DNA of 64,000 bases from an uncultured Lachnospiraceae bacterium (GTDB taxonomy: Bacteria; Bacillota; Clostridia; Lachnospirales; Lachnospiraceae), in the NCBI GenBank assembly GCA_944381535.1, contig CALWLN010000027.1, forward strand, positions 1 to 64,000, given 5' to 3'. The notes below the pieces were generated by a model. The model ran no database searches, was not told where the DNA came from, and was given only the letters and a program-made list of their open reading frames with translations. Of the stretch, positions 1 through 64,000 are shown one piece after another. Position numbers and translations under genes: made by a program. How positions within the stretch are numbered: the stretch's first letter is position 1; every line of letters starts with the position of its first letter.

Positions 1-88
1 CTTGAAGAGCACAAGGTAGATAGGGCAGAGGTGGAAGCGCAGTAATGCGTGGAGCTGACTGTCACTAATCGGTCGAGGGCTTGACCAA
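1..88 (+). rRNA. 23S rRNA, 3' end (partial)
   Basis: The first bases carry the conserved 3' terminus of bacterial 23S rRNA (GCAGTAATGCGTGGAGCTGA, then CTAATCGGTCGAGGGCTTGACC). Only the last ~88 nt are inside the window. The mature end is estimated from the family pattern. No 5S rRNA fits in the ~50 nt before the first tRNA, so the usual 23S-5S order is not seen here. Confidence 0.9.
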
Positions 89-139
89 AAAGGAATCGGT
101 TTTCTGTGTGAAATTTTGAAGGTATATCGCCTTTTAAAT

Positions 140-213
140 GGCCTAGTGGCTCAGTTGGTTAGAGCGCCGCCCTGTCACGGCGGAGGTCGAGGGTTCGAGT
201 CCCTTCTGGGTCG
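140..213 (+). tRNA. tRNA-Asp (GTC)
   Basis: A complete 74-nt cloverleaf. The acceptor stem is GGCCTAG/CTGGGTC with G-T pairs, the anticodon loop centre is CTGTCAC with anticodon GTC, and the T loop is TTCGAGT. CCA is not encoded. It is the first tRNA after the 23S gene and is probably co-transcribed with the rRNA operon. Confidence 0.95.
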
Positions 214-219
214 TTATAT

Positions 220-292
220 GGGATCTTAGCTCAGCTGGGAGAGCATCTGCCTTACAAGCAGAGGGTCATAGGTTCGAGCCCTATAGGTCCCA
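220..292 (+). tRNA. tRNA-Val (TAC)
   Basis: A 73-nt cloverleaf. The acceptor stem GGGATCT/AGGTCCC pairs fully (one G-T), the anticodon is TAC in CTTACAA, and the T loop is TTCGAGC. CCA is not encoded. It lies 6 nt after tRNA-Asp. Confidence 0.95.
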
Positions 293-374
293 TTATTTTT
301 TTGAATATATCGTGCTTATTGCACGGAGGGCAATAAGAGGCAGAGCAGCTGGTTATCAATCAGCGATAGTATCT

Positions 375-447
375 GCCGATGTGGCTCAATTGGCAGAGCA
401 GCTGATTTGTAATCAGCAGGTTATCGGTTCGAGTCCGATCATCGGCT
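375..447 (+). tRNA. tRNA-Thr (TGT)
   Basis: A 73-nt cloverleaf. The acceptor stem GCCGATG/CATCGGC is perfect, and the anticodon stem GCTGA/TCAGC encloses TTTGTAA with anticodon TGT. CCA is not encoded. Confidence 0.95.
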
Positions 448-451
448 TTCT

Positions 452-533
452 GGATGGATTCCCGAGTGGCCAAAGGGGGCAGACTGTAAATCTGTTGGCA
501 CCGCCTTCGAAGGTTCGAATCCTTCTCCATCCA
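452..533 (+). tRNA. tRNA-Tyr (GTA)
   Basis: An 82-nt class II tRNA with a long variable arm. The acceptor stem is GGATGGA/TCCATCC and the anticodon is GTA in CTGTAAA. It starts 4 nt after tRNA-Thr. Its 3' end is repeated about 60 nt downstream. Confidence 0.95.
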
Positions 534-573
534 CTTATACCAATAAGGTGTAATCCGAGGGAACGACCAAAAT

Positions 574-594
574 GGTTCAATCCTTCTCCATCCA
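574..594 (+). repeat. Repeated 3' end of tRNA-Tyr
   Basis: GGTTCAATCCTTCTCCATCC plus A repeats the T-arm and acceptor 3' half of the preceding tRNA-Tyr (512-533) with one base deleted. No matching 5' half is present, so it is not a working tRNA. Such copies can be att-site scars of integrated elements or remnants of tRNA duplication. No integrase gene is seen nearby, so the choice is open. Confidence 0.7.
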
Positions 595-635
595 TTTTAT
601 CTGTAAAAGCAGATAAAAACAATTTCATATTATAT

Positions 636-709
<74 letters not shown>

Positions 710-717
710 CTCTTTAT

Positions 718-790
<73 letters not shown>

Positions 791-813
791 CTTGCAATAG
801 TAGAATTGCATAG

Positions 814-886
814 GGGTGTGTAGCTCAGTTGGTAGAGCACTTGACTTTTAATCAAGTTGTCCCGGGTTCGAACCCCGGCACGCTCA
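814..886 (+). tRNA. tRNA-Lys (TTT)
   Basis: A 73-nt cloverleaf. The acceptor stem is GGGTGTG/CACGCTC, the anticodon is TTT in CTTTTAA, and the T loop is TTCGAAC. It is the last tRNA of the cluster and is followed at once by a terminator. Confidence 0.95.
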
Positions 887-896
887 GGGATGTTTG

Positions 897-925
897 CGTC
901 ATACAGAAATGTGTGGCGTTTTTTT
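897..925 (+). terminator. Rho-independent terminator of the rRNA-tRNA operon
   Basis: An 8-bp stem CGTCATAC/GTGTGGCG (with G-T pairs) has a 6-nt loop and is followed by seven T. It sits 10 nt after tRNA-Lys and is the natural end of the rRNA-tRNA transcript. Confidence 0.85.
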
Positions 926-1223
926 ATTTCACTAAACTGACCTTAAACAAAAGGAGGGCCAGCAGGAAAGGGGGGATTTTCCGGCTGGCATATGAAGAAA
1001 AGAAAAATGTATATGAAAAAGGAGTTGTCCTTTGTTTGATTATTATCATATCGAGTAATTGTGAATTAGGTATGATAAGAATTTGAAAAAATTGTGAAAG
1101 AATAATTGGTGCTTTGAATGTCGCCTCCCATTCCCGGCCATAACTATCGGGATAGGTGATGTCCTCGAATAGCCGTTGCCCATCCAGAATCTTATCCTTT
1201 AGTCAATAAACGGCAACAGGCAG
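926..1223. other. Intergenic stretch without a recognised gene
   Basis: This A/T-rich stretch lies between the tRNA terminator and the promoter of the HAD gene. A short reading frame there begins inside tRNA-Lys and resembles no protein. I see no RNA fold or repeat with support. Confidence 0.6.
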
Positions 1224-1252
1224 TTGAGTTGTCCACAAGTCTGTGATAAAAT
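1224..1252 (+). promoter_or_regulatory. Sigma-A type promoter of the HAD gene
   Basis: TTGAGT, a 17-bp spacer, then TAAAAT. Both elements match the consensus in 4-5 of 6 positions. The predicted start lies about 25 nt before the ATG at 1284. Confidence 0.65.
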
Positions 1253-1283
1253 AAATGAAAAATTCACAAGGGGGAAGACAGGT

Positions 1284-1985
1284 ATGTGTAAGAAGGCGCT
1301 TTTTTGGGATTTTGACGGGACATTGATTCATCCCAACGAATCCTTTCTGTGTGCGTTGAAAATAGCGTTAGAGCATGTTCAATATGCGGTGGAGATTGAT
1401 GTGATCAGAAAATTTTTGCATACTGCATGTACCTGGTATAAGCCGGAGATATCCTATGAGGGGGCAACCGGGGCAAAATGGTGGGAGACGCTGTTTCGTA
1501 ATTTCGAGGGGTTTTATAAACAGAATCATGTGGCAGAAGCAGATTGGCAAACTGTGAATATGATTTTTAAGGACTCTATTTTGGACCACAGAAATTATAC
1601 CTTGTATGACGGAGCAAAGGACATTTTGCAGAAATGCCAGGAAATGGGATACCGAAATTATATTTTATCCAACAATTTCCCGGAGCTGCCTCGGGTAATA
1701 GATAAATTGGGCCTGTCAGATTGTTTCGCCGGATATATCGTGTCTTCAAATGTGGGATTTGAAAAACCGAGAATAGAGATTTTTCAGTACGCCTTAAAAA
1801 CTGCCCGATATCCAGACATGGCTTATATGATTGGAGACAATCCGGTTGCGGATATAGAAGGAGGCAGGAGCGCGGGTATGAAATCCATATTGGTTCACAA
1901 GAACTTCCACAATGAAAAGGTGAAAGACAGCGTTGCCTGTGATGATTTGTCAGACGTAGTAAAGGTTTTGGAACACGAGTCCTGA
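1284..1985 (+). CDS. HAD-superfamily phosphatase
   Basis: A 233-residue HAD hydrolase, expected to dephosphorylate a small metabolite in the cytoplasm; the substrate cannot be read from sequence. All four HAD motifs are visible: DFDGT (D9 nucleophile, D11 acid/base), motif II at S129 in YILSNN, motif III at K161 in FEKP, and motif IV GDNPVAD with D185 and D190. The helical cap lies between residues 15 and 105. The ATG at 1284 was chosen over an upstream in-frame ATG at 1224 because GGGGGAAG precedes it at the right distance and the longer start would overlap the promoter. It is a single gene, and the A/T-rich region around it suggests accessory DNA. Confidence 0.9.
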   Translation: MCKKALFWDFDGTLIHPNESFLCALKIALEHVQYAVEIDVIRKFLHTACTWYKPEISYEGATGAKWWETLFRNFEGFYKQNHVAEADWQTVNMIFKDSILDHRNYTLYDGAKDILQKCQEMGYRNYILSNNFPELPRVIDKLGLSDCFAGYIVSSNVGFEKPRIEIFQYALKTARYPDMAYMIGDNPVADIEGGRSAGMKSILVHKNFHNEKVKDSVACDDLSDVVKVLEHES

Positions 1986-2025
1986 AATACAGGGAAAATG
2001 TGGAAGGGAGAGAAGGAATCAAATA

Positions 2026-2598
2026 ATGGCTAGTAACCGTAAGCAGGAGTTTTCGGGTGTTCGTTGGGTAGATATTAATAGTCTGGGAATCAGTCAACTT
2101 TATTTAAACAGAAAAAAACTTATGGAAATAGAAAAATGGTTTAGCCCCAATGACATGCAAAAATTTCAACCATTGCCGGTCCATGATTTTGATAATGGCC
2201 GGCTGACTCTGACAGACGGGCATAGTAGAGCTTTTGTTGTATATAAAGCAGGTTTGACCACGATTCCGGTAAGGTATGATTTTGATGATATTGTGACGTC
2301 AGAAACCGGACAGATTCTTTACAAAAATGATATCGTGTGGTGTGAACGATTCCATTTATATTCAATACGGGATTTAAAAAGTAGGATTATTACAGATGAT
2401 CAATACCAAACACTTTGGATAAAAAGGTGCGAAGCGGCTTATCATTTATTAACTCGTACAACCATAGAGGAAAGAGCAAGGCTTGCAGAACAGCAAAAAG
2501 GTTTATTTTTGTATGGAGCGAATGAAGATTTAAGTATTCTGTATTTCGAAAATGGAGAGACAGGAGCGCTATATGAGATGGAAAGAGAATGGTTTTAA
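2026..2598 (+). CDS. ParB-like N-terminal domain protein
   Basis: A 190-residue protein. Residues ~14-85 show the ParB/sulfiredoxin-like pattern: a VDINSL strand, a PLPVHDF strand, then DNGRLTLTDGHSRA, where a DGHSR-type box stands where ParB-like domains carry their nucleotide-binding GxxR/GERR box. The C-terminal half is not recognised. Proteins of this type are common as orphans in Clostridia; a role in plasmid partition is unlikely because no ParA or parS is seen. RBS GGAAGGGAGAGAAGGA precedes the ATG. It starts 40 nt after the HAD gene and could share its transcript. The gene call is firm, the family call moderate. Confidence 0.75.
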   Translation: MASNRKQEFSGVRWVDINSLGISQLYLNRKKLMEIEKWFSPNDMQKFQPLPVHDFDNGRLTLTDGHSRAFVVYKAGLTTIPVRYDFDDIVTSETGQILYKNDIVWCERFHLYSIRDLKSRIITDDQYQTLWIKRCEAAYHLLTRTTIEERARLAEQQKGLFLYGANEDLSILYFENGETGALYEMEREWF

Positions 2599-2655
2599 GA
2601 ATGAAATATTGTCGGTGATGAATCACATAGGAATCTCCGCAAATGATTATATGGC

Positions 2656-2934
2656 GTGGTAGACTTTGGGGATTTTGTGGTCGGAGACCCGGATAACGAT
2701 TTCCTCTGTATTCTGGATTGTAGTGAAGATGATTTTGGAAAAGAGTTTGGCAGAAAGGTTCTGAAACATTATGGGCATGCGCAGCCGGGAGCCGCGGAAA
2801 GAAAAGCGGAGCTTAACGACGCGTACTGGCCTTTACAGCAGATTGTGCTGGGCAGTCATCGCAGGGACACCGGGCTCATGCAGCGGGGCTATCACCAGCT
2901 TTTATCGGTTGACCCCAATGCTTTCTTGTTTTGA
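2656..2934 (+). pseudogene. Aminoglycoside/choline phosphotransferase C-terminal remnant
   Basis: The frame encodes VVDFGDFVVGDPDNDF, the metal-binding DFG-type motif and following helix of the APH kinase family, then ~75 residues typical of the C-terminal lobe. The whole N-terminal lobe with the ATP loop, and the catalytic HGD(L)xxxN segment, are missing. In frame, a TGA stop lies three codons upstream of the VVDFGD block. An intact family member has 250-300 residues, so this 92-residue piece cannot be an active kinase. The gene was probably cut by a deletion or recombination event next to the ParB-like gene. Confidence 0.75.
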
Positions 2935-3067
2935 AAGAAAGTAAGAGGTTATTATCAAAGTGCGCAATCCGGATGGGTCAATATTGATTTAAAATGAAAG
3001 CGCCATCACAGATTTTCTGTCCCCCTCATATACTGAAACTGAAGATATTTTATCGAAGGTGAACTGT

Positions 3068-3511
3068 GTGAATAGAAACAGCTATGGTTGTCATACTCCT
3101 GACATAGGGGATTATGGAGCAGAACCGCTTGTAGTGGACATCGACTGTTTTACCAAACAGAATCCCTATTATAGAACGGCATTATGGACAGGTAACCATC
3201 TCCAGGTAACGCTGATGAGCATACCGGTCCACGGAGATATTGGACTTGAGCTACATGCTGATGTGGACCAATTTATACGTATTGAAAACGGATGCGCTCT
3301 TGTTATGATGGGAAAAAACAAAACAGTTCTGAACCATCAGCAGAGAGTAAACAGCAATTACGCAGTGATCATTCCGGCAGGAACATGGCACAATATTATC
3401 AATATAGGGAACACACCGTTAAAGCTGTATTCCATTTATGCCCCGCCGCAACATCCGTTTGGTACGGTGCATGAAACGAAAAAGGCGGCGGAAGCTGCCG
3501 AAAAATATTGA
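3068..3511 (+). CDS. Cupin-domain protein (mannose-6-phosphate isomerase-like)
   Basis: About 147 residues forming a single cupin barrel. Motif 1 is visible around LHADVDQFIRIENG (His, Asp and Gln in place of the usual HxH and E) and motif 2 around PAGTWHNIINIG, with the conserved P, G, H and N. The C-terminal tail KKAAEAAEKY is a short helix. Such small cupins bind a metal and are often annotated as phosphomannose-isomerase type II-like, but the substrate is unknown. The GTG at 3068 has GAAGGTGA at correct spacing; an in-frame GTG at 3059 is the alternative. It stands alone between the phosphotransferase remnant and the repeat-bearing promoter region. Confidence 0.8.
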   Translation: MNRNSYGCHTPDIGDYGAEPLVVDIDCFTKQNPYYRTALWTGNHLQVTLMSIPVHGDIGLELHADVDQFIRIENGCALVMMGKNKTVLNHQQRVNSNYAVIIPAGTWHNIINIGNTPLKLYSIYAPPQHPFGTVHETKKAAEAAEKY

Positions 3512-3580
3512 TTACGGAGCAGATAACCGGTTTATCACTGTGCGTCATCTATATGATAAGATTTGAATAAAAATCTGGAA

Positions 3581-3609
3581 TTGCAATATTATTACAGGAA
3601 GTTTATAAT
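3581..3609 (+). promoter_or_regulatory. Promoter of the esterase-HAD operon
   Basis: TTGCAA, a 17-bp spacer, and a perfect TATAAT. The -10 lies inside the first unit of a 40-bp tandem repeat, and a second TATAAT occurs in the next unit (3644-3649) without a good -35. Confidence 0.7.
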
Positions 3610-3682
3610 AGAATCATGATTATAGGGTTCGCGAAGCGGTTCCTATAATAGAATCATGATTATAGGGTTCGCGAAGCGGGCC
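3603..3682 (+). repeat. Two 40-bp tandem repeats with palindromes
   Basis: The units 3603-3639 and 3643-3679 are nearly identical over 37 bp with a 40-bp period. Each contains TATAAT, the palindrome AATCATGATT with flanks able to form CCTATAAT/ATTATAGG, and TTCGCGAA. They fill the space between the promoter and the RBS of the next gene, so they are in its 5' leader and could be operator sites or a duplicated promoter. Confidence 0.85.
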
Positions 3683-3723
3683 CTATACTAAGGAAAATGT
3701 ATGATTCCAGGAGGAAACAAACG

Positions 3724-4680
3724 ATGAAACAGTTAAAAGCAAAATTGTGGGAGCCGGGAGAGTATCATTATAAGGGCGCTTATGGGTTTGAACCGATGAT
3801 ATACGGCTATCTTCACGAAGACGACAAAGAACGGCCATGTATGATCGTGGTGCCGGGAGGCGGATACAGTTCGGTTTCCCCGTCTGAAAGTGAAGTGGTG
3901 GCCATGGATTTCTTTGAAAAAGGATACCAGGCCTTTGTGTGTGTTTATACCGTGAATCCCTTAGGTCGTATGCCGTTGAAGCTGCAGGCGTTGCGGGATT
4001 TATCCCGGGCGGTCCGCTGGGTGCGCGGCAAAGCCGGTGAGTTTCGTGTAAATCCAAATCAGGTGGCAATCTGCGGCTTCTCTGCGGGAGGTCATCTCTG
4101 CGGCTCTCTGTGTGTGCATTTTTCAGATGTTTCAGAGGAAAATGCCGCTTACGCGGGCTTTTCTAACCGTCCGGACGCAGCCGTGCTGGCGTATCCGGTG
4201 ATTACCTCCGGGGAAAAAGCGCACCGCGGGTCGTTTGATAACCTTCTGGGGAAGGATGCAACGGAAGAAGAGTTGCGGTATATGTCTTTGGAGCTTCAGG
4301 TGACGGAGCAGACAACACCTTGTTTCCTCTGGCATACGGAGACCGACGACGCAGTGCCGGTGGAAAATTCCTATCTGATGGCAGAGGCTTGCCGGGAGAA
4401 GGGAGTACCCTATGCGCTTCATGTTTTTTCGGAGGGATGTCATGGGCTGTCCCTTGCTACGGAGGCGTGGGCAAACAGTGACTACAGCGAACCGTATTGT
4501 TCAGAGCAGAGCCGGATATTGCTGGAGAAAATTGATAAGGGTGAGATTTCCGTTACCCAGGAAGAGCGGATGATGGCGGAAGGAAGTTATAATTGCGGCC
4601 AGGGCCCGAAGACAGCTGCGGCCGAGGTGGCTGTGTGGCCGGTGATTGCGGATGCATGGCTGAAGAAGGTAATGGGGTAA
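3724..4680 (+). CDS. Alpha/beta-hydrolase, carbohydrate-esterase type
   Basis: A 318-residue cytoplasmic alpha/beta-hydrolase of the acetyl-esterase/xylan-esterase-like group. An oxyanion-type GGGY is at 45-48, the nucleophile elbow GFSAGG carries S120, the acid is D209 in DDAVPVENS, and the base is H240 in EGCHGL. No signal peptide is visible, so it would act on imported, acylated oligosaccharides (family inference). The ATG at 3724 follows AGGAGG at ideal spacing, whereas the upstream in-frame ATG has no RBS. The next gene, a HAD phosphatase, starts 4 nt after the stop, so the two form an operon. Confidence 0.9.
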   Translation: MKQLKAKLWEPGEYHYKGAYGFEPMIYGYLHEDDKERPCMIVVPGGGYSSVSPSESEVVAMDFFEKGYQAFVCVYTVNPLGRMPLKLQALRDLSRAVRWVRGKAGEFRVNPNQVAICGFSAGGHLCGSLCVHFSDVSEENAAYAGFSNRPDAAVLAYPVITSGEKAHRGSFDNLLGKDATEEELRYMSLELQVTEQTTPCFLWHTETDDAVPVENSYLMAEACREKGVPYALHVFSEGCHGLSLATEAWANSDYSEPYCSEQSRILLEKIDKGEISVTQEERMMAEGSYNCGQGPKTAAAEVAVWPVIADAWLKKVMG

Positions 4681-4683
4681 ATT

Positions 4684-5412
4684 ATGATGAAAGTGCTCTT
4701 ATGGGATATTGACGGAACCTTACTGAATTTTGAAAAAGCGGAGAAGCAGGCCATTTTGACCTGCTTTTCGCTGTTTGGCCTGGGGGAGTGTACAGATGAA
4801 ATGATTGCCCGGTATTCCGTCATCAATCAAAGTTACTGGAAAAGGCTGGAACGGGGAGAAATTACCAAACAGGAGGTGCTCCTGGGACGGTTTCGGGAAT
4901 TTTTTGCCTCAGAGGGAATTTCCACGGACCGGGTGGAGGAGTTCAATGGGGAATACCAGGTGCGTCTGGGAGACACGGTATGTTTCAATGACGACGGGTA
5001 TGAACTGGTACGGGAGTTAAAGGCAAAAGTGAAGCAGTATGCGGTCACCAACGGGACCTACGTTGCCCAGGAGCGGAAGCTGAAAAAGTCAGGGCTTGAC
5101 CGGCTTCTGGACGGCGCCTTTATTTCGGATCAAATCGGCGTTGAGAAGCCTAATATAGGATTTTTCGATTCTGTGTTTGCTGAGATTGGGCCCTATGAAA
5201 AGGACGAAGTGATGATTGTAGGGGACTCTCTGACCAGCGATATGCAGGGCGGGAACAACGCCGGGATTGTGTGCTGCTGGTACAACCGGGAGGGGCATAA
5301 GAGGGAGAGCACCCTTAGGATTGACTACGAAATCACGGATTTGCAGCAGATAAAGGATATTCTGGGGGCGAATGTTGAGCGGCAAGGATTTGTTCCGCAG
5401 GGACAGCGCTGA
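4684..5412 (+). CDS. HAD phosphatase, YjjG-like
   Basis: A 242-residue HAD hydrolase closest in pattern to YjjG/YfnB-type nucleotidases and phosphatases. Motif I DIDGT has D8 and D10, motif II is in AVTNGT, motif III is the Lys of VEKPNIGFF, and motif IV is GDSLTSDMQGG. The large helical cap lies at ~18-85. YjjG relatives hydrolyse noncanonical pyrimidine monophosphates; here the substrate is inferred only from similarity. It is translated with the preceding esterase (4-nt gap). Two ATGs stand side by side; the first is used. Confidence 0.88.
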   Translation: MMKVLLWDIDGTLLNFEKAEKQAILTCFSLFGLGECTDEMIARYSVINQSYWKRLERGEITKQEVLLGRFREFFASEGISTDRVEEFNGEYQVRLGDTVCFNDDGYELVRELKAKVKQYAVTNGTYVAQERKLKKSGLDRLLDGAFISDQIGVEKPNIGFFDSVFAEIGPYEKDEVMIVGDSLTSDMQGGNNAGIVCCWYNREGHKRESTLRIDYEITDLQQIKDILGANVERQGFVPQGQR

Positions 5413-5487
5413 CAGAAGCAGTGTAACATCCGGACACAGGACGATGTCCGGGGTGCTGACATTGTCAAAATCAATAAAATGAAAGAG

Positions 5488-5532
5488 GAACCATGGTGCG
5501 TTTTCCTGTAAAATATCGCTGTGGTTCTTTTT
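5488..5532 (+). terminator. Possible terminator after the HAD gene
   Basis: GAACCA and TGGTTC pair across a ~28-nt loop that holds a further GCG/CGC, followed by TTTTTAT. The loop is long, so support is weak. Confidence 0.35.
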
Positions 5533-5669
5533 ATAATTCTGCTTTTGCGAAAAATTCGGATATTTCACGAAAAGCAATGTTTTTTAGGGGGAAATGTAGA
5601 GTGGGATTTATGAAATATCACGGAAAAAAGCGAAAAAAATAGAAAGTGTTTTTTGTGAAAAATCATCTC

Positions 5670-5698
5670 TTGTTTCGGAATACTTTTTGTGTTATAGT
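5670..5698 (+). promoter_or_regulatory. Promoter of the Rpn-family gene
   Basis: TTGTTT, a 17-bp spacer, and TATAGT. The transcript would have a ~85-nt leader before the ATG at 5789. Confidence 0.6.
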
Positions 5699-5788
5699 CA
5701 GTTCGTCAGAAATGGTCTAAGCTTCCGGTGTGCTCACACCACGTATTCCAATGGAAGAAATTACATTTTTAGTAGGAGGAGATTGCTT

Positions 5789-6811
5789 ATGGAGCAAACG
5801 AAAACATCATTGTATGCAAAATCAGAGAAGGAGGTAGTACAGGCTTTGAAGAAACAGCCAGCTCTGTTTCACCGTTACCAGTCCATGGAGGAAAAGTGGA
5901 GACAGAGATTTCTGGATTATTGTACCCGGAAGAAAACCCTGCCAATCACTTACGACCCGTTTTTCAAGCGGCTGTTTCACCCGGAGATTTATCCGGGAAG
6001 GCTTTCGAGGTTCCTAAGCAGCTTGCTGGGGCGGAAAGTAACGGTGAAGCATATTCTGCCAAGCGAGGAAACCCTGCTGGACGGAGGTGCGCTGCTGATT
6101 ATGGATATCCTGGTGGAACTGGAGGACGGTTCCCTGGCTAATGTGGAAATCCAGAAGGTGCCTTATCTGTTTCCGGGGGAACGGATGAGCTGTTATTCTT
6201 CGGATCTGGTGCTGCGTCAGTACAGCCGGGTGAAGGGGGAGAAGGGGAAAGCGTTTACATACAGCGATATGAAAAAGGTGTATACGATTGTTCTGTTTGA
6301 GACCAGTACAGAAGCATTCCACCGGCAGGGACTAGGATATATTCATATGGGGAAGACAGTGTTCGATACCGGCTTAGAGCTGGAGCTTCTGCAGGAATAT
6401 TGCCTCATTGCCCTTGACGTATTCCGGAAAATCCCTTATCCTAAAGATAGAAGTGAGCGGACGGGGTGGCTGTCCCTGCTGGCTGTGGAGGATGTGTCGG
6501 CGGCAGAGATTTTGGCAGAGGACTACCCGTGGCTTGAGGAGATATACCGTGATATGGCAGAATATATGAGTAAGCCAGAGGAGGTGCTGAATATGTTTTC
6601 GGAGGCGTTGAAAATCCTGGATCAAAATACCGTGCAATATATGATTGAGCAGCAGCAGAAGGAGTTGGAGATGAAGAACAGGAAGCTGGAGGAGCAGGAG
6701 CAAATGCTTAAGGAACAAGATGCTGAGGTGAGGCGCCAGAATGAGGAGAATCAGAAGCTAAAAGAGGAAATCGCAAGACTGCAGAAACAGCTGGCAGAAC
6801 GCGCTGAATGA
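5789..6811 (+). CDS. Rpn-family PD-(D/E)XK nuclease (putative transposase family)
   Basis: A 340-residue protein of the Rpn recombination-promoting nuclease/putative transposase family, which is very common in Lachnospiraceae. Residues ~50-200 hold the nuclease core with D106 (LLIMDILVEL) and the E120-x-Q122-K123 motif of LANVEIQK. The end (residues ~285-340) is a Q/E/K-rich coiled coil typical of the family. Family members cleave DNA and have been linked to recombination and phage defence; no transposon ends are visible here. The start at 5789 has AGTAGGAGGAG in front; longer in-frame starts overlap the promoter. It is followed by a terminator. Confidence 0.88.
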   Translation: MEQTKTSLYAKSEKEVVQALKKQPALFHRYQSMEEKWRQRFLDYCTRKKTLPITYDPFFKRLFHPEIYPGRLSRFLSSLLGRKVTVKHILPSEETLLDGGALLIMDILVELEDGSLANVEIQKVPYLFPGERMSCYSSDLVLRQYSRVKGEKGKAFTYSDMKKVYTIVLFETSTEAFHRQGLGYIHMGKTVFDTGLELELLQEYCLIALDVFRKIPYPKDRSERTGWLSLLAVEDVSAAEILAEDYPWLEEIYRDMAEYMSKPEEVLNMFSEALKILDQNTVQYMIEQQQKELEMKNRKLEEQEQMLKEQDAEVRRQNEENQKLKEEIARLQKQLAERAE

Positions 6812-6827
6812 AAAAGCGGAGAAAGTT

Positions 6828-7001
6828 ATGAAAATTGTACTTTGTGAGGACGAGGAAACGTCCAGAATAAAGATGGAGCAGGTCAAAGATACAATTTGCG
6901 CAAAAAGCAGCCCCAGGGCTGCTTTTTTGGTAAAATGGTTTCAGCGATACGCGCATTGCCTTCACAAGTTCTGGTGCCATGGCTCTTTTGAATGTGATTG
7001 A
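6828..7001 (+). pseudogene. Response-regulator receiver N-terminal remnant
   Basis: A 57-codon frame opening with MKIVLCEDEE, the first strand and acidic cluster of CheY-like receivers (LytTR/AgrA type), with an RBS (GCGGAGAAAG). Similarity stops after ~23 residues; the rest reads through a transcription terminator and ends. The phospho-acceptor Asp and output domain are absent, so it is a broken gene. It starts 17 nt after the Rpn gene. Confidence 0.55.
6902..6928 (+). terminator. Rho-independent terminator
   Basis: AAAAAGCAGCCC, loop CA, GGGCTGC and TTTTTT. The 7-bp G/C-rich stem is flanked by A and T tracts, so it may work in both directions. It ends the Rpn transcript. Confidence 0.9.
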
Positions 7002-7030
7002 GTGTCCTAGAGAAACTTTATGTAAAAAAA

Positions 7031-7084
7031 CAAACTTTTTGTAATATTTTTTCGGTTGAAAGACGCGCGGGGAACTCTTATCAT
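7031..7084 (+). promoter_or_regulatory. AraC-type box and promoter, copy 1
   Basis: The box CAAACTTTTTGTA starts at 7031, and a T-rich stretch ending in CGG runs into TTGAAA (7056-7061). TATCAT (7079-7084) follows after 17 bp. The distance from CAAAC to TTGAAA is 25 bp, as at four other promoters here. It should drive the 7133-18235 operon. Confidence 0.85.
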
Positions 7085-7132
7085 AAAAATACATGATGTG
7101 ATGCAACAGGCAATAGAAATGGGGAAATGAGG

Positions 7133-8119
7133 ATGATTTTTGACAATATTGAGTTCCACAATGTGGCGGAACTGGAGCCCTGTAAGGAAGGGTATTTCAT
7201 GTGGCGGGTACCAAGGGAAGTACGGGAAAAGCTGAATGAAAGCGCGAAGAATAACACTAGCTGCTACGGGACAGGCGTGGAACTGCGGTTTAAGATCAAG
7301 GGGGACTTTGCCACGCTGATTCTGAATGCGGAGGAATCGGCGGAGGCGGCCGTGGCGTATATTTATTACGGTTCCATTCAGGGCGGCTGGGAAAATTCCT
7401 CCAGAGTCATAGGGAGCCGGAACACGCGAATTAAAATTGACAAGCCCCGGAACGCGGAACTGTTAAATCAGATTGAGGAAGCGTGCAGGCTACCCTTCAA
7501 GCCGGACGTTGTCCGCGTGGTGCTCCCGTATCTGAAGGTACGCTATGTGGGCATAGAGGGAGAAGTGGAGCCGCCGAAGAAGGAGGATCTTCCAGAGAAG
7601 ACGTATCTTGCCTATGGCTCCTCCATAACCCATGGGAGCCTGGCCCTTGCGGCGCCCTACACGTATCCCTTCCGGCTGTCCCAGAAGCTGCGGTGCGATT
7701 ATATCAATTTTGGCTTTGCGGGTTCTGCTCATATGGAGAGGGCAATGGCGGAATACATCGTATCGAGAAAGGACTGGGATTTTGCGACGGTGGAGATGGG
7801 GGTCAACATGCTGGAGATGGACGCGGAGGTATTTGAAAAGCGGATTGATGAATTTACGGAAGTATTTTCAAGGGAGGACAGACCCATCTATGCCACGAGT
7901 ATTTACGGGTTCAATACACCGGCTTTGCAGAAACCGGGCCGCATGTTCCGTGAAATTGTAGAAAAGTACGCGAAACGAAGGCTGCGGTTTGTGGACGGCA
8001 GAGAGATACTGAATGACCCGGCCTTTATTTCTCAGGATATGGTACATCCGTCCATCGAGGGGACAGAGCAGATTGTGAACCGCTGGTACGCTATTCTTAC
8101 CAGGCAGCAGGAGGTGTGA
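7133..8119 (+). CDS. SGNH/GDSL-family esterase with N-terminal beta domain
   Basis: A 328-residue hydrolase. Residues ~45-145 form a beta-rich N-terminal domain as in bacterial acetyl-xylan esterases of this type. The SGNH domain begins at 158 with YGSSITHG (S164 nucleophile; the usual Asp of GDS is Ser), followed by GFAGSA (block II Gly), EMGVNM (block III Asn) and DMVHPS near the end (Asp/His of the triad). No signal peptide is seen, so it should remove acyl groups from imported sugars. The ATG at 7133 has GGGG at good distance; the ATG at 7127 is an alternative. It is the first gene of the first boxed operon; the next gene overlaps or follows by 2 nt. Confidence 0.9.
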   Translation: MIFDNIEFHNVAELEPCKEGYFMWRVPREVREKLNESAKNNTSCYGTGVELRFKIKGDFATLILNAEESAEAAVAYIYYGSIQGGWENSSRVIGSRNTRIKIDKPRNAELLNQIEEACRLPFKPDVVRVVLPYLKVRYVGIEGEVEPPKKEDLPEKTYLAYGSSITHGSLALAAPYTYPFRLSQKLRCDYINFGFAGSAHMERAMAEYIVSRKDWDFATVEMGVNMLEMDAEVFEKRIDEFTEVFSREDRPIYATSIYGFNTPALQKPGRMFREIVEKYAKRRLRFVDGREILNDPAFISQDMVHPSIEGTEQIVNRWYAILTRQQEV

Positions 8120-8121
8120 CT

Positions 8122-8988
8122 ATGCTTTTATCGACGACAACAGCAGGAATCGCGAAAAAACGCGGGGATAAGGAAGCAATCAGGATCCTGGCGGAGGCGG
8201 GATTTGATGCCTTTGACTATGCCTTTTATGCTCATCCGGATGATTCGTCGATTTATGGAGAAAATTTTGTGGAATATTTTAAGAATCTTAAAAACTTTGC
8301 GGAGAAGTGCGGGATATTCTGCAACCAGTCCCATGCGCCGTACCACTCCAGCGTAGGGATTCCGGAGAAGGATGCAAAGATTTATCAGAGGATTGTCCGC
8401 TCCATGGAGGCCTCGGCTGTCCTGGGGGCGAAGATCGTGATCGTGCATCCCCTCCAGCACCTGACTTACGCGGAACACCCGGAGGAGCTTTTTGAGATGA
8501 ATGTGGCGTTCTATAGGAGTCTGATTCCCTACTGCGAGAAATTTGGCGTGAAGGTGGCCGTTGAAAATATGTGGCAGTATAATCCGTCGGGGCACTGTAT
8601 CATAGACAGCACTTGCTCCCGCCCCTGGGAATTTTGCCGGTATCTGGATGCCATTGATAGCCCATGGATCGTGGGATGCCTGGATATCGGACACGCTTCC
8701 CTGGTGGGGACGGATATTGCCGCGTTCATACACGCTCTGGGAAATGAGAGGCTTCTGGCCCTGCACGTCCACGACACCGATTTTGCGCAGGACCTGCACA
8801 CCCTGCCCTTTGTCTCGAAAATTGACTATTTTCCGATCATGAAAGCGCTAAAGGACATAGAGTACCGGGGAGAATTTACTTACGAGGCGGACGGATTTCT
8901 GGAAAAATTTCCACCGGAGCTGTTTCCGGAGGTGTCCCAATTTATGTGCAGCGTGGGGAAATACTTGATCCGGTATGGGGAGAACTGA
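8122..8988 (+). CDS. Sugar phosphate isomerase/epimerase-like TIM barrel
   Basis: A 288-residue protein of the xylose-isomerase-like TIM barrel superfamily (AP endonuclease 2 fold). The metal-site pattern is visible: Glu of VAVENMW, Asp and His of CLDIGHASL, His of LHVHDTD, and Glu of FTYEADG. Relatives isomerise or epimerise keto sugars or inositol intermediates; the exact substrate is not known. The ATG at 8122 follows AGGAGG by 7 nt. It is tightly coupled to the esterase upstream and the GH3 gene downstream, which supports a role in sugar breakdown. Confidence 0.9.
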   Translation: MLLSTTTAGIAKKRGDKEAIRILAEAGFDAFDYAFYAHPDDSSIYGENFVEYFKNLKNFAEKCGIFCNQSHAPYHSSVGIPEKDAKIYQRIVRSMEASAVLGAKIVIVHPLQHLTYAEHPEELFEMNVAFYRSLIPYCEKFGVKVAVENMWQYNPSGHCIIDSTCSRPWEFCRYLDAIDSPWIVGCLDIGHASLVGTDIAAFIHALGNERLLALHVHDTDFAQDLHTLPFVSKIDYFPIMKALKDIEYRGEFTYEADGFLEKFPPELFPEVSQFMCSVGKYLIRYGEN

Positions 8989-8989
8989 T

Positions 8990-11248
8990 ATGAGATACCA
9001 GGAATTTGATGAAAAGATTGAGGGGCTGCTGGCCGCCATGACCCTTCGGGAGAAGATCGGACAGCTGAACCAGATTCCGGAGCCAAAGACTCTGGAGCAG
9101 GCGGAAGCATACAAAGAACGAATCCGGAGAGGAGAGATAGGCTCCATCATTCTGGCTTCAAGTGCCACGGCGGGCAATGAGAAGCAGAAGAATAAGGGCG
9201 CCGCCCAGGAAGACGGCCAGCAGCAAAAGAATGCCGCCCAGGAAGACGGCCAGCAGCAAAAGAACGCCGCACAGGAAGACGGCTGGCAGAGCAACATCAA
9301 TACTGCCCTGCGCAACGAGTTGCAGCGGGTGGCCATGGAGGAAAGCCCCCGTCATATCCCGCTGATCTTCGGCCGGGACGTGATCCACGGGCACCATACG
9401 GTGTATCCCATCCCGCTGGCGGCCGCCGCCTCCTTCAACGGGGAGCTGGTGGAAAAATGCTATCGGAATATTGCCAGGGAGGCCGCGGCGGAGGGAGTGC
9501 ACTGGGCCTTTGCGCCGATGCTGGATTTAAGCCGGGACCCCCGCTGGGGAAGAATTATCGAGGGGCCGGGGGAGGACCCTTATGTGGCGCAGGTTATGGG
9601 CCAGGCCTGTATCCGGGGATTCCAGGGGGAGGACCTTAAGGAACCGGACAGCCTGGCGGCCTGCGCGAAGCATTATATCGGATATGGAGCCAGCGAGGGC
9701 GGAAGGGATTATCACCGGACGGAGATCGCTGATTACAGCCTGTATAATTATTATCTCCCGGCTTTTCGGGCGGCTGTGGAGGCGGGCGCAGCCACGGTGA
9801 TGTCCTCCTTCAACGACATCAGCGGGCAGCCCGTCACCTCCGGCAGGAAATATCTCACGGACATTTTGCGGGGACAGTTGGGATTTGAGGGCTTTGTGGT
9901 CTCGGACTGGGCGGCGGTTCAGATGCTGATAAGATTCGGTGTCGCCGGGAACCGGGCGGACTGCGCCAGGCTGGCACTCCACGCCGGTGTGGATATGGAT
10001 ATGGTGGACGGCTGTTACGGAGAAAATCTGGAGGCGCTGGTGAATTGTGGCCAGGTACCTGAGGAAGAGTTGGACAACGCCGTGCGCCGCATTCTGCGGA
10101 TTAAGTTCGCCAAGGGATTATTTGACCGCCCCTATTGCAAGATGCGGAGGGTGGACCGCGCGGGACACCTGGCTGACGCAAGGACGCTGGCGGCGGAGTC
10201 CATGGTGCTTTTGAAAAATGAGGGCGTGCTTCCATTAGAAAAGGATGTGACTGTGGCGTTGCTGGGTCCCTTTGTTCATGAGAAAAGGTCCCTTCTTGGA
10301 AGCTGGACTTTGGATTATCAGATAGAGGATACGAAAAGCCTGCTGGAGGCCATGCAGGAGAAGCTGGACAGGGAGCATATCCTGCTTAGCGCGGATGAAA
10401 CGGGGCTTTACGACGATTCCGTGCAGAAGGCGGTTAAGGCCGATGTGGTCCTTCTGGCGCTGGGGGAGAGCTGGGAGGCCACCGGGGAGCGGCGCTGCTT
10501 GTCGGACATTTCCCTCTCCGCGCCGCAGCAGGCGATGATCCGCCGGATGAAAGCTCTGGGGAAAAAGGTTGTGGGGATCTTTTTCTGCGGCAGGCCTCTT
10601 GCCATGGAGGGGGTGGCGGAGCAGCTGGACGCGATCCTGTACGCCTGGCATTCCGGGACGAAAACGGCGGAGGCGGTCTGCGACATTTTATTTGGCGACG
10701 TGGTCCCCAGCGGGAAGACTGCCATGACATTTCCCCGGAGAACGGGACATATCCCGCTGTATTATAACGTCACCTCCAGCGGAAATTTTGTGAACGGCTA
10801 CTACGGGGAGGAGCTGTTCCCCTGTTATCTTGACAGTGTGACCAGCCCGGCGTATCCTTTTGGGTATGGATTGTCTTACACTACCTTTGCTTACGGTCCT
10901 GTCACGGCGGAGGAGACATGCTTGTCCCTGGGGGAGCTGGAGGCGGGAAAACGATTCCGGCTCGCCGTGACCGTGGAAAATACGGGGAGTTTCGACGGCA
11001 AGGAAGTGGTACAGCTCTATATCCACGACAAAATAGCCTCCAGGATGCGGCCGCTGCGGGAACTGAAGGCTTTTCAGAAGCCGCTGATCCGGCGCGGGGA
11101 AGCGGCAGAGATCCAATTTGAGCTGGGCTGGGCGGATCTGGGATTCTACACGGAGCAGGGAGAGTACCTTGTGGAGCCGGGAAGCTTTGATATTTATGTG
11201 GGAGAAAATTGTCTCACCGATAATTGTATCAGTATTGAGATTTTGTAA
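8990..11248 (+). CDS. GH3 beta-glycosidase (cytoplasmic)
   Basis: A 752-residue glycoside hydrolase family 3 enzyme with the usual three-part layout: N-terminal barrel (FGRDVIHG, KHYIGYG), alpha/beta sandwich (~400-560), and C-terminal fibronectin-III-like domain (~620-750). The nucleophile is D306 in GFVVSDWA. It has no signal peptide, so it cleaves imported beta-linked oligosaccharides (beta-glucosidase or xylosidase-like). Near residue 70 it has an unusual insertion of an 11-residue unit (AAQEDGQQQKN) repeated 2.7 times, encoded by a 33-bp tandem repeat. The ATG at 8990 overlaps the end of the previous gene and has GGGGAG upstream. Confidence 0.93.
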   Translation: MRYQEFDEKIEGLLAAMTLREKIGQLNQIPEPKTLEQAEAYKERIRRGEIGSIILASSATAGNEKQKNKGAAQEDGQQQKNAAQEDGQQQKNAAQEDGWQSNINTALRNELQRVAMEESPRHIPLIFGRDVIHGHHTVYPIPLAAAASFNGELVEKCYRNIAREAAAEGVHWAFAPMLDLSRDPRWGRIIEGPGEDPYVAQVMGQACIRGFQGEDLKEPDSLAACAKHYIGYGASEGGRDYHRTEIADYSLYNYYLPAFRAAVEAGAATVMSSFNDISGQPVTSGRKYLTDILRGQLGFEGFVVSDWAAVQMLIRFGVAGNRADCARLALHAGVDMDMVDGCYGENLEALVNCGQVPEEELDNAVRRILRIKFAKGLFDRPYCKMRRVDRAGHLADARTLAAESMVLLKNEGVLPLEKDVTVALLGPFVHEKRSLLGSWTLDYQIEDTKSLLEAMQEKLDREHILLSADETGLYDDSVQKAVKADVVLLALGESWEATGERRCLSDISLSAPQQAMIRRMKALGKKVVGIFFCGRPLAMEGVAEQLDAILYAWHSGTKTAEAVCDILFGDVVPSGKTAMTFPRRTGHIPLYYNVTSSGNFVNGYYGEELFPCYLDSVTSPAYPFGYGLSYTTFAYGPVTAEETCLSLGELEAGKRFRLAVTVENTGSFDGKEVVQLYIHDKIASRMRPLRELKAFQKPLIRRGEAAEIQFELGWADLGFYTEQGEYLVEPGSFDIYVGENCLTDNCISIEIL
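9200..9287 (+). repeat. 33-bp minisatellite within the GH3 gene
   Basis: Units begin at 9200, 9233 and 9266 (the last partial). They encode AAQEDGQQQKN repeats in a Q/K/E-rich surface loop between the first barrel helices. The units are almost identical in DNA, so copy number may vary between strains without a frameshift. Confidence 0.9.
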
Positions 11249-11269
11249 AGCAGAAAGGGGCGAGAAAGG

Positions 11270-12838
11270 ATGATACAGCTGCAGGCCCATAGGGGCGTCA
11301 GTACGGAGTATCCGGAAAATACCCTTCCGGCCTTTCGGGCGGCGGTCCGCCAGGGCTATGACCTGATTGAGCTGGACCCAAATTACACTGCGGACGGAAA
11401 GCTGGTGTTGCTCCATGATGATGTGATCAACCGGGTGGCGCGCCACCTGGACGGTTCGGCGCTGAGGGAGCAGAAAAATATTCATGAACTTACCTTTGCG
11501 GAAGCGGCAGCCTTCGACTATGGGCTGTGGTTTTCCGCGAAATTCAGGGGTGTAAAGCTTCCCCTGCTGGCGGACGTGTTTGACCTGGCTAAGAAGTGGG
11601 GGATCACGCTGAAGCTGGACAACAAGATCTGGGGTTTTCCGGAGGCGGTACGGGAGCAGCTTTTACATATGGTGGAGGAAACCGGGGCCTCCGTGGCGCT
11701 GACCTGCGGCGATATGGACAGCGTCCGCAGGGCTCTTAAGACAGGCGCAGTCATCCATTACGACGGAGTGGTAGATGAGGAGAGCCTGCAAAGGCTGGCC
11801 GCCGCCACAAAGGACGCGGTGGTATGGCTTCCCTATGCGTGTCCCCAGACCAGCTGGGTGACGGTTCCCTTCGCCTCCAGGGAACGCTGCGCCCTGGTAA
11901 AGCAATACGCCAGGCTGGGGATCTGGCTTTTGTCCGAATACCGGGACTATGAAATTGCGTGCCGGGAATTTGGGGCGGATTTCGTGGAGACCAACGGATC
12001 CATAAAGCCCATAAGGAACCGGGGGGTCCTGGCGGACATGCACACCCATTCCCGCAATTCCCATGATTCAGAGTGCCCGGTGGCGGAGATGGCCCTTAAG
12101 GAGCAACAGAGAGAAGTGAAAGCTTTCGCTGTGACGGACCATTTTGACATGGTAGATGCCGGCAGGACGGATTTATATGGGAACCTTAGAAATTCCGCGA
12201 AGGAAGTGATAGAGAGCAGGAGCAGTGATATTCGGATACTGACAGGCGTCGAGGTGGGGCATGAGGTCAGCCACCCAAAGGACAGTCTGCGGGTCCTGGA
12301 AATGCAGGCGTACGACGTGGTGCTCGGCTCCGTGCATACCGTCATCTGGGGCCCTTATGAGAGGACGCCTTACTCCCTCATAGATTTTTCCAGGATGCCC
12401 GAAGAGGAGCTTAGGGCTTATCTTCACGCTTATTTTGAACAGGTCCGTAAGATGTTGGAAACAGTTCCATGCGATATCCTGGCGCACCTGACCTGCCCGC
12501 TGCGCTACATCACGGGAAAGTATGGGATCAAAATAGCTCTGCGGCAGTTCCGACCACAGATCGAGGACATTCTGCGCTATAGCATAGACCATGGGATTGC
12601 CCTGGAGATTAACACCTCCGGCCTGAATGACCGGTATGACGATTTTCTGCCCCAGGAGGAGATCGTGAAACTGTACCGGGAAATGGGCGGGTATCTTGTC
12701 ACATTAGGCTCGGACGCCCATGTGAGCGAAAGGGCCGCCAACGGATTTGACAGAGCGTTGGAAATGCTGAAGCGTAACGGGTTTCACAACATTTTTTACT
12801 ATCAGGAGAGGGACAGCATACCCTGTGCCCTTGAGTAA
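11270..12838 (+). CDS. Fusion of glycerophosphodiester phosphodiesterase and PHP domains
   Basis: A 522-residue two-domain protein. Residues 1-250 are GDPD-like: AHRG (H7, R8), YPENT, IELD (E34, D36) and the LLHDD motif with H49, giving the metal and catalytic set. Residues ~253-515 are a PHP phosphoesterase of the histidinol-phosphatase type: DMHTHSRNSHDS (H258, H260), a VTDHFD motif, GVEVGHE, GSVHTV, and SDAHVSERA near the end. Each half alone is well known; their fusion suggests two steps on one phosphodiester substrate, for instance release of a phosphorylated alcohol and its dephosphorylation. It follows the GH3 gene by 21 nt, with RBS AGAAAGG in the gap. Confidence 0.88.
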   Translation: MIQLQAHRGVSTEYPENTLPAFRAAVRQGYDLIELDPNYTADGKLVLLHDDVINRVARHLDGSALREQKNIHELTFAEAAAFDYGLWFSAKFRGVKLPLLADVFDLAKKWGITLKLDNKIWGFPEAVREQLLHMVEETGASVALTCGDMDSVRRALKTGAVIHYDGVVDEESLQRLAAATKDAVVWLPYACPQTSWVTVPFASRERCALVKQYARLGIWLLSEYRDYEIACREFGADFVETNGSIKPIRNRGVLADMHTHSRNSHDSECPVAEMALKEQQREVKAFAVTDHFDMVDAGRTDLYGNLRNSAKEVIESRSSDIRILTGVEVGHEVSHPKDSLRVLEMQAYDVVLGSVHTVIWGPYERTPYSLIDFSRMPEEELRAYLHAYFEQVRKMLETVPCDILAHLTCPLRYITGKYGIKIALRQFRPQIEDILRYSIDHGIALEINTSGLNDRYDDFLPQEEIVKLYREMGGYLVTLGSDAHVSERAANGFDRALEMLKRNGFHNIFYYQERDSIPCALE

Positions 12839-12846
12839 GGAAAAGT

Positions 12847-13788
12847 ATGAAAAAAGCATTACTATTGGCAGGGATCATTTTATCAGCGGTTTTTCTGGCA
12901 GGAGGCTTGTATCTGTTAGAGAAGCAGGACCGGGAGTTGGCCAGACAGTCGGAGGCGCTGGCGGAGAAGGCCGAGCCTCTGGTATGGGAGCAGCGGGAGC
13001 GAAAGCAGGAGCTGGACGCTCTGGAGGAACAGCTGCAGCGTCAGGAATACGGTCTGGGCTCCGTGGTGATCGTATTTACGGAATTAAGGGAGGAGATCTA
13101 TACGGAAGCCTACCCTGTGCTGCAGGAAGCGGGATATCCCGCGGTCCTCGCCGTGACGGATCGGGAATATCCCGGCGGGGAGGGCTGTATCTGTCCGGAA
13201 CAATATGAGGAGTTAAGGTCTGCCGGCTGGGAGACCTGTGTCCGATGGGATGGAGAGCAGCCCCTGGAAGGCTATATGGAGCAGCTGCGGGAAATATTTG
13301 CGGGACTTCAGACGGCGGTTCCGGAGGCGATATATATTTCGGATGGAAGCTATACCGCTTCTTGTGATACGCTGGTCCGGGAAGCAGGCTTTCGCACGGT
13401 CATCCATCACGGGGAGGACGGGCGCGGTATCATAACCCTGGGGTATGAGGAGGAGATGTGGCACGCAGGCGCCATGCCATGGAACCAAAACGGTGTCAAG
13501 ACCACGATCTCAAGCGCGGCGTCCGGAGGCGGTAATTTAATATTGACCGTTGATTTTCAGGAGGGGTCCGCTTTGTTTGAGGCGGATAAATTCCCCAGGC
13601 TCTGCGAGTATCTGAAGCAATGCGGGGAGAACCTTTTTGTGACGGATCTGGAAGGGGCATTGGAGTACCGGCGAGAGGTTGCGGATTCCGGCGCCGATCT
13701 TGAACTGGTGGCGGCAAGACAGCGTCTTCTGGAAGAGATTGAGGAGCTGGAGCGGGAGATTGCGGCAATCTACGGGAGGAGCCAATGA
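12847..13788 (+). CDS. Membrane-anchored NodB-like protein, probably inactive
   Basis: A 313-residue protein. A transmembrane anchor (residues ~4-24) is followed by a coiled coil (~25-70) and a domain with the layout of polysaccharide deacetylases (VVIVFTELREE, YPVLQEAGYPAVLAV, CPEQYEELRSAGWE). Deacetylases normally carry TFDDG and an HxxxH metal site; here FTELR replaces it and no HxxxH is visible, so catalysis of the usual kind is unlikely. The C-terminus is again coiled coil. The start follows the GDPD-PHP stop by 8 nt and the stop overlaps the next ATG, so it belongs to the peptide-maturation-like cassette. Confidence 0.75.
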   Translation: MKKALLLAGIILSAVFLAGGLYLLEKQDRELARQSEALAEKAEPLVWEQRERKQELDALEEQLQRQEYGLGSVVIVFTELREEIYTEAYPVLQEAGYPAVLAVTDREYPGGEGCICPEQYEELRSAGWETCVRWDGEQPLEGYMEQLREIFAGLQTAVPEAIYISDGSYTASCDTLVREAGFRTVIHHGEDGRGIITLGYEEEMWHAGAMPWNQNGVKTTISSAASGGGNLILTVDFQEGSALFEADKFPRLCEYLKQCGENLFVTDLEGALEYRREVADSGADLELVAARQRLLEEIEELEREIAAIYGRSQ

Positions 13789-14576
13789 AAGGCGGCGCGG
13801 GAAAGGAAACGGGCATGGAGCGGGAGATTACGTATCAGTTTAAGATAAGGCTGGCGGAGCGGGTAATCGGTATTTACGCCTGTCACGACTATGTCCGGAG
13901 GCTCTGTTGGGAATATCTGACGGAGGCTCCGGCTGATCTCACGGTGGTGATTTCTAAGGAGGATATCGACTTCGAACGGGGGAAATCTGCCCGGGAGGAT
14001 GCGCTTGCGGGGATCCCGCCCCGCCGATTCACCGACGGATACCTGGAAGCGCTGGCCGTTTACCGCAGTATCGCAGAGAAAATGCTGGATTACGATACGC
14101 TGTTGTTCCATGGCTCCGCCATCGCCGTGGATGGGACGGGGTATCTCTTTGCCGCCAGAAGCGGCACCGGGAAGTCCACGCATGCCGGGCTGTGGCGGCA
14201 GCAGTTTGGGGAACGGGCCGTCATGGTCAATGACGACAAACCCCTGCTGCGGGTTACGGAGGGCGGCGTGACGGTGTACGGGACACCCTGGGATGGCAAG
14301 CATCATCTGAGCAGTCCCATCGCGGTTCCGCTGAAGGCGGTCTGTATCCTGAGAAGGGATGTGTCAAACCATATAGAACCCATCGGGAAACGGGAGGCCT
14401 GGCCCATGCTGCTGCAGCAGGCTTACCGTCCCGCCGACCCGGCGGGCCTTTCCAGAGTCCTGACCCTGCTGGACCGGCTGGCAGGACAGGCAAGCCTTTA
14501 TTCCCTGGGCTGCACCATGGAGCAGTCGGCTGCCCTGGTGTCCTATGAAGGCATGAATCCGGAGAAAAGGCTGTGA
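13785..14576 (+). CDS. HPr-kinase-like P-loop protein of RiPP-type clusters
   Basis: A 263-residue protein with an HPrK/PckA-type P-loop AARSGTGKSTH (residues ~123-133) and VNDDKP (148-153) as metal-binding segment. The N-terminus resembles the SynE/HprK-like proteins that sit in peptide-modification clusters with PqqD and S24/S26 peptidases. It lacks the HPr kinase N-terminal domain and no HPr gene is near, so classical HPr phosphorylation is unlikely; it may phosphorylate a peptide or nucleotide-sugar partner. The ATG at 13785 overlaps the previous stop (ATGA); an ATG at 13815 with GGAAAGGAAA is an alternative start. Confidence 0.8.
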   Translation: MKGGAGKETGMEREITYQFKIRLAERVIGIYACHDYVRRLCWEYLTEAPADLTVVISKEDIDFERGKSAREDALAGIPPRRFTDGYLEALAVYRSIAEKMLDYDTLLFHGSAIAVDGTGYLFAARSGTGKSTHAGLWRQQFGERAVMVNDDKPLLRVTEGGVTVYGTPWDGKHHLSSPIAVPLKAVCILRRDVSNHIEPIGKREAWPMLLQQAYRPADPAGLSRVLTLLDRLAGQASLYSLGCTMEQSAALVSYEGMNPEKRL

Positions 14577-14622
14577 GGGGAAGGGGATTCCCATAGAGGA
14601 GATTTCAGAAAGGACTGGTAAT

Positions 14623-14883
14623 ATGAGATTAAAGGATGGTTTTATCACCCACGAATCCGATGGGGAGCAGATCATGGTCGGAGCGGGCGGTACGCATTTT
14701 TCCGGGCTTGTCCGGAGTAATAAGACCGCAGCCTTCATTGTGGAGCAGTTAAAGGGGGAGACCACTCCGGAGGGGATCGTGGAAGCGGTGGCGGCAAAGT
14801 ACGACGCTCCCAGGAACCAGATACGGAAGGATGTGGAGAAGATTTTGGACAAGCTCCGCAGCATAGGTGCCATCATTGAATGA
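14623..14883 (+). CDS. PqqD-family peptide-recognition protein
   Basis: An 86-residue protein with the PqqD/RRE pattern: three N-terminal strands (LKDGFITHESDGEQIMV), then FSGLVRSNKTAAFIVEQL, where a helix replaces the usual NxtaaxIwel block, and a C-terminal winged-helix part ending at LRSIGAIIE. PqqD-like domains bind leader peptides of ribosomal natural products and hand them to modifying enzymes. The 3' end overlaps the next gene by 17 nt. Together with the P-loop protein and the peptidase it marks a peptide-maturation cassette. Confidence 0.88.
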   Translation: MRLKDGFITHESDGEQIMVGAGGTHFSGLVRSNKTAAFIVEQLKGETTPEGIVEAVAAKYDAPRNQIRKDVEKILDKLRSIGAIIE

Positions 14884-15316
14884 ACAGAATTTTGAGAGCT
14901 ATTTAGACCAATACGGACGCCTGATCTACATCAACGTGGGCACCAGCATGCTGCCTCTGCTCCGGGAGCGGCGGGATCTCATGATCATAGAAAAGCCCAA
15001 GGGCAGGCTGAAGAAATATGATGTGCCCCTGTATAAACGGGACAATGGGCAGTATGTGCTGCACCGTATCCTGAAGGTGAGGAAGGAGGATTACGTACTC
15101 TGTGGTGATCACTGCTATAACCGGGAGTACGGCATCACGGACCGCCATATCATCGGGGTGCTGACAGGCGTGGCGCGTGACGGCAGGACGTATCCGGTGA
15201 CGGACTTCAGATACCGTCTATATGTCCATATCTGGTGCGATTTCTTTTATATAAGAGCGTTGCTGCTGAGAACTAAAGGCGTCCTGGGCCGGATCAGGAA
15301 AAAAGGGCGGACATGA
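14867..15316 (+). CDS. S24/S26 peptidase, SipW-like
   Basis: A 149-residue peptidase of the LexA/signal-peptidase fold. The nucleophile is S27 in NVGTSMLP. The second catalytic position is H66 in YVLHRIL, as in the SipW/Sec11 Ser-His type rather than the Ser-Lys type. The C-terminal part carries a hydrophobic aromatic segment (YRLYVHIWCDFFYIRALLL) that may touch the membrane. Family members cleave signal or leader peptides. GTG 14867 is used; TTG 14876 with AGGTG upstream is also possible. It overlaps pqqD and the ABC gene, so translation is coupled. Confidence 0.82.
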   Translation: MPSLNEQNFESYLDQYGRLIYINVGTSMLPLLRERRDLMIIEKPKGRLKKYDVPLYKRDNGQYVLHRILKVRKEDYVLCGDHCYNREYGITDRHIIGVLTGVARDGRTYPVTDFRYRLYVHIWCDFFYIRALLLRTKGVLGRIRKKGRT

Positions 15317-17064
15317 GCAGGGAAAAGGCAAAGTCAAAGAAAACAGCGCTTTTCTGGTTATGGAAGGCGGCTGGCAGGCGAAAATCGTATATTTTGCTGC
15401 TGGGGCTGCTGCAGGTGGTACTGGGCATGTCTGGGGTGTGTTACGCGCTGTTCCTGCGCGGCATGATCGATGGGGCGGCGGCCGGGGACGGCGTCGGGTT
15501 CCTTTGTGGCGCCCAGGCTCTGGTCGCTCTGACGGTACTGCGCATTGCGCTTCGGGCGGCGGGGCGTGTTCTGGAGGAATCCACCCGCTCCGCCATGGAG
15601 AATCAGTGCAGCGCCCGGCTTTTTTCAGTTCTGTTGCGGAAGGATTACGCCGCAGTCACGGCGGTACATTCCGGCGAGTGGGTGAACCGGCTGACCTCGG
15701 ATGCCGCAGTGGTAGCGGACGGACTGGTCCAGATCGTCCCCGGCGCCGCAGGGATGACGGCGCGGATGGCGGGAGCCGTGGGAACGCTGCTGGTCTTGGA
15801 GCCCAGGTTCGGATATATCCTTCTGCCCGGAGGCGCCCTGTTGCTCATCCTGACGGGAAGTTTCCGCAGGGTGTTAAAGAGCCTTCACAAGCGGGTACAG
15901 GAGGCGGAGGGCAGGCTGCGGGCATTTTTCCAGGAGCGCCTATCAAGCCTGATGATCCTGCGCGCCTTCGGGCAGGAGCGGCAGACTTCAGAACAGGCCT
16001 GGGAGCATATGCGAAGCCGCAGGGCGGCCAGAATGAGACGGATACGCTTCTCCAGTCTTAGCAATATCGGGTTTGGGGCGGCCATGAACGGCGCCTACGT
16101 ATTCGGCGCGGTCTTCTGCGGATATGGGATCTTGACCGGGACCATGTCCTACGGCACCTTTACGGCTGTTCTTCAGCTGATTGGCCAGGTACAGAGCCCT
16201 CTGGCCAACATCACCGGATATGTGCCCCGGTATTATGCCATGCTGTCCAGCGCCGAGCGGCTGATGGAGGCGGAAGCGTATAAGGAGGACTGCCCCAGGG
16301 ACGCTGTCTGCAAGGAGGAGATACGGCGCTTTTACGAGAATGATTTTGCCGGGATAGGCATGGAAAATGCAGGGTTCACCTACTTGCCTCCGGTCTTGAG
16401 GGAAGGGGAGGCGGCTGCGATGCCCGTGGTATTGTCCGGTCTGGATCTGGAGATCAGAAAAGGAGAGTACGCAGCTTTCATCGGGCCTTCCGGCTGTGGG
16501 AAAAGTACGGTGTTAAAGCTTCTGATGGCCCTGTATCCCCTGGACGCCGGAGAGCGGTATCTGCTGACGGCGGCAGGGACAAGGGAACCGCTGACAGCCA
16601 GATGGCGGGGAATGTTTGCCTATGTGCCCCAGGGGAATCAGCTGTTGAGCGGAACCATCCGGGAAATCGTGGCCTTTGGAGACCGGGGGCAGATGGAGCA
16701 GGAGGACCGCCTGTATCAGGCGCTGCGCTCAGCCTGCGCCGATGGGTTCGTATCGGAGCTGAAGCAGGGGCTGGACACGGTGCTGGGAGAGCGGGGTACG
16801 GGCCTGTCGGAGGGACAGCTGCAGCGCGTCGCCATCGCCAGGGCAGTCTTCTCCGGGCGTCCGGTTCTGCTGCTGGACGAGGCCACCAGCGCTCTGGATG
16901 AGGCCACGGAGGCAAGGCTGCTGGCCAATCTGCGAGCCATGACGGACCGGACGGTGCTGATCGTGACCCATCGTCCGGCGGCGCTCGCCATTACGGACAG
17001 GGTGATCGATCTTGGTGCATGGACAGCAAAAGAGAGGGAAAGAGGTGGAATGCGGGATGAGTGA
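15313..17064 (+). CDS. ABC exporter, fused membrane and ATPase domains
   Basis: A 583-residue half-transporter of the ABCB/LagD-like type without an N-terminal peptidase domain. Six transmembrane helices lie at ~20-300. The ATPase part has Walker A GPSGCGKST (391-399), signature GLSEGQ (497-502) and Walker B VLLLDEATSALDE. It works as a homodimer and exports peptides, lipids or drugs. The neighbours (PqqD, S24-like peptidase, P-loop kinase-like protein) favour export of a peptide. It overlaps the upstream gene by 4 nt and the downstream gene by 8 nt. Confidence 0.92.
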   Translation: MSREKAKSKKTALFWLWKAAGRRKSYILLLGLLQVVLGMSGVCYALFLRGMIDGAAAGDGVGFLCGAQALVALTVLRIALRAAGRVLEESTRSAMENQCSARLFSVLLRKDYAAVTAVHSGEWVNRLTSDAAVVADGLVQIVPGAAGMTARMAGAVGTLLVLEPRFGYILLPGGALLLILTGSFRRVLKSLHKRVQEAEGRLRAFFQERLSSLMILRAFGQERQTSEQAWEHMRSRRAARMRRIRFSSLSNIGFGAAMNGAYVFGAVFCGYGILTGTMSYGTFTAVLQLIGQVQSPLANITGYVPRYYAMLSSAERLMEAEAYKEDCPRDAVCKEEIRRFYENDFAGIGMENAGFTYLPPVLREGEAAAMPVVLSGLDLEIRKGEYAAFIGPSGCGKSTVLKLLMALYPLDAGERYLLTAAGTREPLTARWRGMFAYVPQGNQLLSGTIREIVAFGDRGQMEQEDRLYQALRSACADGFVSELKQGLDTVLGERGTGLSEGQLQRVAIARAVFSGRPVLLLDEATSALDEATEARLLANLRAMTDRTVLIVTHRPAALAITDRVIDLGAWTAKERERGGMRDE

Positions 17065-18235
17065 GACAGGAATCAGCAAAAGCAGCCTGGATGTGCTGTA
17101 TCTGGCCGGGTGCGCGCTAAAGCGTCAGGCGCCGGAGGCGATGGTGGCGGCAGGGATGAACCAGCGGGAGCTCTATCACACCGCCCGGTTCCATATGATG
17201 ACGGCCATTGTGTGTATGGGTCTGGAGGCCGTAAAATTTTGGGAGGATATGCCTGCGGACGTGCGGGCGCGCTGGCAGGAGGAGAAGAACAGGGCCATAC
17301 GCAAGAATATGCTCCTGGATGCGGAATGCCGGCAGATCCTTGGGTTTATGGAGGAGCAGGGAATCTGGCATATGCCTTTGAAAGGCATTCTGTTAAAGGA
17401 GCTGTATCCCCGGTACGGCATGCGTCAGATGGCGGACAATGATATCCTTTTTGACGCCGCGTATGCCGATCAGCTGAAGGAGTACATGAGAAAGAGGGGT
17501 TATAAGGCGGAATCCTTTGGAAAGGGGAATCATGATACCTACCTGAAGCCTCCCGTCTATAATTTTGAGCTGCACCGCCAACTGTTCGGGACGGCGCATG
17601 ATCCTGCCTGGGCCAGGTATTACGCCAATGCGCGAGAGCGTCTCATCCGGGATGAGGACAGCGCTTACGGTTATCATTTCAGCGATGAGGATTTTTATGT
17701 GTATCTCATACTGCACGCCTATAAGCACTTTGAAGGCGGCGGGACAGGGCTGCGTACCCTGATGGACTGCTATGTCTATGTCCGAAAGAAGGGAGAGACT
17801 CTGGACTGGGATTATATTGAGACAGAAGCCGGCAGGCTTGGTATCGGGGACTTCGAGCGCCGGTGCCGGGAGCTTGGCAGGAAGCTGTTTTGGGATCCGC
17901 AGGGGCTGTATGAACAGACATGGACCTCTGAGGAGGAACAGTTGTTGGCGTATTTTGCGGGATCTGGCACCTACGGGACCACTAAGAACCGGGTGGAGCG
18001 GCAGCTGCTGGCGCTCCAGCAGGAGGGGCCCATCACCGCCAGGACAAGATGGAGGTATTACCGGAGCAGGATATTTCCCGATCTGGAATGGATGAAGGCA
18101 AACGCGCCCTTCTGCTACCGTCACAAATGGTCTATTCCGTTTTTTGTGGTGTTCCGGGCATCGCGCGGGGCAGTCCGCCGTGGAAAACAGATCAGGCGGG
18201 AGATCGGGATCGTGGAGAGGATATGTAAAAAATAA
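17057..18235 (+). CDS. Nucleotidyltransferase-fold protein (NTP_transf_5 type)
   Basis: A 392-residue protein. The core shows MPLKGILLKELYP followed by RQMADNDILFD, the GG/LKG and DxD pattern of the nucleotidyltransferase family found beside PqqD and HPrK-like proteins in Firmicutes and Bacteroidetes clusters. A helical middle region (~165-260) is followed by a basic C-terminus. It may nucleotidylate or help modify a peptide or a sugar; there is no experimental basis in this sequence. The start at 17057 was chosen for its RBS AGAGGTGG and the tight overlap with the ABC gene. It is the last gene of the first boxed operon; no clear terminator follows. Confidence 0.8.
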   Translation: MSETGISKSSLDVLYLAGCALKRQAPEAMVAAGMNQRELYHTARFHMMTAIVCMGLEAVKFWEDMPADVRARWQEEKNRAIRKNMLLDAECRQILGFMEEQGIWHMPLKGILLKELYPRYGMRQMADNDILFDAAYADQLKEYMRKRGYKAESFGKGNHDTYLKPPVYNFELHRQLFGTAHDPAWARYYANARERLIRDEDSAYGYHFSDEDFYVYLILHAYKHFEGGGTGLRTLMDCYVYVRKKGETLDWDYIETEAGRLGIGDFERRCRELGRKLFWDPQGLYEQTWTSEEEQLLAYFAGSGTYGTTKNRVERQLLALQQEGPITARTRWRYYRSRIFPDLEWMKANAPFCYRHKWSIPFFVVFRASRGAVRRGKQIRREIGIVERICKK

Positions 18236-18285
18236 ATCTTTCCCATTACGCTATAGACAGTGTTGCTGTAGATTGTATAAAAAAT

Positions 18286-18339
18286 CAAACTTTTTGTATT
18301 TTATTTTCGGTTGAAAAATATCGGCCTTGCTTTTACCAT
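18286..18339 (+). promoter_or_regulatory. AraC-type box and promoter, copy 2
   Basis: The box CAAACTTTTTGTA starts at 18286, TTGAAA is at 18311-18316 (25 bp from the box start), and TACCAT is at 18334-18339 after 17 bp. It drives the small peptide gene and the secreted protein genes behind it. Confidence 0.85.
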
Positions 18340-18362
18340 GAAAATTAAAGTGAGGCCGGTAT
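18318..18362. repeat. Inverted repeat around the -10 and start site
   Basis: ATATCGGCCT (18318-18327) and AGGCCGGTAT (18353-18362) pair at nine of ten positions plus one G-T, with 25 nt between. The arms bracket the -10 element and predicted transcription start, which is suitable for a repressor site. Confidence 0.6.
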
Positions 18363-18399
18363 CTTTTTATATGGAAAAGGCCCGCAAGGATTGTCCTGG

Positions 18400-18415
18400 G
18401 GTGTCCCCGGACACC
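18400..18415. repeat. Perfect palindrome in the peptide-gene leader
   Basis: GGTGTCC, CC, GGACACC. It lies ~35 nt before the start codon of the small peptide. The 2-nt centre is too tight for an RNA loop unless pairs open, so a DNA-binding site is more likely. Confidence 0.6.
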
Positions 18416-18448
18416 ATTTAGAAAAATTAGTGAAAGGAGAAGCGCGAG

Positions 18449-18586
18449 ATGAAAGAGAAGTACGAAACACCGGAAATGGAGGTCATCATGTTTGAGGAGG
18501 GGGATGTGATCTGTACGTCCGGCCTTATCGACGGCGGGGACGGCGATGGCGGCGATATTGATTTTGGTAGCAACTTTGATAATTAA
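18449..18586 (+). CDS. 45-residue Gly/Asp-rich peptide, candidate RiPP precursor
   Basis: A small gene with RBS GAAAGGAGA. It has a leader-like part MKEKYETPEMEVIMFEEGDV, then ICTSG, then a Gly/Asp-rich core (LIDGGDGDGGDIDFG) ending SNFDN. The K-Y-x-x-PE-x-E-x-x-x-F-E-x-x-D-V-I-x-TSG layout recurs in short orphan peptides of Clostridia. It is the first gene of the boxed unit directly after the PqqD/peptidase/ABC cassette, which suggests it is that cassette's substrate (inference). The single Cys22 sits at the leader-core junction. The stop overlaps an ATG of the next frame (TAATG). Confidence 0.82.
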   Translation: MKEKYETPEMEVIMFEEGDVICTSGLIDGGDGDGGDIDFGSNFDN

Positions 18587-18618
18587 TGAAAAGGAAACAA
18601 ATCAGGAAAGGAGTTCAC

Positions 18619-19707
18619 ATGAAGAAGAATTTTGTATGCGGTCTTTCAAGAAAGTTGGCGGCGGGGACGCTGGCACTGGCATTGACCCTGACAGGAGTAT
18701 GTGTCTGGTCCGGGGAAGCGGCAGAAGCACAGGCCTCGGAGATCACCGCACAGGATACTGGGGTATACACGGAGCGGCTGGAATTAAGCTCCTACAAGCC
18801 AGAGGAGGGAAGCCTGATAGCGCCAAAGCCTACAGACAGCACGCATAAAGACTGGCTGTTTGCGGGCTGGTACACGGATGCGGATTGTACAACGGCAGTC
18901 GAAGCGGATGTGATTATAGGTGAATACTACGCAAAGTTCGTGCCTGCGGAGGTGCTGAGTGTCAAGTGCCAGATTCAAGAGAGTACTACAGCGGAGACAG
19001 AGAGCGGAAAGCTTAGGATCGTGTCCGCCGTGGATACCCTGGACTATCAGAAGGTGGGATTTGAGATCCGGATTGACGGCGGTGAGCCGCTCTTCTATGA
19101 AACCAAGGAGGTGTGGAAAATGATTGTCGCGAAGGAAGGCGGCGTGGCGTTCAACTATGCGCCGGAGAACTTTCACGAGAGCGCAAAGTATTTTGTCACA
19201 GCCACCATCATAAATATTCCGAATACGGCATTTTCTACAGGGATCCAGATCACACCCTATTGGATCACTCTGGATGGAACGCAGGTGTCCGGCGTCAGCA
19301 GATACGCCCGGGTGGAGGACGGCTATTTGGACATTGTGAATGTTCCGGTCAGACTCTATTCGGATCAAGAAGCTGCGGCGGGCTATCTTGAGGTGGCCTA
19401 TGACGGGAATAAATTTGCGTATGTGAGCGCGGATACCGGGGACGTGTTTGAAGAGATGGAGACGGCGGACGACGGTAGCGGTACGGTGCGCTGCGTGGGA
19501 AACGTGGCGGATATTTCCGGCAACGCCACGGCAGACGGACTGTATGTAAATCTGAGGTTCCAGGTGAAGGATGACATTTCCCTGGGAGCGGAGGAGACCT
19601 TCATGGTTTCGGGAGAAGATTTCTGTGACAAGGAAGAAAAGCTGTTGACAGATTATGATGTCTCTGATGTGGTATATAAGAATCTAAGTTACACTGAAGG
19701 TGAGTAG
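18619..19707 (+). CDS. Secreted protein with InlB-type repeat and cohesin-like domain
   Basis: About 362 residues. A signal peptide (LAAGTLALALTLTGVCVWSG..AEAQA) is followed by an InlB/Listeria-Bacteroides-type repeat (KDWLFAGWYTDADC) at ~60-85, an unassigned beta domain (~95-235), and a C-terminal domain (~245-355) with the cohesin pattern (YLEVAYDGNKFAYVSADTG, then LRFQVKDDI). Cohesins bind dockerins, and the two large proteins encoded downstream have dockerin-like ends. The ATG at 18619 follows AGGAAAGGAG; the upstream ATG that overlaps the peptide stop is less likely. No anchor is visible, so it is probably released or complexed. Confidence 0.78.
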   Translation: MKKNFVCGLSRKLAAGTLALALTLTGVCVWSGEAAEAQASEITAQDTGVYTERLELSSYKPEEGSLIAPKPTDSTHKDWLFAGWYTDADCTTAVEADVIIGEYYAKFVPAEVLSVKCQIQESTTAETESGKLRIVSAVDTLDYQKVGFEIRIDGGEPLFYETKEVWKMIVAKEGGVAFNYAPENFHESAKYFVTATIINIPNTAFSTGIQITPYWITLDGTQVSGVSRYARVEDGYLDIVNVPVRLYSDQEAAAGYLEVAYDGNKFAYVSADTGDVFEEMETADDGSGTVRCVGNVADISGNATADGLYVNLRFQVKDDISLGAEETFMVSGEDFCDKEEKLLTDYDVSDVVYKNLSYTEGE

Positions 19708-19729
19708 GAAAAAGGGAGAACAGACAGAT

Positions 19730-20260
19730 ATGACAACACGGAAGAAAACGATAGCGATTGGGGTCACTGTCCTTCTGCTGCTCCTGCTTGCGGTTCCGGC
19801 AGTGGTGATACTGACCGGAAAGGGTGGCAAAGGCTCTGAGGGTACCCGGGATCAGGCTGAACAGCAGGAAACGGGAGAGGAAGAGCAGGATCGGGACGGC
19901 GCGGAAGCGGATCAGGACGAAGGGGAAGAGAAGGATCCGGGATATGCGGCGAATGAAAATGAGGAAGACGGCCTGCAGGTTTCTGACGGGGAGGAACCTA
20001 CGGAAGACAGCGCAATAGATTTCGGACAGCTTGCGGGCGGCGACAGCACCGGCTCCGGCTCCGGGGCAAATGCGGGCGGCAGCACCGGTACCGGCTCCGG
20101 GGCAAATGCGGGCGGCGGTGAAGATGCCGTAAGCGGCAGCGGAGCAGACGGCGGCGATGATACCGGGGAGAGCGGGGAGCAGGGAGAGGAAACTCCGCCC
20201 TCTGAGCCGGAAACACCCGCAGAGCAACCGGAAGAGGAAAGCTGGGGACGATTGTTCTAA
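19730..20260 (+). CDS. Membrane-anchored acidic low-complexity protein
   Basis: A 176-residue protein. A single N-terminal transmembrane segment (~8-30) is followed by a long E/D/Q-rich stretch and a Gly/Ser/Thr/Ala repeat (STGSGSGANAGG, twice). It has no recognised domain. It looks like a cell-wall-spanning stalk or spacer. RBS AAAGGGAGAA precedes the ATG; the next gene has its RBS starting at the stop codon. The composition allows little more to be said. Confidence 0.7.
   Translation: MTTRKKTIAIGVTVLLLLLLAVPAVVILTGKGGKGSEGTRDQAEQQETGEEEQDRDGAEADQDEGEEKDPGYAANENEEDGLQVSDGEEPTEDSAIDFGQLAGGDSTGSGSGANAGGSTGTGSGANAGGGEDAVSGSGADGGDDTGESGEQGEETPPSEPETPAEQPEEESWGRLF
20045..20116 (+). repeat. 36-bp tandem repeat
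   Basis: Two units, 20045-20080 and 20081-20116, differ at two bases and encode the Gly/Ser-rich linker of the anchored acidic protein. Confidence 0.85.
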
Positions 20261-20274
20261 GGAGGAAACGATTG

Positions 20275-23200
20275 ATGAGTAAGAGAAAAATACAAGTGAA
20301 ATGGCTGGCTGTGCTGCTCATCGCAGCTACGCTGCTTACCACAGTGAATGTGAGCGCATTTCCGGTATCCGCAGGCAATCTCACGGAGGAGGAACTGGGA
20401 GACTGGGATTATGGGTTTCAGGCAAATTTTAATGGCGCTACGGTGGGGTATCTGGACGAGGCCTTTGATGTGTATCAGTTTCAGAAGCCAGTCGATACAG
20501 AGGCTGCCAAAGCAGTGGAGGGACCGGTAAAACCGTCTGCTGTGAATCCGGAGGCATATGAAAGCCCGGAAGGCATCAAATATTCTTATTTTACAACGCT
20601 GCATTACGGAAATACAGGTGCGTATGGGCTAAAGCCCACCTACATTCAGGGTGGAGACGGACAAGGATATACGGTGCTGACCTATAAGAAGGAGAGCATG
20701 ACGGACTTTGAAGCGGAGTATGAGTTCTACAATGGAAGCGCTCGCGCCTTCGGGATCGCCTTTGGCGGAGAGTCGGGGGTGTTTCCGCTGACGCTTGATA
20801 ATAATAATGCCAATGATACTGGTGTGGCGATGTTCATGGAGGGAAGTGGAAATTTATATGTATATGGAGCCATAAATAGTTCACAAATTGAAACGACAGG
20901 CGGAGTGACTTACAGCACGATAACAGAAGCAATATATACTGTTTATGAAACTGTGGTTGGAACAGGCAATATCAGAACATCAAACATGTTTGGAACTGAT
21001 ACAGCACCAGCTATTCCAGACGAAGTCAATGCGGATACACCCTCCATCACCATATGCGTCAAAGTGAAGGACGGCAAATTGACGGTGTATGAGAAAGGAC
21101 ATTCGGATTTATCTGTTACAGTTTCGCTGTCAGACCAGTATCAGGGCGGTTATGTCTCCCTGATCGCCAATGCCACAGATCAGGGGGCCTTCGGGAGCTT
21201 CCGTATTAAAAGGACGGACGAGTGGGATTATGAAGCGCAGATCAAACCCTATGGTTCGGTCGATGTTTTTGATGATGATTTTGAAGTGTACCAGTTTAGA
21301 AAGCCAACTGATGCAGAAAAAGCGAAGAGTATTGTAGGACCAAAGAAGCCTTCGGATATAGATGTGAACGCAGAGTATGAGAATACCTCTTACAGTTATT
21401 TCACTGCAAACTGGTTCGGACAAACGGGGATTGGCGGATTAAAACCCACATACATCCAGGGAGGCGATGGAGCTGGCGGATATACCGTTATGACCTATAA
21501 CCGGGAAACCATGACGAATTTCAAGGCGGAGTTCGAGGTTTACGGAGGTTATGGTACTCCGGTAGGATTGCTGTTTGGTTCAAAAGATAAATCCGTATTC
21601 CCGATAACGGTCAACAACAACGGCGAGGACGATACCGGTGTGGCAGTTTATATGGAAAATGATGGGGGTATATTCGTATATGGAGCAATAGACAGCACAA
21701 ATATAAAGAAAGATGGAAAGGCGGAGGCAAATTCTGTTAGTGTTAACGGTCCTGTAGCGGGAGCAGATTATCGAAATTATGTAAGTAGTACAACGGCATT
21801 GAAGCTGACCGAAATGACAGATGGCGCAACTATGGAGATAGTTTCAGGCGAAGAAGTGGCGGGGGACGCAGCCACGTTGACGGTATGCGTGGAAGTACAG
21901 GATGGCGTACTGACGGTTTATGAGAAAAATCATAGTGCCAACAAGGTGTCTATTGGATTGACTGATATGTATGAGGGAGGTTATGTATCCTTCTTCGGTA
22001 CCCATGCGCAGCATTATTCCTTTAAGAGCTTCCGTATAAAAAAGAATGCCGACCCTGTGAAAGAAGAAGCAATATATGATTTCACAAAAATGGATCTTAC
22101 GAAGGATGTAAACGCAGCATTTAATTCCTACAAGTTCCAGGATGGGCAAGAGATGGTAGCCGGAAAGCCAACGGAGCAGTGGAGTACAGATCCAAATCCA
22201 GGCAATTTGGGCGTAGAGGGCAATTTCCAAAATTGGAAATTAAAGCCGAAATACTTCAATAACAACGGGCAACAGACTCTCCTGACATTAAAGGACCAGC
22301 AAGTCAGGAATTTTGAGGCAAGCGTACAGTACCTGATTCACTGGACCGAATATGGTTTGATAGTCGCTCCCGAGGGAGAGCAGGCAACCTCCCAGAACGG
22401 CATTAAGGTAGATGTGGACAGCGATGGAAGAATCCGGGTAAATGGCGCAATTGACGCCTCCACTGCCGCATGGAGCGGGAGCGGTTCTGTGGATGTGCGA
22501 GCCAGCCATCAGGTGTGGGGACCGTCGTTAGACGGATATGTAAGTCCTGATAAATCCAATGCCGAGACCAACAAAACAGAATACACTCTGCGCGTCAAAG
22601 TCCAGGATGGAGTCTTAACCGCATGGATTAAAGAATTTGAGGATGCGGGACAACTGACCGTCAAACTCACCGCAAATTACGCTGGCGGAAGCATTTCCCT
22701 GTATTCCAACGGCTGCAACCAGGGCGGCTTCCATACCTTTTCCTTCCTGGAACTTGCGGATACCCCGGCGGAATCGGCGACGGTGACGGCGCAGTGGGAG
22801 CAGCTTGCCAACGGAGTGGCGGTAACCCTCTCTGCGGATCAGGCTTACAGCAAGCTCAGCGGTACGATTGGCTTTGACAGCAGCAAATATACCTATGCGG
22901 GAGAGCGCCTCTACCCAGGCACTATGACGGAGAATGAGGAGGGACGAGTAACAGCGGAGGGGAATACGCTTACCTTCACCGTGACCGGAAATGAGCCCGG
23001 GAAATTCGCCACCTACCTCTTTAAGAGCACAGGATCGGATAAGAATGATTTTGGCGGTTTCACGTTGACGTCCGAGATCTCCGGCGTTGCGGCGGCAAAG
23101 TTCTACAAGGCTGAAGCTGAGACAGTCCGGGGGGACGTTACCGGAGATAATTTTGTTGATGTGCGGGACCTTGTTCGCCTGAAACTGTATGCCAAGGATT

Positions 23201-23955
23201 CCACATCTGTTACCATTGATCAAGCAAACAGTGATCTGCTTGGCGAAGGAAATTATACCGAGGACGAGAATTTCACCCAACTGAGAAAAGCCCTGCTGGG
23301 AATCGGCACCGTACAGTTCGGGACGCTGAATGGGAAAACCGGACTTTTCCTGGGCGATTCCATTGCCTATGGCGCAAATGACGGCGTGCCGGGTACATCC
23401 TGGGGCGGCCGGCTGGAGGACTATTATGGAATGGACAATGATGTGGTGGCCGTCAGCGCTTCCACTCTGACCAGGACAAGTGTAAATGAGGAGGGTGCTG
23501 TAAATCGGCGTGTCGTGATCGTAGACCAGCTTGATAATAAGCAGAAAGATACCTACGACTATGTGATCCTGCATGGCGGCGTAAATGACGTCTGGGGAAA
23601 ATTTGGAACAACCGGTACACTTTCAGCGGAAGGTACAACAGCATTTGCCACAGACACATGGTACGGTGCGCTGGAGGATCTGATCTGTAAGACAAAGGAA
23701 AAATATCCTGCCGCCAAAATTGGATTTATCATCAATTTTGATATCAGCGCTGAAATAGGCTCTATGGACACCTTTGTGGATGCGGTGAAGAATGTCTGCG
23801 CGAAATATGACGTCCCGTATCTTGACCTTTACAGCAATCCGGAGTTGTTGGGGATGGAGTTTGGCACGGCATATACAGTGGACGGCGTACATCCCAACGC
23901 TGCGGGCTATGAGATCTTGACGCCCATCATCGCGGACTGGATGAAGACATTGTAA
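20275..23955 (+). CDS. Secreted jelly-roll repeat protein with cohesin/dockerin-like and SGNH esterase parts
   Basis: 1226 residues. A signal peptide (to about residue 33) is followed by three ~230-300-residue jelly-roll repeats marked by DEAFDVYQFQKP, SYFTT, GYTVLTYKKESMTDFEAEYEF, GVFPLTLDN, GVAMFMEG and QGGYVSLIANAT. Next come a cohesin-like domain (~845-945), a dockerin-like segment (GDVTGDNFVDVRDLVRLKLY) and a C-terminal SGNH hydrolase (GLFLGDSIAYG, GGVND, VDGVHPNAAG), whose Ser, Asn, Asp and His are all present. It likely binds a glycan and removes acyl groups outside the cell. AGGAGG lies 9 nt before the ATG. It is fourth in the second boxed operon. Confidence 0.85.
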   Translation: MSKRKIQVKWLAVLLIAATLLTTVNVSAFPVSAGNLTEEELGDWDYGFQANFNGATVGYLDEAFDVYQFQKPVDTEAAKAVEGPVKPSAVNPEAYESPEGIKYSYFTTLHYGNTGAYGLKPTYIQGGDGQGYTVLTYKKESMTDFEAEYEFYNGSARAFGIAFGGESGVFPLTLDNNNANDTGVAMFMEGSGNLYVYGAINSSQIETTGGVTYSTITEAIYTVYETVVGTGNIRTSNMFGTDTAPAIPDEVNADTPSITICVKVKDGKLTVYEKGHSDLSVTVSLSDQYQGGYVSLIANATDQGAFGSFRIKRTDEWDYEAQIKPYGSVDVFDDDFEVYQFRKPTDAEKAKSIVGPKKPSDIDVNAEYENTSYSYFTANWFGQTGIGGLKPTYIQGGDGAGGYTVMTYNRETMTNFKAEFEVYGGYGTPVGLLFGSKDKSVFPITVNNNGEDDTGVAVYMENDGGIFVYGAIDSTNIKKDGKAEANSVSVNGPVAGADYRNYVSSTTALKLTEMTDGATMEIVSGEEVAGDAATLTVCVEVQDGVLTVYEKNHSANKVSIGLTDMYEGGYVSFFGTHAQHYSFKSFRIKKNADPVKEEAIYDFTKMDLTKDVNAAFNSYKFQDGQEMVAGKPTEQWSTDPNPGNLGVEGNFQNWKLKPKYFNNNGQQTLLTLKDQQVRNFEASVQYLIHWTEYGLIVAPEGEQATSQNGIKVDVDSDGRIRVNGAIDASTAAWSGSGSVDVRASHQVWGPSLDGYVSPDKSNAETNKTEYTLRVKVQDGVLTAWIKEFEDAGQLTVKLTANYAGGSISLYSNGCNQGGFHTFSFLELADTPAESATVTAQWEQLANGVAVTLSADQAYSKLSGTIGFDSSKYTYAGERLYPGTMTENEEGRVTAEGNTLTFTVTGNEPGKFATYLFKSTGSDKNDFGGFTLTSEISGVAAAKFYKAEAETVRGDVTGDNFVDVRDLVRLKLYAKDSTSVTIDQANSDLLGEGNYTEDENFTQLRKALLGIGTVQFGTLNGKTGLFLGDSIAYGANDGVPGTSWGGRLEDYYGMDNDVVAVSASTLTRTSVNEEGAVNRRVVIVDQLDNKQKDTYDYVILHGGVNDVWGKFGTTGTLSAEGTTAFATDTWYGALEDLICKTKEKYPAAKIGFIINFDISAEIGSMDTFVDAVKNVCAKYDVPYLDLYSNPELLGMEFGTAYTVDGVHPNAAGYEILTPIIADWMKTL

Positions 23956-24077
23956 AAGATATTATAAAACACATTGGAAAAACTACCAGTGGGAAGCTAC
24001 CTTTCGCCCCTGGCAGCAGCAAAGAAGGCGGGATTCCTGGGGCATTGCCGGAAGCGGGGATCCCGCTGTTGAATATG

Positions 24078-24096
24078 GGCGGATCACAGATCCGCC
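24078..24096 (+). promoter_or_regulatory. Short perfect hairpin before the giant GH31 gene
   Basis: GGCGGATC, loop ACA, GATCCGCC, starting about 40 nt before the ATG at 24119. There is no T-run, so it is not a terminator; it may mark mRNA processing or slow translation in this 163-nt gap. Confidence 0.55.
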
Positions 24097-24118
24097 GGAT
24101 ATATTTGGAGGATCGTTT

Positions 24119-27100
24119 ATGAAGCAAAGGCTGCGAAAATCATGGAAAAGAGGGCTCGCCATCGCCCTGAGCATAGCCATTGCGCTGGGAGCCAGTAACC
24201 TTTCCGGTTCTGTGCTGACAAGCGACGCCGCGGGCTCGGACAGCGTACCCGTGTTTACGCATGCGGAACACGGGATGGAGTTTATCCTTTCCGAGGTTCA
24301 GAAGGAAGAGACGAGGCTTTTGATTCCCACCAAAGCCAGCGGGAACCCTTTAACGCTGGAGGTGACCTTCCCGTGTACGGGCGGGATCCGTATCTGTGAC
24401 AGCGATGGGGAATATCAGGGAGAATTTCAGCCGGAGGAAGTAGAGAAGATCACCTACACGGACGACGGAGCGGGCCATCTGACAGCGGAGGCAAACGGGG
24501 AGAGACTGGTGTTAAACTACAGCCAAGCGGATGGGAAGAACCAATTCTGGACCCTGAGCGCCTATGCGGGAGATGCAGAGGTGTGGAGCGTCACTTCCGG
24601 AGATATCAAGGCCCATTATGAGAACGTGGACGGCAGCAACGTCCGCAAGGCTGCCGGAATCTACGGGACCATTGAGCCGGAGGAGACCTTTCTCGGCCTG
24701 GGGGAGCGGTATACCGGAGCGGTGCTGAACGGGGAGACCTACGATCTGTGGAACATGGATATGGGACCAGGAAAGGCCGGGACGGCGTCCTATGTGAATG
24801 TGCCTTTTCTTCACAGCAGCAAGGGGTACAGTCTGTTCTTCAGCTCCTATTACGGCGGGACGGCCGATATCGGCGAGACGGATCCCGGCGCCTATAAGCT
24901 CGATTTCTGCGGGCCTACCTTGGATTTCTATATTTTTACGGGGACGCCCCTGGATAATATCCAGAGCTATACGGTGCTGACAGGCAGGCCGACCTCTGTG
25001 CCGGAATGGGCCCTGGGATACTGGATCGGGGGAATGACAGGGTATTGGAAAGGAAATACCGCTCCGGATCCGGATGCGGCCATGGCGAATGATCATTACT
25101 ATTATGAGCTGCTGGAGGACGTGTTGTCCCGGTACCAGGCGCTTGGAATGATGCCCACCGCCGTGTTTGGGGAGGGGCTTCCCTCCCAGCGGGAGGACGC
25201 CATCAAGCTGGCGCGGGACTATAACGTCAAGATGCTGGGCTGGAACCATCCCGATATCTGGTGGAGGGGCGGCTCCACGGAGAGCGGCTGGAACGGCACG
25301 CTGACGGAAGGACTGCTCTGGAATGCCAGTGAATGGAATGATGACGGCAGTCTGAACACAAATCTTCCGCTGATCCGAAATCTGGAGGGAACCGCCTTTT
25401 ACGCGGATGAAAATGGACTTCGCAAGATTGACTACACCCATCCCAGCGCGGTCCTGGTGGCAAAAGAAAAAATGCAGACGGGAAACGGCAAGCAGACCTA
25501 TTGGGATCTGGGCATCCGGGGCGCCATGGTGGATTATGGGGAGTGGGTAGCGGGGGATACCTCCGTCTACAATGGCATGACCGGCTATGAGATGCACAAT
25601 TATCAGGCTTATGCCTACAATCAGGTGGTCCGGCAGGCGTGGGAGGAGGCCCTGGGGGATGATTTTGTGCTCTTTGCCCGGGCCGGATCGGCGGGAAGCC
25701 AGCAGTTTGCGGCCCAGTTCGGCGGCGACCAGCAAGCCACCTTCGATGGCTTAAAAGAGGCGGTGCTGGGGGGCGTATCTATTTCCAACAGCGGCTTTTC
25801 CGTATGGGGCAGTGATATTGGCGGGCTCCAGGCTCCAACCTGGAACGCTCTTCCCTCGGACGAACTGTACATGCGCTGGCTGGGATTTGCGGCCTTCAGC
25901 CCCCTGATGCGCTCCCACGGCATCACGGAGCGCAATCCCTGGGCTTACGGTGAGACGGCCCAGGAGGCTTTTGAAAACTATTACTGGCTCAGGCAGAACC
26001 TGCTGCCGGCGCTGTACAGCACGAATTTACAGACGGAGCTGGATGGCACGCCCATGATGCAGTCCATGGCGGTGGCATTTCCGGAGGAGAAGCAGCTCTT
26101 TGCCGTGGAGGATCAGTACATGTTCTGCAACGAGATCCTGGTGGCGCCGGTTTATACGGAGGGAGCCTCTGTTCGTGAGGTTACTCTGCCGGAGGGTACT
26201 TGGTACGATCTCTATACTGGGGAGCGCATCACCTCCGAGGGAACGGCCCAATCGGTGGAGGCTCCTGCGGACACCACTCCGGCTTTCTTAAGAAGCGGCA
26301 CAGTCCTTCCGGTGCAGCTGGACACCCAGAGCCTGGCGCTGACGGAGGCCATCGACGGCTACGACGCCTCGGATGCAGGGAGCCATGAGGCCAACGCGCT
26401 GCTGGTGACGCCCGCAGAGGGGACTCGCTCCCAGATCTGGTATACGGATGAGGCGAAGCTGGGCCTTACGGACAGCGCGGTCATTTCCAAGGTCACCTAT
26501 ACATCCCAGAGGGGAGAGGACTCCTATACCATTACCTCCGACAGCCGGGAGAATCCCACGTTCCTGACAGCTTACGCCACAAGGGCCGGCAAGGTGTTCG
26601 TGGACGGCAGGGAGCTGGCGCGGCTGGAGCAGAAGCCGGAGGCGGGACAGGAGGGCCGTTATGTGGACCTGGACGCGAACCGGACCATCGTTTCCTGCGC
26701 TGACGGGGACTGGAGCCGTGTGACGTTTCAGCTGGCAGGGCAGGCGTCCGTCTATGACTGCGAGTTCGCTCTGGTAAATGAGAATCAATGGGTGGGTTTT
26801 CTGGACGACCTGTTTGAGGTCTATAAATACAACAAGCCGGATTCGGAAGAGGACGTCGAAGCGGCAGTTGGCCCGGTAAAGCCCTCGGATGAGGATCCGG
26901 ACAGCGCAGACGGCCATTCGTATTTCACCACGGCGTATCTGGGAACTTATGGGCAGAATTACTTAAAGCCCTCCCATGTATTTGAGGACGGCTACAACAT
27001 GCTGACCTACAAGGAGGAGATGGATTCCGACTTTTACGCGGAGTATGAGATGCTGGGGACCTACAGCATCTATGGGATTGCTGTCGGAGGGGAAAAAGGC

Positions 27101-29395
27101 GTATTTCCGGTGTCCCTGGACGGGCAGAGTGACAACGACAGCGGCGTGCTGATCGCCATGGAAAATGACGGCAAAGTCCATATAGCCGGAGCCATCAATC
27201 CCCAGGATGTGGTGACCACGGGCGCGCAGGGAGTAAGCGTAAATTCCCAATACAATAAATGGACCGGCGCAGCCTCCGTCTATACCAGGGATTCTTTGAC
27301 CGGAAGGGATATTGATCCCGCAAAAAGCGGGAATAACAAGTCCGATTCCTATACGGTCTGCGTCTCTGTGGAAAACGGCAGGTTGACCGTGTGGGAGAAG
27401 GAAAGCCCGGACGCCTATATCAGCGTGGCGCTGGCAGAGCAGTATCGCCCCGGACAGGTGTCTCTGCTTACGAACCAGGTGCTGCACGGCGCCTTCAAGG
27501 CCTTCCGGCTGCGGATGGAGGACGGGCTGTATTATGATTTTAAGAACCTTGCCGCTTTGGAGGCCCTGGACGGAAAGCTGGATTCCTATGAGGTGGACAA
27601 GAACACGGGAGCGGCGGTGCCGGGAACCGTGTCCGAACAGTGGGGACTGGCGGACGGAACCGTAAGCGGGGCAGATTATGCCGGGGGAGGGATTTTGCCG
27701 GATCATACCCAGGGGAACGCCTCCACCATCAGCCTGCTGACGGTGCCGGGACGGCGGATCATGAATTTTACCGCGGAATTTGCCTACATCCCCAACTATA
27801 CCCAGTACGGCCTGATCGTGGGGGAGGAGGGAACCCTACCGGAGGTCTCCGGGGAAGGGATTCAGCTGTTTTACTCCAGCGAGGGTAAACTGTACGTCTG
27901 GGGCGCCATCAATTCCCAGACCGCATCGTACACGGGGACGGGAGCCGTAATCACAAAAGTCAGTACCGGGTATGTTGAGTGCGGCCCGGTGCCGGGCATG
28001 AGCAATGCTGATGTGAACAGCAGATCCTATACGGTGCGTGTCAGCGTCAGCGGCAGACAGCTTACCGTTTGGATCGAGGAATATCCGGACTATGTATTTT
28101 CCGTGGCCCTGAGCGGGGATTACGCCGGAGGGGCCCTCTCCCTGTATTCCACCGGGTGTAACCAGGGAGCCTTTCAGTCTTTGCGTCTGAAGGCCGCCCA
28201 CAGCACCTGGCATGATCTTCGGGATGTGCAGGATTTGGCGGAGCTGGACGAAAACTGGAATTCCTATTATTTTGACACAGTTCAGGAGGAGCCGGAGCGG
28301 GGAAACCCGTCTGAACAGTGGATTGCCCAAAACGGAGGCATCGCTCCGGTTCACCGCAATGACGGCGGTATCCACCGGTCGCTGCTGACCATGAAGGACA
28401 AGGAGGCGGAGAGTTTTCACGCCAGCTTTGCGTATGCGGCCAACTATACCGGCTACGGCCTGATCGTGGGGGAGGAGGGCACCCTGCCGGAGACCACCGG
28501 GAAGGGAATCCAACTCTATTATACCAGCGACGGGAGATTGCAGGTCAGAGGAGCCGTGGATCCCGATTCCGCGGAGTGCGGGGATGCCGGGATCACCACA
28601 AGGGGAGAGAATTTCATCGAGACGGAGAGCCTCTTTCCGGACGGCGTTCCGGAGGGGAAGATCTACACGGTAGATGCCAGCGTACAGGACGGACGGCTTA
28701 TCGTGTGGAACTCCGGCGCGCCGGAGCATGTGTTCACGGCGGAGCTTACGGAGGAGTATGAGGGGGGAGCCCTTTCCCTGTATTCCTACGGCAACAATCA
28801 GGGCGCTTTCCTGTCCTGGTCCCTGGAAGAGACGCAGCCGGAGGGAGAGGTCTCGGTAGAGCGGATACTTGCGGGGGATATCGTCACGTTCCTTCTCAAG
28901 ACGGCGGGCTCCTATGACAGCCTGACGGCCGCCATAGAGTATGACGCGGAGCAGTACGAACCCACCGACCCATCGGCCTTTGTCGCCTGCGGCGAAGGGG
29001 TAGCGGAAACTGTCTCTTCCATGGGGGACCGTTTATCGGTAAGGCTGACCGGCCAGGATGGCCCGCATGACGGCCAGTGGGCCCTCGTCTCCTTCCGGTA
29101 CAAGGGCGTCGGCACACCCCAGACAGAGGATGTCGTCTTTCGTTTCCGGGGCCGGGATGCTTCCTCCTATGACAGAGACCTGGCGGCGGAGGTGACGACC
29201 CCGGGCGACGCTGATGGCGACGGGCTTGCGGACGTCCGGGATCTGATCCGCGTGAAACGGTACGCGGCGGGAGCGGCGGACGACAGCCAGATTCAGAGGG
29301 AAAACTGCCGCTTTGACGGGAGCATCCGGTCAGAGCTGAACCTGAAGGGCTTTCGGAGTTTCCTGGTGACGAAGCCCCTTTTGGGGGATGATTAA
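24119..29395 (+). CDS. Giant secreted GH31 glycosidase with jelly-roll repeats, cohesin- and dockerin-like parts
   Basis: 1758 residues. The signal peptide (GLAIALSIAIALGASNLSG) is followed by a GH31 catalytic part (~40-880) with nucleophile D472 in AMVDYGEW and acid/base D537 in QFGGDQ. Three jelly-roll repeats follow (from ~895, ~1140 and ~1365), of the same type as in the proteins at 20275 and 30865. A cohesin-like domain (~1580-1690) and a dockerin-like segment GDADGDGLADVRDLIRVKRY end the protein. GH31 enzymes cleave alpha-glucosidic, alpha-xylosidic or alpha-galactosidic bonds; specificity is not readable here. It is last in the second boxed operon; a new boxed promoter lies 25 bp after the stop. 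Confidence 0.9.
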   Translation: MKQRLRKSWKRGLAIALSIAIALGASNLSGSVLTSDAAGSDSVPVFTHAEHGMEFILSEVQKEETRLLIPTKASGNPLTLEVTFPCTGGIRICDSDGEYQGEFQPEEVEKITYTDDGAGHLTAEANGERLVLNYSQADGKNQFWTLSAYAGDAEVWSVTSGDIKAHYENVDGSNVRKAAGIYGTIEPEETFLGLGERYTGAVLNGETYDLWNMDMGPGKAGTASYVNVPFLHSSKGYSLFFSSYYGGTADIGETDPGAYKLDFCGPTLDFYIFTGTPLDNIQSYTVLTGRPTSVPEWALGYWIGGMTGYWKGNTAPDPDAAMANDHYYYELLEDVLSRYQALGMMPTAVFGEGLPSQREDAIKLARDYNVKMLGWNHPDIWWRGGSTESGWNGTLTEGLLWNASEWNDDGSLNTNLPLIRNLEGTAFYADENGLRKIDYTHPSAVLVAKEKMQTGNGKQTYWDLGIRGAMVDYGEWVAGDTSVYNGMTGYEMHNYQAYAYNQVVRQAWEEALGDDFVLFARAGSAGSQQFAAQFGGDQQATFDGLKEAVLGGVSISNSGFSVWGSDIGGLQAPTWNALPSDELYMRWLGFAAFSPLMRSHGITERNPWAYGETAQEAFENYYWLRQNLLPALYSTNLQTELDGTPMMQSMAVAFPEEKQLFAVEDQYMFCNEILVAPVYTEGASVREVTLPEGTWYDLYTGERITSEGTAQSVEAPADTTPAFLRSGTVLPVQLDTQSLALTEAIDGYDASDAGSHEANALLVTPAEGTRSQIWYTDEAKLGLTDSAVISKVTYTSQRGEDSYTITSDSRENPTFLTAYATRAGKVFVDGRELARLEQKPEAGQEGRYVDLDANRTIVSCADGDWSRVTFQLAGQASVYDCEFALVNENQWVGFLDDLFEVYKYNKPDSEEDVEAAVGPVKPSDEDPDSADGHSYFTTAYLGTYGQNYLKPSHVFEDGYNMLTYKEEMDSDFYAEYEMLGTYSIYGIAVGGEKGVFPVSLDGQSDNDSGVLIAMENDGKVHIAGAINPQDVVTTGAQGVSVNSQYNKWTGAASVYTRDSLTGRDIDPAKSGNNKSDSYTVCVSVENGRLTVWEKESPDAYISVALAEQYRPGQVSLLTNQVLHGAFKAFRLRMEDGLYYDFKNLAALEALDGKLDSYEVDKNTGAAVPGTVSEQWGLADGTVSGADYAGGGILPDHTQGNASTISLLTVPGRRIMNFTAEFAYIPNYTQYGLIVGEEGTLPEVSGEGIQLFYSSEGKLYVWGAINSQTASYTGTGAVITKVSTGYVECGPVPGMSNADVNSRSYTVRVSVSGRQLTVWIEEYPDYVFSVALSGDYAGGALSLYSTGCNQGAFQSLRLKAAHSTWHDLRDVQDLAELDENWNSYYFDTVQEEPERGNPSEQWIAQNGGIAPVHRNDGGIHRSLLTMKDKEAESFHASFAYAANYTGYGLIVGEEGTLPETTGKGIQLYYTSDGRLQVRGAVDPDSAECGDAGITTRGENFIETESLFPDGVPEGKIYTVDASVQDGRLIVWNSGAPEHVFTAELTEEYEGGALSLYSYGNNQGAFLSWSLEETQPEGEVSVERILAGDIVTFLLKTAGSYDSLTAAIEYDAEQYEPTDPSAFVACGEGVAETVSSMGDRLSVRLTGQDGPHDGQWALVSFRYKGVGTPQTEDVVFRFRGRDASSYDRDLAAEVTTPGDADGDGLADVRDLIRVKRYAAGAADDSQIQRENCRFDGSIRSELNLKGFRSFLVTKPLLGDD

Positions 29396-29419
29396 CCCTG
29401 GAGGAATCATTTGGAAATG

Positions 29420-29473
29420 CAAACTTTTTGCAGCATTTTTTCTGTTGCAGGAAGCGCGGATACATTTTATAAT
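29420..29473 (+). promoter_or_regulatory. AraC-type box and promoter, copy 3
   Basis: The box CAAACTTTTTGCA starts at 29420, TTGCAG is at 29445-29450 (25 bp from the box start), and a perfect TATAAT is at 29468-29473 after 17 bp. It drives the dehydrogenase gene. Confidence 0.82.
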
Positions 29474-29505
29474 AGGGGAAATGAAAAAAAGGAGGATGAA
29501 ACCAT

Positions 29506-30537
29506 ATGAAAGCAGCGGTATTTTATGGAAAGCATGACATTCGGATCGAGGAGCTGCCGGTGCCGGTCCCAAAGGAGGACGAGGTGCTGATCAAGGTAGA
29601 AGCCTGCGGTATCTGCGGTACGGATGTACATATTTTTAACGGCGACGAGGGGGCGGCCCAGACCCCGCCGGGAACGGTCCTGGGACATGAATTCGCGGGG
29701 GAAGTGGCCGCGGTGGGCGAGAAGGTTACGGACATTCAGACGGGAGACCGGGTATGCGTGGACCCCAACAAGCTCTGCAACGAATGTTATTACTGCAAGA
29801 GCGGAATCGGCCATTTCTGTGAGCATATCACCGGAATCGGGACAACGGTAAATGGCGGATTCGCTGAGTACTGCTGTGTTCCCCGCTCGCAGGTGTATCC
29901 CATCAGCTCCCGGACGGAATATACCAAAGCCGCCATGGCGGAGCCGGTGGCCTGCTGTCTCCACGGAATCGATCTGTGTGACATCAGCTGCGGGGATACC
30001 GTGCTGGTGATCGGCGGCGGCATGATCGGGCTGATCATGCTGCAGCTGGCGAAGCTGCGGGGCGCGGCAAAGGTGATCCTCCTTGAGCCCATTGGGGAAA
30101 AGCGCAGGCTGGCGGAGGCGCTGGGAGCGGACCTGTGCATCGATCCGGCGGCGGGGGATGTAAACCAGGTGCTGCTTCATCATGGGGTACACAGAATAGC
30201 TGTTGTCATCGAGTGCGTGGGAAGGACAGAGACCGTGGCCCAGGCGATTTCCCTGGCAGGGAGGAAGTCCACGGTTATGCTGTTTGGCCTGACCCGGCCG
30301 GAGGACACGGTGGCGGTCCGGCCCTTTGAGCTGTTCAAGAAGGAGATCACCATAAAAGCTTCCTACATCAATCCCTATACCCAGCAGCGGGCCATCGACC
30401 TCATCGATTCCGGCAGGATCGACGTAAGCTCCATGGTGTATCAGATGGCTCCCCTGGAGAAGCTGCCGGAAATTCTCGAGGACGCGCAGCTTCGCTCCAG
30501 AGGGAAATTTATCATTTTACCCTGTGGAGGGTTATAA
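29506..30537 (+). CDS. Zinc-dependent medium-chain dehydrogenase
   Basis: A 343-residue MDR-family polyol or sugar dehydrogenase. The catalytic zinc ligands are C37 (CGICGTD), H61 and E62 (GHEFAG). The structural zinc cysteines are C91, C94, C97 and C105. A Rossmann glycine pattern VIGGGMIGL lies near 170, so NAD(P) is the cofactor. It resembles sorbitol and threonine dehydrogenases; the substrate is probably a sugar or polyol from this locus. It has RBS AGGAGG and its own boxed promoter, and is followed by a terminator, so it is a single-gene unit of the regulon. Confidence 0.93.
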   Translation: MKAAVFYGKHDIRIEELPVPVPKEDEVLIKVEACGICGTDVHIFNGDEGAAQTPPGTVLGHEFAGEVAAVGEKVTDIQTGDRVCVDPNKLCNECYYCKSGIGHFCEHITGIGTTVNGGFAEYCCVPRSQVYPISSRTEYTKAAMAEPVACCLHGIDLCDISCGDTVLVIGGGMIGLIMLQLAKLRGAAKVILLEPIGEKRRLAEALGADLCIDPAAGDVNQVLLHHGVHRIAVVIECVGRTETVAQAISLAGRKSTVMLFGLTRPEDTVAVRPFELFKKEITIKASYINPYTQQRAIDLIDSGRIDVSSMVYQMAPLEKLPEILEDAQLRSRGKFIILPCGGL

Positions 30538-30617
30538 AAAAACGGTCATTCTTATGGGGGCAAACGCAACGGAAAAAACAGCATTTCGCAACGATGAAAA
30601 GAAAATATTTTTCGCTT

Positions 30618-30646
30618 AAAAGAATCCCGCACAGCGGGACTCTTTT
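30618..30646 (+). terminator. Terminator after the dehydrogenase
   Basis: AAAAGAATCCCGC, loop ACA, GCGGGACTCTTTT. A 6-bp G/C stem, one mismatch and a further 6-bp A/T stem; the T tract is part of the arm. Confidence 0.75.
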
Positions 30647-30751
30647 GCGTAAAAAAAATGAAATGCCATACATTTCCTGCGAAAAAATCCTGTAATTATG
30701 TTAAAATACATAGATGAAATTGGAGGAAAGAAGATTTGTTGTATAAAAAAA

Positions 30752-30805
30752 CAAACTTTTTTCATCTTTTTTTGTGTTGAAAAGGAGAAGTGTATATTTT
30801 AGTAT
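30752..30805 (+). promoter_or_regulatory. AraC-type box and promoter, copy 4
   Basis: The box CAAACTTTTTTCA starts at 30752, TTGAAA is at 30777-30782 (25 bp from the box start), and TAGTAT is at 30800-30805 after 17 bp. It drives the longest operon (30865 to 53193). Confidence 0.83.
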
Positions 30806-30864
30806 AGAGACAGCATGAGAGCTTTTGCTTGTGAATGATAAAAATCAGTGAAGGAGGAACGTAC

Positions 30865-33800
30865 ATGGGAAAAGTGAAACGGAGAGGACTGGTGCTGCTT
30901 CTGGTGACAGCCGTGCTGTTTACGTCCGTGAATCTTGACGTATTTCGCAGCCAGGCAGGAGTGGCTTCACCAGAGGAACTGGCGGAATCCGGGTGGGATT
31001 ACGCTTTCACCGCCGAATTGGGCGGCGATTCTGTCAGCTATCTGGACGAGGCCTTTGATGTGTACCAGTACAATAAGCCGGTGACGGCGGGGGATACCGC
31101 AAAGGTGGCCGGGCCTGTGGAGCCATCGGCGGAGAACGCAGCCTCCAATGATGGCGAGGGAGGATATTCCTATTTTACCACTCAGGCATACGGAAGTAAT
31201 TCCAGAGGAGGCTTAAAACCCACTTCCATTTCTGGTGGAAATGGCAGCGGTTATGCGGCGTTGACCTATACGAAGGAAAGCATGACGGATTTTGAGGCGG
31301 AGTACGAGTTCTACAGCAGCTGGGGCCGCGTGTTTGGCCTTGCCTTCGGGGCGGAGCAGGGAGTCTTCCCGCTGTCTTTGGACAATGACAACAGCAACGA
31401 TACCGGAGTGGCCATCTACATGGAGAATAACGGAACCATGTTTGTGTACGGAGCCATCGACAGCGCGAACACCTCAGCCACAACGGGCGTGACGGTCACC
31501 AAGGATGTGACAAACACGCAATACTACGGCAACGTGGTGGGAACAGCCAATGTGAAGGCGGCGGGCATGACCGGCGATGATACCATCGAGGTGGAGAATA
31601 CGCTGACGGCAGATTCCAAGACCTTTACCATGTGCGTAAAAGTGGAGAATGGCGTATTGACCATATATGAGAAGAACCATGCGGATTACGTGGTCACCAT
31701 TCCGCTGTCGGGAAATTATCAGGGCGGCTATGTATCGCTGATCGCCAACGAGACCAATCACGGCGCCTTCGGGGATTTTAGTATTAAGAATACGGCGGAG
31801 CCGGAACCGGAAGAGGGCGGCTTTACCGTGGAACTGGGCGGCGGCTCCGTGAGCTATCTGGACGAGGATTTTGACGTCTATCAGTACAATAAGCCCACCA
31901 CAGCGGAGAATATGGCAAAAGTGACCGGGCCTGTGGAGCCGTCGGCCACGGATCCCAATTCTTATGATGGAGCATATTCTTATTTTACCACGCAGGCCTA
32001 TGGGAACTATTCGAAGGGCGGCCTGAAGCCTACTTTCATTCCCGGTGGAAATGGCAGCGGTTATACGGTGTTGACCTATACAAAGGAAAGCATGACAGAT
32101 TTCGAGGCGGAGTACGAGTTCTACAGCAGCTGGGGCCGCGTGTTCGGCCTTGCCTTCGGGGCGGAGCAGGGGGTATTCCCGCTGTCTTTGGACAATGACA
32201 ACAGCAATGATACCGGAGTAGCCATCTACATGGAGAATAATGGAACCATGTATGTGTACGGAGCCATTGACAGTACAAATGCTGCGGCCACAGCGGGCGT
32301 AACGGTCACCAAGAATGTGACCAACACGCAATATTACGGCAACGTGGTGGGAACAGCCAATGTGAAGGCGGAGGGCATGACCGGCGATGATACCATCGAG
32401 GTGGAGGATACGCTGACGGCAGATTCCAAGACCTTTACCATGTGCGTAAAAGTACAGGACGGCATCTTGACGATATACGAGAAGGATCATGCGGACCGTG
32501 TGGTCACAGTGCCCCTGGCGGAGAACTATCAGGGCGGCTATGTGTCTCTGGTCGCAAACGCTACGGATCACGGCGCTTTTGGAGATTTCAGTATTAAGAA
32601 CACGGCGGAGGCGGAGCCTGAGCCGGAACCGGAAGAGGACGGCTTTACCGTGGAACTGGGCGGCGGCTCCGTGAGCTATCTGGACGAGGATTTTGATGTC
32701 TATCAGTACAATAAGCCGGTGACGGCGGGGGATACCGCAAAGGTGGCCGGGCCTGTGGAGCCATCAGAGGAGAATGCGGTTTCCAATGACGGAAAGGGAG
32801 GATATTCCTATTTTACCACTCAGCCATACGGAAATAATTCCCGAGGCGGCTTAAAGCCCACGTCTATTCCTGGCGGAAATGGCAGTGGTTATACGGTGTT
32901 GACCTATACGAAGGAAAGCATGACGGATTTCGAGGCGGAGTACGAGTTTTACAGCAGCTGGGGCCGCGTGTTCGGCCTTGCCTTCGGGGCGGAGCAGGGG
33001 GTATTCCCGCTGTCTTTGGACAATGACAACAGCAATGATACCGGAGTGGCCATCTACATGGAGAATAATGGGACCATGTATGTATACGGAGCCATTGACA
33101 GTACAAATGCTGTGGCCACAGCGGGCGTAACGGTCACCAAAAATGTGACAAACACGCAATACTACGGCAACGTGGTGGGAACAGCCAATGTGAAGGCGGA
33201 GGGCATGACCGGCGGCGATACCATCGAGGTGGAGGGGACGCTTACAGAGGAGTCGCCAGTTTTTACCATGTGCGTAAAGGTGGAAAATAGCGTACTCACG
33301 ATATATGAGAAGAACCATGCGGATTACGTGGTCACCATTCCGCTGTCGGGAAATTATCAGGGCGGCTATGTATCGCTGATCGCCAACGAGACCAATCACG
33401 GCGCCTTCGGGGATTTCCTTATTAAGAAGCTGGAGGCTTCCACCAATCCTCCCGAGCCGGTGACCAATCCCATGGACGAAGTGGCGGAGCAGTTTGACGC
33501 TTACTATCTGGCGGACGCCTCCGTCACAAATGTGATGGAGAGCGTGGACGTGAAGGAGCACTGGGGCATCAACGGCCAGGGATTTATTTCAGCCGCGAAG
33601 GATTCCACAGGAAATGAAACCAGGAACGTGGACGTCCTCACCTGGAAGGAAAAGCCCTACACGGATTTCGAGATGACCTTTACCTACCAGCAGACCTGGC
33701 ACCGGGTGGGTGTGCTGCTGGGAACGGAAAAGGGTGTATATCCGTTAAGCAAGAGCGGCGATAGCACTATAGCGGAGGGCGGCGTCATGTTCTTCCTGGA

Positions 33801-36800
33801 GGCGGAGGGAACCCCCAACGCCATGGGAGACTTTGTGAACGGCTATACCAACGCCCAAAACGTCCACAGACGCATTACCGGTTTGAATCTGGCAAACTTT
33901 ACGGATGAAACCGGAAATGCCACGACGCATGTGAACAACAAGACGGAGCATACCCTGAAGATTGTGGTGAAGGACAAGGATCTGTACGCATATGTGGACA
34001 GCTATACGGATCCTGTTATGTATCTGGCGCTGCCGGACGACTATGAGGGCGGTTACGTATCTCTGTTCTCCGCATCCAATCCCGGTTACGGCGTGAAGGA
34101 TTTTGCCATCTCCGAGGAGATCACCACGGCTCTTCCGGAAAAAGAGACCGGGGATAACGTATATGAGGTGGACTTTACTGAGCTGCACGGGATCAAGGAG
34201 CTGGCGGAGGACTTCAGCGCCTATGCGCTGGATAGCATTGAGGAGGAGCCCCGGGAAATCCCGGTGGAGGAAGCTTTTACCATCGTTGGAAACGGGATCA
34301 GACGCAATACGGAAAGCCAGGGCAACGATTGGGGCGGCTTCCACATCCTTACGTTAAATAATAAACGATATGAGAATTTTGAACTTGAGCTTGTCTATGC
34401 CCAGAGTTGGATCCGCTTCGGCGTGATGGTGGGAGAGCCCGGTGAGTTTGCCTACAGCGGAACGGAGGGCGACTGCCGCGGGACTTATGGCGCAGCGCTG
34501 GCCTATACGGAGGCGGAGGGCCACCGGAACATCAAGGGAGGAATGACGGCAGGCTCCACCACCGTACACAGTTACGCCCTGACCAAGGATGAGACCAGGA
34601 TCCCAGGCTTCGACGATCTGGGAAGCGTGGAGAAGAACGTGAACGGCGAAGTGCTTCATACCATGAAGCTGCGGGTGGTGGGAGATTATTTGACCATGGT
34701 GATCGACGGAAATGAAGACAGCCGGCTGACGGTCTGCCTGGACGGTTATGACGGCGGCTACATCTCACTGGTCACCAATGGAAGCGCTACCGCAAAGGGC
34801 GCCTTCCGGTCTCTGAAGATCACGGAGCTTGGCGCGGACGCAGCGCTGGGAACAAAAGAGCCGGAGCAAAAGAACGGCTTTACCTCTCTGGAGAAGATGG
34901 AGGAGGAATTTGACGCCTACTATCTTGCGGACGCAGCGGTCTCCACTGCCATGGAGCCGGTAGATCTGGTGGAGAACTGGTGGTTCAACGCCCAGGGCTA
35001 TGCCGCGCGGTATGAGGCGGGACATGGATCCGAGTATGAGGATGTGGATGTCCTTACCTACACAAAACAGACCTATACGGATTTTGAACTGACCTACACC
35101 TATCAGCAGACCTATAACCGGACGGGGATCATCATCGGCACACAGGCCGGACAGTTCCCCCTACAGGCCACGGACCAGGGACTGAAAGCCACGGGAGGCG
35201 TGATGTTCTTCATGGAGGCGGAGGGCAATCCCAACGCCATGGGCGATTTTGTCAGCGGATATACGAATCAGGGAGAATCGCGTCAGCGTCTGGGTCCGGT
35301 GGAAATGGGAGGCTTTGTGGATGCGGAAGGCAGCGCCATGGACAATGTCAACAACAAGGCTTCCCATCAGGTGAAGATTGTGGTGAAGAACAGGGAGATG
35401 TATGTCTTCGTGGATGGAAGCAGCGATTACTGCATGTATCTGAAGCTTCCGGAGTCCTATAATGGAGGATATATATCCATCTTCTCCTCCGCCCCGAAGG
35501 CCTTCGGCATTGACAGCTTTACGGTCTCCGAGAACATCACCACCGCCCTCCCCGCCAAAACAGGGGTTTCCAGTGACGGAACCAGCATGAGCGTTTCGTT
35601 CGCCAACCAGAACTTTGACGCCGGAGCCTTTGATACTTATTACATGGAAAAAATCGACGAGGCGGGCTCTATGGCGCAGACAGATTTCTACGATTACTGG
35701 ATGATCGCAAACGGCAGCTTAAAGCGGCAGAGCAACAGCGTGGGCGGCAGCGACGTCAGCGACGTGGCGGTGCTCACCTATAAGGAGCGTACTTATGAGG
35801 ACTTTGTGGCAACCATAGAATATCAGAAGACGCCGGGAAGGCTGATGTTCTTCTTTGGAACGGAAAATGGAAGCTATCCTCTCTACCGGGACGACGCCGG
35901 CGACCAGGAAAACGGAGGCGTCATCCTTTACCCGGAGAACGATATGGGCGCGGGCGGCGGCATATGCGCCGTGGGCGAGGTGAAGCTGGCCAATGCCGGG
36001 TACCGTCCCATTTACTACGTGAAGCCCTATGCGCCGGGGTACCATGACCAGGAGGAATGGCTCTCCAATGTGGGTAATACCTACACCATGACCGTGGCTG
36101 TCATCAATAAACACTGCTATGTTTACTTGGAAGGCTTTGGGCTGATGACGGACTTTGACCTGATGGATGATTATGACGGCGGCTATCTGTCCCTGGCTTC
36201 CAGCAGTACTGCCCAGCATGGATTTAAGAGCTTTTCGGTGACGGCCCTTGATGGGTCAGACGGCGGAATCATCACGGATGCGGCAGACCTTCGGGATATC
36301 ACGGTGAGAACCGGAACCTCCCTGGAGGCATTGGAGCTTCCGTCCACGGTGCGGGTGACGACAGGAAATGGTCAGCGTTTTGACGCGGACGTGACCTGGA
36401 GCGCTCAGGGCTACGACGGCTCTACGCCGGGGAATTATCAGTTCGTGGGCACCCTGTCCGTGCCGGGTCTATCCAATCCGGGCCGTGTGGCGGCCCTGCT
36501 GACAGTGCGGGTGCGTGACAGCTGGCAGAGCAGCAGCGGCTCCACGAAGATCTGGACCTTTGACACGGAAAGCGATCTGCTGGATTTTGAGAGCTATTAC
36601 GTGAAGGACGCCAACGAGGGCGGCGCCGTGTGGTCTGACTTCCCCATGTGGTATGTGCAGGACGGACAGCTCTGGATGGACCGGAACCGGGGAAGCAACG
36701 GCAGCGAGAACAGCAATTTGCATATCCTGACCTATACCGGGAAGCAGTATAAGAATTTTGAGGCTCAGGTGGATTTCTCTCAGCAGTATGTGCGGCAGAT

Positions 36801-37485
36801 GATCCTGTTTGGTTCCAAGGAACCGGGGCAGTACATCGATTACGCCGATCCCCATGCGGCTACCAATCCCATTGCCGCTTACGTGGAGTTTGAGGGGAAC
36901 CGCAACGCCATCGGAAATGTGGTAAACACCAATTATTACAGGCGTATGGACGAGCAGGTCCCCATGCTGCGGGAGGACGCGGCGGTGGACGACCAGTTTT
37001 ACGATAAGGAAAATCCTCAGAACAGCATGGGAACCATGCACACCTTAAAGATCCGGGTGGTGGGAGATGAGATCTCCATGTGGCTGGATGATTACGAGGA
37101 GGTATTCACCGGGAAGATCGGCGAAGGCTATGAGGGCGGATACATTTCTCTTGTCAGCGCGGCCAGGGAGGTTGCGCTGGATAACTTTAGGATTACAGAA
37201 CTGGACGAGGACGGCAATCCCGTGGAGGAGAACCTTACGGTGGCGGCCAATGGAACCCTGAACTTGACCCTGGGCGAGGATGTCCCGGAACAGGTTCAGG
37301 AGGTGGAGCCCACGAAGCCGGCTGAAGAAGAGGAGCCGAAAAAGGAGGTTCCGGTGGTTGGAATCGTTGCAGGCGTATGCGCGGCGGTGGTAGTCACAGC
37401 GGGAATCATAACCATAGTCATCCTCCGAAAGAAACGGAAGAACGCAGAGAAACCAGAGGAAACAGACAGGAAAGAGGGTAATTAA
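30865..37485 (+). CDS. Giant anchored surface protein with eight jelly-roll repeats
   Basis: 2206 residues. Signal peptide, then eight related repeats beginning at about residues 45, 319, 593, 866, 1096, 1336, 1576 and 1892. A bacterial Ig-like (Big_4 type) domain lies at ~1800-1885, and the C-terminus has a transmembrane helix (~2161-2188) with a Lys/Arg-rich tail. Repeat landmarks are F-D-x-Y, VLTYTKESMTDFEAEYEF, FPLSLDN, an E-x-(E/N)GN/GTM block, and a GGYVSL strand near the end. No catalytic domain is visible. The fold pattern suggests concanavalin-like glycan binding (inference). RBS AAGGAGGAAC. It is first in the transporter operon, in front of two solute-binding proteins, so it probably gathers substrate at the surface. 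Confidence 0.88.
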   Translation: MGKVKRRGLVLLLVTAVLFTSVNLDVFRSQAGVASPEELAESGWDYAFTAELGGDSVSYLDEAFDVYQYNKPVTAGDTAKVAGPVEPSAENAASNDGEGGYSYFTTQAYGSNSRGGLKPTSISGGNGSGYAALTYTKESMTDFEAEYEFYSSWGRVFGLAFGAEQGVFPLSLDNDNSNDTGVAIYMENNGTMFVYGAIDSANTSATTGVTVTKDVTNTQYYGNVVGTANVKAAGMTGDDTIEVENTLTADSKTFTMCVKVENGVLTIYEKNHADYVVTIPLSGNYQGGYVSLIANETNHGAFGDFSIKNTAEPEPEEGGFTVELGGGSVSYLDEDFDVYQYNKPTTAENMAKVTGPVEPSATDPNSYDGAYSYFTTQAYGNYSKGGLKPTFIPGGNGSGYTVLTYTKESMTDFEAEYEFYSSWGRVFGLAFGAEQGVFPLSLDNDNSNDTGVAIYMENNGTMYVYGAIDSTNAAATAGVTVTKNVTNTQYYGNVVGTANVKAEGMTGDDTIEVEDTLTADSKTFTMCVKVQDGILTIYEKDHADRVVTVPLAENYQGGYVSLVANATDHGAFGDFSIKNTAEAEPEPEPEEDGFTVELGGGSVSYLDEDFDVYQYNKPVTAGDTAKVAGPVEPSEENAVSNDGKGGYSYFTTQPYGNNSRGGLKPTSIPGGNGSGYTVLTYTKESMTDFEAEYEFYSSWGRVFGLAFGAEQGVFPLSLDNDNSNDTGVAIYMENNGTMYVYGAIDSTNAVATAGVTVTKNVTNTQYYGNVVGTANVKAEGMTGGDTIEVEGTLTEESPVFTMCVKVENSVLTIYEKNHADYVVTIPLSGNYQGGYVSLIANETNHGAFGDFLIKKLEASTNPPEPVTNPMDEVAEQFDAYYLADASVTNVMESVDVKEHWGINGQGFISAAKDSTGNETRNVDVLTWKEKPYTDFEMTFTYQQTWHRVGVLLGTEKGVYPLSKSGDSTIAEGGVMFFLEAEGTPNAMGDFVNGYTNAQNVHRRITGLNLANFTDETGNATTHVNNKTEHTLKIVVKDKDLYAYVDSYTDPVMYLALPDDYEGGYVSLFSASNPGYGVKDFAISEEITTALPEKETGDNVYEVDFTELHGIKELAEDFSAYALDSIEEEPREIPVEEAFTIVGNGIRRNTESQGNDWGGFHILTLNNKRYENFELELVYAQSWIRFGVMVGEPGEFAYSGTEGDCRGTYGAALAYTEAEGHRNIKGGMTAGSTTVHSYALTKDETRIPGFDDLGSVEKNVNGEVLHTMKLRVVGDYLTMVIDGNEDSRLTVCLDGYDGGYISLVTNGSATAKGAFRSLKITELGADAALGTKEPEQKNGFTSLEKMEEEFDAYYLADAAVSTAMEPVDLVENWWFNAQGYAARYEAGHGSEYEDVDVLTYTKQTYTDFELTYTYQQTYNRTGIIIGTQAGQFPLQATDQGLKATGGVMFFMEAEGNPNAMGDFVSGYTNQGESRQRLGPVEMGGFVDAEGSAMDNVNNKASHQVKIVVKNREMYVFVDGSSDYCMYLKLPESYNGGYISIFSSAPKAFGIDSFTVSENITTALPAKTGVSSDGTSMSVSFANQNFDAGAFDTYYMEKIDEAGSMAQTDFYDYWMIANGSLKRQSNSVGGSDVSDVAVLTYKERTYEDFVATIEYQKTPGRLMFFFGTENGSYPLYRDDAGDQENGGVILYPENDMGAGGGICAVGEVKLANAGYRPIYYVKPYAPGYHDQEEWLSNVGNTYTMTVAVINKHCYVYLEGFGLMTDFDLMDDYDGGYLSLASSSTAQHGFKSFSVTALDGSDGGIITDAADLRDITVRTGTSLEALELPSTVRVTTGNGQRFDADVTWSAQGYDGSTPGNYQFVGTLSVPGLSNPGRVAALLTVRVRDSWQSSSGSTKIWTFDTESDLLDFESYYVKDANEGGAVWSDFPMWYVQDGQLWMDRNRGSNGSENSNLHILTYTGKQYKNFEAQVDFSQQYVRQMILFGSKEPGQYIDYADPHAATNPIAAYVEFEGNRNAIGNVVNTNYYRRMDEQVPMLREDAAVDDQFYDKENPQNSMGTMHTLKIRVVGDEISMWLDDYEEVFTGKIGEGYEGGYISLVSAAREVALDNFRITELDEDGNPVEENLTVAANGTLNLTLGEDVPEQVQEVEPTKPAEEEEPKKEVPVVGIVAGVCAAVVVTAGIITIVILRKKRKNAEKPEETDRKEGN
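31020..33430 (+). repeat. Three near-identical ~810-830-bp coding repeats
   Basis: Repeats 1-3 of the giant surface protein are almost identical at DNA level in long blocks, for example around 31260-31400, 32070-32210 and 32900-33040. The other five repeats share only protein-level similarity. This shows recent tandem duplication or gene conversion, and copy number may vary. Confidence 0.85.
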
Positions 37486-37486
37486 G

Positions 37487-38989
37487 ATGAAGAAGAAAGT
37501 AATAGCATTGCTGCTGACCACGGCCTTGGCGTTTGGATGCCTGGCAGGCTGCGGCGAGTCCGGGCAAAATGAAGACGGAGCGGAGCCGGATAACCAGGAG
37601 CAGGACGATACTCAGACGCCCGAGGACGGGCAGGAGGCTGATACGCCGGAGGTGAATACCGAGGTGACCGGAACGGTCACCGTCGGCATCAACTCTTACC
37701 GCAATTCGGATTTTGAGGCGGTATTCAACGCCTTTTTGGAGCAGTATCCCAATGTGAAGGTGGAGCCGATCTTGTTTGAATCCTCCACCGATGACGCCAC
37801 GGAGTATCTTACCTCCCAGGAGATGGCGGGCAAGACTCTGCCGGACATTATCTTTGACGATGCCGGCTCCCTGCCAACCTACATCCAGAACGGCTGGGTG
37901 TATCCTCTGACGGAGTTTGTGGAGGGGGATGAGGCATTCGAGAAGGTGCCCCAGAGCGTGGTGGACCGGATGACCTACAACGGCAATCTCTATGCCCTGG
38001 GCCAGACCATCCACAGCAACGTGCTGGTGGTGAATGAGGATCTGGTGGAGGAGATGAACGTGGATTTCCCGGAGTTTGACTGGACATGGGATGATTTTAC
38101 GGAGTTTATCAGGGCCTGCACCAACACCAGCTATTCGGGAATCGAGGACTTAAGCGAGCAGTACAACTGGATCCCCGGAGCCATGACGGAGGGCCGCTCC
38201 ATTGTTGGATACGACTATGAGGCAAAGAACTTTGACCTGACAGCGGTGCAGAAATTTGTTAACTACTACTATGAGATCGCGGGCTTAAACGGCGTGGAGG
38301 CTACCTCCTTAAAGCAGAACGCCAGCTCCGGGACCAGCGATTACGTGACGAAGTTCGGCGATATTTCCGGGACGGACGCAGCCTTCATCGCCGGCAAGGT
38401 GGCCGGAACCTTCTCCGGAGTCTGGAAGTATGCGGAGTGGAACCAGAAGGAGCTGGATTTCAACTGGGAATTCTATCCGGTGCCCCAGTGTACGCCGGGA
38501 AGGATCCCCATCCATGTGGATTACTGCTGGATGACCACGGACGTGGCGGAGGAAAATCTGGAAGCGGCCTGGGCCTTCCTACGGTTCGTGACCTACAGCA
38601 AGGAGGGAAATCTGGCAAGGCTTACCACCTATGACGAGGACCACATCACCTCTGACATGAACCAGGCCTACTACATCCCCTGCACCGAGGATGAGGACGT
38701 GATCGCCAAGTTTGAGTCCCTGCCCTATGTGACGGACGCGGTGCTATACATTTACGACAACATTCCCAACGGTTATCTGGGGGATCCGGAGAAATGGGTG
38801 CCGGGCTTTGAGACCGTGGAATACCAGACCATCGGAAAGCTGGCCTTTGAATCCATCACCGGGAGGGACGATTTCTCCTCCAAGATGATGGAGGCCCAGA
38901 ACCAGGCAAATACGGAGCTGGCGGAGTATCAGCAGCTCTTTGACGAGGCGCTGGCCGCCTTTGAGGCGGAGTTCGCGGCGTCACATTGA
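37487..38989 (+). CDS. Sugar ABC transporter solute-binding lipoprotein
   Basis: A 500-residue extracellular solute-binding protein (family 1). The lipobox LAGC puts C22 at the lipid-modified position, followed by an E/D/Q-rich linker. The mature domain has VTVGINSYRNSDFEAVFNAF, YPNVKVEP and LPDIIFDD, with a DYCWMT strand late. It delivers an oligosaccharide to the permeases encoded downstream. The start overlaps the leader of the operon directly after the giant surface protein (1-nt gap). Confidence 0.93.
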   Translation: MKKKVIALLLTTALAFGCLAGCGESGQNEDGAEPDNQEQDDTQTPEDGQEADTPEVNTEVTGTVTVGINSYRNSDFEAVFNAFLEQYPNVKVEPILFESSTDDATEYLTSQEMAGKTLPDIIFDDAGSLPTYIQNGWVYPLTEFVEGDEAFEKVPQSVVDRMTYNGNLYALGQTIHSNVLVVNEDLVEEMNVDFPEFDWTWDDFTEFIRACTNTSYSGIEDLSEQYNWIPGAMTEGRSIVGYDYEAKNFDLTAVQKFVNYYYEIAGLNGVEATSLKQNASSGTSDYVTKFGDISGTDAAFIAGKVAGTFSGVWKYAEWNQKELDFNWEFYPVPQCTPGRIPIHVDYCWMTTDVAEENLEAAWAFLRFVTYSKEGNLARLTTYDEDHITSDMNQAYYIPCTEDEDVIAKFESLPYVTDAVLYIYDNIPNGYLGDPEKWVPGFETVEYQTIGKLAFESITGRDDFSSKMMEAQNQANTELAEYQQLFDEALAAFEAEFAASH

Positions 38990-39009
38990 CACGGGAAGCA
39001 AGGAATGAT

Positions 39010-41925
39010 ATGAGAAGGATTGCAAAAGGCAAACTGGCGGCTGCCGCGGGTGCTGCGGCAGCGCTGCTGCTGGGGATTACGACGGCGGCGGCCCCCTCTG
39101 CGGGCAGGCAGCGACAGGAAACAGAATATCTTACGGAGCTTTCGGCGGCAAGCTGGGTGAGCCCGGCGGTGTATAACGATGGTTATCAGGCGCGGAAGCT
39201 TATGTTAAACGGCCAGGAGACGGAAGGCCCCTTCCTCTTTGATAAGGGGGATGTGCTCACCGTGGAGGTGCCGCGGGAGCTTACCGGGAGCCGCAGGATC
39301 GGACTTCTCTACCATGCCCCGGAGACGGCGGAGACTTCCGACGTGCTGTTCACGGTGGGATATGGGGAGGAGACTTACACGGCTTACCTGCCACTGGTCT
39401 GGCAGGATGAGGCCGGGGACGACCGTTATCCAACGGACCGCTACGGCAACGAGCGGGCAAATATCCAGGCAGCCCATGAGGGAACGGTGTTTTCGCCCCT
39501 TATGGACAACGCTGACATCAATATGGAGGATATCCTGCTTCCGGTATCCGGCGGCAGCCTTGTGATCACCAACACTACACAGAGCGTGGTGGTCGAGGAG
39601 GTCTGGCTGTATGAGGAGACGGAACCGGTATCCTATGAGGAATATTGTAAGGCGGCTCCGGGGACGGAGGGCGGTACGGGCCTTGTGACGGTGCAGGGGG
39701 AGGATTTCTCCATCAAGTCCGACGCCCATATCCGCAGCAATAATACCAATGATCCGGCGCTGACGCCCTACGATACCTATCACCGCATGGTCAATACCCT
39801 GGACGGTACCTCCTACGGAAGTCCGGGCCAGAAGGTGATGTGGGAATTTGAGGTGGAGGAGGACGGCTGGTATGAGATCGGCCTGAAATTCTGCCAGAAT
39901 TCGGCGGCCAACAAGAAGGTGTACCGCCGGGTGGAGATTGACGGGGCGGTACCCTACGCCGAGCTGTCACGGGTCTCCTTCCCTCAGACCGGGAACCTTT
40001 CCTATGAGACGCGGTTCCTTACGGATGAGGAGGGAGAGGCGTATCAGGTATACCTCACGGCGGGACGGCATACCATCGCCCTGGAAGCCACCATGGGGGA
40101 AGAGCGGGCTGTGTATGATGAGTTGACGGCCCTGGTGACGGAGATGAACGCCCTGGGCATGGACATCACCAAGATCACGGCGGGCTCCAGCGACAAGAAC
40201 CGCACCTGGGACCTTGACGCCTATCTTCCCAACGCGGTCAGCGATATGGAGGGCTATATTGAGAGGCTTCAGGAGGCATACGACCGTCTGGAGGAGATCG
40301 AGGGAGAGACGCCTGCCTACGCGGACAGCCTACAGTATGCGGCGAAGGTGCTGCGGCAGCTTCTGGACAAGCCGAGGACGATCCCCAACAACCTGAATCT
40401 GTTTAATACCGGTGATAATTCGGCGGTAAAGCATATCAACACGGTCATCAACCGGCTGAGCAGCCTGAACCTGGGCATCGATGAGCTGTATGTGAAGGGG
40501 GCCGGAGAGGAATTTGAGGAGGAGAAGGTCTCCTTGGCGGCGCGGGTAGCCAATTCCGTGCGGAAATTCCTGTATTCCCTGGATCCGGAGGCCATGGAGA
40601 GCACCAAGGGGACTGCGGGAGACGACGAAGCCCTGACAGTGTGGATGTCCCGTTCCTCCGTGTACGTGCAGGTCTTACAGAGTATGGTGGATTCCGCCGA
40701 GGAACTTGAGGGAATCAAGGTGGACATTTCCATCATGCCCAGCGAGCAGAAGCTGGTGCTGGCCGCGGCGGCCGGGACTAACCCGGACGTGGTACTGGGA
40801 GCGGGTACGGGCACGCCCTATAAGTTCGCTCTCCGGGGGGCGGCCAAGGACTTGACGGAGTACGAGGATTTTCTGCCCTTCTATGCCTCCCAGTACAACC
40901 TGGAGGCGCTGGTGCCCTGCGCTTATGACGGAGGAGTCTATGGCGCTACGGAGACCCAGGATTACAACGTGCTGTTCTACCGGAGAGATATTCTTGAGAC
41001 TCTGGGGGTAGAGGTGCCGGATACCTGGGAGGATGTGCAGGAAATCATGCCCACCCTTCTGCGCTACAACAAGAACATCAGCCTTCCCATCGCCAACCTG
41101 GTGGGCTTTAAGACCTTAAATACCACTACGCCCTACATTTACCAGAACGGCGGGGAGCTGTATACGGCGGACGGCGCGGGAACGGCGCTGATGGAGGAGC
41201 AGACCATCGAAGGTATGCGGGAGCTGACGGAACTCTTCGAAGTGTATGCGGTGGAGGACTATGTGGCAAGCTTCTACAATTCCTTCCGCTACGGGGACAC
41301 GCCTCTCGGAATCGGCGGAGTCTCCATGTACGTGCAGATGACGGAGGCTGCGCCGGAGCTGGCGGGACTGTGGGGAATTGCCCCGGTGCCGGGAACTGTG
41401 CAGGAGGACGGTACGGTAGCCCGGGATATGAACGGAGCCACCACCACCTGCATGATCTTTGACAACACTGACAAAGAGGAGGAAGCCTGGACTTTCTTAA
41501 AATGGTGGCTGTCCGCGGAGACCCAGGCGGAGTTCGCATCCACCATGGAGCTTTCCTACGGCACGGAGTACCGCTGGAATACCGCCAATCTGGAAGCCTT
41601 TGAGGAGAGCTCATATCCGGAGGAGCACAAGGAGGTCATTCGGGTGGCATGGGAAAACCAGAGAGAAAACGTACAGCACCCGGCCAGCTACATCGTAGAG
41701 CGGGAGATCAGCAACGCCTACACCAATGCGGTGGTAAACGGCGATACCGTTATTGAGGCCCTGGATGCCGCCACGCTGACGGCGGACCGGGAGATCTTAA
41801 GGAAGCTGAAGGAATTTGGCTACTGCGACAGCCAGGGAAATCTCGTTGAGGAGTATCCGATTCATGTCATGGAGGATATTGAGGCGAAGCTGCAGGAACA
41901 GACGAAAGGGGGGAGCGGCCAATGA
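39010..41925 (+). CDS. Large solute-binding protein with N-terminal beta domains
   Basis: 971 residues. An N-terminal hydrophobic segment (AAAAGAAAALLLGITTAAA) lacks a lipobox Cys. Two beta domains follow, the second (~235-380) with a carbohydrate-binding look (VEEDGWYEIGLKF, AGRHTIALE). A helical stretch (380-530) comes before a solute-binding fold at ~530-960 (LTVWMSRSSVYVQVLQ, NPDVVLG, YNVLFYRRDIL, MNGATTTCM, AWTFLKWW). It is twice the usual length and may be a surface-tethered receptor with its own glycan-binding part. The ATG at 39010 follows AAGGA; an in-frame TTG at 38986 is possible. It overlaps the permease gene by 4 nt. Confidence 0.85.
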   Translation: MRRIAKGKLAAAAGAAAALLLGITTAAAPSAGRQRQETEYLTELSAASWVSPAVYNDGYQARKLMLNGQETEGPFLFDKGDVLTVEVPRELTGSRRIGLLYHAPETAETSDVLFTVGYGEETYTAYLPLVWQDEAGDDRYPTDRYGNERANIQAAHEGTVFSPLMDNADINMEDILLPVSGGSLVITNTTQSVVVEEVWLYEETEPVSYEEYCKAAPGTEGGTGLVTVQGEDFSIKSDAHIRSNNTNDPALTPYDTYHRMVNTLDGTSYGSPGQKVMWEFEVEEDGWYEIGLKFCQNSAANKKVYRRVEIDGAVPYAELSRVSFPQTGNLSYETRFLTDEEGEAYQVYLTAGRHTIALEATMGEERAVYDELTALVTEMNALGMDITKITAGSSDKNRTWDLDAYLPNAVSDMEGYIERLQEAYDRLEEIEGETPAYADSLQYAAKVLRQLLDKPRTIPNNLNLFNTGDNSAVKHINTVINRLSSLNLGIDELYVKGAGEEFEEEKVSLAARVANSVRKFLYSLDPEAMESTKGTAGDDEALTVWMSRSSVYVQVLQSMVDSAEELEGIKVDISIMPSEQKLVLAAAAGTNPDVVLGAGTGTPYKFALRGAAKDLTEYEDFLPFYASQYNLEALVPCAYDGGVYGATETQDYNVLFYRRDILETLGVEVPDTWEDVQEIMPTLLRYNKNISLPIANLVGFKTLNTTTPYIYQNGGELYTADGAGTALMEEQTIEGMRELTELFEVYAVEDYVASFYNSFRYGDTPLGIGGVSMYVQMTEAAPELAGLWGIAPVPGTVQEDGTVARDMNGATTTCMIFDNTDKEEEAWTFLKWWLSAETQAEFASTMELSYGTEYRWNTANLEAFEESSYPEEHKEVIRVAWENQRENVQHPASYIVEREISNAYTNAVVNGDTVIEALDAATLTADREILRKLKEFGYCDSQGNLVEEYPIHVMEDIEAKLQEQTKGGSGQ

Positions 41926-42920
41926 GACAGAGAGCGCAGACGGAGACAGCGTCCGACGGGAAACGGACAGAGCCTGCGGCGACAGCGCCTGCCGGGAAAC
42001 GGCAGCGCGCAGGCGGCAGGAGGGGCGCTTTTTGGGGGGCTTCCCGGAAGCTCCCGCCCTGGACGCTTCTGACGCCCTACGGCATTGTCTTTTCCGTATT
42101 TATCATTATCCCGGTGGCTGCGGCGGTTGTGCTGTCCTTTACTTATTTTAACACCATAGAGCCGCCCCGGTTCATCGGTCTTCAGAATTACATTGACTTA
42201 TTCACCACGGATTCCACGTTCCTCCGGTACGTGGTGCCCAACACCATCACCTACGCGCTGTTCGTGGGAGTGGGCGGATATATCCTGTCCTTCTTCCTGG
42301 CCTGGTCCCTGTCCCAGCTGACCCGGGGCATCCGCACGGTGATGGCGGTGATCATCTATTCCCCGTCCTTAACCGGAGGCATTCTCATCTCCAACATCTG
42401 GCGGGTCATCTTCGACGGCAGCGAGACCGGGTATCTGAACTACTGGCTCATGGAGCTGGGGGTGATCTCGGAGCCCGTGAAGTGGCTCCAGTCCTCGGAC
42501 TATCTGATGCTGGTGATGATCATCGTGGCCCTGTGGAGCAGCATGGGCGTGGGCTTCCTGTCCATCCTGGCAGGCATCACCAACGTGGACAAGGAGATCT
42601 ACGAGGCGGCCTACATCGACGGGGTGAAGAACCGCTGGCAGGAAATCTTTTATGTGACGGTTCCCTCCATCAAGCCCCAGATGTTATTCGGGGCGGTGAT
42701 GGCCATTGTGAACACCTTCCAGACCAGCGGCGTGGGCGTGGCTCTGTCCGGCTCCAACCCAACGCCTAACTATGCGGGGCAACTCATTGGCACCCACATC
42801 GAGGACTTCGGCTTTATCCGTAACGAGATGGGGTACGCCGCGGCGGTGTCGGTGGTGCTGCTCTTATTCATCAAGCTTATGTCCGCCGGCGCTAACAAGC
42901 TGTTCGCCGAGAAGGATTAG
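41922..42920 (+). CDS. Sugar ABC transporter permease, MalF-like (first pair)
   Basis: A 332-residue inner-membrane permease of the MalF/UgpA type with six predicted helices. The EAA loop is EIYEAAYIDGVKNRWQEIF followed by PSIKP, which docks the ATPase. The N-terminus is an unusually basic, low-complexity stretch of ~40 residues before the first helix. It pairs with the next gene. No ATP-binding gene is present in the operon, so a shared MsmX-type ATPase from elsewhere is expected. Confidence 0.93.
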   Translation: MRQRAQTETASDGKRTEPAATAPAGKRQRAGGRRGAFWGASRKLPPWTLLTPYGIVFSVFIIIPVAAAVVLSFTYFNTIEPPRFIGLQNYIDLFTTDSTFLRYVVPNTITYALFVGVGGYILSFFLAWSLSQLTRGIRTVMAVIIYSPSLTGGILISNIWRVIFDGSETGYLNYWLMELGVISEPVKWLQSSDYLMLVMIIVALWSSMGVGFLSILAGITNVDKEIYEAAYIDGVKNRWQEIFYVTVPSIKPQMLFGAVMAIVNTFQTSGVGVALSGSNPTPNYAGQLIGTHIEDFGFIRNEMGYAAAVSVVLLLFIKLMSAGANKLFAEKD

Positions 42921-42934
42921 GGAGGAGAAGCCTT

Positions 42935-43834
42935 ATGTTAGGAAGAAAGAAAAAAATAAAGAACAGACTTCGGGCCAAGGGCGTGACTCCTACTCATTTC
43001 GACCGGAGCCAGGTGAAGATCCTGGCCTATATGGTCCCTATCTGTCTGGTGATGGCGCTTCCCATCGTGTTCATTTTCATGAACGCCTTCAAGCCGGTGG
43101 ATGAGCTTTTCGCCTATCCGCCCCGGCTGTACGTGAAGAATCCCACGTTCCAGAACTTTGAGGACCTGTTTTCCCTGACCAGCCAGACCAACATCCCCAT
43201 GAGCCGTTATCTGTTCAACAGCATTCTGTACACGGCGCTGACCATGGTGATCACCATCTATATCTCCGCCTGCGCGGGGTATGTGCTGTCCAAGAAGAAG
43301 TTCAAGGGGAGGACGGCATTGTTTAAGCTGAATCAGACGGCCCTGATGTTCGTTCCGGTGGCCGTGCAGATCCCACGGTACTTTGTCATGGTGTACACGG
43401 GGCTCATCGACAACTTTCTGGCCAATATCCTGCCGCTCCTTGCGGTGCCCACCAGCGTATTCCTGGTAAAGCAGTTCCTGGATCAGCTGCCAGATTCCCT
43501 GATCGAGGCGGCGGTGATAGACGGGGCCGGGGACGTGATGATCATGCGAAAGATTGTCATGCCTCTGATCCGTTCCCCTCTGGCCACGGTAGCGATCCTG
43601 TCCTTCTCCTCCGCCTGGGGCTCGGTGGAGGCGTCCACCTACTACATTGACAATGATTCCCTGAAGAATTTCGCCTTTTATGTTTCGACCTTAAGCAATG
43701 CCAGCGGGAACGTGGTGGCCGGAGCAGGGGTGTCGGCGGCGGCGTCGCTGATCATGTTCCTGCCCAGCCTGATCCTGTTTATCATCATGCAGTCCAGGGT
43801 CATGAACTCCATGGCGCATTCGGGAATCAAGTAA
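42935..43834 (+). CDS. Sugar ABC transporter permease, MalG-like (first pair)
   Basis: A 299-residue MalG/UgpE-type permease with six helices. The EAA loop is SLIEAAVIDGAGDVMIMRKI followed by MPLIRSP. RBS GGAGGAG precedes the ATG. It completes the first permease pair with the upstream gene, and the next gene (NHL-Yip1 protein) follows by 14 nt. Confidence 0.93.
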   Translation: MLGRKKKIKNRLRAKGVTPTHFDRSQVKILAYMVPICLVMALPIVFIFMNAFKPVDELFAYPPRLYVKNPTFQNFEDLFSLTSQTNIPMSRYLFNSILYTALTMVITIYISACAGYVLSKKKFKGRTALFKLNQTALMFVPVAVQIPRYFVMVYTGLIDNFLANILPLLAVPTSVFLVKQFLDQLPDSLIEAAVIDGAGDVMIMRKIVMPLIRSPLATVAILSFSSAWGSVEASTYYIDNDSLKNFAFYVSTLSNASGNVVAGAGVSAAASLIMFLPSLILFIIMQSRVMNSMAHSGIK

Positions 43835-43848
43835 GGAGGAGGCGTGAA

Positions 43849-45906
43849 GTGAGAAAGGCAGTTGCATTGATAACGGCAGTGCTGGCGGCGGTGCTGCTCC
43901 TGCCGGTGGGCGTGAAGGCATCCGGGAGTACGGCTTATACCTATACTCTGTCCGTGGACGGGGAGTGGATTCGGACTCAGGACGCCTACATGCCGGGAAG
44001 CATTTTTCTAAACGACGGGACCCTGAACGCGCCGGAGGATCTGTTCCTGTACGGAAACGAGGTCTACATTGCGGATACGGTTCCGGCAGAGGCGGGCTCC
44101 GGCGGCAGGATCCTTATCTATAACCTGGAGACCGGGAGCCTTAGAACCCTTGGCGAGGGCGTCCTGGCGCAGCCCATGGGCGTGTTCGTCAACGGCGACG
44201 GCGTCTTTGTGGCGGACCGGGGAGCCCAGGCCGTGTACCAGTTCTCCCAGGAGGGGGAGGTGCTGCTGGAGCTGGGAAGACCTGACAGCTATCTGTTCTC
44301 GGATCAGAGCCAGTACCTGCCCACGGGGGTGGCGGTGTCCGGTCAGGGCGTGATCTTTGTCTGCGGCGAGGGGGCCTACGAGGGGCTCATGCAGTTTGAC
44401 AGGCATGGGGAATTCCAGGGGTATTTCGCGGCAAACGCCACGGAGATGACCTTCGGTGACCGGCTGCGGGAGCTGATCTTAAATGAGGAGCAGATGAGCC
44501 AGCTGTTGAACCGGATTCCCAGCGCCATCTACGGCATGGATATTTCCGACCGGGATCTGATCTACAGCGTGACCCAGCTGGAGTCCGACTCCCTCTGGAC
44601 CATCGCCAGCCAGACGGAAAACGCGGTGAAGTACCACAACATGGCCGGGACGGATATTCTGTCCCAGGACCTGATCGCGGGGGAACCGAATTTTACGGAT
44701 ATCGCGGCCTATCGGGACGGCTTAAGCTTTGCGGTGACCTCCACGGGGATCATCTATGAGTACAACGACAACGGGGACGTGGTGTTCTCCTTCGGGGGAC
44801 TTGCCACCACGGAGCGCAGCGGCCATTTCATCAACGCGGTGGCCATCGACGTGGACGAGGCGGGGAATCTGTACATCCTGGACCGGGAAAATAAATATTT
44901 CCAGATGTTCTTCCCCACGGATTTCGCGAACGCTACCCACGAGGCCCTGTACCACTTAAATCAGGGCTCCTATGCCAAGAGTGAGGAGACCTGGCTGTCA
45001 TTGCTCAGCTTAAACGGCATGTCCTACATCGCCCATCAGGGCTATGGCAAGGTGCTGTACCAGCAGATGCGCTTTGAGGAGGCGGCTGAGGAATTCCGCA
45101 TCATCGGGGACAAGGAGTCCTACTCGGAATGCATGTGGGAAATCCGCAACAACTGGTTTCAGAGTTATCTGCCCTATCTGCTGATTCTGCTGATCGCGCT
45201 GCTTCTGTGGAGCTTTGCGCGCAAGGTCCTGCGAAGAAAAGGGAAGCTTCGGAAACGGCCTCCGGTGAAGAACCGGTTCCTGGCCGGACTGAAGCGCCAC
45301 TGGTCCTACCTGCGGATGATGCTGAAAAATCCCTTCGATGAGCTGTATGATCTGAAGAAGAAAAACCACGGGTCGGTGCTGTCCGCCACGGTGATCTTCG
45401 TGCTGGTATTTGCCATTTATCTGGCGGACATGTTCGGGAGGAGCTTTTCCTTCCAGATGGTGGATACGGAGAATTCGGCCCTGTCCTCGGTGGCGGTGCT
45501 GTTTTTGGTCCCCGCCTTCCTGTGGGTGGTGGGAAACTATATGGTCAGCGCCATCAATGACGGCGAGGGAAGCCTGCGCAGCGTGTACATCGCCACGGCT
45601 TATTCCCTGACGCCCTATGCGGTGCTGGGGCCCATCGTGATCCTGTCCACCTACGTGCTCACGTTGAACGAGGCGGTGATCGTGCATTACCTGTGGGCCA
45701 TCGCCATTCTGTGGTCGGCGGCGCTCCTGTGCGTTTCCGTGCGGGAGATCCACAATTATACCGTGAAAGAGACCGTCAAGATCATCCTGCTGACCCTGTT
45801 CTTCATGATCATGGCAGTGATCGTGTGCGTCATCCTGTTCCTGATCGGGCAGCAGGTGGTGATCTTTGTCAAGGATATTGTAAATGAGGTGGCCTATCAT
45901 GTGTAG
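43849..45906 (+). CDS. NHL beta-propeller and Yip1-domain membrane protein
   Basis: 685 residues. A signal peptide is followed by an NHL-type beta-propeller (~50-365; repeats such as APEDLFLYGNEVYIADT, QPMGVFVNGDGVFVADRG, AVAIDVDEAGNLYILDREN), a short TPR-like helical part (~370-430), one transmembrane helix (~440-465), and a C-terminal five-helix Yip1-like domain (~510-680). Such proteins accompany family-1 sugar transporters in Paenibacillus and Clostridia; their function is not established. A role in assembling or sensing the surface transport complex is inference. GTG start with AAGGAGGAGG. The stop overlaps the next start. Confidence 0.82.
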   Translation: MRKAVALITAVLAAVLLLPVGVKASGSTAYTYTLSVDGEWIRTQDAYMPGSIFLNDGTLNAPEDLFLYGNEVYIADTVPAEAGSGGRILIYNLETGSLRTLGEGVLAQPMGVFVNGDGVFVADRGAQAVYQFSQEGEVLLELGRPDSYLFSDQSQYLPTGVAVSGQGVIFVCGEGAYEGLMQFDRHGEFQGYFAANATEMTFGDRLRELILNEEQMSQLLNRIPSAIYGMDISDRDLIYSVTQLESDSLWTIASQTENAVKYHNMAGTDILSQDLIAGEPNFTDIAAYRDGLSFAVTSTGIIYEYNDNGDVVFSFGGLATTERSGHFINAVAIDVDEAGNLYILDRENKYFQMFFPTDFANATHEALYHLNQGSYAKSEETWLSLLSLNGMSYIAHQGYGKVLYQQMRFEEAAEEFRIIGDKESYSECMWEIRNNWFQSYLPYLLILLIALLLWSFARKVLRRKGKLRKRPPVKNRFLAGLKRHWSYLRMMLKNPFDELYDLKKKNHGSVLSATVIFVLVFAIYLADMFGRSFSFQMVDTENSALSSVAVLFLVPAFLWVVGNYMVSAINDGEGSLRSVYIATAYSLTPYAVLGPIVILSTYVLTLNEAVIVHYLWAIAILWSAALLCVSVREIHNYTVKETVKIILLTLFFMIMAVIVCVILFLIGQQVVIFVKDIVNEVAYHV

Positions 45907-48199
45907 CAAATGGAAAATGAAACGCGTCGTCGTCCCTGCTCTCTGCGCTCTGCTGGCCGGAAGCGCGCTCTTATCCAGCGCGGCGGGGGCCGGGGATGCT
46001 AAGAGCGGGACGCCGGAATACGGGACGGAGGATACCTCCGGATACGAGGTCATGACCAACCGCCATACCCAGTACGTCCCGCCCAGGGAGGCAGTCTGCC
46101 TCCTTACCACGGAGGGGTTTGAGGAAAAGCTGAACAACGGCACGCTGTCCGTCTGGTACAGCGAGGATACGGAGGGGCTTCGGATCGTGGACCTAAGGAG
46201 CGGCTATGTCTGGGGCTGCATCGACGACAGGGAAGAGTACGGGCTCAACAACCGGTGGACCGACCGGGCCTCCTCCATGCTGTACATCACCTACTTTAAC
46301 CTGGAGGGGACCCAGGAGAGCTGCGCCCTGTCGGAAAATACCTTTGACGCCAAGTACCAGTGGGGGGAGGACGGTTTTACCTGTGAGGTGTCGGCCAGGC
46401 GGCTGGGCATCTCCTTCTCCTTCGCGGTAAGCATTGAGGAGGACAGGCTCACCTTCGCCATGGAGGATGAAAGCATTGAGGAGACCGGAAAAAGCAAGCT
46501 GGCCGGGGTCAGCTTCCTAAGCTTCCTTGGGACGGTGTACGAGGATACGGTGCCGGGATACGTGCTGGTGCCGGACGGCTCCGGAGCTCTGATCCGGTTC
46601 CAAAAGGCCAAGGCCTATCAGTCCGGCTACAGCCGGAAGGTCTACGGCAACGACCTGGCCATCGACAGGGACACGACCCTGAGCAACTTAAACGGGAACC
46701 GCACCGACGATTACGCCACTGAGGAGAACCGGCTGTCCCTTCCGGTCTGGGGAATGGTCCACGGGGAAGGGCAGAACGGCTTTCTGGCCTCCGTGGAGGG
46801 CGGGGAGCTCTACACCGTCATCAACGCCATCCCGGCGGGAGCGGAGAACCAGACGGTGCGGTTCACACGGGCTTACGCGGATTTCATCTACCGGAGCCAG
46901 TATGACAAGCGGGTGTCCAACAGCCGGACCGTGACCATGCCCCAGGAGGAGTTAAATACGGTAAATCCCGTGCTGACCTACACCTTCCTGACCGGGGAGG
47001 AGGCGGATTACTCCGGCATGGCCAGGGAGTACCGGGCACAGCTTCTCTCCCGTGGGCTTCTGCCGGAACAGGGACCGGAGACGGAGGGGGAGATCCCCCT
47101 GCTCCTTCAGACGGCGGGCTCCGAGGTGCGGGAGGGATTCCTGTTCAACGGCCTTCAGGTCCTTACCACGGCGGATCAGGCGCAGGCCATGCTGGATACC
47201 CTTGCGGAGGGCGGCATTTCCAACGTGTCCCTGCTGCTGCTGGGCTGGAACGAGGGCGGTTATCACGGAGCGGCCTACGGGGAGACGGATTTTGAAAAAG
47301 AGGTGGGAACACGGGGCGAGATAGAAGCGCTGCGGGACCGGGTGGAGGAGAACGGCGGAAGCTTTGCCCTGGCGGTAGATCCGGTGACGGCCAACGAGGA
47401 CCAGATCCGCGTAAGCCGGGACGCCGCCTTAAACGCCACGCTGGATACGGTGATGGAGACCGTCCCCAATCCCGGCCTTATGTACCCGGACACCTATTAT
47501 CTTCGGCATACCAGGATAACGGAAACGCTCTCGAAGACCTTTGCGGAGCTTGAGGACTTTGATCTCCTTCTTGAGGGCATGGGAAGCTATCTGTATTCGG
47601 ATTATACCATTGACGATGAACTGACACGGCTTGGGGTACAGGGAGAACTTCTTGCGACGGTGGAACAGGCCGGGCAGGAGCTGTGGCTGGATGGGACGAA
47701 CCTGTACCTGCTTCCGTACGCCTCGGTCCTTACGGATGTTCCGGTGACCGGGAGCCAGTATATTTACGAGACGGACAGCGTGCCGTTTTTGCAGATGGTG
47801 CTCAGGGGCTCCGTGGATTACTACGCGCCAAGCGCCAATCAGGGATTTTACGATAACGCCAGTATACTGAAGATGATCGAGTATGGTGCCTATCCCTCCT
47901 TCCTGGTGATGGGGGCGGACAACTTCTCCCTGAACGATACGCCCATGGAAAATTATTTTTCCCTGAACTTTGAGGACTGGGAGGAGCGAATCTATGAGGT
48001 CTATGGCAAGGTCAACGAGGCGCTTGAGAACGTAAAGGGCGCTGCCATAAGCTCCCACCATGTGGAGGCGGAGGGCGTCTCCCGCACGGCCTATGACAAC
48101 GGCGCGCGCATTTACGTGAATTACAACGGGGAGGATTACGTGACGGAAGATGGCCTTACGGTGCCTGCGGGGGGCTATGCGGTGGAGGGACAGCCATGA
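45899..48199 (+). CDS. DUF5696-like secreted protein of sugar-transporter operons
   Basis: 766 residues with a signal peptide (VVVPALCALLAGSALLSSAAGAG). A beta-rich N-terminal half (WYSEDTEGLRIVDLRSGYVWG, then VLVPDGSGALIRF) precedes a barrel-like C-terminal half (GLQVLTTADQAQAMLDTL, LLLLGWNEGGYHGA, FALAVDPVTANEDQI). This matches the DUF5696-type proteins that sit beside Yip1 proteins and ABC permeases in Gram-positive sugar loci. The barrel half suggests a glycosidase-like role, but no catalytic pair can be named. GAGGTGG precedes the ATG at 45899; in-frame ATG 45884 has no RBS. Confidence 0.78.
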   Translation: MCSKWKMKRVVVPALCALLAGSALLSSAAGAGDAKSGTPEYGTEDTSGYEVMTNRHTQYVPPREAVCLLTTEGFEEKLNNGTLSVWYSEDTEGLRIVDLRSGYVWGCIDDREEYGLNNRWTDRASSMLYITYFNLEGTQESCALSENTFDAKYQWGEDGFTCEVSARRLGISFSFAVSIEEDRLTFAMEDESIEETGKSKLAGVSFLSFLGTVYEDTVPGYVLVPDGSGALIRFQKAKAYQSGYSRKVYGNDLAIDRDTTLSNLNGNRTDDYATEENRLSLPVWGMVHGEGQNGFLASVEGGELYTVINAIPAGAENQTVRFTRAYADFIYRSQYDKRVSNSRTVTMPQEELNTVNPVLTYTFLTGEEADYSGMAREYRAQLLSRGLLPEQGPETEGEIPLLLQTAGSEVREGFLFNGLQVLTTADQAQAMLDTLAEGGISNVSLLLLGWNEGGYHGAAYGETDFEKEVGTRGEIEALRDRVEENGGSFALAVDPVTANEDQIRVSRDAALNATLDTVMETVPNPGLMYPDTYYLRHTRITETLSKTFAELEDFDLLLEGMGSYLYSDYTIDDELTRLGVQGELLATVEQAGQELWLDGTNLYLLPYASVLTDVPVTGSQYIYETDSVPFLQMVLRGSVDYYAPSANQGFYDNASILKMIEYGAYPSFLVMGADNFSLNDTPMENYFSLNFEDWEERIYEVYGKVNEALENVKGAAISSHHVEAEGVSRTAYDNGARIYVNYNGEDYVTEDGLTVPAGGYAVEGQP

Positions 48200-49077
48200 A
48201 GAAGAAAAAGAGATTTCAAATGACAAAGCGGAGAAGAACGGCGCTGATCGGCTATTCCTTCCTAAGCCTCTGGATCCTGGGATTTTTGGTGTTTACGTTG
48301 TATCCGGTGATCCTGTCCTGGGTGATCGGACTGTCGGAGCTGGAGATGGGGCTTAGCGGGATTAAATATACCTTCCAGGGACTGCGCTTTTTTCAGTACG
48401 CGTTCCAGACGGACGCCCAGTTCCTGCCCAAGCTGGCGGAGTCCTTGGGATTCATCTGCTACGCAACCCCGGTGATCGTGGTGCTGGCCCTGCTGCTGGC
48501 GCTGATGCTGAAGGGAAAATACCGGGGCAGGACCCTGTTTCGGACCATCTTCTTCATGCCGGTGGTGATCATGAGCGGCCCGGTGATCTCGGGACTGCTG
48601 GGCAGGTACAGCGTGGACTTCTCGGAGGCGTCCCCGGCGCTGTTCGCCTTTATCGACGCCCTGCCGGAGGTGTTCCGCTCTCCCTGCATGTTCGTGATGG
48701 AGAATCTGGTGACGGTGCTGTGGTATTCCGGCGTACAGATTCTGATCCTGCTGGTATCCATCCAGCGAATTAGCCCGGAGCTATACGAGGCGGCCTCCAT
48801 CGACGGGGCCTCCGGCTGGGAGAAGTTCTGGAAGATCACGCTGCCCTATACCCTGCCCACCCTTCTGGTGTGCGCCCTGTATACGGTCATTGAGCTGGCT
48901 AATGACTCCACCAACGCGGTGAATACTTACATCGCCGAGAAGATGTTCGACCACAAGCTGGGGTATTACAGTTATTCCACGGCCATGGCCTGGATCTACA
49001 CGGGAACGGTGATCGCCATCCTGTTGCTGATATTTTGCGTTTTGAAATTTTTCCAGAGAAAGGAGCGGAAGGCATGA
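48196..49077 (+). CDS. Sugar ABC transporter permease, MalF-like (second pair)
   Basis: A 293-residue permease with six helices. The EAA loop is ELYEAASIDGASGWEKFWKI followed by LPYTLP. It begins in the 4-nt ATGA-type overlap with the previous gene, RBS GGAGGGA. It forms a second permease pair in the same operon, distinct in sequence from the first, so either two transporters or one mixed transporter is possible. Confidence 0.93.
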   Translation: MKKKKRFQMTKRRRTALIGYSFLSLWILGFLVFTLYPVILSWVIGLSELEMGLSGIKYTFQGLRFFQYAFQTDAQFLPKLAESLGFICYATPVIVVLALLLALMLKGKYRGRTLFRTIFFMPVVIMSGPVISGLLGRYSVDFSEASPALFAFIDALPEVFRSPCMFVMENLVTVLWYSGVQILILLVSIQRISPELYEAASIDGASGWEKFWKITLPYTLPTLLVCALYTVIELANDSTNAVNTYIAEKMFDHKLGYYSYSTAMAWIYTGTVIAILLLIFCVLKFFQRKERKA

Positions 49078-50066
49078 CAGAGATAAAAAGCGGGGCGGGC
49101 GTCCTGCCTGGCGGGAAGGTTCTTCACGGGGGAGACCTTTTCGAGAGGACCCTGGGGAAGCGGAAGCTTTTCTTAAAGAAAAAGGCGGGTGGATTTGCGC
49201 GGAAGCTGATCCTGTACGCGCTGCTGGTGTGTATCGGGTTCGTGTTCCTGTACCCGTTCCTGTATATGATCGTAAACAGCTTCAAGTCGCCGGAGGATCT
49301 GATGAATCCGGCGGTGACCTGGATCCCGTCTTCTTTGTACCTGGAAAATTACGTTAAGGCCTTCCGCACCCTGGACTTCGCCAGGAGCTTCGGAAACTCC
49401 CTGTACATCTCCCTGATCGCGGCGGTGCTGCAGACGGCGGTGGCGGCGGTGACCGGGTATGGGCTGGCAAGATTCCGGGTGAAGCTTAAGGGCATCATCA
49501 CGGTGCTGATTCTGGCCACCTTCGTGCTCCCGGTGGAGACCCTTCTGATCCCCAGGTACGTGATGTTCAACTCCTACCATCTGCTGGACACGCCCCTGCC
49601 CCTGTGGCTTTCCGCGTTCACGGGCCAGGGCCTGAAGGCGGCGGTGTTCATCCTGGTGTTCCAGCAGATTTTCGCCAGCTACCCGGTATCCTTAGACGAG
49701 GCGGCGGAGCTGGATGGAGCGGGAAAATATAAGGTGTTCTGGAAGATCGCGGTGCCCATCGGCAGGCCGGCCATTGTGCTGAGCATGCTGTTCTCCTTCG
49801 TGTGGTACTGGAACGAGACCCGGCAGTCGGGGCTGTACTTCGGCGAGGTGATCAAGACCTTGCCCATGCGGCTGGGAAGCTTCGCGGCCTCCTACGAGAG
49901 CCTTTATGAGGGGGCGGGGACCACCACGGATGCGGCGATGAGTATCAACGAGGGAGTGACGCTGGCGGGGACTTTACTGTCCTGCCTGCCGATCCTGATC
50001 TTGTTTATCATTTTACAGAGGTACTTTGTGGAGAGCATTGAGAAGTCCGGGATCACCGGGGAATAA
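49074..50066 (+). CDS. Sugar ABC transporter permease, MalG-like (second pair)
   Basis: A 330-residue MalG-type permease. A ~40-residue N-terminal extension precedes six helices. The EAA loop is SLDEAAELDGAGKYKVFWKI followed by AVPIGRP. The ATG at 49074 overlaps the previous stop (ATGA) and follows AAAGGAG; the longer in-frame start lies inside the previous gene. Partner of the permease just upstream. Confidence 0.92.
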   Translation: MTEIKSGAGVLPGGKVLHGGDLFERTLGKRKLFLKKKAGGFARKLILYALLVCIGFVFLYPFLYMIVNSFKSPEDLMNPAVTWIPSSLYLENYVKAFRTLDFARSFGNSLYISLIAAVLQTAVAAVTGYGLARFRVKLKGIITVLILATFVLPVETLLIPRYVMFNSYHLLDTPLPLWLSAFTGQGLKAAVFILVFQQIFASYPVSLDEAAELDGAGKYKVFWKIAVPIGRPAIVLSMLFSFVWYWNETRQSGLYFGEVIKTLPMRLGSFAASYESLYEGAGTTTDAAMSINEGVTLAGTLLSCLPILILFIILQRYFVESIEKSGITGE

Positions 50067-50094
50067 AACGAAAGGAAAAAGGAGGGCAAGGAAC

Positions 50095-53000
50095 ATGAAA
50101 CGGAGGTTTTTAAGGGTAATCAGCGCGGCGGTGGCGGCGGTGACGCTGGCCATGTCTCTGCCGAAAACGGCGCTGGCGCTGACCAATGACAACCAGATCA
50201 TCGATGTGACCTGGGAGAGTCCTACTAAGATTGCGGCGGTAGAGCAGCAGGAGGAGCAGTTCATCCTCTCTGCCCAGACCGATTCGGGAAGGGTGTGCAA
50301 CTTCTATTTTACCTTCCCGGAAAATGGGGGTGTGCGGTTCCATGCGGACCAGGAAGGAATCTTCAAGCCCCAGGCTGTCACTCCCATCGGGTATTCTGTG
50401 GACGGCTCCGCCATTGTGATGGAGGCGAATGGGACAAAGGTGAAGCTGTACACCAAATCCAGTCCCTGGTATTTTGAGGTGTATAACGGCGAGGATACGA
50501 AGGTGGTGGCTTACCAGGCGGACAAAATCTCTCTGGGCTACGATGAGACCAACGCCCTGCGGAAGGTAAAAATCGCCAATTCCGTGACGGAGGGCGAGGT
50601 CCTTTTCGGACTGGGCGAGCGTTTCGGCGGATTCGTGCAGAATGGGAAGACGGTGGAGATGTGGAATACGGACAGCTTTGCCCAGCTCTCGGAATCCTAC
50701 GGGGACCACAACGTGGGCTATAAGAATATTCCCCTCCTTCACAGCAGCGGCGGCTATTCGGTGTTCCACAACAACACCTACTACGGCATCGTGGATGTGG
50801 CGGAGACTAACCCTGAGGAATGCTCCTTCGAGTTCTACGGGCCGATCCTGGACATGTATGTGTGGACGGATTCTTCCGAAGAAAATATCGGCCATTACAA
50901 CGAGCTGACGGGAAGCACCGTGGTGGTGCCCAAATGGGCTCTATCCTACTGGGCCGGACAGTCCTCCAGCGTCTGGTTAAAGGACGGGGATGATACGGAG
51001 ACGGTGAGCGATACGGTGTTTTCAAGGCTGGACCGCTACGAGGAGCTGGGAACGCCCATTCAGAACATTTACGCGGAAGGCATTGCGGCAAAATTAAAAT
51101 ACGTGGATATCGTCAAACAGATGCAGGAGCGGGGCATCCACGTCTTCGGCTGGATGGATTCCACCTGGAGAACCTTTGACGATGATATCACTTCGGAGCA
51201 GATCGGGGACTTTGAGACCATGGACAAGGCCCTTTATCCCCTGGTGATGTGGGAGGACTCCCCGGGAGCCTGGTGGTGGACCAGCGACGGCGCTAAATGG
51301 GTGGATTACAGTGATCCCGTGGCTGTCGAGTGGCTGGAGGCCAGATTTGAGCCCTTCTTAGGAAACGGCCTGTACGGGATGATGGTGGACTACAACGATA
51401 ACGTGGGTGTGGAAACCTACTATCCTGGCAACCAGGGAACCGGTGACTGGATGCACAACTTCAGCGCCTATTATTATGATCAGGCCGTAAGCGAGGTATT
51501 TAAAAATTATTATGGGGAAGGGGAGTACATCACCTTCGCCAGGGCTGCCTGCGCAGGCAGTCAGCAGTTTACGGCGGTATTCGGCGGCGACCAGACCTCC
51601 ACCTTCCTGGGGCTGCAGCAGTCCGTGTCGGCCCTTCTCTCCAGCGCCGCCTCCGGCATCAACGTCTGGGGCAGCGATATCGGTGGGTTGGGCAGCGATG
51701 ACGACACCGCAAAGCACAACCCGACGCTGTACGCAAGGTGGCTGCAGTTTGGCACCTTCAGCCCCCTGATGCGTACCCACGGACAGACCGGCTGGCGGGA
51801 TCCCTGGGAGTACGGGGACAACGATTCCAGCACGGAGCTGTTCCAGAAATATTACTGGACCAGGGAGAACCTTGTGGATCTGGTGTACAGCGGGACTTTG
51901 AAGGCTTCCAAGGAAAATATCCCCATGACCCAGAGCATGGTGGTGGCCTACCCAACGGAAACGGAGCTGATCGCCAACGAGGGCCAGTATCTGTTCTGCG
52001 ACAGTCTTCTTGTGTGCCCCGTCACCGAGGAAAACGCGGCTTACAAGGAAGTGCAGTTCCCGGAGGGCCGCTGGGTGGATCTCTTTGACGGAACCGTATA
52101 CGAGGGCGGACAGACCGTAGAGGTGAGCGCGCCCCTGGATAAGATTCCGGTATTCATCGAGGCGGGCTCTGCGTTCCCGGTGACATTGGGGGAGGACCTC
52201 TCCATCGGGACCATCAACACGGAGGGAAAGAACGCCCAGGCGCTTCTGGTGGCCCCGGCGGTGGAGCAGAAGGAGAACCGGATCTATCTGTCCACAGAGG
52301 AGATCAGGACGGTGCTGTGCGACACCACAGGGGAAAATACCTACCTGGTGGAAGCGGAGGATGGTCTCAACAAGCCCATCGTGGTGGTGGCCGGATGTAC
52401 CGCGGATGAAGTCAGCGTGGACGGAAAGGCTCTGACGGAACTTAGCGAGCGTCCCGATTCCTCGGCCACGGAGCCAGGCTATTACCGGGATGTGGAGAAC
52501 AACGTCACCATCCTTGTGGTGGGAGAGGGCTGGAGCAGTATCACCTGTCACGATTCCGGGGAGCGCCCCGTGAATCTGGCCCGGAACCACAAGGTAACGG
52601 CGGAGGGCCTGGGCGATGAGAGCTCTGAAAATGCCGGAGCCATCGTGGATGGAAGCTACAGCGAGGCCCTTGCCATTGAGGAGAGCGACGAGGGAACCGT
52701 GACCCTTGACCTGGAGCAGCCGGAGGAGATGAACCGCGTCCTCTTAAAGTGGGGAACCACTTATGCCGCCAGCTACACCCTGGAAGCGTCGGAGGACGGT
52801 GAGGACTGGGATACGATTTTAAAGAAGGAGGACGGCGGAGGCGGAACCGACCGGGTAGTGTTCGAGGAGCCGAAGACCTACCGCTATCTTAGGATCAGCG
52901 GTGTGGAGAGCTCGTCCCGGACAGACGCCCAGCTGGTGGAGCTGGAGGTCTACGGCAGCAAGACAGGCAGCGGCGTCTATGAGGACAAGGACGCCCTACA

Positions 53001-53193
53001 GACGTCGGGTAGTGACAGTGCTGAAAACGGCGATGGGAAGGAAGAGGCAGGCATTCCCTGGCTGCCCATTCTCCTGGCAGGAGCAGGCGTGGTCCTGGTG
53101 CTGGCCGCAGTCATCGTGATCGCGGTGGTTGTGCGTGGACGGAAGAAAAGAAAGCAGGAAAATCCGGCGGAAAATGAAGGCGGGGAAGAGTAA
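50095..53193 (+). CDS. Membrane-anchored extracellular GH31 with F5/8-type C domain
   Basis: 1032 residues. A signal peptide (FLRVISAAVAAVTLAMSLPKTALA) is followed by GH31 (~40-740) with nucleophile D432 in MMVDYNDN and acid/base D499 in VFGGDQ. A galactose-binding F5/8 type C-like domain follows (~830-960, RNHKVTAEGLGDE to RYLRISGVE). A linker, a transmembrane helix (~985-1008) and a Lys/Arg tail end the protein. It should work at the cell surface next to the binding proteins of this operon. The ATG at 50095 follows GGAGGGCAAGG. It is the last gene of the long operon and is followed by a terminator. Confidence 0.92.
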   Translation: MKRRFLRVISAAVAAVTLAMSLPKTALALTNDNQIIDVTWESPTKIAAVEQQEEQFILSAQTDSGRVCNFYFTFPENGGVRFHADQEGIFKPQAVTPIGYSVDGSAIVMEANGTKVKLYTKSSPWYFEVYNGEDTKVVAYQADKISLGYDETNALRKVKIANSVTEGEVLFGLGERFGGFVQNGKTVEMWNTDSFAQLSESYGDHNVGYKNIPLLHSSGGYSVFHNNTYYGIVDVAETNPEECSFEFYGPILDMYVWTDSSEENIGHYNELTGSTVVVPKWALSYWAGQSSSVWLKDGDDTETVSDTVFSRLDRYEELGTPIQNIYAEGIAAKLKYVDIVKQMQERGIHVFGWMDSTWRTFDDDITSEQIGDFETMDKALYPLVMWEDSPGAWWWTSDGAKWVDYSDPVAVEWLEARFEPFLGNGLYGMMVDYNDNVGVETYYPGNQGTGDWMHNFSAYYYDQAVSEVFKNYYGEGEYITFARAACAGSQQFTAVFGGDQTSTFLGLQQSVSALLSSAASGINVWGSDIGGLGSDDDTAKHNPTLYARWLQFGTFSPLMRTHGQTGWRDPWEYGDNDSSTELFQKYYWTRENLVDLVYSGTLKASKENIPMTQSMVVAYPTETELIANEGQYLFCDSLLVCPVTEENAAYKEVQFPEGRWVDLFDGTVYEGGQTVEVSAPLDKIPVFIEAGSAFPVTLGEDLSIGTINTEGKNAQALLVAPAVEQKENRIYLSTEEIRTVLCDTTGENTYLVEAEDGLNKPIVVVAGCTADEVSVDGKALTELSERPDSSATEPGYYRDVENNVTILVVGEGWSSITCHDSGERPVNLARNHKVTAEGLGDESSENAGAIVDGSYSEALAIEESDEGTVTLDLEQPEEMNRVLLKWGTTYAASYTLEASEDGEDWDTILKKEDGGGGTDRVVFEEPKTYRYLRISGVESSSRTDAQLVELEVYGSKTGSGVYEDKDALQTSGSDSAENGDGKEEAGIPWLPILLAGAGVVLVLAAVIVIAVVVRGRKKRKQENPAENEGGEE

Positions 53194-53275
53194 GTTGATG
53201 TAATAATGGAAAGTTACCCATAAGTCTTGTGGGAAACTTTATGGGAAGGTTAATGGGGAGAGGAAGAAAAGAAAG

Positions 53276-53310
53276 CAGGGCCTGTGCAGTGATTGCACAG
53301 CCCTGTTTTT
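53276..53310 (+). terminator. Strong terminator of the transporter operon
   Basis: CAGGG-C-CTGTGCA, loop GTGAT, TGCACAG-CCCTG (12 bp, one bulge), then TTTTT. It closes the operon started at the copy-4 box. Confidence 0.93.
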
Positions 53311-53311
53311 C

Positions 53312-53383
53312 AATTCGTAAGCCGGCGATACTGCTGGGGCGAGGAGCCGGTTACCCGCTTAAAGACCGTCATAAAATATTTCG
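53312..53383 (-). pseudogene. Duplicated 3' end of the araC gene (copy 1)
   Basis: 72 bp that match the last 72 bp of the araC gene at 54060-54131 with only three mismatches, exactly 748 bp away. Read on the minus strand it encodes KYFMTVFKRVTGSSPQQYRR and LTN, then a stop. Nothing of the rest of araC is present. The hicBA genes lie between the two copies. Confidence 0.92.
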
Positions 53384-53406
53384 AGACATATGATACTATA
53401 AACAAG

Positions 53407-53790
53407 TTATCTTGCCTGCAATTTTTGCATAAGCGCTTCCTGTAACACTTGGGAGAAGTTTATGCCCATTGATACAGCGCGGTCATTTAGCCATGATGGG
53501 ATGGTCAGAGTTTTTTTAACAGCTTTCGTATCCTTGTACTGGTTGATGTCACAGGTTACAAGAGTTGTGAAGCTTTCTGCATCGTGAGCAATGGAAGAAA
53601 CGTCAGAAGGTGAAGCAATCTGGCGGCCTTCCTCCAACAGGGTGAGCAGATATCCAGTGAGTGCTTCCTGAGCATATTCCATGGTTTCATTGAGTGTGCT
53701 TCCGTATGTCTGGCAACCTTCCAAGTCTGGAAATTCCACCCAGTAAGAATCGTTTTCCTTATGAAAAATAGCAGGGTACATGAACAACAT
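53407..53790 (-). CDS. hicB: HicB-family antitoxin
   Basis: 127 residues. The N-terminal HicB fold has YPAIFHKENDSYWVEFPDLE and EALTGYLLTLLEEG. The C-terminus has a ribbon-helix-helix type DNA-binding part (KKTLTIPSWLNDRAVSMGI, NFSQVLQEAL). It neutralises HicA and represses the pair's promoter. RBS AGGAGGTAA. It starts 24 nt after the hicA stop, so the operon order is hicA-hicB. Confidence 0.93.
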   Translation of the reverse strand: MLFMYPAIFHKENDSYWVEFPDLEGCQTYGSTLNETMEYAQEALTGYLLTLLEEGRQIASPSDVSSIAHDAESFTTLVTCDINQYKDTKAVKKTLTIPSWLNDRAVSMGINFSQVLQEALMQKLQAR

Positions 53791-53814
53791 ACAATTACCT
53801 CCTTATTGGCTGGC

Positions 53815-53991
53815 CTATTGCAGCCCAGTCCGTTTTAATATTGCGTTTAGCAGGCCGGTAGGAACATCTTTACCATGAATGGGGATAGTTTCGGTTCGGT
53901 CTCCCTTTTGTAAAATATGGTGGCTTCCGTTTATCCGTTTTACTTCCCATCCATTCTGCTTAAGCAGCTTTAGTAAATCCTTGTCTTTCAT
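53815..53991 (-). CDS. hicA: HicA-family mRNA interferase toxin
   Basis: 58 residues, with the full dsRBD-like toxin pattern: KDLLKLLKQNGWEVKRINGS, then HHIL with the catalytic His after GS, IPIHGKDVPTGLLNAILK and a short end. It cleaves mRNA when HicB is lost. The ATG at 53991 follows AAGGAGGAAAGGAC. Both genes are intact, so the module is probably active. It lies between the two copies of the araC 3' end. Confidence 0.93.
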   Translation of the reverse strand: MKDKDLLKLLKQNGWEVKRINGSHHILQKGDRTETIPIHGKDVPTGLLNAILKRTGLQ

Positions 53992-54057
53992 GTCCTTTCC
54001 TCCTTACAAATACATTTTAACACGTGCAACACGTGCTGTCAAGAGAGATATTGAATT

Positions 54058-55533
54058 TTAATTCGTAAGCCGGCGGTACTGCTGGGGCGAGGAACCGGTC
54101 ACCCGCTTAAAGACCGTCATAAAATATTTCGTGTCAGAAAAGCCGGATTTCAGGGCAATTTCATTTACCCTGTATTTTGAGTTCTGCAAGAGAAAGATGG
54201 CATGGTTGATCCGCAGATTCAAAATATATTTGTTGGGAAGCTGCCCGGTGGCCTTCTTAAAAATCTGCCGGAAATAAACCTCCGAGATATTTGAGGCGCC
54301 GGCCACCTCTGTGATGGTCAGTTCCGGGTCGGAAAAATGCTTGCTCATGTAATGGAGGGAGGGACGGATCAGTTCCGGGATGGTAGTGTCCCGGTTCCCG
54401 CTGGTCTGTGCCTCCGCCAGGATCTGATAAAAAACAGAAAGAGTCCGGTAGTGTGTGTCCCGGAACGTCTCGGTCTGCAGCAACAACAGCTCTTCAAACA
54501 ACATCTGTATTTTATCCGTCCGCAGCGGAATGGTATAATCCGGCTTTGGATGCTCCCCGGTGAGAAACTCAAATTCGATCACGATACAGTGGTCATAAGT
54601 GTAGGCCGGCTTGTAGCTGGTGCGGGCGGGAAGATAGGTCAGATAGCCTGCCCCCAGCGGCAGCGTGGTATCCCCGCAGATATATTGCCCCTCCGCATCG
54701 ATGTGATAGGCCAGCAGTGGCTTGTGGGGGGAACACAGCAGCCCGTCCGCGGATGCGCAGAAAGAGGGTAACGGCTCCCTGGCGTAGCGCACGATATGGG
54801 CTGTTTCATTTTTGAAGGCGGATAGAAGCAGATTGCCCCGCATGGTGCGGTAGCCCTCCGCCTCCACATAGGCGAAAGCGCCCTCCCGAGGCGTATAGGT
54901 GTGCTCCTCGGGATTGTAGGAATAGGGAAATGTCCCGGCCCTGCATCCAAAGGCAACGCCATAGCGGCACCAGCTCTGAATAAATTCCATTGTCAGCTCA
55001 AAATCCCCGATGGGTTCGGAGCGAAGGGTCAGCATGCAGAAGTTGGAAGCATCCAGATGATGGTACGCGTTGTAAACATATTGGTTAAAGACAAGATGGC
55101 CGGAATCGTTCAGGGACCAATAGTCAGAAATGTTCACCTTGCGCGCCTGCGCGCCCTCTGCCAGCGAGTCCATGTAGTAGCAGTCAAAGATATCTTCCAG
55201 CTCGGCAACCGAAGAAAGCCTGGAAAAGTCCAGCTCCAGAAGCGTCTTCCCCTGGGAGGTGAGGCGGATCGAGCGGTAGCCGCCCTGGTTGGGGTTCTTA
55301 TTGTTGGATACCAGGGAAAAGGAGCCTCGGGGTGGCCTGTCAAAATAAAATTTGGAATAGGAAGCCTCCAGCCCGTCCACCTTCATGGTCGCTTTGTTCT
55401 GTGAGACTGTCAGCGACATGGTGTGGGACACACGGGAAGCCACCTGTAAGAGGAAAGGCTTATTTTCCGTGGTAAAATTCAGGGTATAGACTTCTGATAT
55501 TTGAACTAGATTGTTGTTGTCTTTAAAAAACAT
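54058..55533 (-). CDS. AraC-family regulator with a jelly-roll sensor domain
   Basis: 491 residues. Residues ~36-92 (HTMSLTVSQNKATMKVDG, GSFSLVSNNKNPNQGGYRSI) match the C-terminal half of the exported jelly-roll repeats. Residues ~98-245 (ELEDIFDCYYMDS, FCMLTL, GDFELTMEFIQSWCRYGVAF, GAFAYVEAEGYRTMRGN) match their N-terminal half, so the halves appear in swapped order. A cupin-like AraC ligand part lies at ~265-340 and two HTH motifs at ~388-489 (ITEVAGASNISEVYFRQIF, VNEIALKSGFSDTKYFMTVF). It is cytoplasmic and probably activates the five boxed promoters. Divergent from the GH36 operon; RBS AGAGGTAA. Only the repeat match is seen directly; the ligand is inferred. Confidence 0.9.
   Translation of the reverse strand: MFFKDNNNLVQISEVYTLNFTTENKPFLLQVASRVSHTMSLTVSQNKATMKVDGLEASYSKFYFDRPPRGSFSLVSNNKNPNQGGYRSIRLTSQGKTLLELDFSRLSSVAELEDIFDCYYMDSLAEGAQARKVNISDYWSLNDSGHLVFNQYVYNAYHHLDASNFCMLTLRSEPIGDFELTMEFIQSWCRYGVAFGCRAGTFPYSYNPEEHTYTPREGAFAYVEAEGYRTMRGNLLLSAFKNETAHIVRYAREPLPSFCASADGLLCSPHKPLLAYHIDAEGQYICGDTTLPLGAGYLTYLPARTSYKPAYTYDHCIVIEFEFLTGEHPKPDYTIPLRTDKIQMLFEELLLLQTETFRDTHYRTLSVFYQILAEAQTSGNRDTTIPELIRPSLHYMSKHFSDPELTITEVAGASNISEVYFRQIFKKATGQLPNKYILNLRINHAIFLLQNSKYRVNEIALKSGFSDTKYFMTVFKRVTGSSPQQYRRLTN
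54060..54131 (-). repeat. Direct repeat, copy 2 (true araC 3' end)
   Basis: The in-gene copy of the 72-bp direct repeat that flanks hicBA. The other copy is at 53312-53383. Confidence 0.92.
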
Positions 55534-55585
55534 CGTATTACCTCTTTGTCGTGGGCAATTGGGATTTCTTTATTTTTACAGAACC

Positions 55586-55614
55586 ATCATACCACATGGA
55601 CTATAAAAAAACAA
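55586..55614 (-). promoter_or_regulatory. araC promoter overlapping the regulator box
   Basis: On the minus strand: TTGTTT (55614-55609), 17 bp, TATGAT (55591-55586). The -35 shares bases with the CAAAC box at 55612, so a protein bound there would also affect araC itself. Confidence 0.65.
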
Positions 55615-55665
55615 ACCTTTTGTACACTTTTTTTGGTTGAAAGATAGCTGCATTGTTCCTATGAT
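55612..55665 (+). promoter_or_regulatory. AraC-type box and promoter, copy 5
   Basis: The box CAAACCTTTTGTA starts at 55612, TTGAAA is at 55637-55642 (25 bp from the box start), and TATGAT is at 55660-55665 after 17 bp. It drives the GH36-GH31 operon. Confidence 0.84.
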
Positions 55666-55670
55666 AGGTT

Positions 55671-55706
55671 TATATCAAACGGCTAAAATTTTTGTCGTTT
55701 GATATA
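55671..55706. repeat. Perfect 11-bp inverted repeat at the transcript start
   Basis: TATATCAAACG and CGTTTGATATA with 14 nt between. It begins ~6 bp after the -10, so it covers the expected start site: either a repressor operator or a hairpin at the mRNA 5' end. Confidence 0.85.
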
Positions 55707-55782
55707 ACTCAGCGGCGGGAGAGTTTGAACGGCGCTGGAAATGCTATATTCCGAAAGACACAGAAAACAGGAGAACAACGCA

Positions 55783-57960
55783 ATGGCTATTTTAGTGGAC
55801 GAAGAAAAACGTATCTTTACTCTGCACACGGAGCACACCACCTATCAGATGAAGGCGGACCGGTACGGCGTGCTGCTGCATCTCTACTACGGGGCGCGGG
55901 TGCCCGGCAGTATGGAGTATCTGGTGGTGCAGCGGGACCGGGGATTTTCCGGAAATATTTACGATGCGGGGGAGGACAGGAGCTACTCCCTGGATACCCT
56001 GCCCCAGGAATATCCCGGAAGCGGCACCGGGGATTTCCGCAGCAGCGCGCTGGTGATGCGAAACGCCGACGGCTCCGAGTGCTGCGACCTGCGCTACGCA
56101 GGGTATGAGATTTCCAGGGGGAAATATGCCCTACAGGGGCTTCCAGCCGTCTATGCCTCCGGGGAGGAGGCGGAAACCTTGAAGATCACACTGGAAGATG
56201 CGGTGACAAAGGTGCGGGTGCAGCTTCTGTACGGCGTGCTTGCGGCGGAGGACATGATCACAAGAAGCGCGATCATCACCAACTGTGGGAGCGGACAGGT
56301 TGTGGTAGAGAAAGCGGCTTCCGCCTGTCTGGACTTTATCAACGGGGATTATGATCTCATCAGCTTTCATGGAAGGCATATGATGGAGCGCAATTTCCAG
56401 AGAACGGAGATCCTGCATGCCAACCAGGTCATCGGCAGCCGCAGAGGCGCTTCCAGCTCCCAATATAATCCCGCCGTGATCCTGGCAGAGAAAAATGCCA
56501 CCGAGGACAGCGGAGGCTGTTATGGAATGGTATTTGTATACAGCGGGAATTTCCAGTGCGAAGCGGAAAAGGACCAGGTGGGAAATACAAGGGCGCTCAT
56601 GGGACTGGCGGACGCGCATTTCCACTATCCCCTCAAGGAGGGGGAATCCCTGACGGTGCCGGAGACGATACTGACCTATTCGGGTCAGGGATTCGGAGAA
56701 CTTTCCAGACGGTATCACCGTTGTATCCGGGAGCATATTTTCAGAGGGAAATATCAGAAGCAGTCCAAACCCATTCTGTTAAACAGCTGGGAAGCTTTCT
56801 ATATGGAATTTACCGGAGATAAGATTTATCAGCTGGCCAAGGAGTCGGCAGATCTGGGCATCGATATGCTGGTCATGGACGACGGCTGGTTTGGAAACCG
56901 CTTTGACGACAACCGGGCTCTGGGAGACTGGGTGGTAAATGAGGAAAAGCTGGGCTGTACTCTGGGAGAACTGATCACAAGGATCAATGGACTGGGGGTG
57001 AAGTTTGGAATCTGGATCGAACCGGAGATGGTAAATGAGGACAGCGACCTGTACCGGGCCCATCCGGACTGGGTCCTTCAGATTCCCGGCAGGAAGCCGG
57101 TCCGCTCCCGGAACCAGCTGGTGCTGGATTTTTCCAGGAAAGAGGTGCGGGACTACATTTTCGACCAAATCTGCGCCGTGCTGGACCAGGGAAATGTGGA
57201 GTATGTAAAATGGGATATGAACCGCAGTCTGGTGGACCTGTATTCTATGGAACATCCTCAGGGGAAGATTACCTATGAATATGTTTTGGGCGTGTATGAG
57301 TTTGCGGAGAGACTGCTGAAAAGATACCCGGAAATTCTGTTGGAAGGCTGCAGCGGCGGCGGTGGGAGATTTGATGCTGGTATGCTGTATTATTCCACTC
57401 AGATCTGGTGCAGTGACAATACGGATCCCATTGATCGGTTGAGAATACAATACGGGACATCATTTTTCTATCCAGTTTCCGCGATGGGCTCCCATGTGTC
57501 GGCGGTGCCAAACCATCAGACCGGACGGATCACACCCCTTCACACCCGGGGTGTGGTGGCCATGAGCGGAACCTTTGGATATGAGCTGAATCCTGCTGCT
57601 ATGAGCGAGGAGGAGAGGGAGGCTGTACGAAAACAGGTGAGGGAATATCGTAAATACGAGCATTTGATCCGGACAGGAGACTATTACCGACTGACCGATC
57701 CCTTTGCGGATGCCTATGCCGCCTGGGCGTTTGTGGCGGAGGATGGCAGCGAGGCTTTGCTGAACGTGGTGCTTCAGGAGACCCACGCCAATAAGGCCGT
57801 GGGCTACATAAAGCTGAAGGGTCTAAAGTCCGAAGCCCTCTACAGGGAGGATGAGACGGGGAACACTTATTATGGCGGGGCTTTGATGGAAGCGGGGATC
57901 CCGCTGCCGGATATGGGCGAATACCAGGCTTATCAGACGCATTTTTCCCTGGAAGGATAG
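55783..57960 (+). CDS. GH36 alpha-galactosidase
   Basis: A 725-residue GH36 enzyme. The N-terminal beta-supersandwich (LYYGARVPG, RDRGFSGNIYDAG) is followed by a TIM barrel. MDDGWFGNR is a substrate loop, the nucleophile is D478 in VKWDMNR, and the acid/base is D545 in WCSDNTDP. GCSGGGGRFD and GSHVSAVPNHQTGR are family landmarks. No signal peptide: it removes alpha-galactosyl residues from imported oligosaccharides, probably as a tetramer. AGGAG precedes the ATG at 55783; an in-frame ATG at 55741 lacks an RBS. It is the first gene of the fifth boxed unit. Confidence 0.95.
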   Translation: MAILVDEEKRIFTLHTEHTTYQMKADRYGVLLHLYYGARVPGSMEYLVVQRDRGFSGNIYDAGEDRSYSLDTLPQEYPGSGTGDFRSSALVMRNADGSECCDLRYAGYEISRGKYALQGLPAVYASGEEAETLKITLEDAVTKVRVQLLYGVLAAEDMITRSAIITNCGSGQVVVEKAASACLDFINGDYDLISFHGRHMMERNFQRTEILHANQVIGSRRGASSSQYNPAVILAEKNATEDSGGCYGMVFVYSGNFQCEAEKDQVGNTRALMGLADAHFHYPLKEGESLTVPETILTYSGQGFGELSRRYHRCIREHIFRGKYQKQSKPILLNSWEAFYMEFTGDKIYQLAKESADLGIDMLVMDDGWFGNRFDDNRALGDWVVNEEKLGCTLGELITRINGLGVKFGIWIEPEMVNEDSDLYRAHPDWVLQIPGRKPVRSRNQLVLDFSRKEVRDYIFDQICAVLDQGNVEYVKWDMNRSLVDLYSMEHPQGKITYEYVLGVYEFAERLLKRYPEILLEGCSGGGGRFDAGMLYYSTQIWCSDNTDPIDRLRIQYGTSFFYPVSAMGSHVSAVPNHQTGRITPLHTRGVVAMSGTFGYELNPAAMSEEEREAVRKQVREYRKYEHLIRTGDYYRLTDPFADAYAAWAFVAEDGSEALLNVVLQETHANKAVGYIKLKGLKSEALYREDETGNTYYGGALMEAGIPLPDMGEYQAYQTHFSLEG

Positions 57961-58031
57961 TTTATGAAACAAGTGTTGGGAAAAAGCATACGAAAGGCAC
58001 TGGATGAGTAATTCACAGAAGGAGAAATGAT

Positions 58032-60299
58032 ATGTCATATGTGATCATGCAATTTCCGCAGAAACGATGTACCACACCTGCGCGGAATCGTGGGATCTGC
58101 GATCTGGATTGTGGCGCAAGGCAGTTGTGCGTCTGCTTTCACACCAGTAAAGAGCGGATGTTTTTGTATATTTCCTTTCCGGCCCTGGGCGGGATCCGGA
58201 TTCGGAATTCCCACGCCGGCTTCTTCGAGCCGGAGGAGCTTTTAGACATCCGCTATGAAAGACAGGAGGAGGGTATACTGTCCTTTGGCGCCGGGGAGAC
58301 CGGCTGTATCCTGCGCTTTTCGGAGGAAAGCTGGCAACTGGAGCTCTACGGTGCCGACCGGAAGCTGCGGAAAACCATTTCCAGCCAGCAGCTTAGGTTC
58401 TGCTTTGATGTGGATATGAAGTTTGACAATGTGAAGCTGACCCTGCCCCTTGCGGAAGATGAGCAGGTGTATGGTTTGGGAGAGCGTTTCAATGGACTCT
58501 GCCAGAACCGTGTGTGTGTAACTACGTGGAACCTTGACTGCTGCGACGGAACGGCGCTATCCCCTCTGGATAACGATCTGGGCGTCAAGACCCAGGCGTA
58601 TAAGAACGTGCCCCTGTTTCATTCCTCCAAGGGGTACAGCATGTTCTTCAATACCTTTGCGCCCATCGATTTTGACATGGGGGTCCGGGAGCGGGACAAG
58701 CTGTATTTTGATATCTATGCCAACCAGCTGGACCTGTATTTCTGGACGGGGACTCCGGAGGAGAATATCCGCTCTTATCTGAGACTGACGGGAACGCCCT
58801 TCCTGCCGCCCAAGTGGGCCTTTGAGTACTGGGCGGGCGGCGGCTGGATGGTGTGGAATACCCCCGACAGCAGTCACGCTTTAAGCAGGATCCAGGAGGT
58901 GCTGGACAATTACAAGAAGATGGATATCCCCATCCATCAGATCTATCTGGAGGTGAAGCCGGATCCAAAGATTTTTGAGATGCTCACAGAGCGGGGGGTA
59001 CGAGCGCTCCTATGGACCGATTCCGTTCTCCGCCCGGATAACGAGACGGATTTTTGCTATGACCGGATGCGGGTGAAAAAGGCCAGCAGGCCTGATGAGC
59101 CCCTGCTGAATGAATATGTGGACTTTACGGACCCTGCGTTCGAGGACGCCTTCTATGAGAAATACCATATGCTGACAGGCAAGGGTCTTTACGGGCTGAT
59201 GATCGACTATGCGGACTGTATGCCGGAGGACGCTCTGTGCTATAACGGCAGGACGGGGACGGAGATGCATAACGGCTATGCCTACTGGTACGCAAAGTCC
59301 ATGAACCAGGCCTTTCAGAAGCGCCTGGGGGAGGATTTCATGCTCTTTCAGCGCTCCGGTTGTGCCGGAAGCCAGCACTACAGCGGCTCCTTTGGCGGCG
59401 ATATGCCTCAGAATTTTCTGGGACTTCAGCGCTCCGTCTGGGCATTGCTCTCTTCCGCAGCCAGCGGTTTCTCTGTCTGGGGGAGCGACCTGGGCGGATA
59501 TTTCCCCAACCGGGAGGAGGGGGTGGATGAAGCGGAGGTCTACATCCGCTGGCTGCAGTTTTCCAGTTTCAGCCCCTTGATGCGCAATCATGGACACTCC
59601 GCTCATGAGCCCTGGTTTTATTTCGATACGGCGGTGAAGCTGTTTCAGAAATTTTATGCTATCCGGTTAAGTCTGATGGATAAGATCTACAGTATGGCCA
59701 TTAAGGGCGCTGTGGAGGGAGATACCATGGTAAAGTCCATGGCGGTGGCCTACGGCGCCTCGCCAAAACTGGACACCCAGTATCTGTTCTGCGACGATTT
59801 TCTTGTATGCCCGATAACGGAGCAGGGAAAGCGCACGGCCGTGGTTACTTTTCCGGAGGATGGATGGGTGGATCTTTATGATGGCAGCAGTTTTGAAAAA
59901 GGGGAGTATACGGTGGAAGCGCCTCTGGAAAAAATCCCGGTATACATAAGGCCGGGGGCTGTGGTTCCGGTAATTGTGGACAGTAATACGCTGATACCGA
60001 CTCTGAATATGGAGAATACGGTGCAGATGCTGTTGATAACGGAAGCGGTGAATAAGAGGAACACGAAATTTTATGCTGACACTAGAAACTCCACAGAGTA
60101 TGAGATTTTACCGGAAGAGAATGGATTTACGATTACTTCCGCTGGGAAACCCGCGCCAATTATTTTGTCATTTTATGGAATAAAGATTGCCAGTGTAAAG
60201 GCGGATGTGCCGGTTACGGAATTGATCTGGGAGGAAAGTAATAACCGTACCCTGTGCAGATTAGGGGGGGAATGGCACAAAATCCGCGTTATGAAATAA
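58032..60299 (+). CDS. Cytoplasmic GH31 alpha-glycosidase
   Basis: 755 residues, no signal peptide. The N-terminal GH31 beta domain (VYGLGERFNGLCQNR) is followed by a barrel with nucleophile D392 in LMIDYADC and acid/base D457 in SFGGDM, then the usual C-terminal beta domains (GWVDLYDGSSFEKG, KIPVYIRPGAVVPV). It shares the AGSQ and FGGD signature with the two exported GH31 proteins of this locus, so it may finish the same alpha-linked substrate inside the cell. It follows the GH36 gene by 71 nt with RBS AGGAGAAA and is probably co-transcribed. Confidence 0.93.
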   Translation: MSYVIMQFPQKRCTTPARNRGICDLDCGARQLCVCFHTSKERMFLYISFPALGGIRIRNSHAGFFEPEELLDIRYERQEEGILSFGAGETGCILRFSEESWQLELYGADRKLRKTISSQQLRFCFDVDMKFDNVKLTLPLAEDEQVYGLGERFNGLCQNRVCVTTWNLDCCDGTALSPLDNDLGVKTQAYKNVPLFHSSKGYSMFFNTFAPIDFDMGVRERDKLYFDIYANQLDLYFWTGTPEENIRSYLRLTGTPFLPPKWAFEYWAGGGWMVWNTPDSSHALSRIQEVLDNYKKMDIPIHQIYLEVKPDPKIFEMLTERGVRALLWTDSVLRPDNETDFCYDRMRVKKASRPDEPLLNEYVDFTDPAFEDAFYEKYHMLTGKGLYGLMIDYADCMPEDALCYNGRTGTEMHNGYAYWYAKSMNQAFQKRLGEDFMLFQRSGCAGSQHYSGSFGGDMPQNFLGLQRSVWALLSSAASGFSVWGSDLGGYFPNREEGVDEAEVYIRWLQFSSFSPLMRNHGHSAHEPWFYFDTAVKLFQKFYAIRLSLMDKIYSMAIKGAVEGDTMVKSMAVAYGASPKLDTQYLFCDDFLVCPITEQGKRTAVVTFPEDGWVDLYDGSSFEKGEYTVEAPLEKIPVYIRPGAVVPVIVDSNTLIPTLNMENTVQMLLITEAVNKRNTKFYADTRNSTEYEILPEENGFTITSAGKPAPIILSFYGIKIASVKADVPVTELIWEESNNRTLCRLGGEWHKIRVMK

Positions 60300-60332
60300 G
60301 TTGGTAAGCGTATTTGGATTGGATAAATATTT

Positions 60333-60779
60333 ATGATATTAGAAAACATACCTGTTTTAAAGGAATTAACAATCTGGTCGATACTTTTGCGTTCCGTGCT
60401 TGCTTTGCTGTTTGGCGGAATTCTGGGCTACGACCGTGAGAAAAAAGGCCGTCCGGCAGGCTTTCGTACCTACATGGTGGTCTGCCTGGGTTCGGCCCTG
60501 GCTATGATGACCGGTATTTATCTGACGAACATCACGGGATCGGGAGATTCCGGCCGTATCGCCGCCCAGGTGATCAGCGGTATCGGATTCCTGGGTGCCG
60601 GAACCATACTGGTCACAAAGCAAAGACAGGTAAAGGGGCTGACGACGGCGGCCGGTCTTTGGGCGGCTGCGTGCATTGGCCTGGCCATGGGCGCCGGTTT
60701 CTACTCCGGTGGTATTATCATTCCGCAAGGACAGTGGTCTGGAGGTGGGTTTTGTCATCCGGTACAAAGGAGAATATAA
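60333..60779 (+). pseudogene. MgtC/SapB-family membrane protein, damaged
   Basis: The first ~125 residues are a clear MgtC/SapB N-terminus (LLRSVLALLFGGILGYDREK, GRPAGFRTYMVVCLGSALAM, GIGFLGAGTI, KGLTTAAGLWAAACIGLAMG). Then the frame runs into unrelated residues and stops at 148, against ~220 in the family. In another frame, FVIRYKGEYNVGRMEQIL up to a stop at 60846 looks like the beginning of the C-terminal ACT-like domain, so a deletion with frameshift is likely. MgtC proteins help growth at low magnesium. A shortened working protein cannot be excluded. Confidence 0.7.
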
Positions 60780-60862
60780 TGTGGGAAGAATGGAGCAGAT
60801 ATTGACGCTGCCGTTGTATATGGCTTTTTTATTGAGGTCAGTTTAATTTATTTGGTTTACAT

Positions 60863-60904
60863 AGCCGGTTGATTTTCAAAACGGGAATCAGCCGGTTATT
60901 TTTT
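60863..60904 (+). terminator. Terminator after mgtC remnant
   Basis: AGCCGGTTGATT and AATCAGCCGGTT pair over 12 bp (two G-T) with an 11-nt loop, followed by ATTTTTT. Confidence 0.88.
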
Positions 60905-61006
60905 GTGGGCGGAAGCAATCTCATCCCTATCGACAGCAAAATACAAAATATCCAATCGGAATATAGTAATAATGGAAGAGAGACAGGCATAGATTGTTTT
61001 GATGTG

Positions 61007-61048
61007 CCAGGATAACAGGAAACCATCCGAAAGCGGAGAAACCTTCTG
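61007..61048 (+). promoter_or_regulatory. Possible structured 5' leader of the YibE/F gene
   Basis: CCAGGA and TTCTGG can close a stem that holds AGGAAACCATCCGAAAG. The inner TCCG-AAAG-CGGA is a tight hairpin. The AAACCATCCGAAAG part resembles half of a GEMM-type c-di-GMP riboswitch core, but the second conserved half is missing. Confidence 0.3.
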
Positions 61049-61061
61049 GGAGTAATTTTTT

Positions 61062-62261
61062 ATGTGGGAAAAAGAGATGAAAATACCAAAAATTCTAAAA
61101 ATATCAAAAATACCGAAAAGCCTGGTTAGCCTTTTGATTCTGACGCCTCTCTTCCTGGGACTCATCCTGTTTGGCCTCTGGCTGAACCGCCCCGTAGCGG
61201 GGGAGGTACCCACCAGCGCCAGCCAGATCGTGTATGAGAGGGCCAGGGTGACAGCGGTTTTGGCGGATGACGCGGCCCCGGATTACGAGAACGCCGAGGG
61301 CAGGCGGGTGGGGAGCCAGGAACTGGAACTTCGGATTCTCACCGGTGTACATAAAAATCAGGTCATGAGCCTGACCAACCACATGAGCGCCCTGTTTAAC
61401 GTGGATTTGGAAAAGGGCGATTCAATTATCGTTCGGATTCTGACGGATGACGACGGCGTCTATTACGCTTCTCTGTTTAACCACAACCGGGGAATCGTGC
61501 TGGGGATGTTTGTGCTGCTGTTTTTTGTCCTGCTGGTCCTGTTGGGCGGGAAAAAGGGACTGAGAGCCCTTTTTGGCCTGCTGTTTACTCTGACAAGTAT
61601 TTGGTTTCTTCTGATTCCGGGTCTGATACGAGGGTTGCCTGCCATACCGATGACCGTGGGAATCGTGGCGGTGACAGCGGCGGGTGCCCTCATTTTGCTA
61701 AACGGCTGCTCTGTCAAGACCCTGTGCGCAGTGGCAGGCTGTGTGGTAGGCGTGCTGGCGGCCGGGGGGATTGCGGCGGCTGTAGGAGCCTTTGCCTCCT
61801 TAAGCGGTTTTAATATGCCGGAGGCGGAGAATCTGCTTCTCTACGGCGCCGACAAAGGGCTTACCATCCGTGGACTTCTGGTCTGCGGCGTGTTGATCTC
61901 CTCCCTGGGAGCGGTGATGGACGTGGCCTTAGGAATCGCTTCCTCCGTCTGGGAGCTGCGCCTGCAAAATTCTTCCCTGCGGGCCGATGAATTGTTCCGC
62001 TCGGGCATGCATATCGGCCGGGACGCTATGGGGACCATGGCAAACACGCTGATTCTGGCCTTTGCCGGCGCCTCCCTCAATATGCTGATCCTGGTTCAGA
62101 CCTATGAGATTCCCTTTCTTCAGCTTGTTAATACGGATTTTATCTGCATGGAAATCATACAGAGTATTGCGGGCGCCATGGGGATTCTTCTCACCGTACC
62201 GATCGTGGCTTTTATCAGCGCCCGGCTTATGGCGGGAAAAAAGCCCGTTTCGTTTATATAG
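61062..62261 (+). CDS. YibE/F-family membrane protein
   Basis: 399 residues with the YibE/F layout: one N-terminal helix (~22-42), an extracytoplasmic beta domain (~50-140, ERARVTAVLADD, LELRILTG, LEKGDSIIVRI), then seven or so helices (GMFVLLFFVLLVLLGGKKGL, GALILLNGCS). Conserved cytoplasmic parts include GAVMDVALGIASSVWEL and LFRSGMHIGRDAMGTMANTL. The family is widespread in Firmicutes; a transport function is suspected but not proven. Start 61062 with GGGAG; ATG 61077 is an alternative. It stands alone after a terminator. Confidence 0.88.
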   Translation: MWEKEMKIPKILKISKIPKSLVSLLILTPLFLGLILFGLWLNRPVAGEVPTSASQIVYERARVTAVLADDAAPDYENAEGRRVGSQELELRILTGVHKNQVMSLTNHMSALFNVDLEKGDSIIVRILTDDDGVYYASLFNHNRGIVLGMFVLLFFVLLVLLGGKKGLRALFGLLFTLTSIWFLLIPGLIRGLPAIPMTVGIVAVTAAGALILLNGCSVKTLCAVAGCVVGVLAAGGIAAAVGAFASLSGFNMPEAENLLLYGADKGLTIRGLLVCGVLISSLGAVMDVALGIASSVWELRLQNSSLRADELFRSGMHIGRDAMGTMANTLILAFAGASLNMLILVQTYEIPFLQLVNTDFICMEIIQSIAGAMGILLTVPIVAFISARLMAGKKPVSFI

Positions 62262-62308
62262 AGGCAGCCCATTCATTGCAACAGATGTAAAGGAGGAAAA
62301 ACAAGGGG

Positions 62309-64000
62309 ATGAACATGAAAAAAAGCCTGCGAAGGGTCGTTTCCGGAGTTCTGGCGTTTTTGATGATGCTCTCTGCCGTTCCGGCGGCAGCATTGGCGTC
62401 GGGGACGGAAGTCTATCAGAAAGTGACGGGGGCCGAAGTGTTCACATCGGGCAAGTATGTGATGACGGTGGATACCGGCTATGGGATGGGGCCCATGGAT
62501 GGCACCTGGATTTCCACGATTTCGGCGGGAACGGGCAGCGATACACTGACAAGCCCGGATGCCAGGCTGGCGGTGGACATCACCGTGGAAGGGGCAAGCG
62601 CCGGTATCCGGTTAAGCGACGGCAATGCCATTGCGCCCCTGGGGGGAAACAACAACGGGATTAAGGCCGGAGAATATGGCTGGAACTGGACGGAGACCGA
62701 CGGGAAATTTACCTTTTCCGGTACCGGAGAGGATACGGTTTCTCTGGCCAGCAATGCCACCGTTACTGGGGAAAACCGCTTTCGGGCCTACAAGACGGCC
62801 ACCATTGACGGCCAGCCCCAGAACTATCTGAAGCAGTTTACCCTGTACAGGCTGACGGAGGGGGACCCCGGTGAGATTACCGTGGCTGCGCCCACAGCGA
62901 CTCCCATGGCGGGGGCCGTGACGAAAGGGACAGAGATTACCTTAAGCACCACGACCCAGGGAGCGCAGATTTATTTTACCCTGGACGGCAGCAATCCGGC
63001 GGAGGAAGCCAACACCGGGCGGGAACTGTACACAGCGGAGCGCAAGCCGGTGATAACCGGGGACTGTACGCTGAAGGCCGTAGCCTTTCTTGGCGGGACC
63101 TCAAGCGCTCTGCAGGTGCTCTCTTACACCGTGAAGGACGCCGGGGAGCCTTCCCAGCCGGAAAAGCCGGTGACGGACGGGGACAAGGTCGTGATTTACG
63201 CTCCGGCGTCTATGAAGGCTCTGTCGGCGGAATACAACGGCTTCTACAACAAGGGCACGGACGTAACCCTGTCGGCGGACGGCGTCCTTTCCGGTTATGC
63301 GGATAAGGATATCTGGACGGTCCTGGAAAATGGGGACGGCACCTACAGCTTTCAGTATGAAGGAAAAAATATCGGAATGGGTGCCCAGTTCAGCAGTATG
63401 CCTCTGGGAGAGGTCAATGACAAATGGCAGCTGGTAACAGCTGCGGATGGAACCTATTATATCAAAAATACCGTCCGGAGCGCCTACATGGAGTGGTATG
63501 CCCAGAACAGCAACTGGAGCAGCTATTACAACATTGCGCCCGGAAGCGAGAGTCTGTTCCAACTGAAATTTTATAAGACGGAGGGCGGGACGGAAGGGCC
63601 CGGCGAGCCCGGGGTGGAAGGGCTTGTGGTGGAAGCCTCCCCGAAGAGCGGCACCAGTGTGACGGCGGGACAGGAGATTGCGCTGACCACAGGAACCGGG
63701 GCGGAGATTTATCTGACCATGACCACGGACGGAACCATGCCTGCCGACCCGGATGTGACGGCGGCGGGGCAGAAGTATGCAGGCCCTGTTAAGATTGCGG
63801 AGACGCCCACGGCGGGAAAGCCGGTGACAATAAAGGCGGTTGCCTGCCTTCCTGCTTCCGGTGAGGACCCGGCGAAAGTCGGAGAAATTTATACCTTTGT
63901 ATACAAAGCTCCCGTAAATGTTGGGGATTACCAGCTGTATTTCGGCCAGCTCCACGCCCATACCAGTCTTTCCGACGGCACCGGAACGGTGACCCAGGCC
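62309..64000 (+). CDS. Secreted protein with chitobiase-type and PHP domains (partial at window end)
   Basis: The frame is open to the window edge (564 codons). A signal peptide (VVSGVLAFLMMLSAVPAAALA) is followed by a beta domain (~30-185), a chitobiase C-terminal-type repeat (TPMAGAVTKGTEITL, IYFTLDGSNP) near 190-275, a second beta domain (~285-430), a second chitobiase-type repeat (~440-535) and then YFGQLHAHTSLSDGTG, the opening HxH motif of a PHP/CehA-type metallohydrolase. The protein probably continues for many hundred residues. AGGAGG lies upstream of the ATG at 62309. It has no boxed promoter, so it is probably outside the regulon. Confidence 0.85.
   Translation, partial: MNMKKSLRRVVSGVLAFLMMLSAVPAAALASGTEVYQKVTGAEVFTSGKYVMTVDTGYGMGPMDGTWISTISAGTGSDTLTSPDARLAVDITVEGASAGIRLSDGNAIAPLGGNNNGIKAGEYGWNWTETDGKFTFSGTGEDTVSLASNATVTGENRFRAYKTATIDGQPQNYLKQFTLYRLTEGDPGEITVAAPTATPMAGAVTKGTEITLSTTTQGAQIYFTLDGSNPAEEANTGRELYTAERKPVITGDCTLKAVAFLGGTSSALQVLSYTVKDAGEPSQPEKPVTDGDKVVIYAPASMKALSAEYNGFYNKGTDVTLSADGVLSGYADKDIWTVLENGDGTYSFQYEGKNIGMGAQFSSMPLGEVNDKWQLVTAADGTYYIKNTVRSAYMEWYAQNSNWSSYYNIAPGSESLFQLKFYKTEGGTEGPGEPGVEGLVVEASPKSGTSVTAGQEIALTTGTGAEIYLTMTTDGTMPADPDVTAAGQKYAGPVKIAETPTAGKPVTIKAVACLPASGEDPAKVGEIYTFVYKAPVNVGDYQLYFGQLHAHTSLSDGTGTVTQA

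Follow-up and report, generated by a model that had tools for sequence, protein, structure and literature searches.

An AraC-family regulator carrying a circularly permuted, predicted jelly-roll domain homologous to the repeats of predicted exported proteins in a Lachnospiraceae gene cluster

AraC, BgaR, and RhaR are the closest described relatives of the regulator discussed here, which resembles them in having a cupin sensor (predicted in this case), a double helix-turn-helix (HTH) domain, and a likely role as activator of a neighboring sugar cluster. The matched AraC-type sensor chains are just 149–164 residues in all, whereas the regulator holds a permuted jelly-roll of ~237 residues between strands 1 and 2 of its cupin. 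Sensors common to regulators and exported binders have a precedent in LacI, whose ligand domain is related to periplasmic binding proteins. XylR joins an AraC HTH domain to a ligand domain with a fold common to exported binding proteins; that fold is other than the one found here, and is not known to be permuted or inserted into a cupin. The Pfam scan of the regulator gave HTH domains only, and no periplasmic-binding-protein-like ligand domain.

Two other described systems are relevant. In the RsgI anti-sigma factors of Clostridium thermocellum, the sensor is a carbohydrate-binding module, a type also present in the enzymes that RsgI helps to control; it lies outside the cell and signals through the membrane (PMC4711584). 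The regulator differs from RsgI in having no membrane-spanning segment: its highest 19-residue hydropathy is 0.69, and values do not exceed 1.31 over all 21 regulators found, which fits the cytoplasmic location originally proposed for it. Concanavalin A and other legume lectins share one general jelly-roll in permuted form, with a tandem-repeat origin (PMC3320104). In contrast, the permutation described here is encoded in the gene, lies within a transcription factor, and is accompanied by a tandem array in the same cluster. The 3-keto-disaccharide hydrolases/3-keto-glycoside hydratases of PF06439 (9fbe, 3osd) have the fold of the exported repeat model, whereas the regulator domain is rotated and has no Pfam match (none to PF06439 at E 0.1); the protein is thus classed among the AraC one-component sugar regulators and not with PF06439. 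The earlier note on this DNA did not know the design as a described class. This holds in part: a regulator that shares its sensor with exported binders has precedents in LacI, XylR, and RsgI, while searches of the open-licence PMC literature found no paper whose title or opening of the abstract describes an AraC cupin that contains a permuted jelly-roll.

The window, i.e., the whole stretch of DNA analyzed, comprises 64,000 nucleotides from an uncultured Lachnospiraceae bacterium. The regulator is a 491-aa open reading frame (ORF) on its minus strand (54058–55533) that scores 71.4 bits with Pfam HTH_18 (cut-off, 33.6) and 56.7 bits with HTH_AraC (cut-off, 26.6), i.e., the double HTH of the AraC/XylS family. 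The N-terminal cupin sensor of that family is also present in the predicted model. The DNA-binding domain occupies residues 387–491 (54058–54375), and the predicted cupin is divided between residues 1–24 (strand 1; 55462–55533), ahead of the insert, and residues 262–335 (54529–54750). The circularly permuted jelly-roll insert lies between them at residues 25–261 (54751–55461), as judged from profile hits, a rotated profile, and splicing of the surrounding chassis. It begins with the repeat domain's C-terminal half (residues 35–93; 55255–55431; profile positions ~144–216), continues through a predicted turn linking the domain's natural C and N termini (residues 93–101; 55231–55257), and ends with the N-terminal half (residues 102–259; 54757–55230; profile positions 2–150), all on the minus strand. 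In the predicted model, the turn joins strand 85–93 to strand 96–102, an order also seen at the inter-repeat junction of the exported protein P0035. The insert matched no named Pfam family, and none from NCBIfam stood for it among the best 25 of 36 matches.

A mis-called start, with loss of an upstream half of the gene, was considered and rejected, as the gap between the regulator and GH36 genes is just 207 bases and 10 of 13 aligned rows begin with MFF at the same place. The exceptions are P0006, with 33 residues ahead of that point, P0010, which is cut short, and P0011, which begins one residue later. At the opposite end, the last 74 bases of the gene (54058–54131) are duplicated at 53310–53383 (70/74 identical), and a HicB-type antitoxin gene (53407–53790) plus a small HicA-like ORF, read by eye, lie between the copies. 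It seems that a toxin-antitoxin island entered at the 3′ end of the gene and restored that end.

The domain's counterparts reside in predicted exported proteins encoded elsewhere in the window, chiefly a predicted membrane-anchored protein of eight repeats (30835–37485, plus strand) with a hydrophobic N terminus and a C-terminal hydrophobic segment. This protein is 2216 aa long when read from its first ATG and 2206 aa in record P0016. The earlier note had aligned regulator residues ~98–245 by eye with the N-terminal half of the repeats and residues ~36–92 with the C-terminal half, quoting regulator segments 178–195 and 221–234 against residues 1182–1199 and 1223–1236 of this ORF. Both blastp and a profile of 289 domains from 44 exported proteins, with the regulators left out, agree with that swapped order. 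In blastp, the piece comprising residues 96–250 matched residues 1111–1237 of the 2216-aa protein (30%, E 1e-15; N-terminal half of repeat 5), and the piece comprising residues 1–100 matched residues 1269–1333 (37%, E 2e-8; C-terminal half of repeat 5). Repeat 5 (34138–34848, plus strand), already named as the counterpart, was the best-scoring repeat for both halves and is the window's closest repeat to the regulator domain. With phmmer, regulator residues 31–243 aligned unbroken to residues 1269–1479 (62 bits, 6e-21), i.e., the C-terminal half of repeat 5 followed by the N-terminal half of repeat 6.

The repeat profile matched 21 of 21 regulators, including the window's own. Two hits in swapped order were obtained in 17 of the 18 that are full length, with profile positions ~143–218 at residues ~15–95 and positions 2–150 at residues ~102–260; hits in P0006 are displaced by its extension, and the second hit in P0063 is weak (E 0.0015). 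The exception, P0011, showed only the N-terminal half at E 0.01, and the three cut-short regulators retain N-terminal-half matter only. The two hits overlap slightly in the profile and jointly cover about one domain. Rotation of the profile increased the mean best single hit to 109.2 bits, as opposed to 78.5 bits without rotation. The optimum was broad, comprising cuts before positions 133–161, and one hit then spanned residues 35–259 of the window's regulator. A match restricted to ordinary AraC ligand domains would have spoken against homology; instead, the exported-repeat profile matches the regulators and hardly touches AraC ORFs that have no insert, where 1 of 16 reached E 10 (−0.7 bits) and the others gave nothing (15 of these ORFs are distinct, as L030 and L033 hold the same one). 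Searched against the whole genome, the profile found 14 exported copies, this regulator (54787–55230, in the N-terminal half of the repeat domain), and one weak match. The latter (G000:C95:29203–29394, E 7e-4) lies in a 603-aa frame outside the cluster. A PDB sequence search with the repeat alignment returned nothing at E 0.1. From these comparisons of sequence, the domain in the regulator is homologous to the repeats, complete, and rotated.

The chassis around the domain is that of an AraC protein. The permuted unit interrupts the predicted cupin after strand 1 and before strand 2 (between residues ~24 and ~262), and fold matches to AraC, BgaR, RhaR, and ExsA start at residues 7–13. Once the insert is removed, the spliced profile can be aligned over its whole length with a 257-aa AraC protein from genome G779 that has no insert. 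Residues 10–35 were considered as part of the repeat, since some profile hits reach residue 15 or 16; this was rejected because the model and the insert-less relative place strand 1 in the cupin. The original identification of the sensor domain with the jelly-roll is therefore right as to the domain's presence and too broad as to its extent, as a predicted AraC cupin persists around it.

Conservation within the insert offers a clue to its function. Thirty-two columns are kept in both the regulators (≥85%) and the repeat-5 domains (≥60%), and 12 of these stand at ≤0.42 in other repeats. The 12 markers comprise D161, Q186, R190, Y191, F195, F202, Y204, E226, and R229 in the N-terminal half, plus H37, S58, and N77 in the C-terminal half. 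That conserved columns fall in both halves of the rotated domain points to a working site, and the 32 shared columns make it plausible that ligand recognition was copied to the regulator. We lean toward the view that this is an AraC-type protein whose predicted cupin holds one permuted repeat unit, likely copied out of phase, and that it likely senses an imported sugar and switches on the cluster. A doubtful, though not negligible, alternative is that the inserted jelly-roll is a structural or dimerization module and that inducer binding is confined to the AraC cupin. Against a pure scaffold, the polar and aromatic marker residues of repeat 5 are kept in both halves, more than a scaffold seems to need, and across 13 aligned rows invariant positions number 44 of 237 in the insert as opposed to 7 of 74 in the cupin part.

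The cluster that an inserted sugar sensor would control encodes two further predicted exported repeat proteins, each with three repeats, on the plus strand: a GDSL esterase with a dockerin (20272–23955) and a GH31 (24119–29395). Signal-like hydrophobic N termini are found in both and in the 2216-aa protein. The last repeat of the latter passes the PF06439 cut-off (53.8 vs 26.8 bits), the best score among the three exported window proteins. The cluster further encodes glycoside hydrolases of families GH3, GH31, and GH36, two solute-binding proteins, and several ABC permeases, of which one was confirmed by Pfam and three were recognized by eye. A cohesin-domain protein (18586–19707) is encoded near the dockerin-bearing esterase, which suggests a small cellulosome-like pairing.

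Comparison of intergenic regions revealed an ungapped 41-bp element, a candidate operator, that closes with the −35 box TTGAAA; a spacer of 17 bases separates this from the −10 box. The element stands ahead of genes 55741, 30835, and 18586, and the three copies agree in 31 of 41 columns. Scanning with a matrix built from these copies located further sites before 7127 (50 bits) and 29506 (32 bits). When one of the three was left out, it scored 41–43 with the matrix of the other two, and the best score in the reversed window was 26 with the full matrix. All five elements lie on the plus strand: 55602–55642, directly adjoining the −35 box that serves the GH36 gene (55741, divergently oriented to the regulator gene; 38/41 to consensus); 30742–30782, in the promoter of the 2216-aa exported protein (35/41); 18276–18316, in that of the cohesin-domain protein (37/41); 7021–7061, in that of the GDSL, xylose-isomerase-like, and GH3 genes from 7127 onwards (37/41, located by the scan and with no part in building the matrix); and a weaker copy at 29410–29450, in that of dehydrogenase 29506 (29/41, with a 17-base spacer and TATAAT). 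Twelve first-order Markov random windows reached at most 24/41. The position next to −35 suits an AraC-type activator (class II position). As the element recurs in five cluster promoters, a regulon that includes the exported repeat proteins is predicted.

The exported proteins are predicted to hold a glycan at the surface, with the esterase, GH31, and cohesin-dockerin partners, and its processing and import would fall to the GH36, GH31, and GH3 enzymes, the solute-binding proteins, and the ABC permeases. The inserted domain, with or without the participation of the cupin, may then bind an imported fragment, which would alter the cupin or the dimer. The HTH domain would in turn bind the 41-bp element next to −35 and activate transcription, including that of the exported repeat proteins. 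The enzymes hint weakly at oligosaccharides bearing alpha-galactose, xylose, or glucose as the ligand.

It is unlikely that the 41-bp element serves another regulator, with this AraC protein acting elsewhere or on its own promoter only, even though the genome has many AraC paralogues and, at locus L020 of genome G051, the regulator gene itself is faced by a weak element scoring 28 bits. The four matches to the 20-base core (≤2 mismatches) in the 4.3-Mb genome are all on this contig, while the reversed pattern occurs twice. Moreover, the regulator is the only Pfam HTH match among the 31 window proteins scanned, a set drawn up apart from four larger ORFs (19700, 42935, 48196, and 49035) and many minor ones. 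The sites also recur in G051, which together with the window's own genome (G000) makes up the regulator carriers among six genomes of the genus, two of them <90% complete. Of the four core sites in G051, three precede the orthologues of 55741, 18586, and 7127 and have −10 boxes, and the fourth (C97:539) lacks a good one. There were no core sites in G776, G777, and G778, and G364 has one chance-like site without a −35 box. As a separate observation, a sigma-70-family (ECF-like) gene, preceded by its own 20-base core copy but by no good −10 box, lies between the regulator and GH36 at L021 of G051, a sister species (C97, 539–1344).

Predicted structures bear on how the two halves come together. 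In the regulator model, both halves fold together in a single chain (mean block pLDDT ~86 over residues 31–240), and the C-terminal-half strands (36–44, 47–52, 60–64, 70–76, and 85–93) correspond to strands 173–181 to 222–230 of the repeat 5 model (pLDDT 84, pTM 0.87). With AraC proteins set aside, the regulator model is most like a glucanase that was circularly permuted by engineering. The model of the exported repeat resembles legume lectins, CBM66, and 3-keto-glycoside hydratases, a likeness to lectins and carbohydrate-binding modules at the level of predicted fold. Judged by element order and fold matches, both the permuted and unpermuted forms are predicted to be concanavalin-type jelly-rolls, so that the unrelated folds that would have undone the original proposal are replaced, in the models, by related ones. 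It is very unlikely that the halves pair across a dimer as swapped half-domains. AraC proteins do dimerize and the halves do form separate blocks; the single-chain model nevertheless folds them together with a tight turn between the natural termini, and array junctions show the same block order.

Besides the window's own, 20 regulators were found, of which 17 are full length with 30–69% identity. Since these share the arrangement (in P0011, the C-terminal half falls below the E 0.01 threshold), an assembly chimera or chance resemblance is a negligible prospect, even for a draft genome of 241 contigs. Genome samples gave hits in 2/397, 1/391, and 3/396 genomes, with the window's own in each count and the insert-less relative G779 as the third genome of the last. 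Among 397 family genomes, apparently one draw for both surveys, the regulator occurs in the window's genome and G051, and the repeats in those two plus G371. This co-occurrence is no test, since the window's genome was chosen for the feature, and a p-value of 4e-5 that counted it was set aside; without it, one regulator genome (G051, of the same genus) remains among the 2/396 with repeats. Linkage can be seen on a 7-kb contig of G051 (L020; C277, 2128–7001), where a regulator paralogue (34% identical) accompanies an exported repeat ORF (109 and 58 bits with the repeat profile). The paralogue also lies beside a 570-aa ORF without a Pfam match. On contigs of at least 9 kb, four of six non-window regulators share an exact longest-contig size with one of 42 listed exported repeat proteins (P0003/P0018, 1,148,208; P0014/P0024, 27,144; P0062/P0028, 43,366; and P0059/P0029, 9,936), indirect evidence that each pair lies on one contig, at whatever distance.

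The origin of the rotated unit can be approached through its nearest relatives. A FastTree phylogeny covering 135 exported domains plus 18 regulators places the latter in one clade (0.999) that joins 17 repeat-5-type domains (0.95). The placement was the same with N-terminal-half columns alone (0.878), and C-terminal-half columns alone grouped the regulators with two P0035 domains (0.948). P0035 carries two repeat-5-like domains in tandem (residues 45–499), and their junction (residues 201–405) is the top contiguous match of the regulators' insert among the 44 exported proteins (135 bits). On this sequence evidence, the tandem is the best model of the donor array. The best 30 rows include similar stretches from 26 other proteins (107–132 bits); those of P0028, P0044, and P0048, when compared with repeat boundaries, span a junction. 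A hybrid of the C-terminal half of repeat 5 and the N-terminal half of repeat 6, as hinted by phmmer, was considered and rejected. Compared with the six P0016 repeats kept, the window's regulator is 33% identical to the repeat-5 type vs 15–20% to the others in its C-terminal half, and 30% vs 24–27% in its N-terminal half. Each half is closer to domains of the repeat-5 type, so two repeat-5-like units, arranged as they are in P0035, offer a better fit.

In the classical model, circular permutation arises by duplication followed by trimming (PMC3320104). Here, the insert is collinear with stretches present in tandem arrays, so the permutation needs no exotic event; one array period cut out of phase would suffice to explain it. 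Phase within a tandem array is ambiguous, and the natural domain order is seen in solved 3-keto-glycoside hydratases and in the final repeat of the 2216-aa protein, which a Big_4 domain separates from the others. G371 has the repeats with no regulator detected, and we infer that transfer ran from array to regulator. On the fuller proposal we are evenly divided: that an out-of-phase array period became a glycan sensor in a cupin loop, that a shared site captures outside the cell and reads inside it, and that the factor controls the array that donated it.

The locus provides a testable case of a regulator acquiring its sensor from the kind of protein predicted to be under its control, one for which a candidate donor array, a relative lacking the insert, and putative operators have been identified. 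It also points to a route to circular permutation that calls for no special enzymes, namely the copying of a tandem-array period out of phase. The 41-bp element is an immediate handle for a reporter assay. Finally, should the same glycan bind at the shared site in both settings, the ligand of these uncharacterized surface repeats could be found by way of the 237-residue domain.
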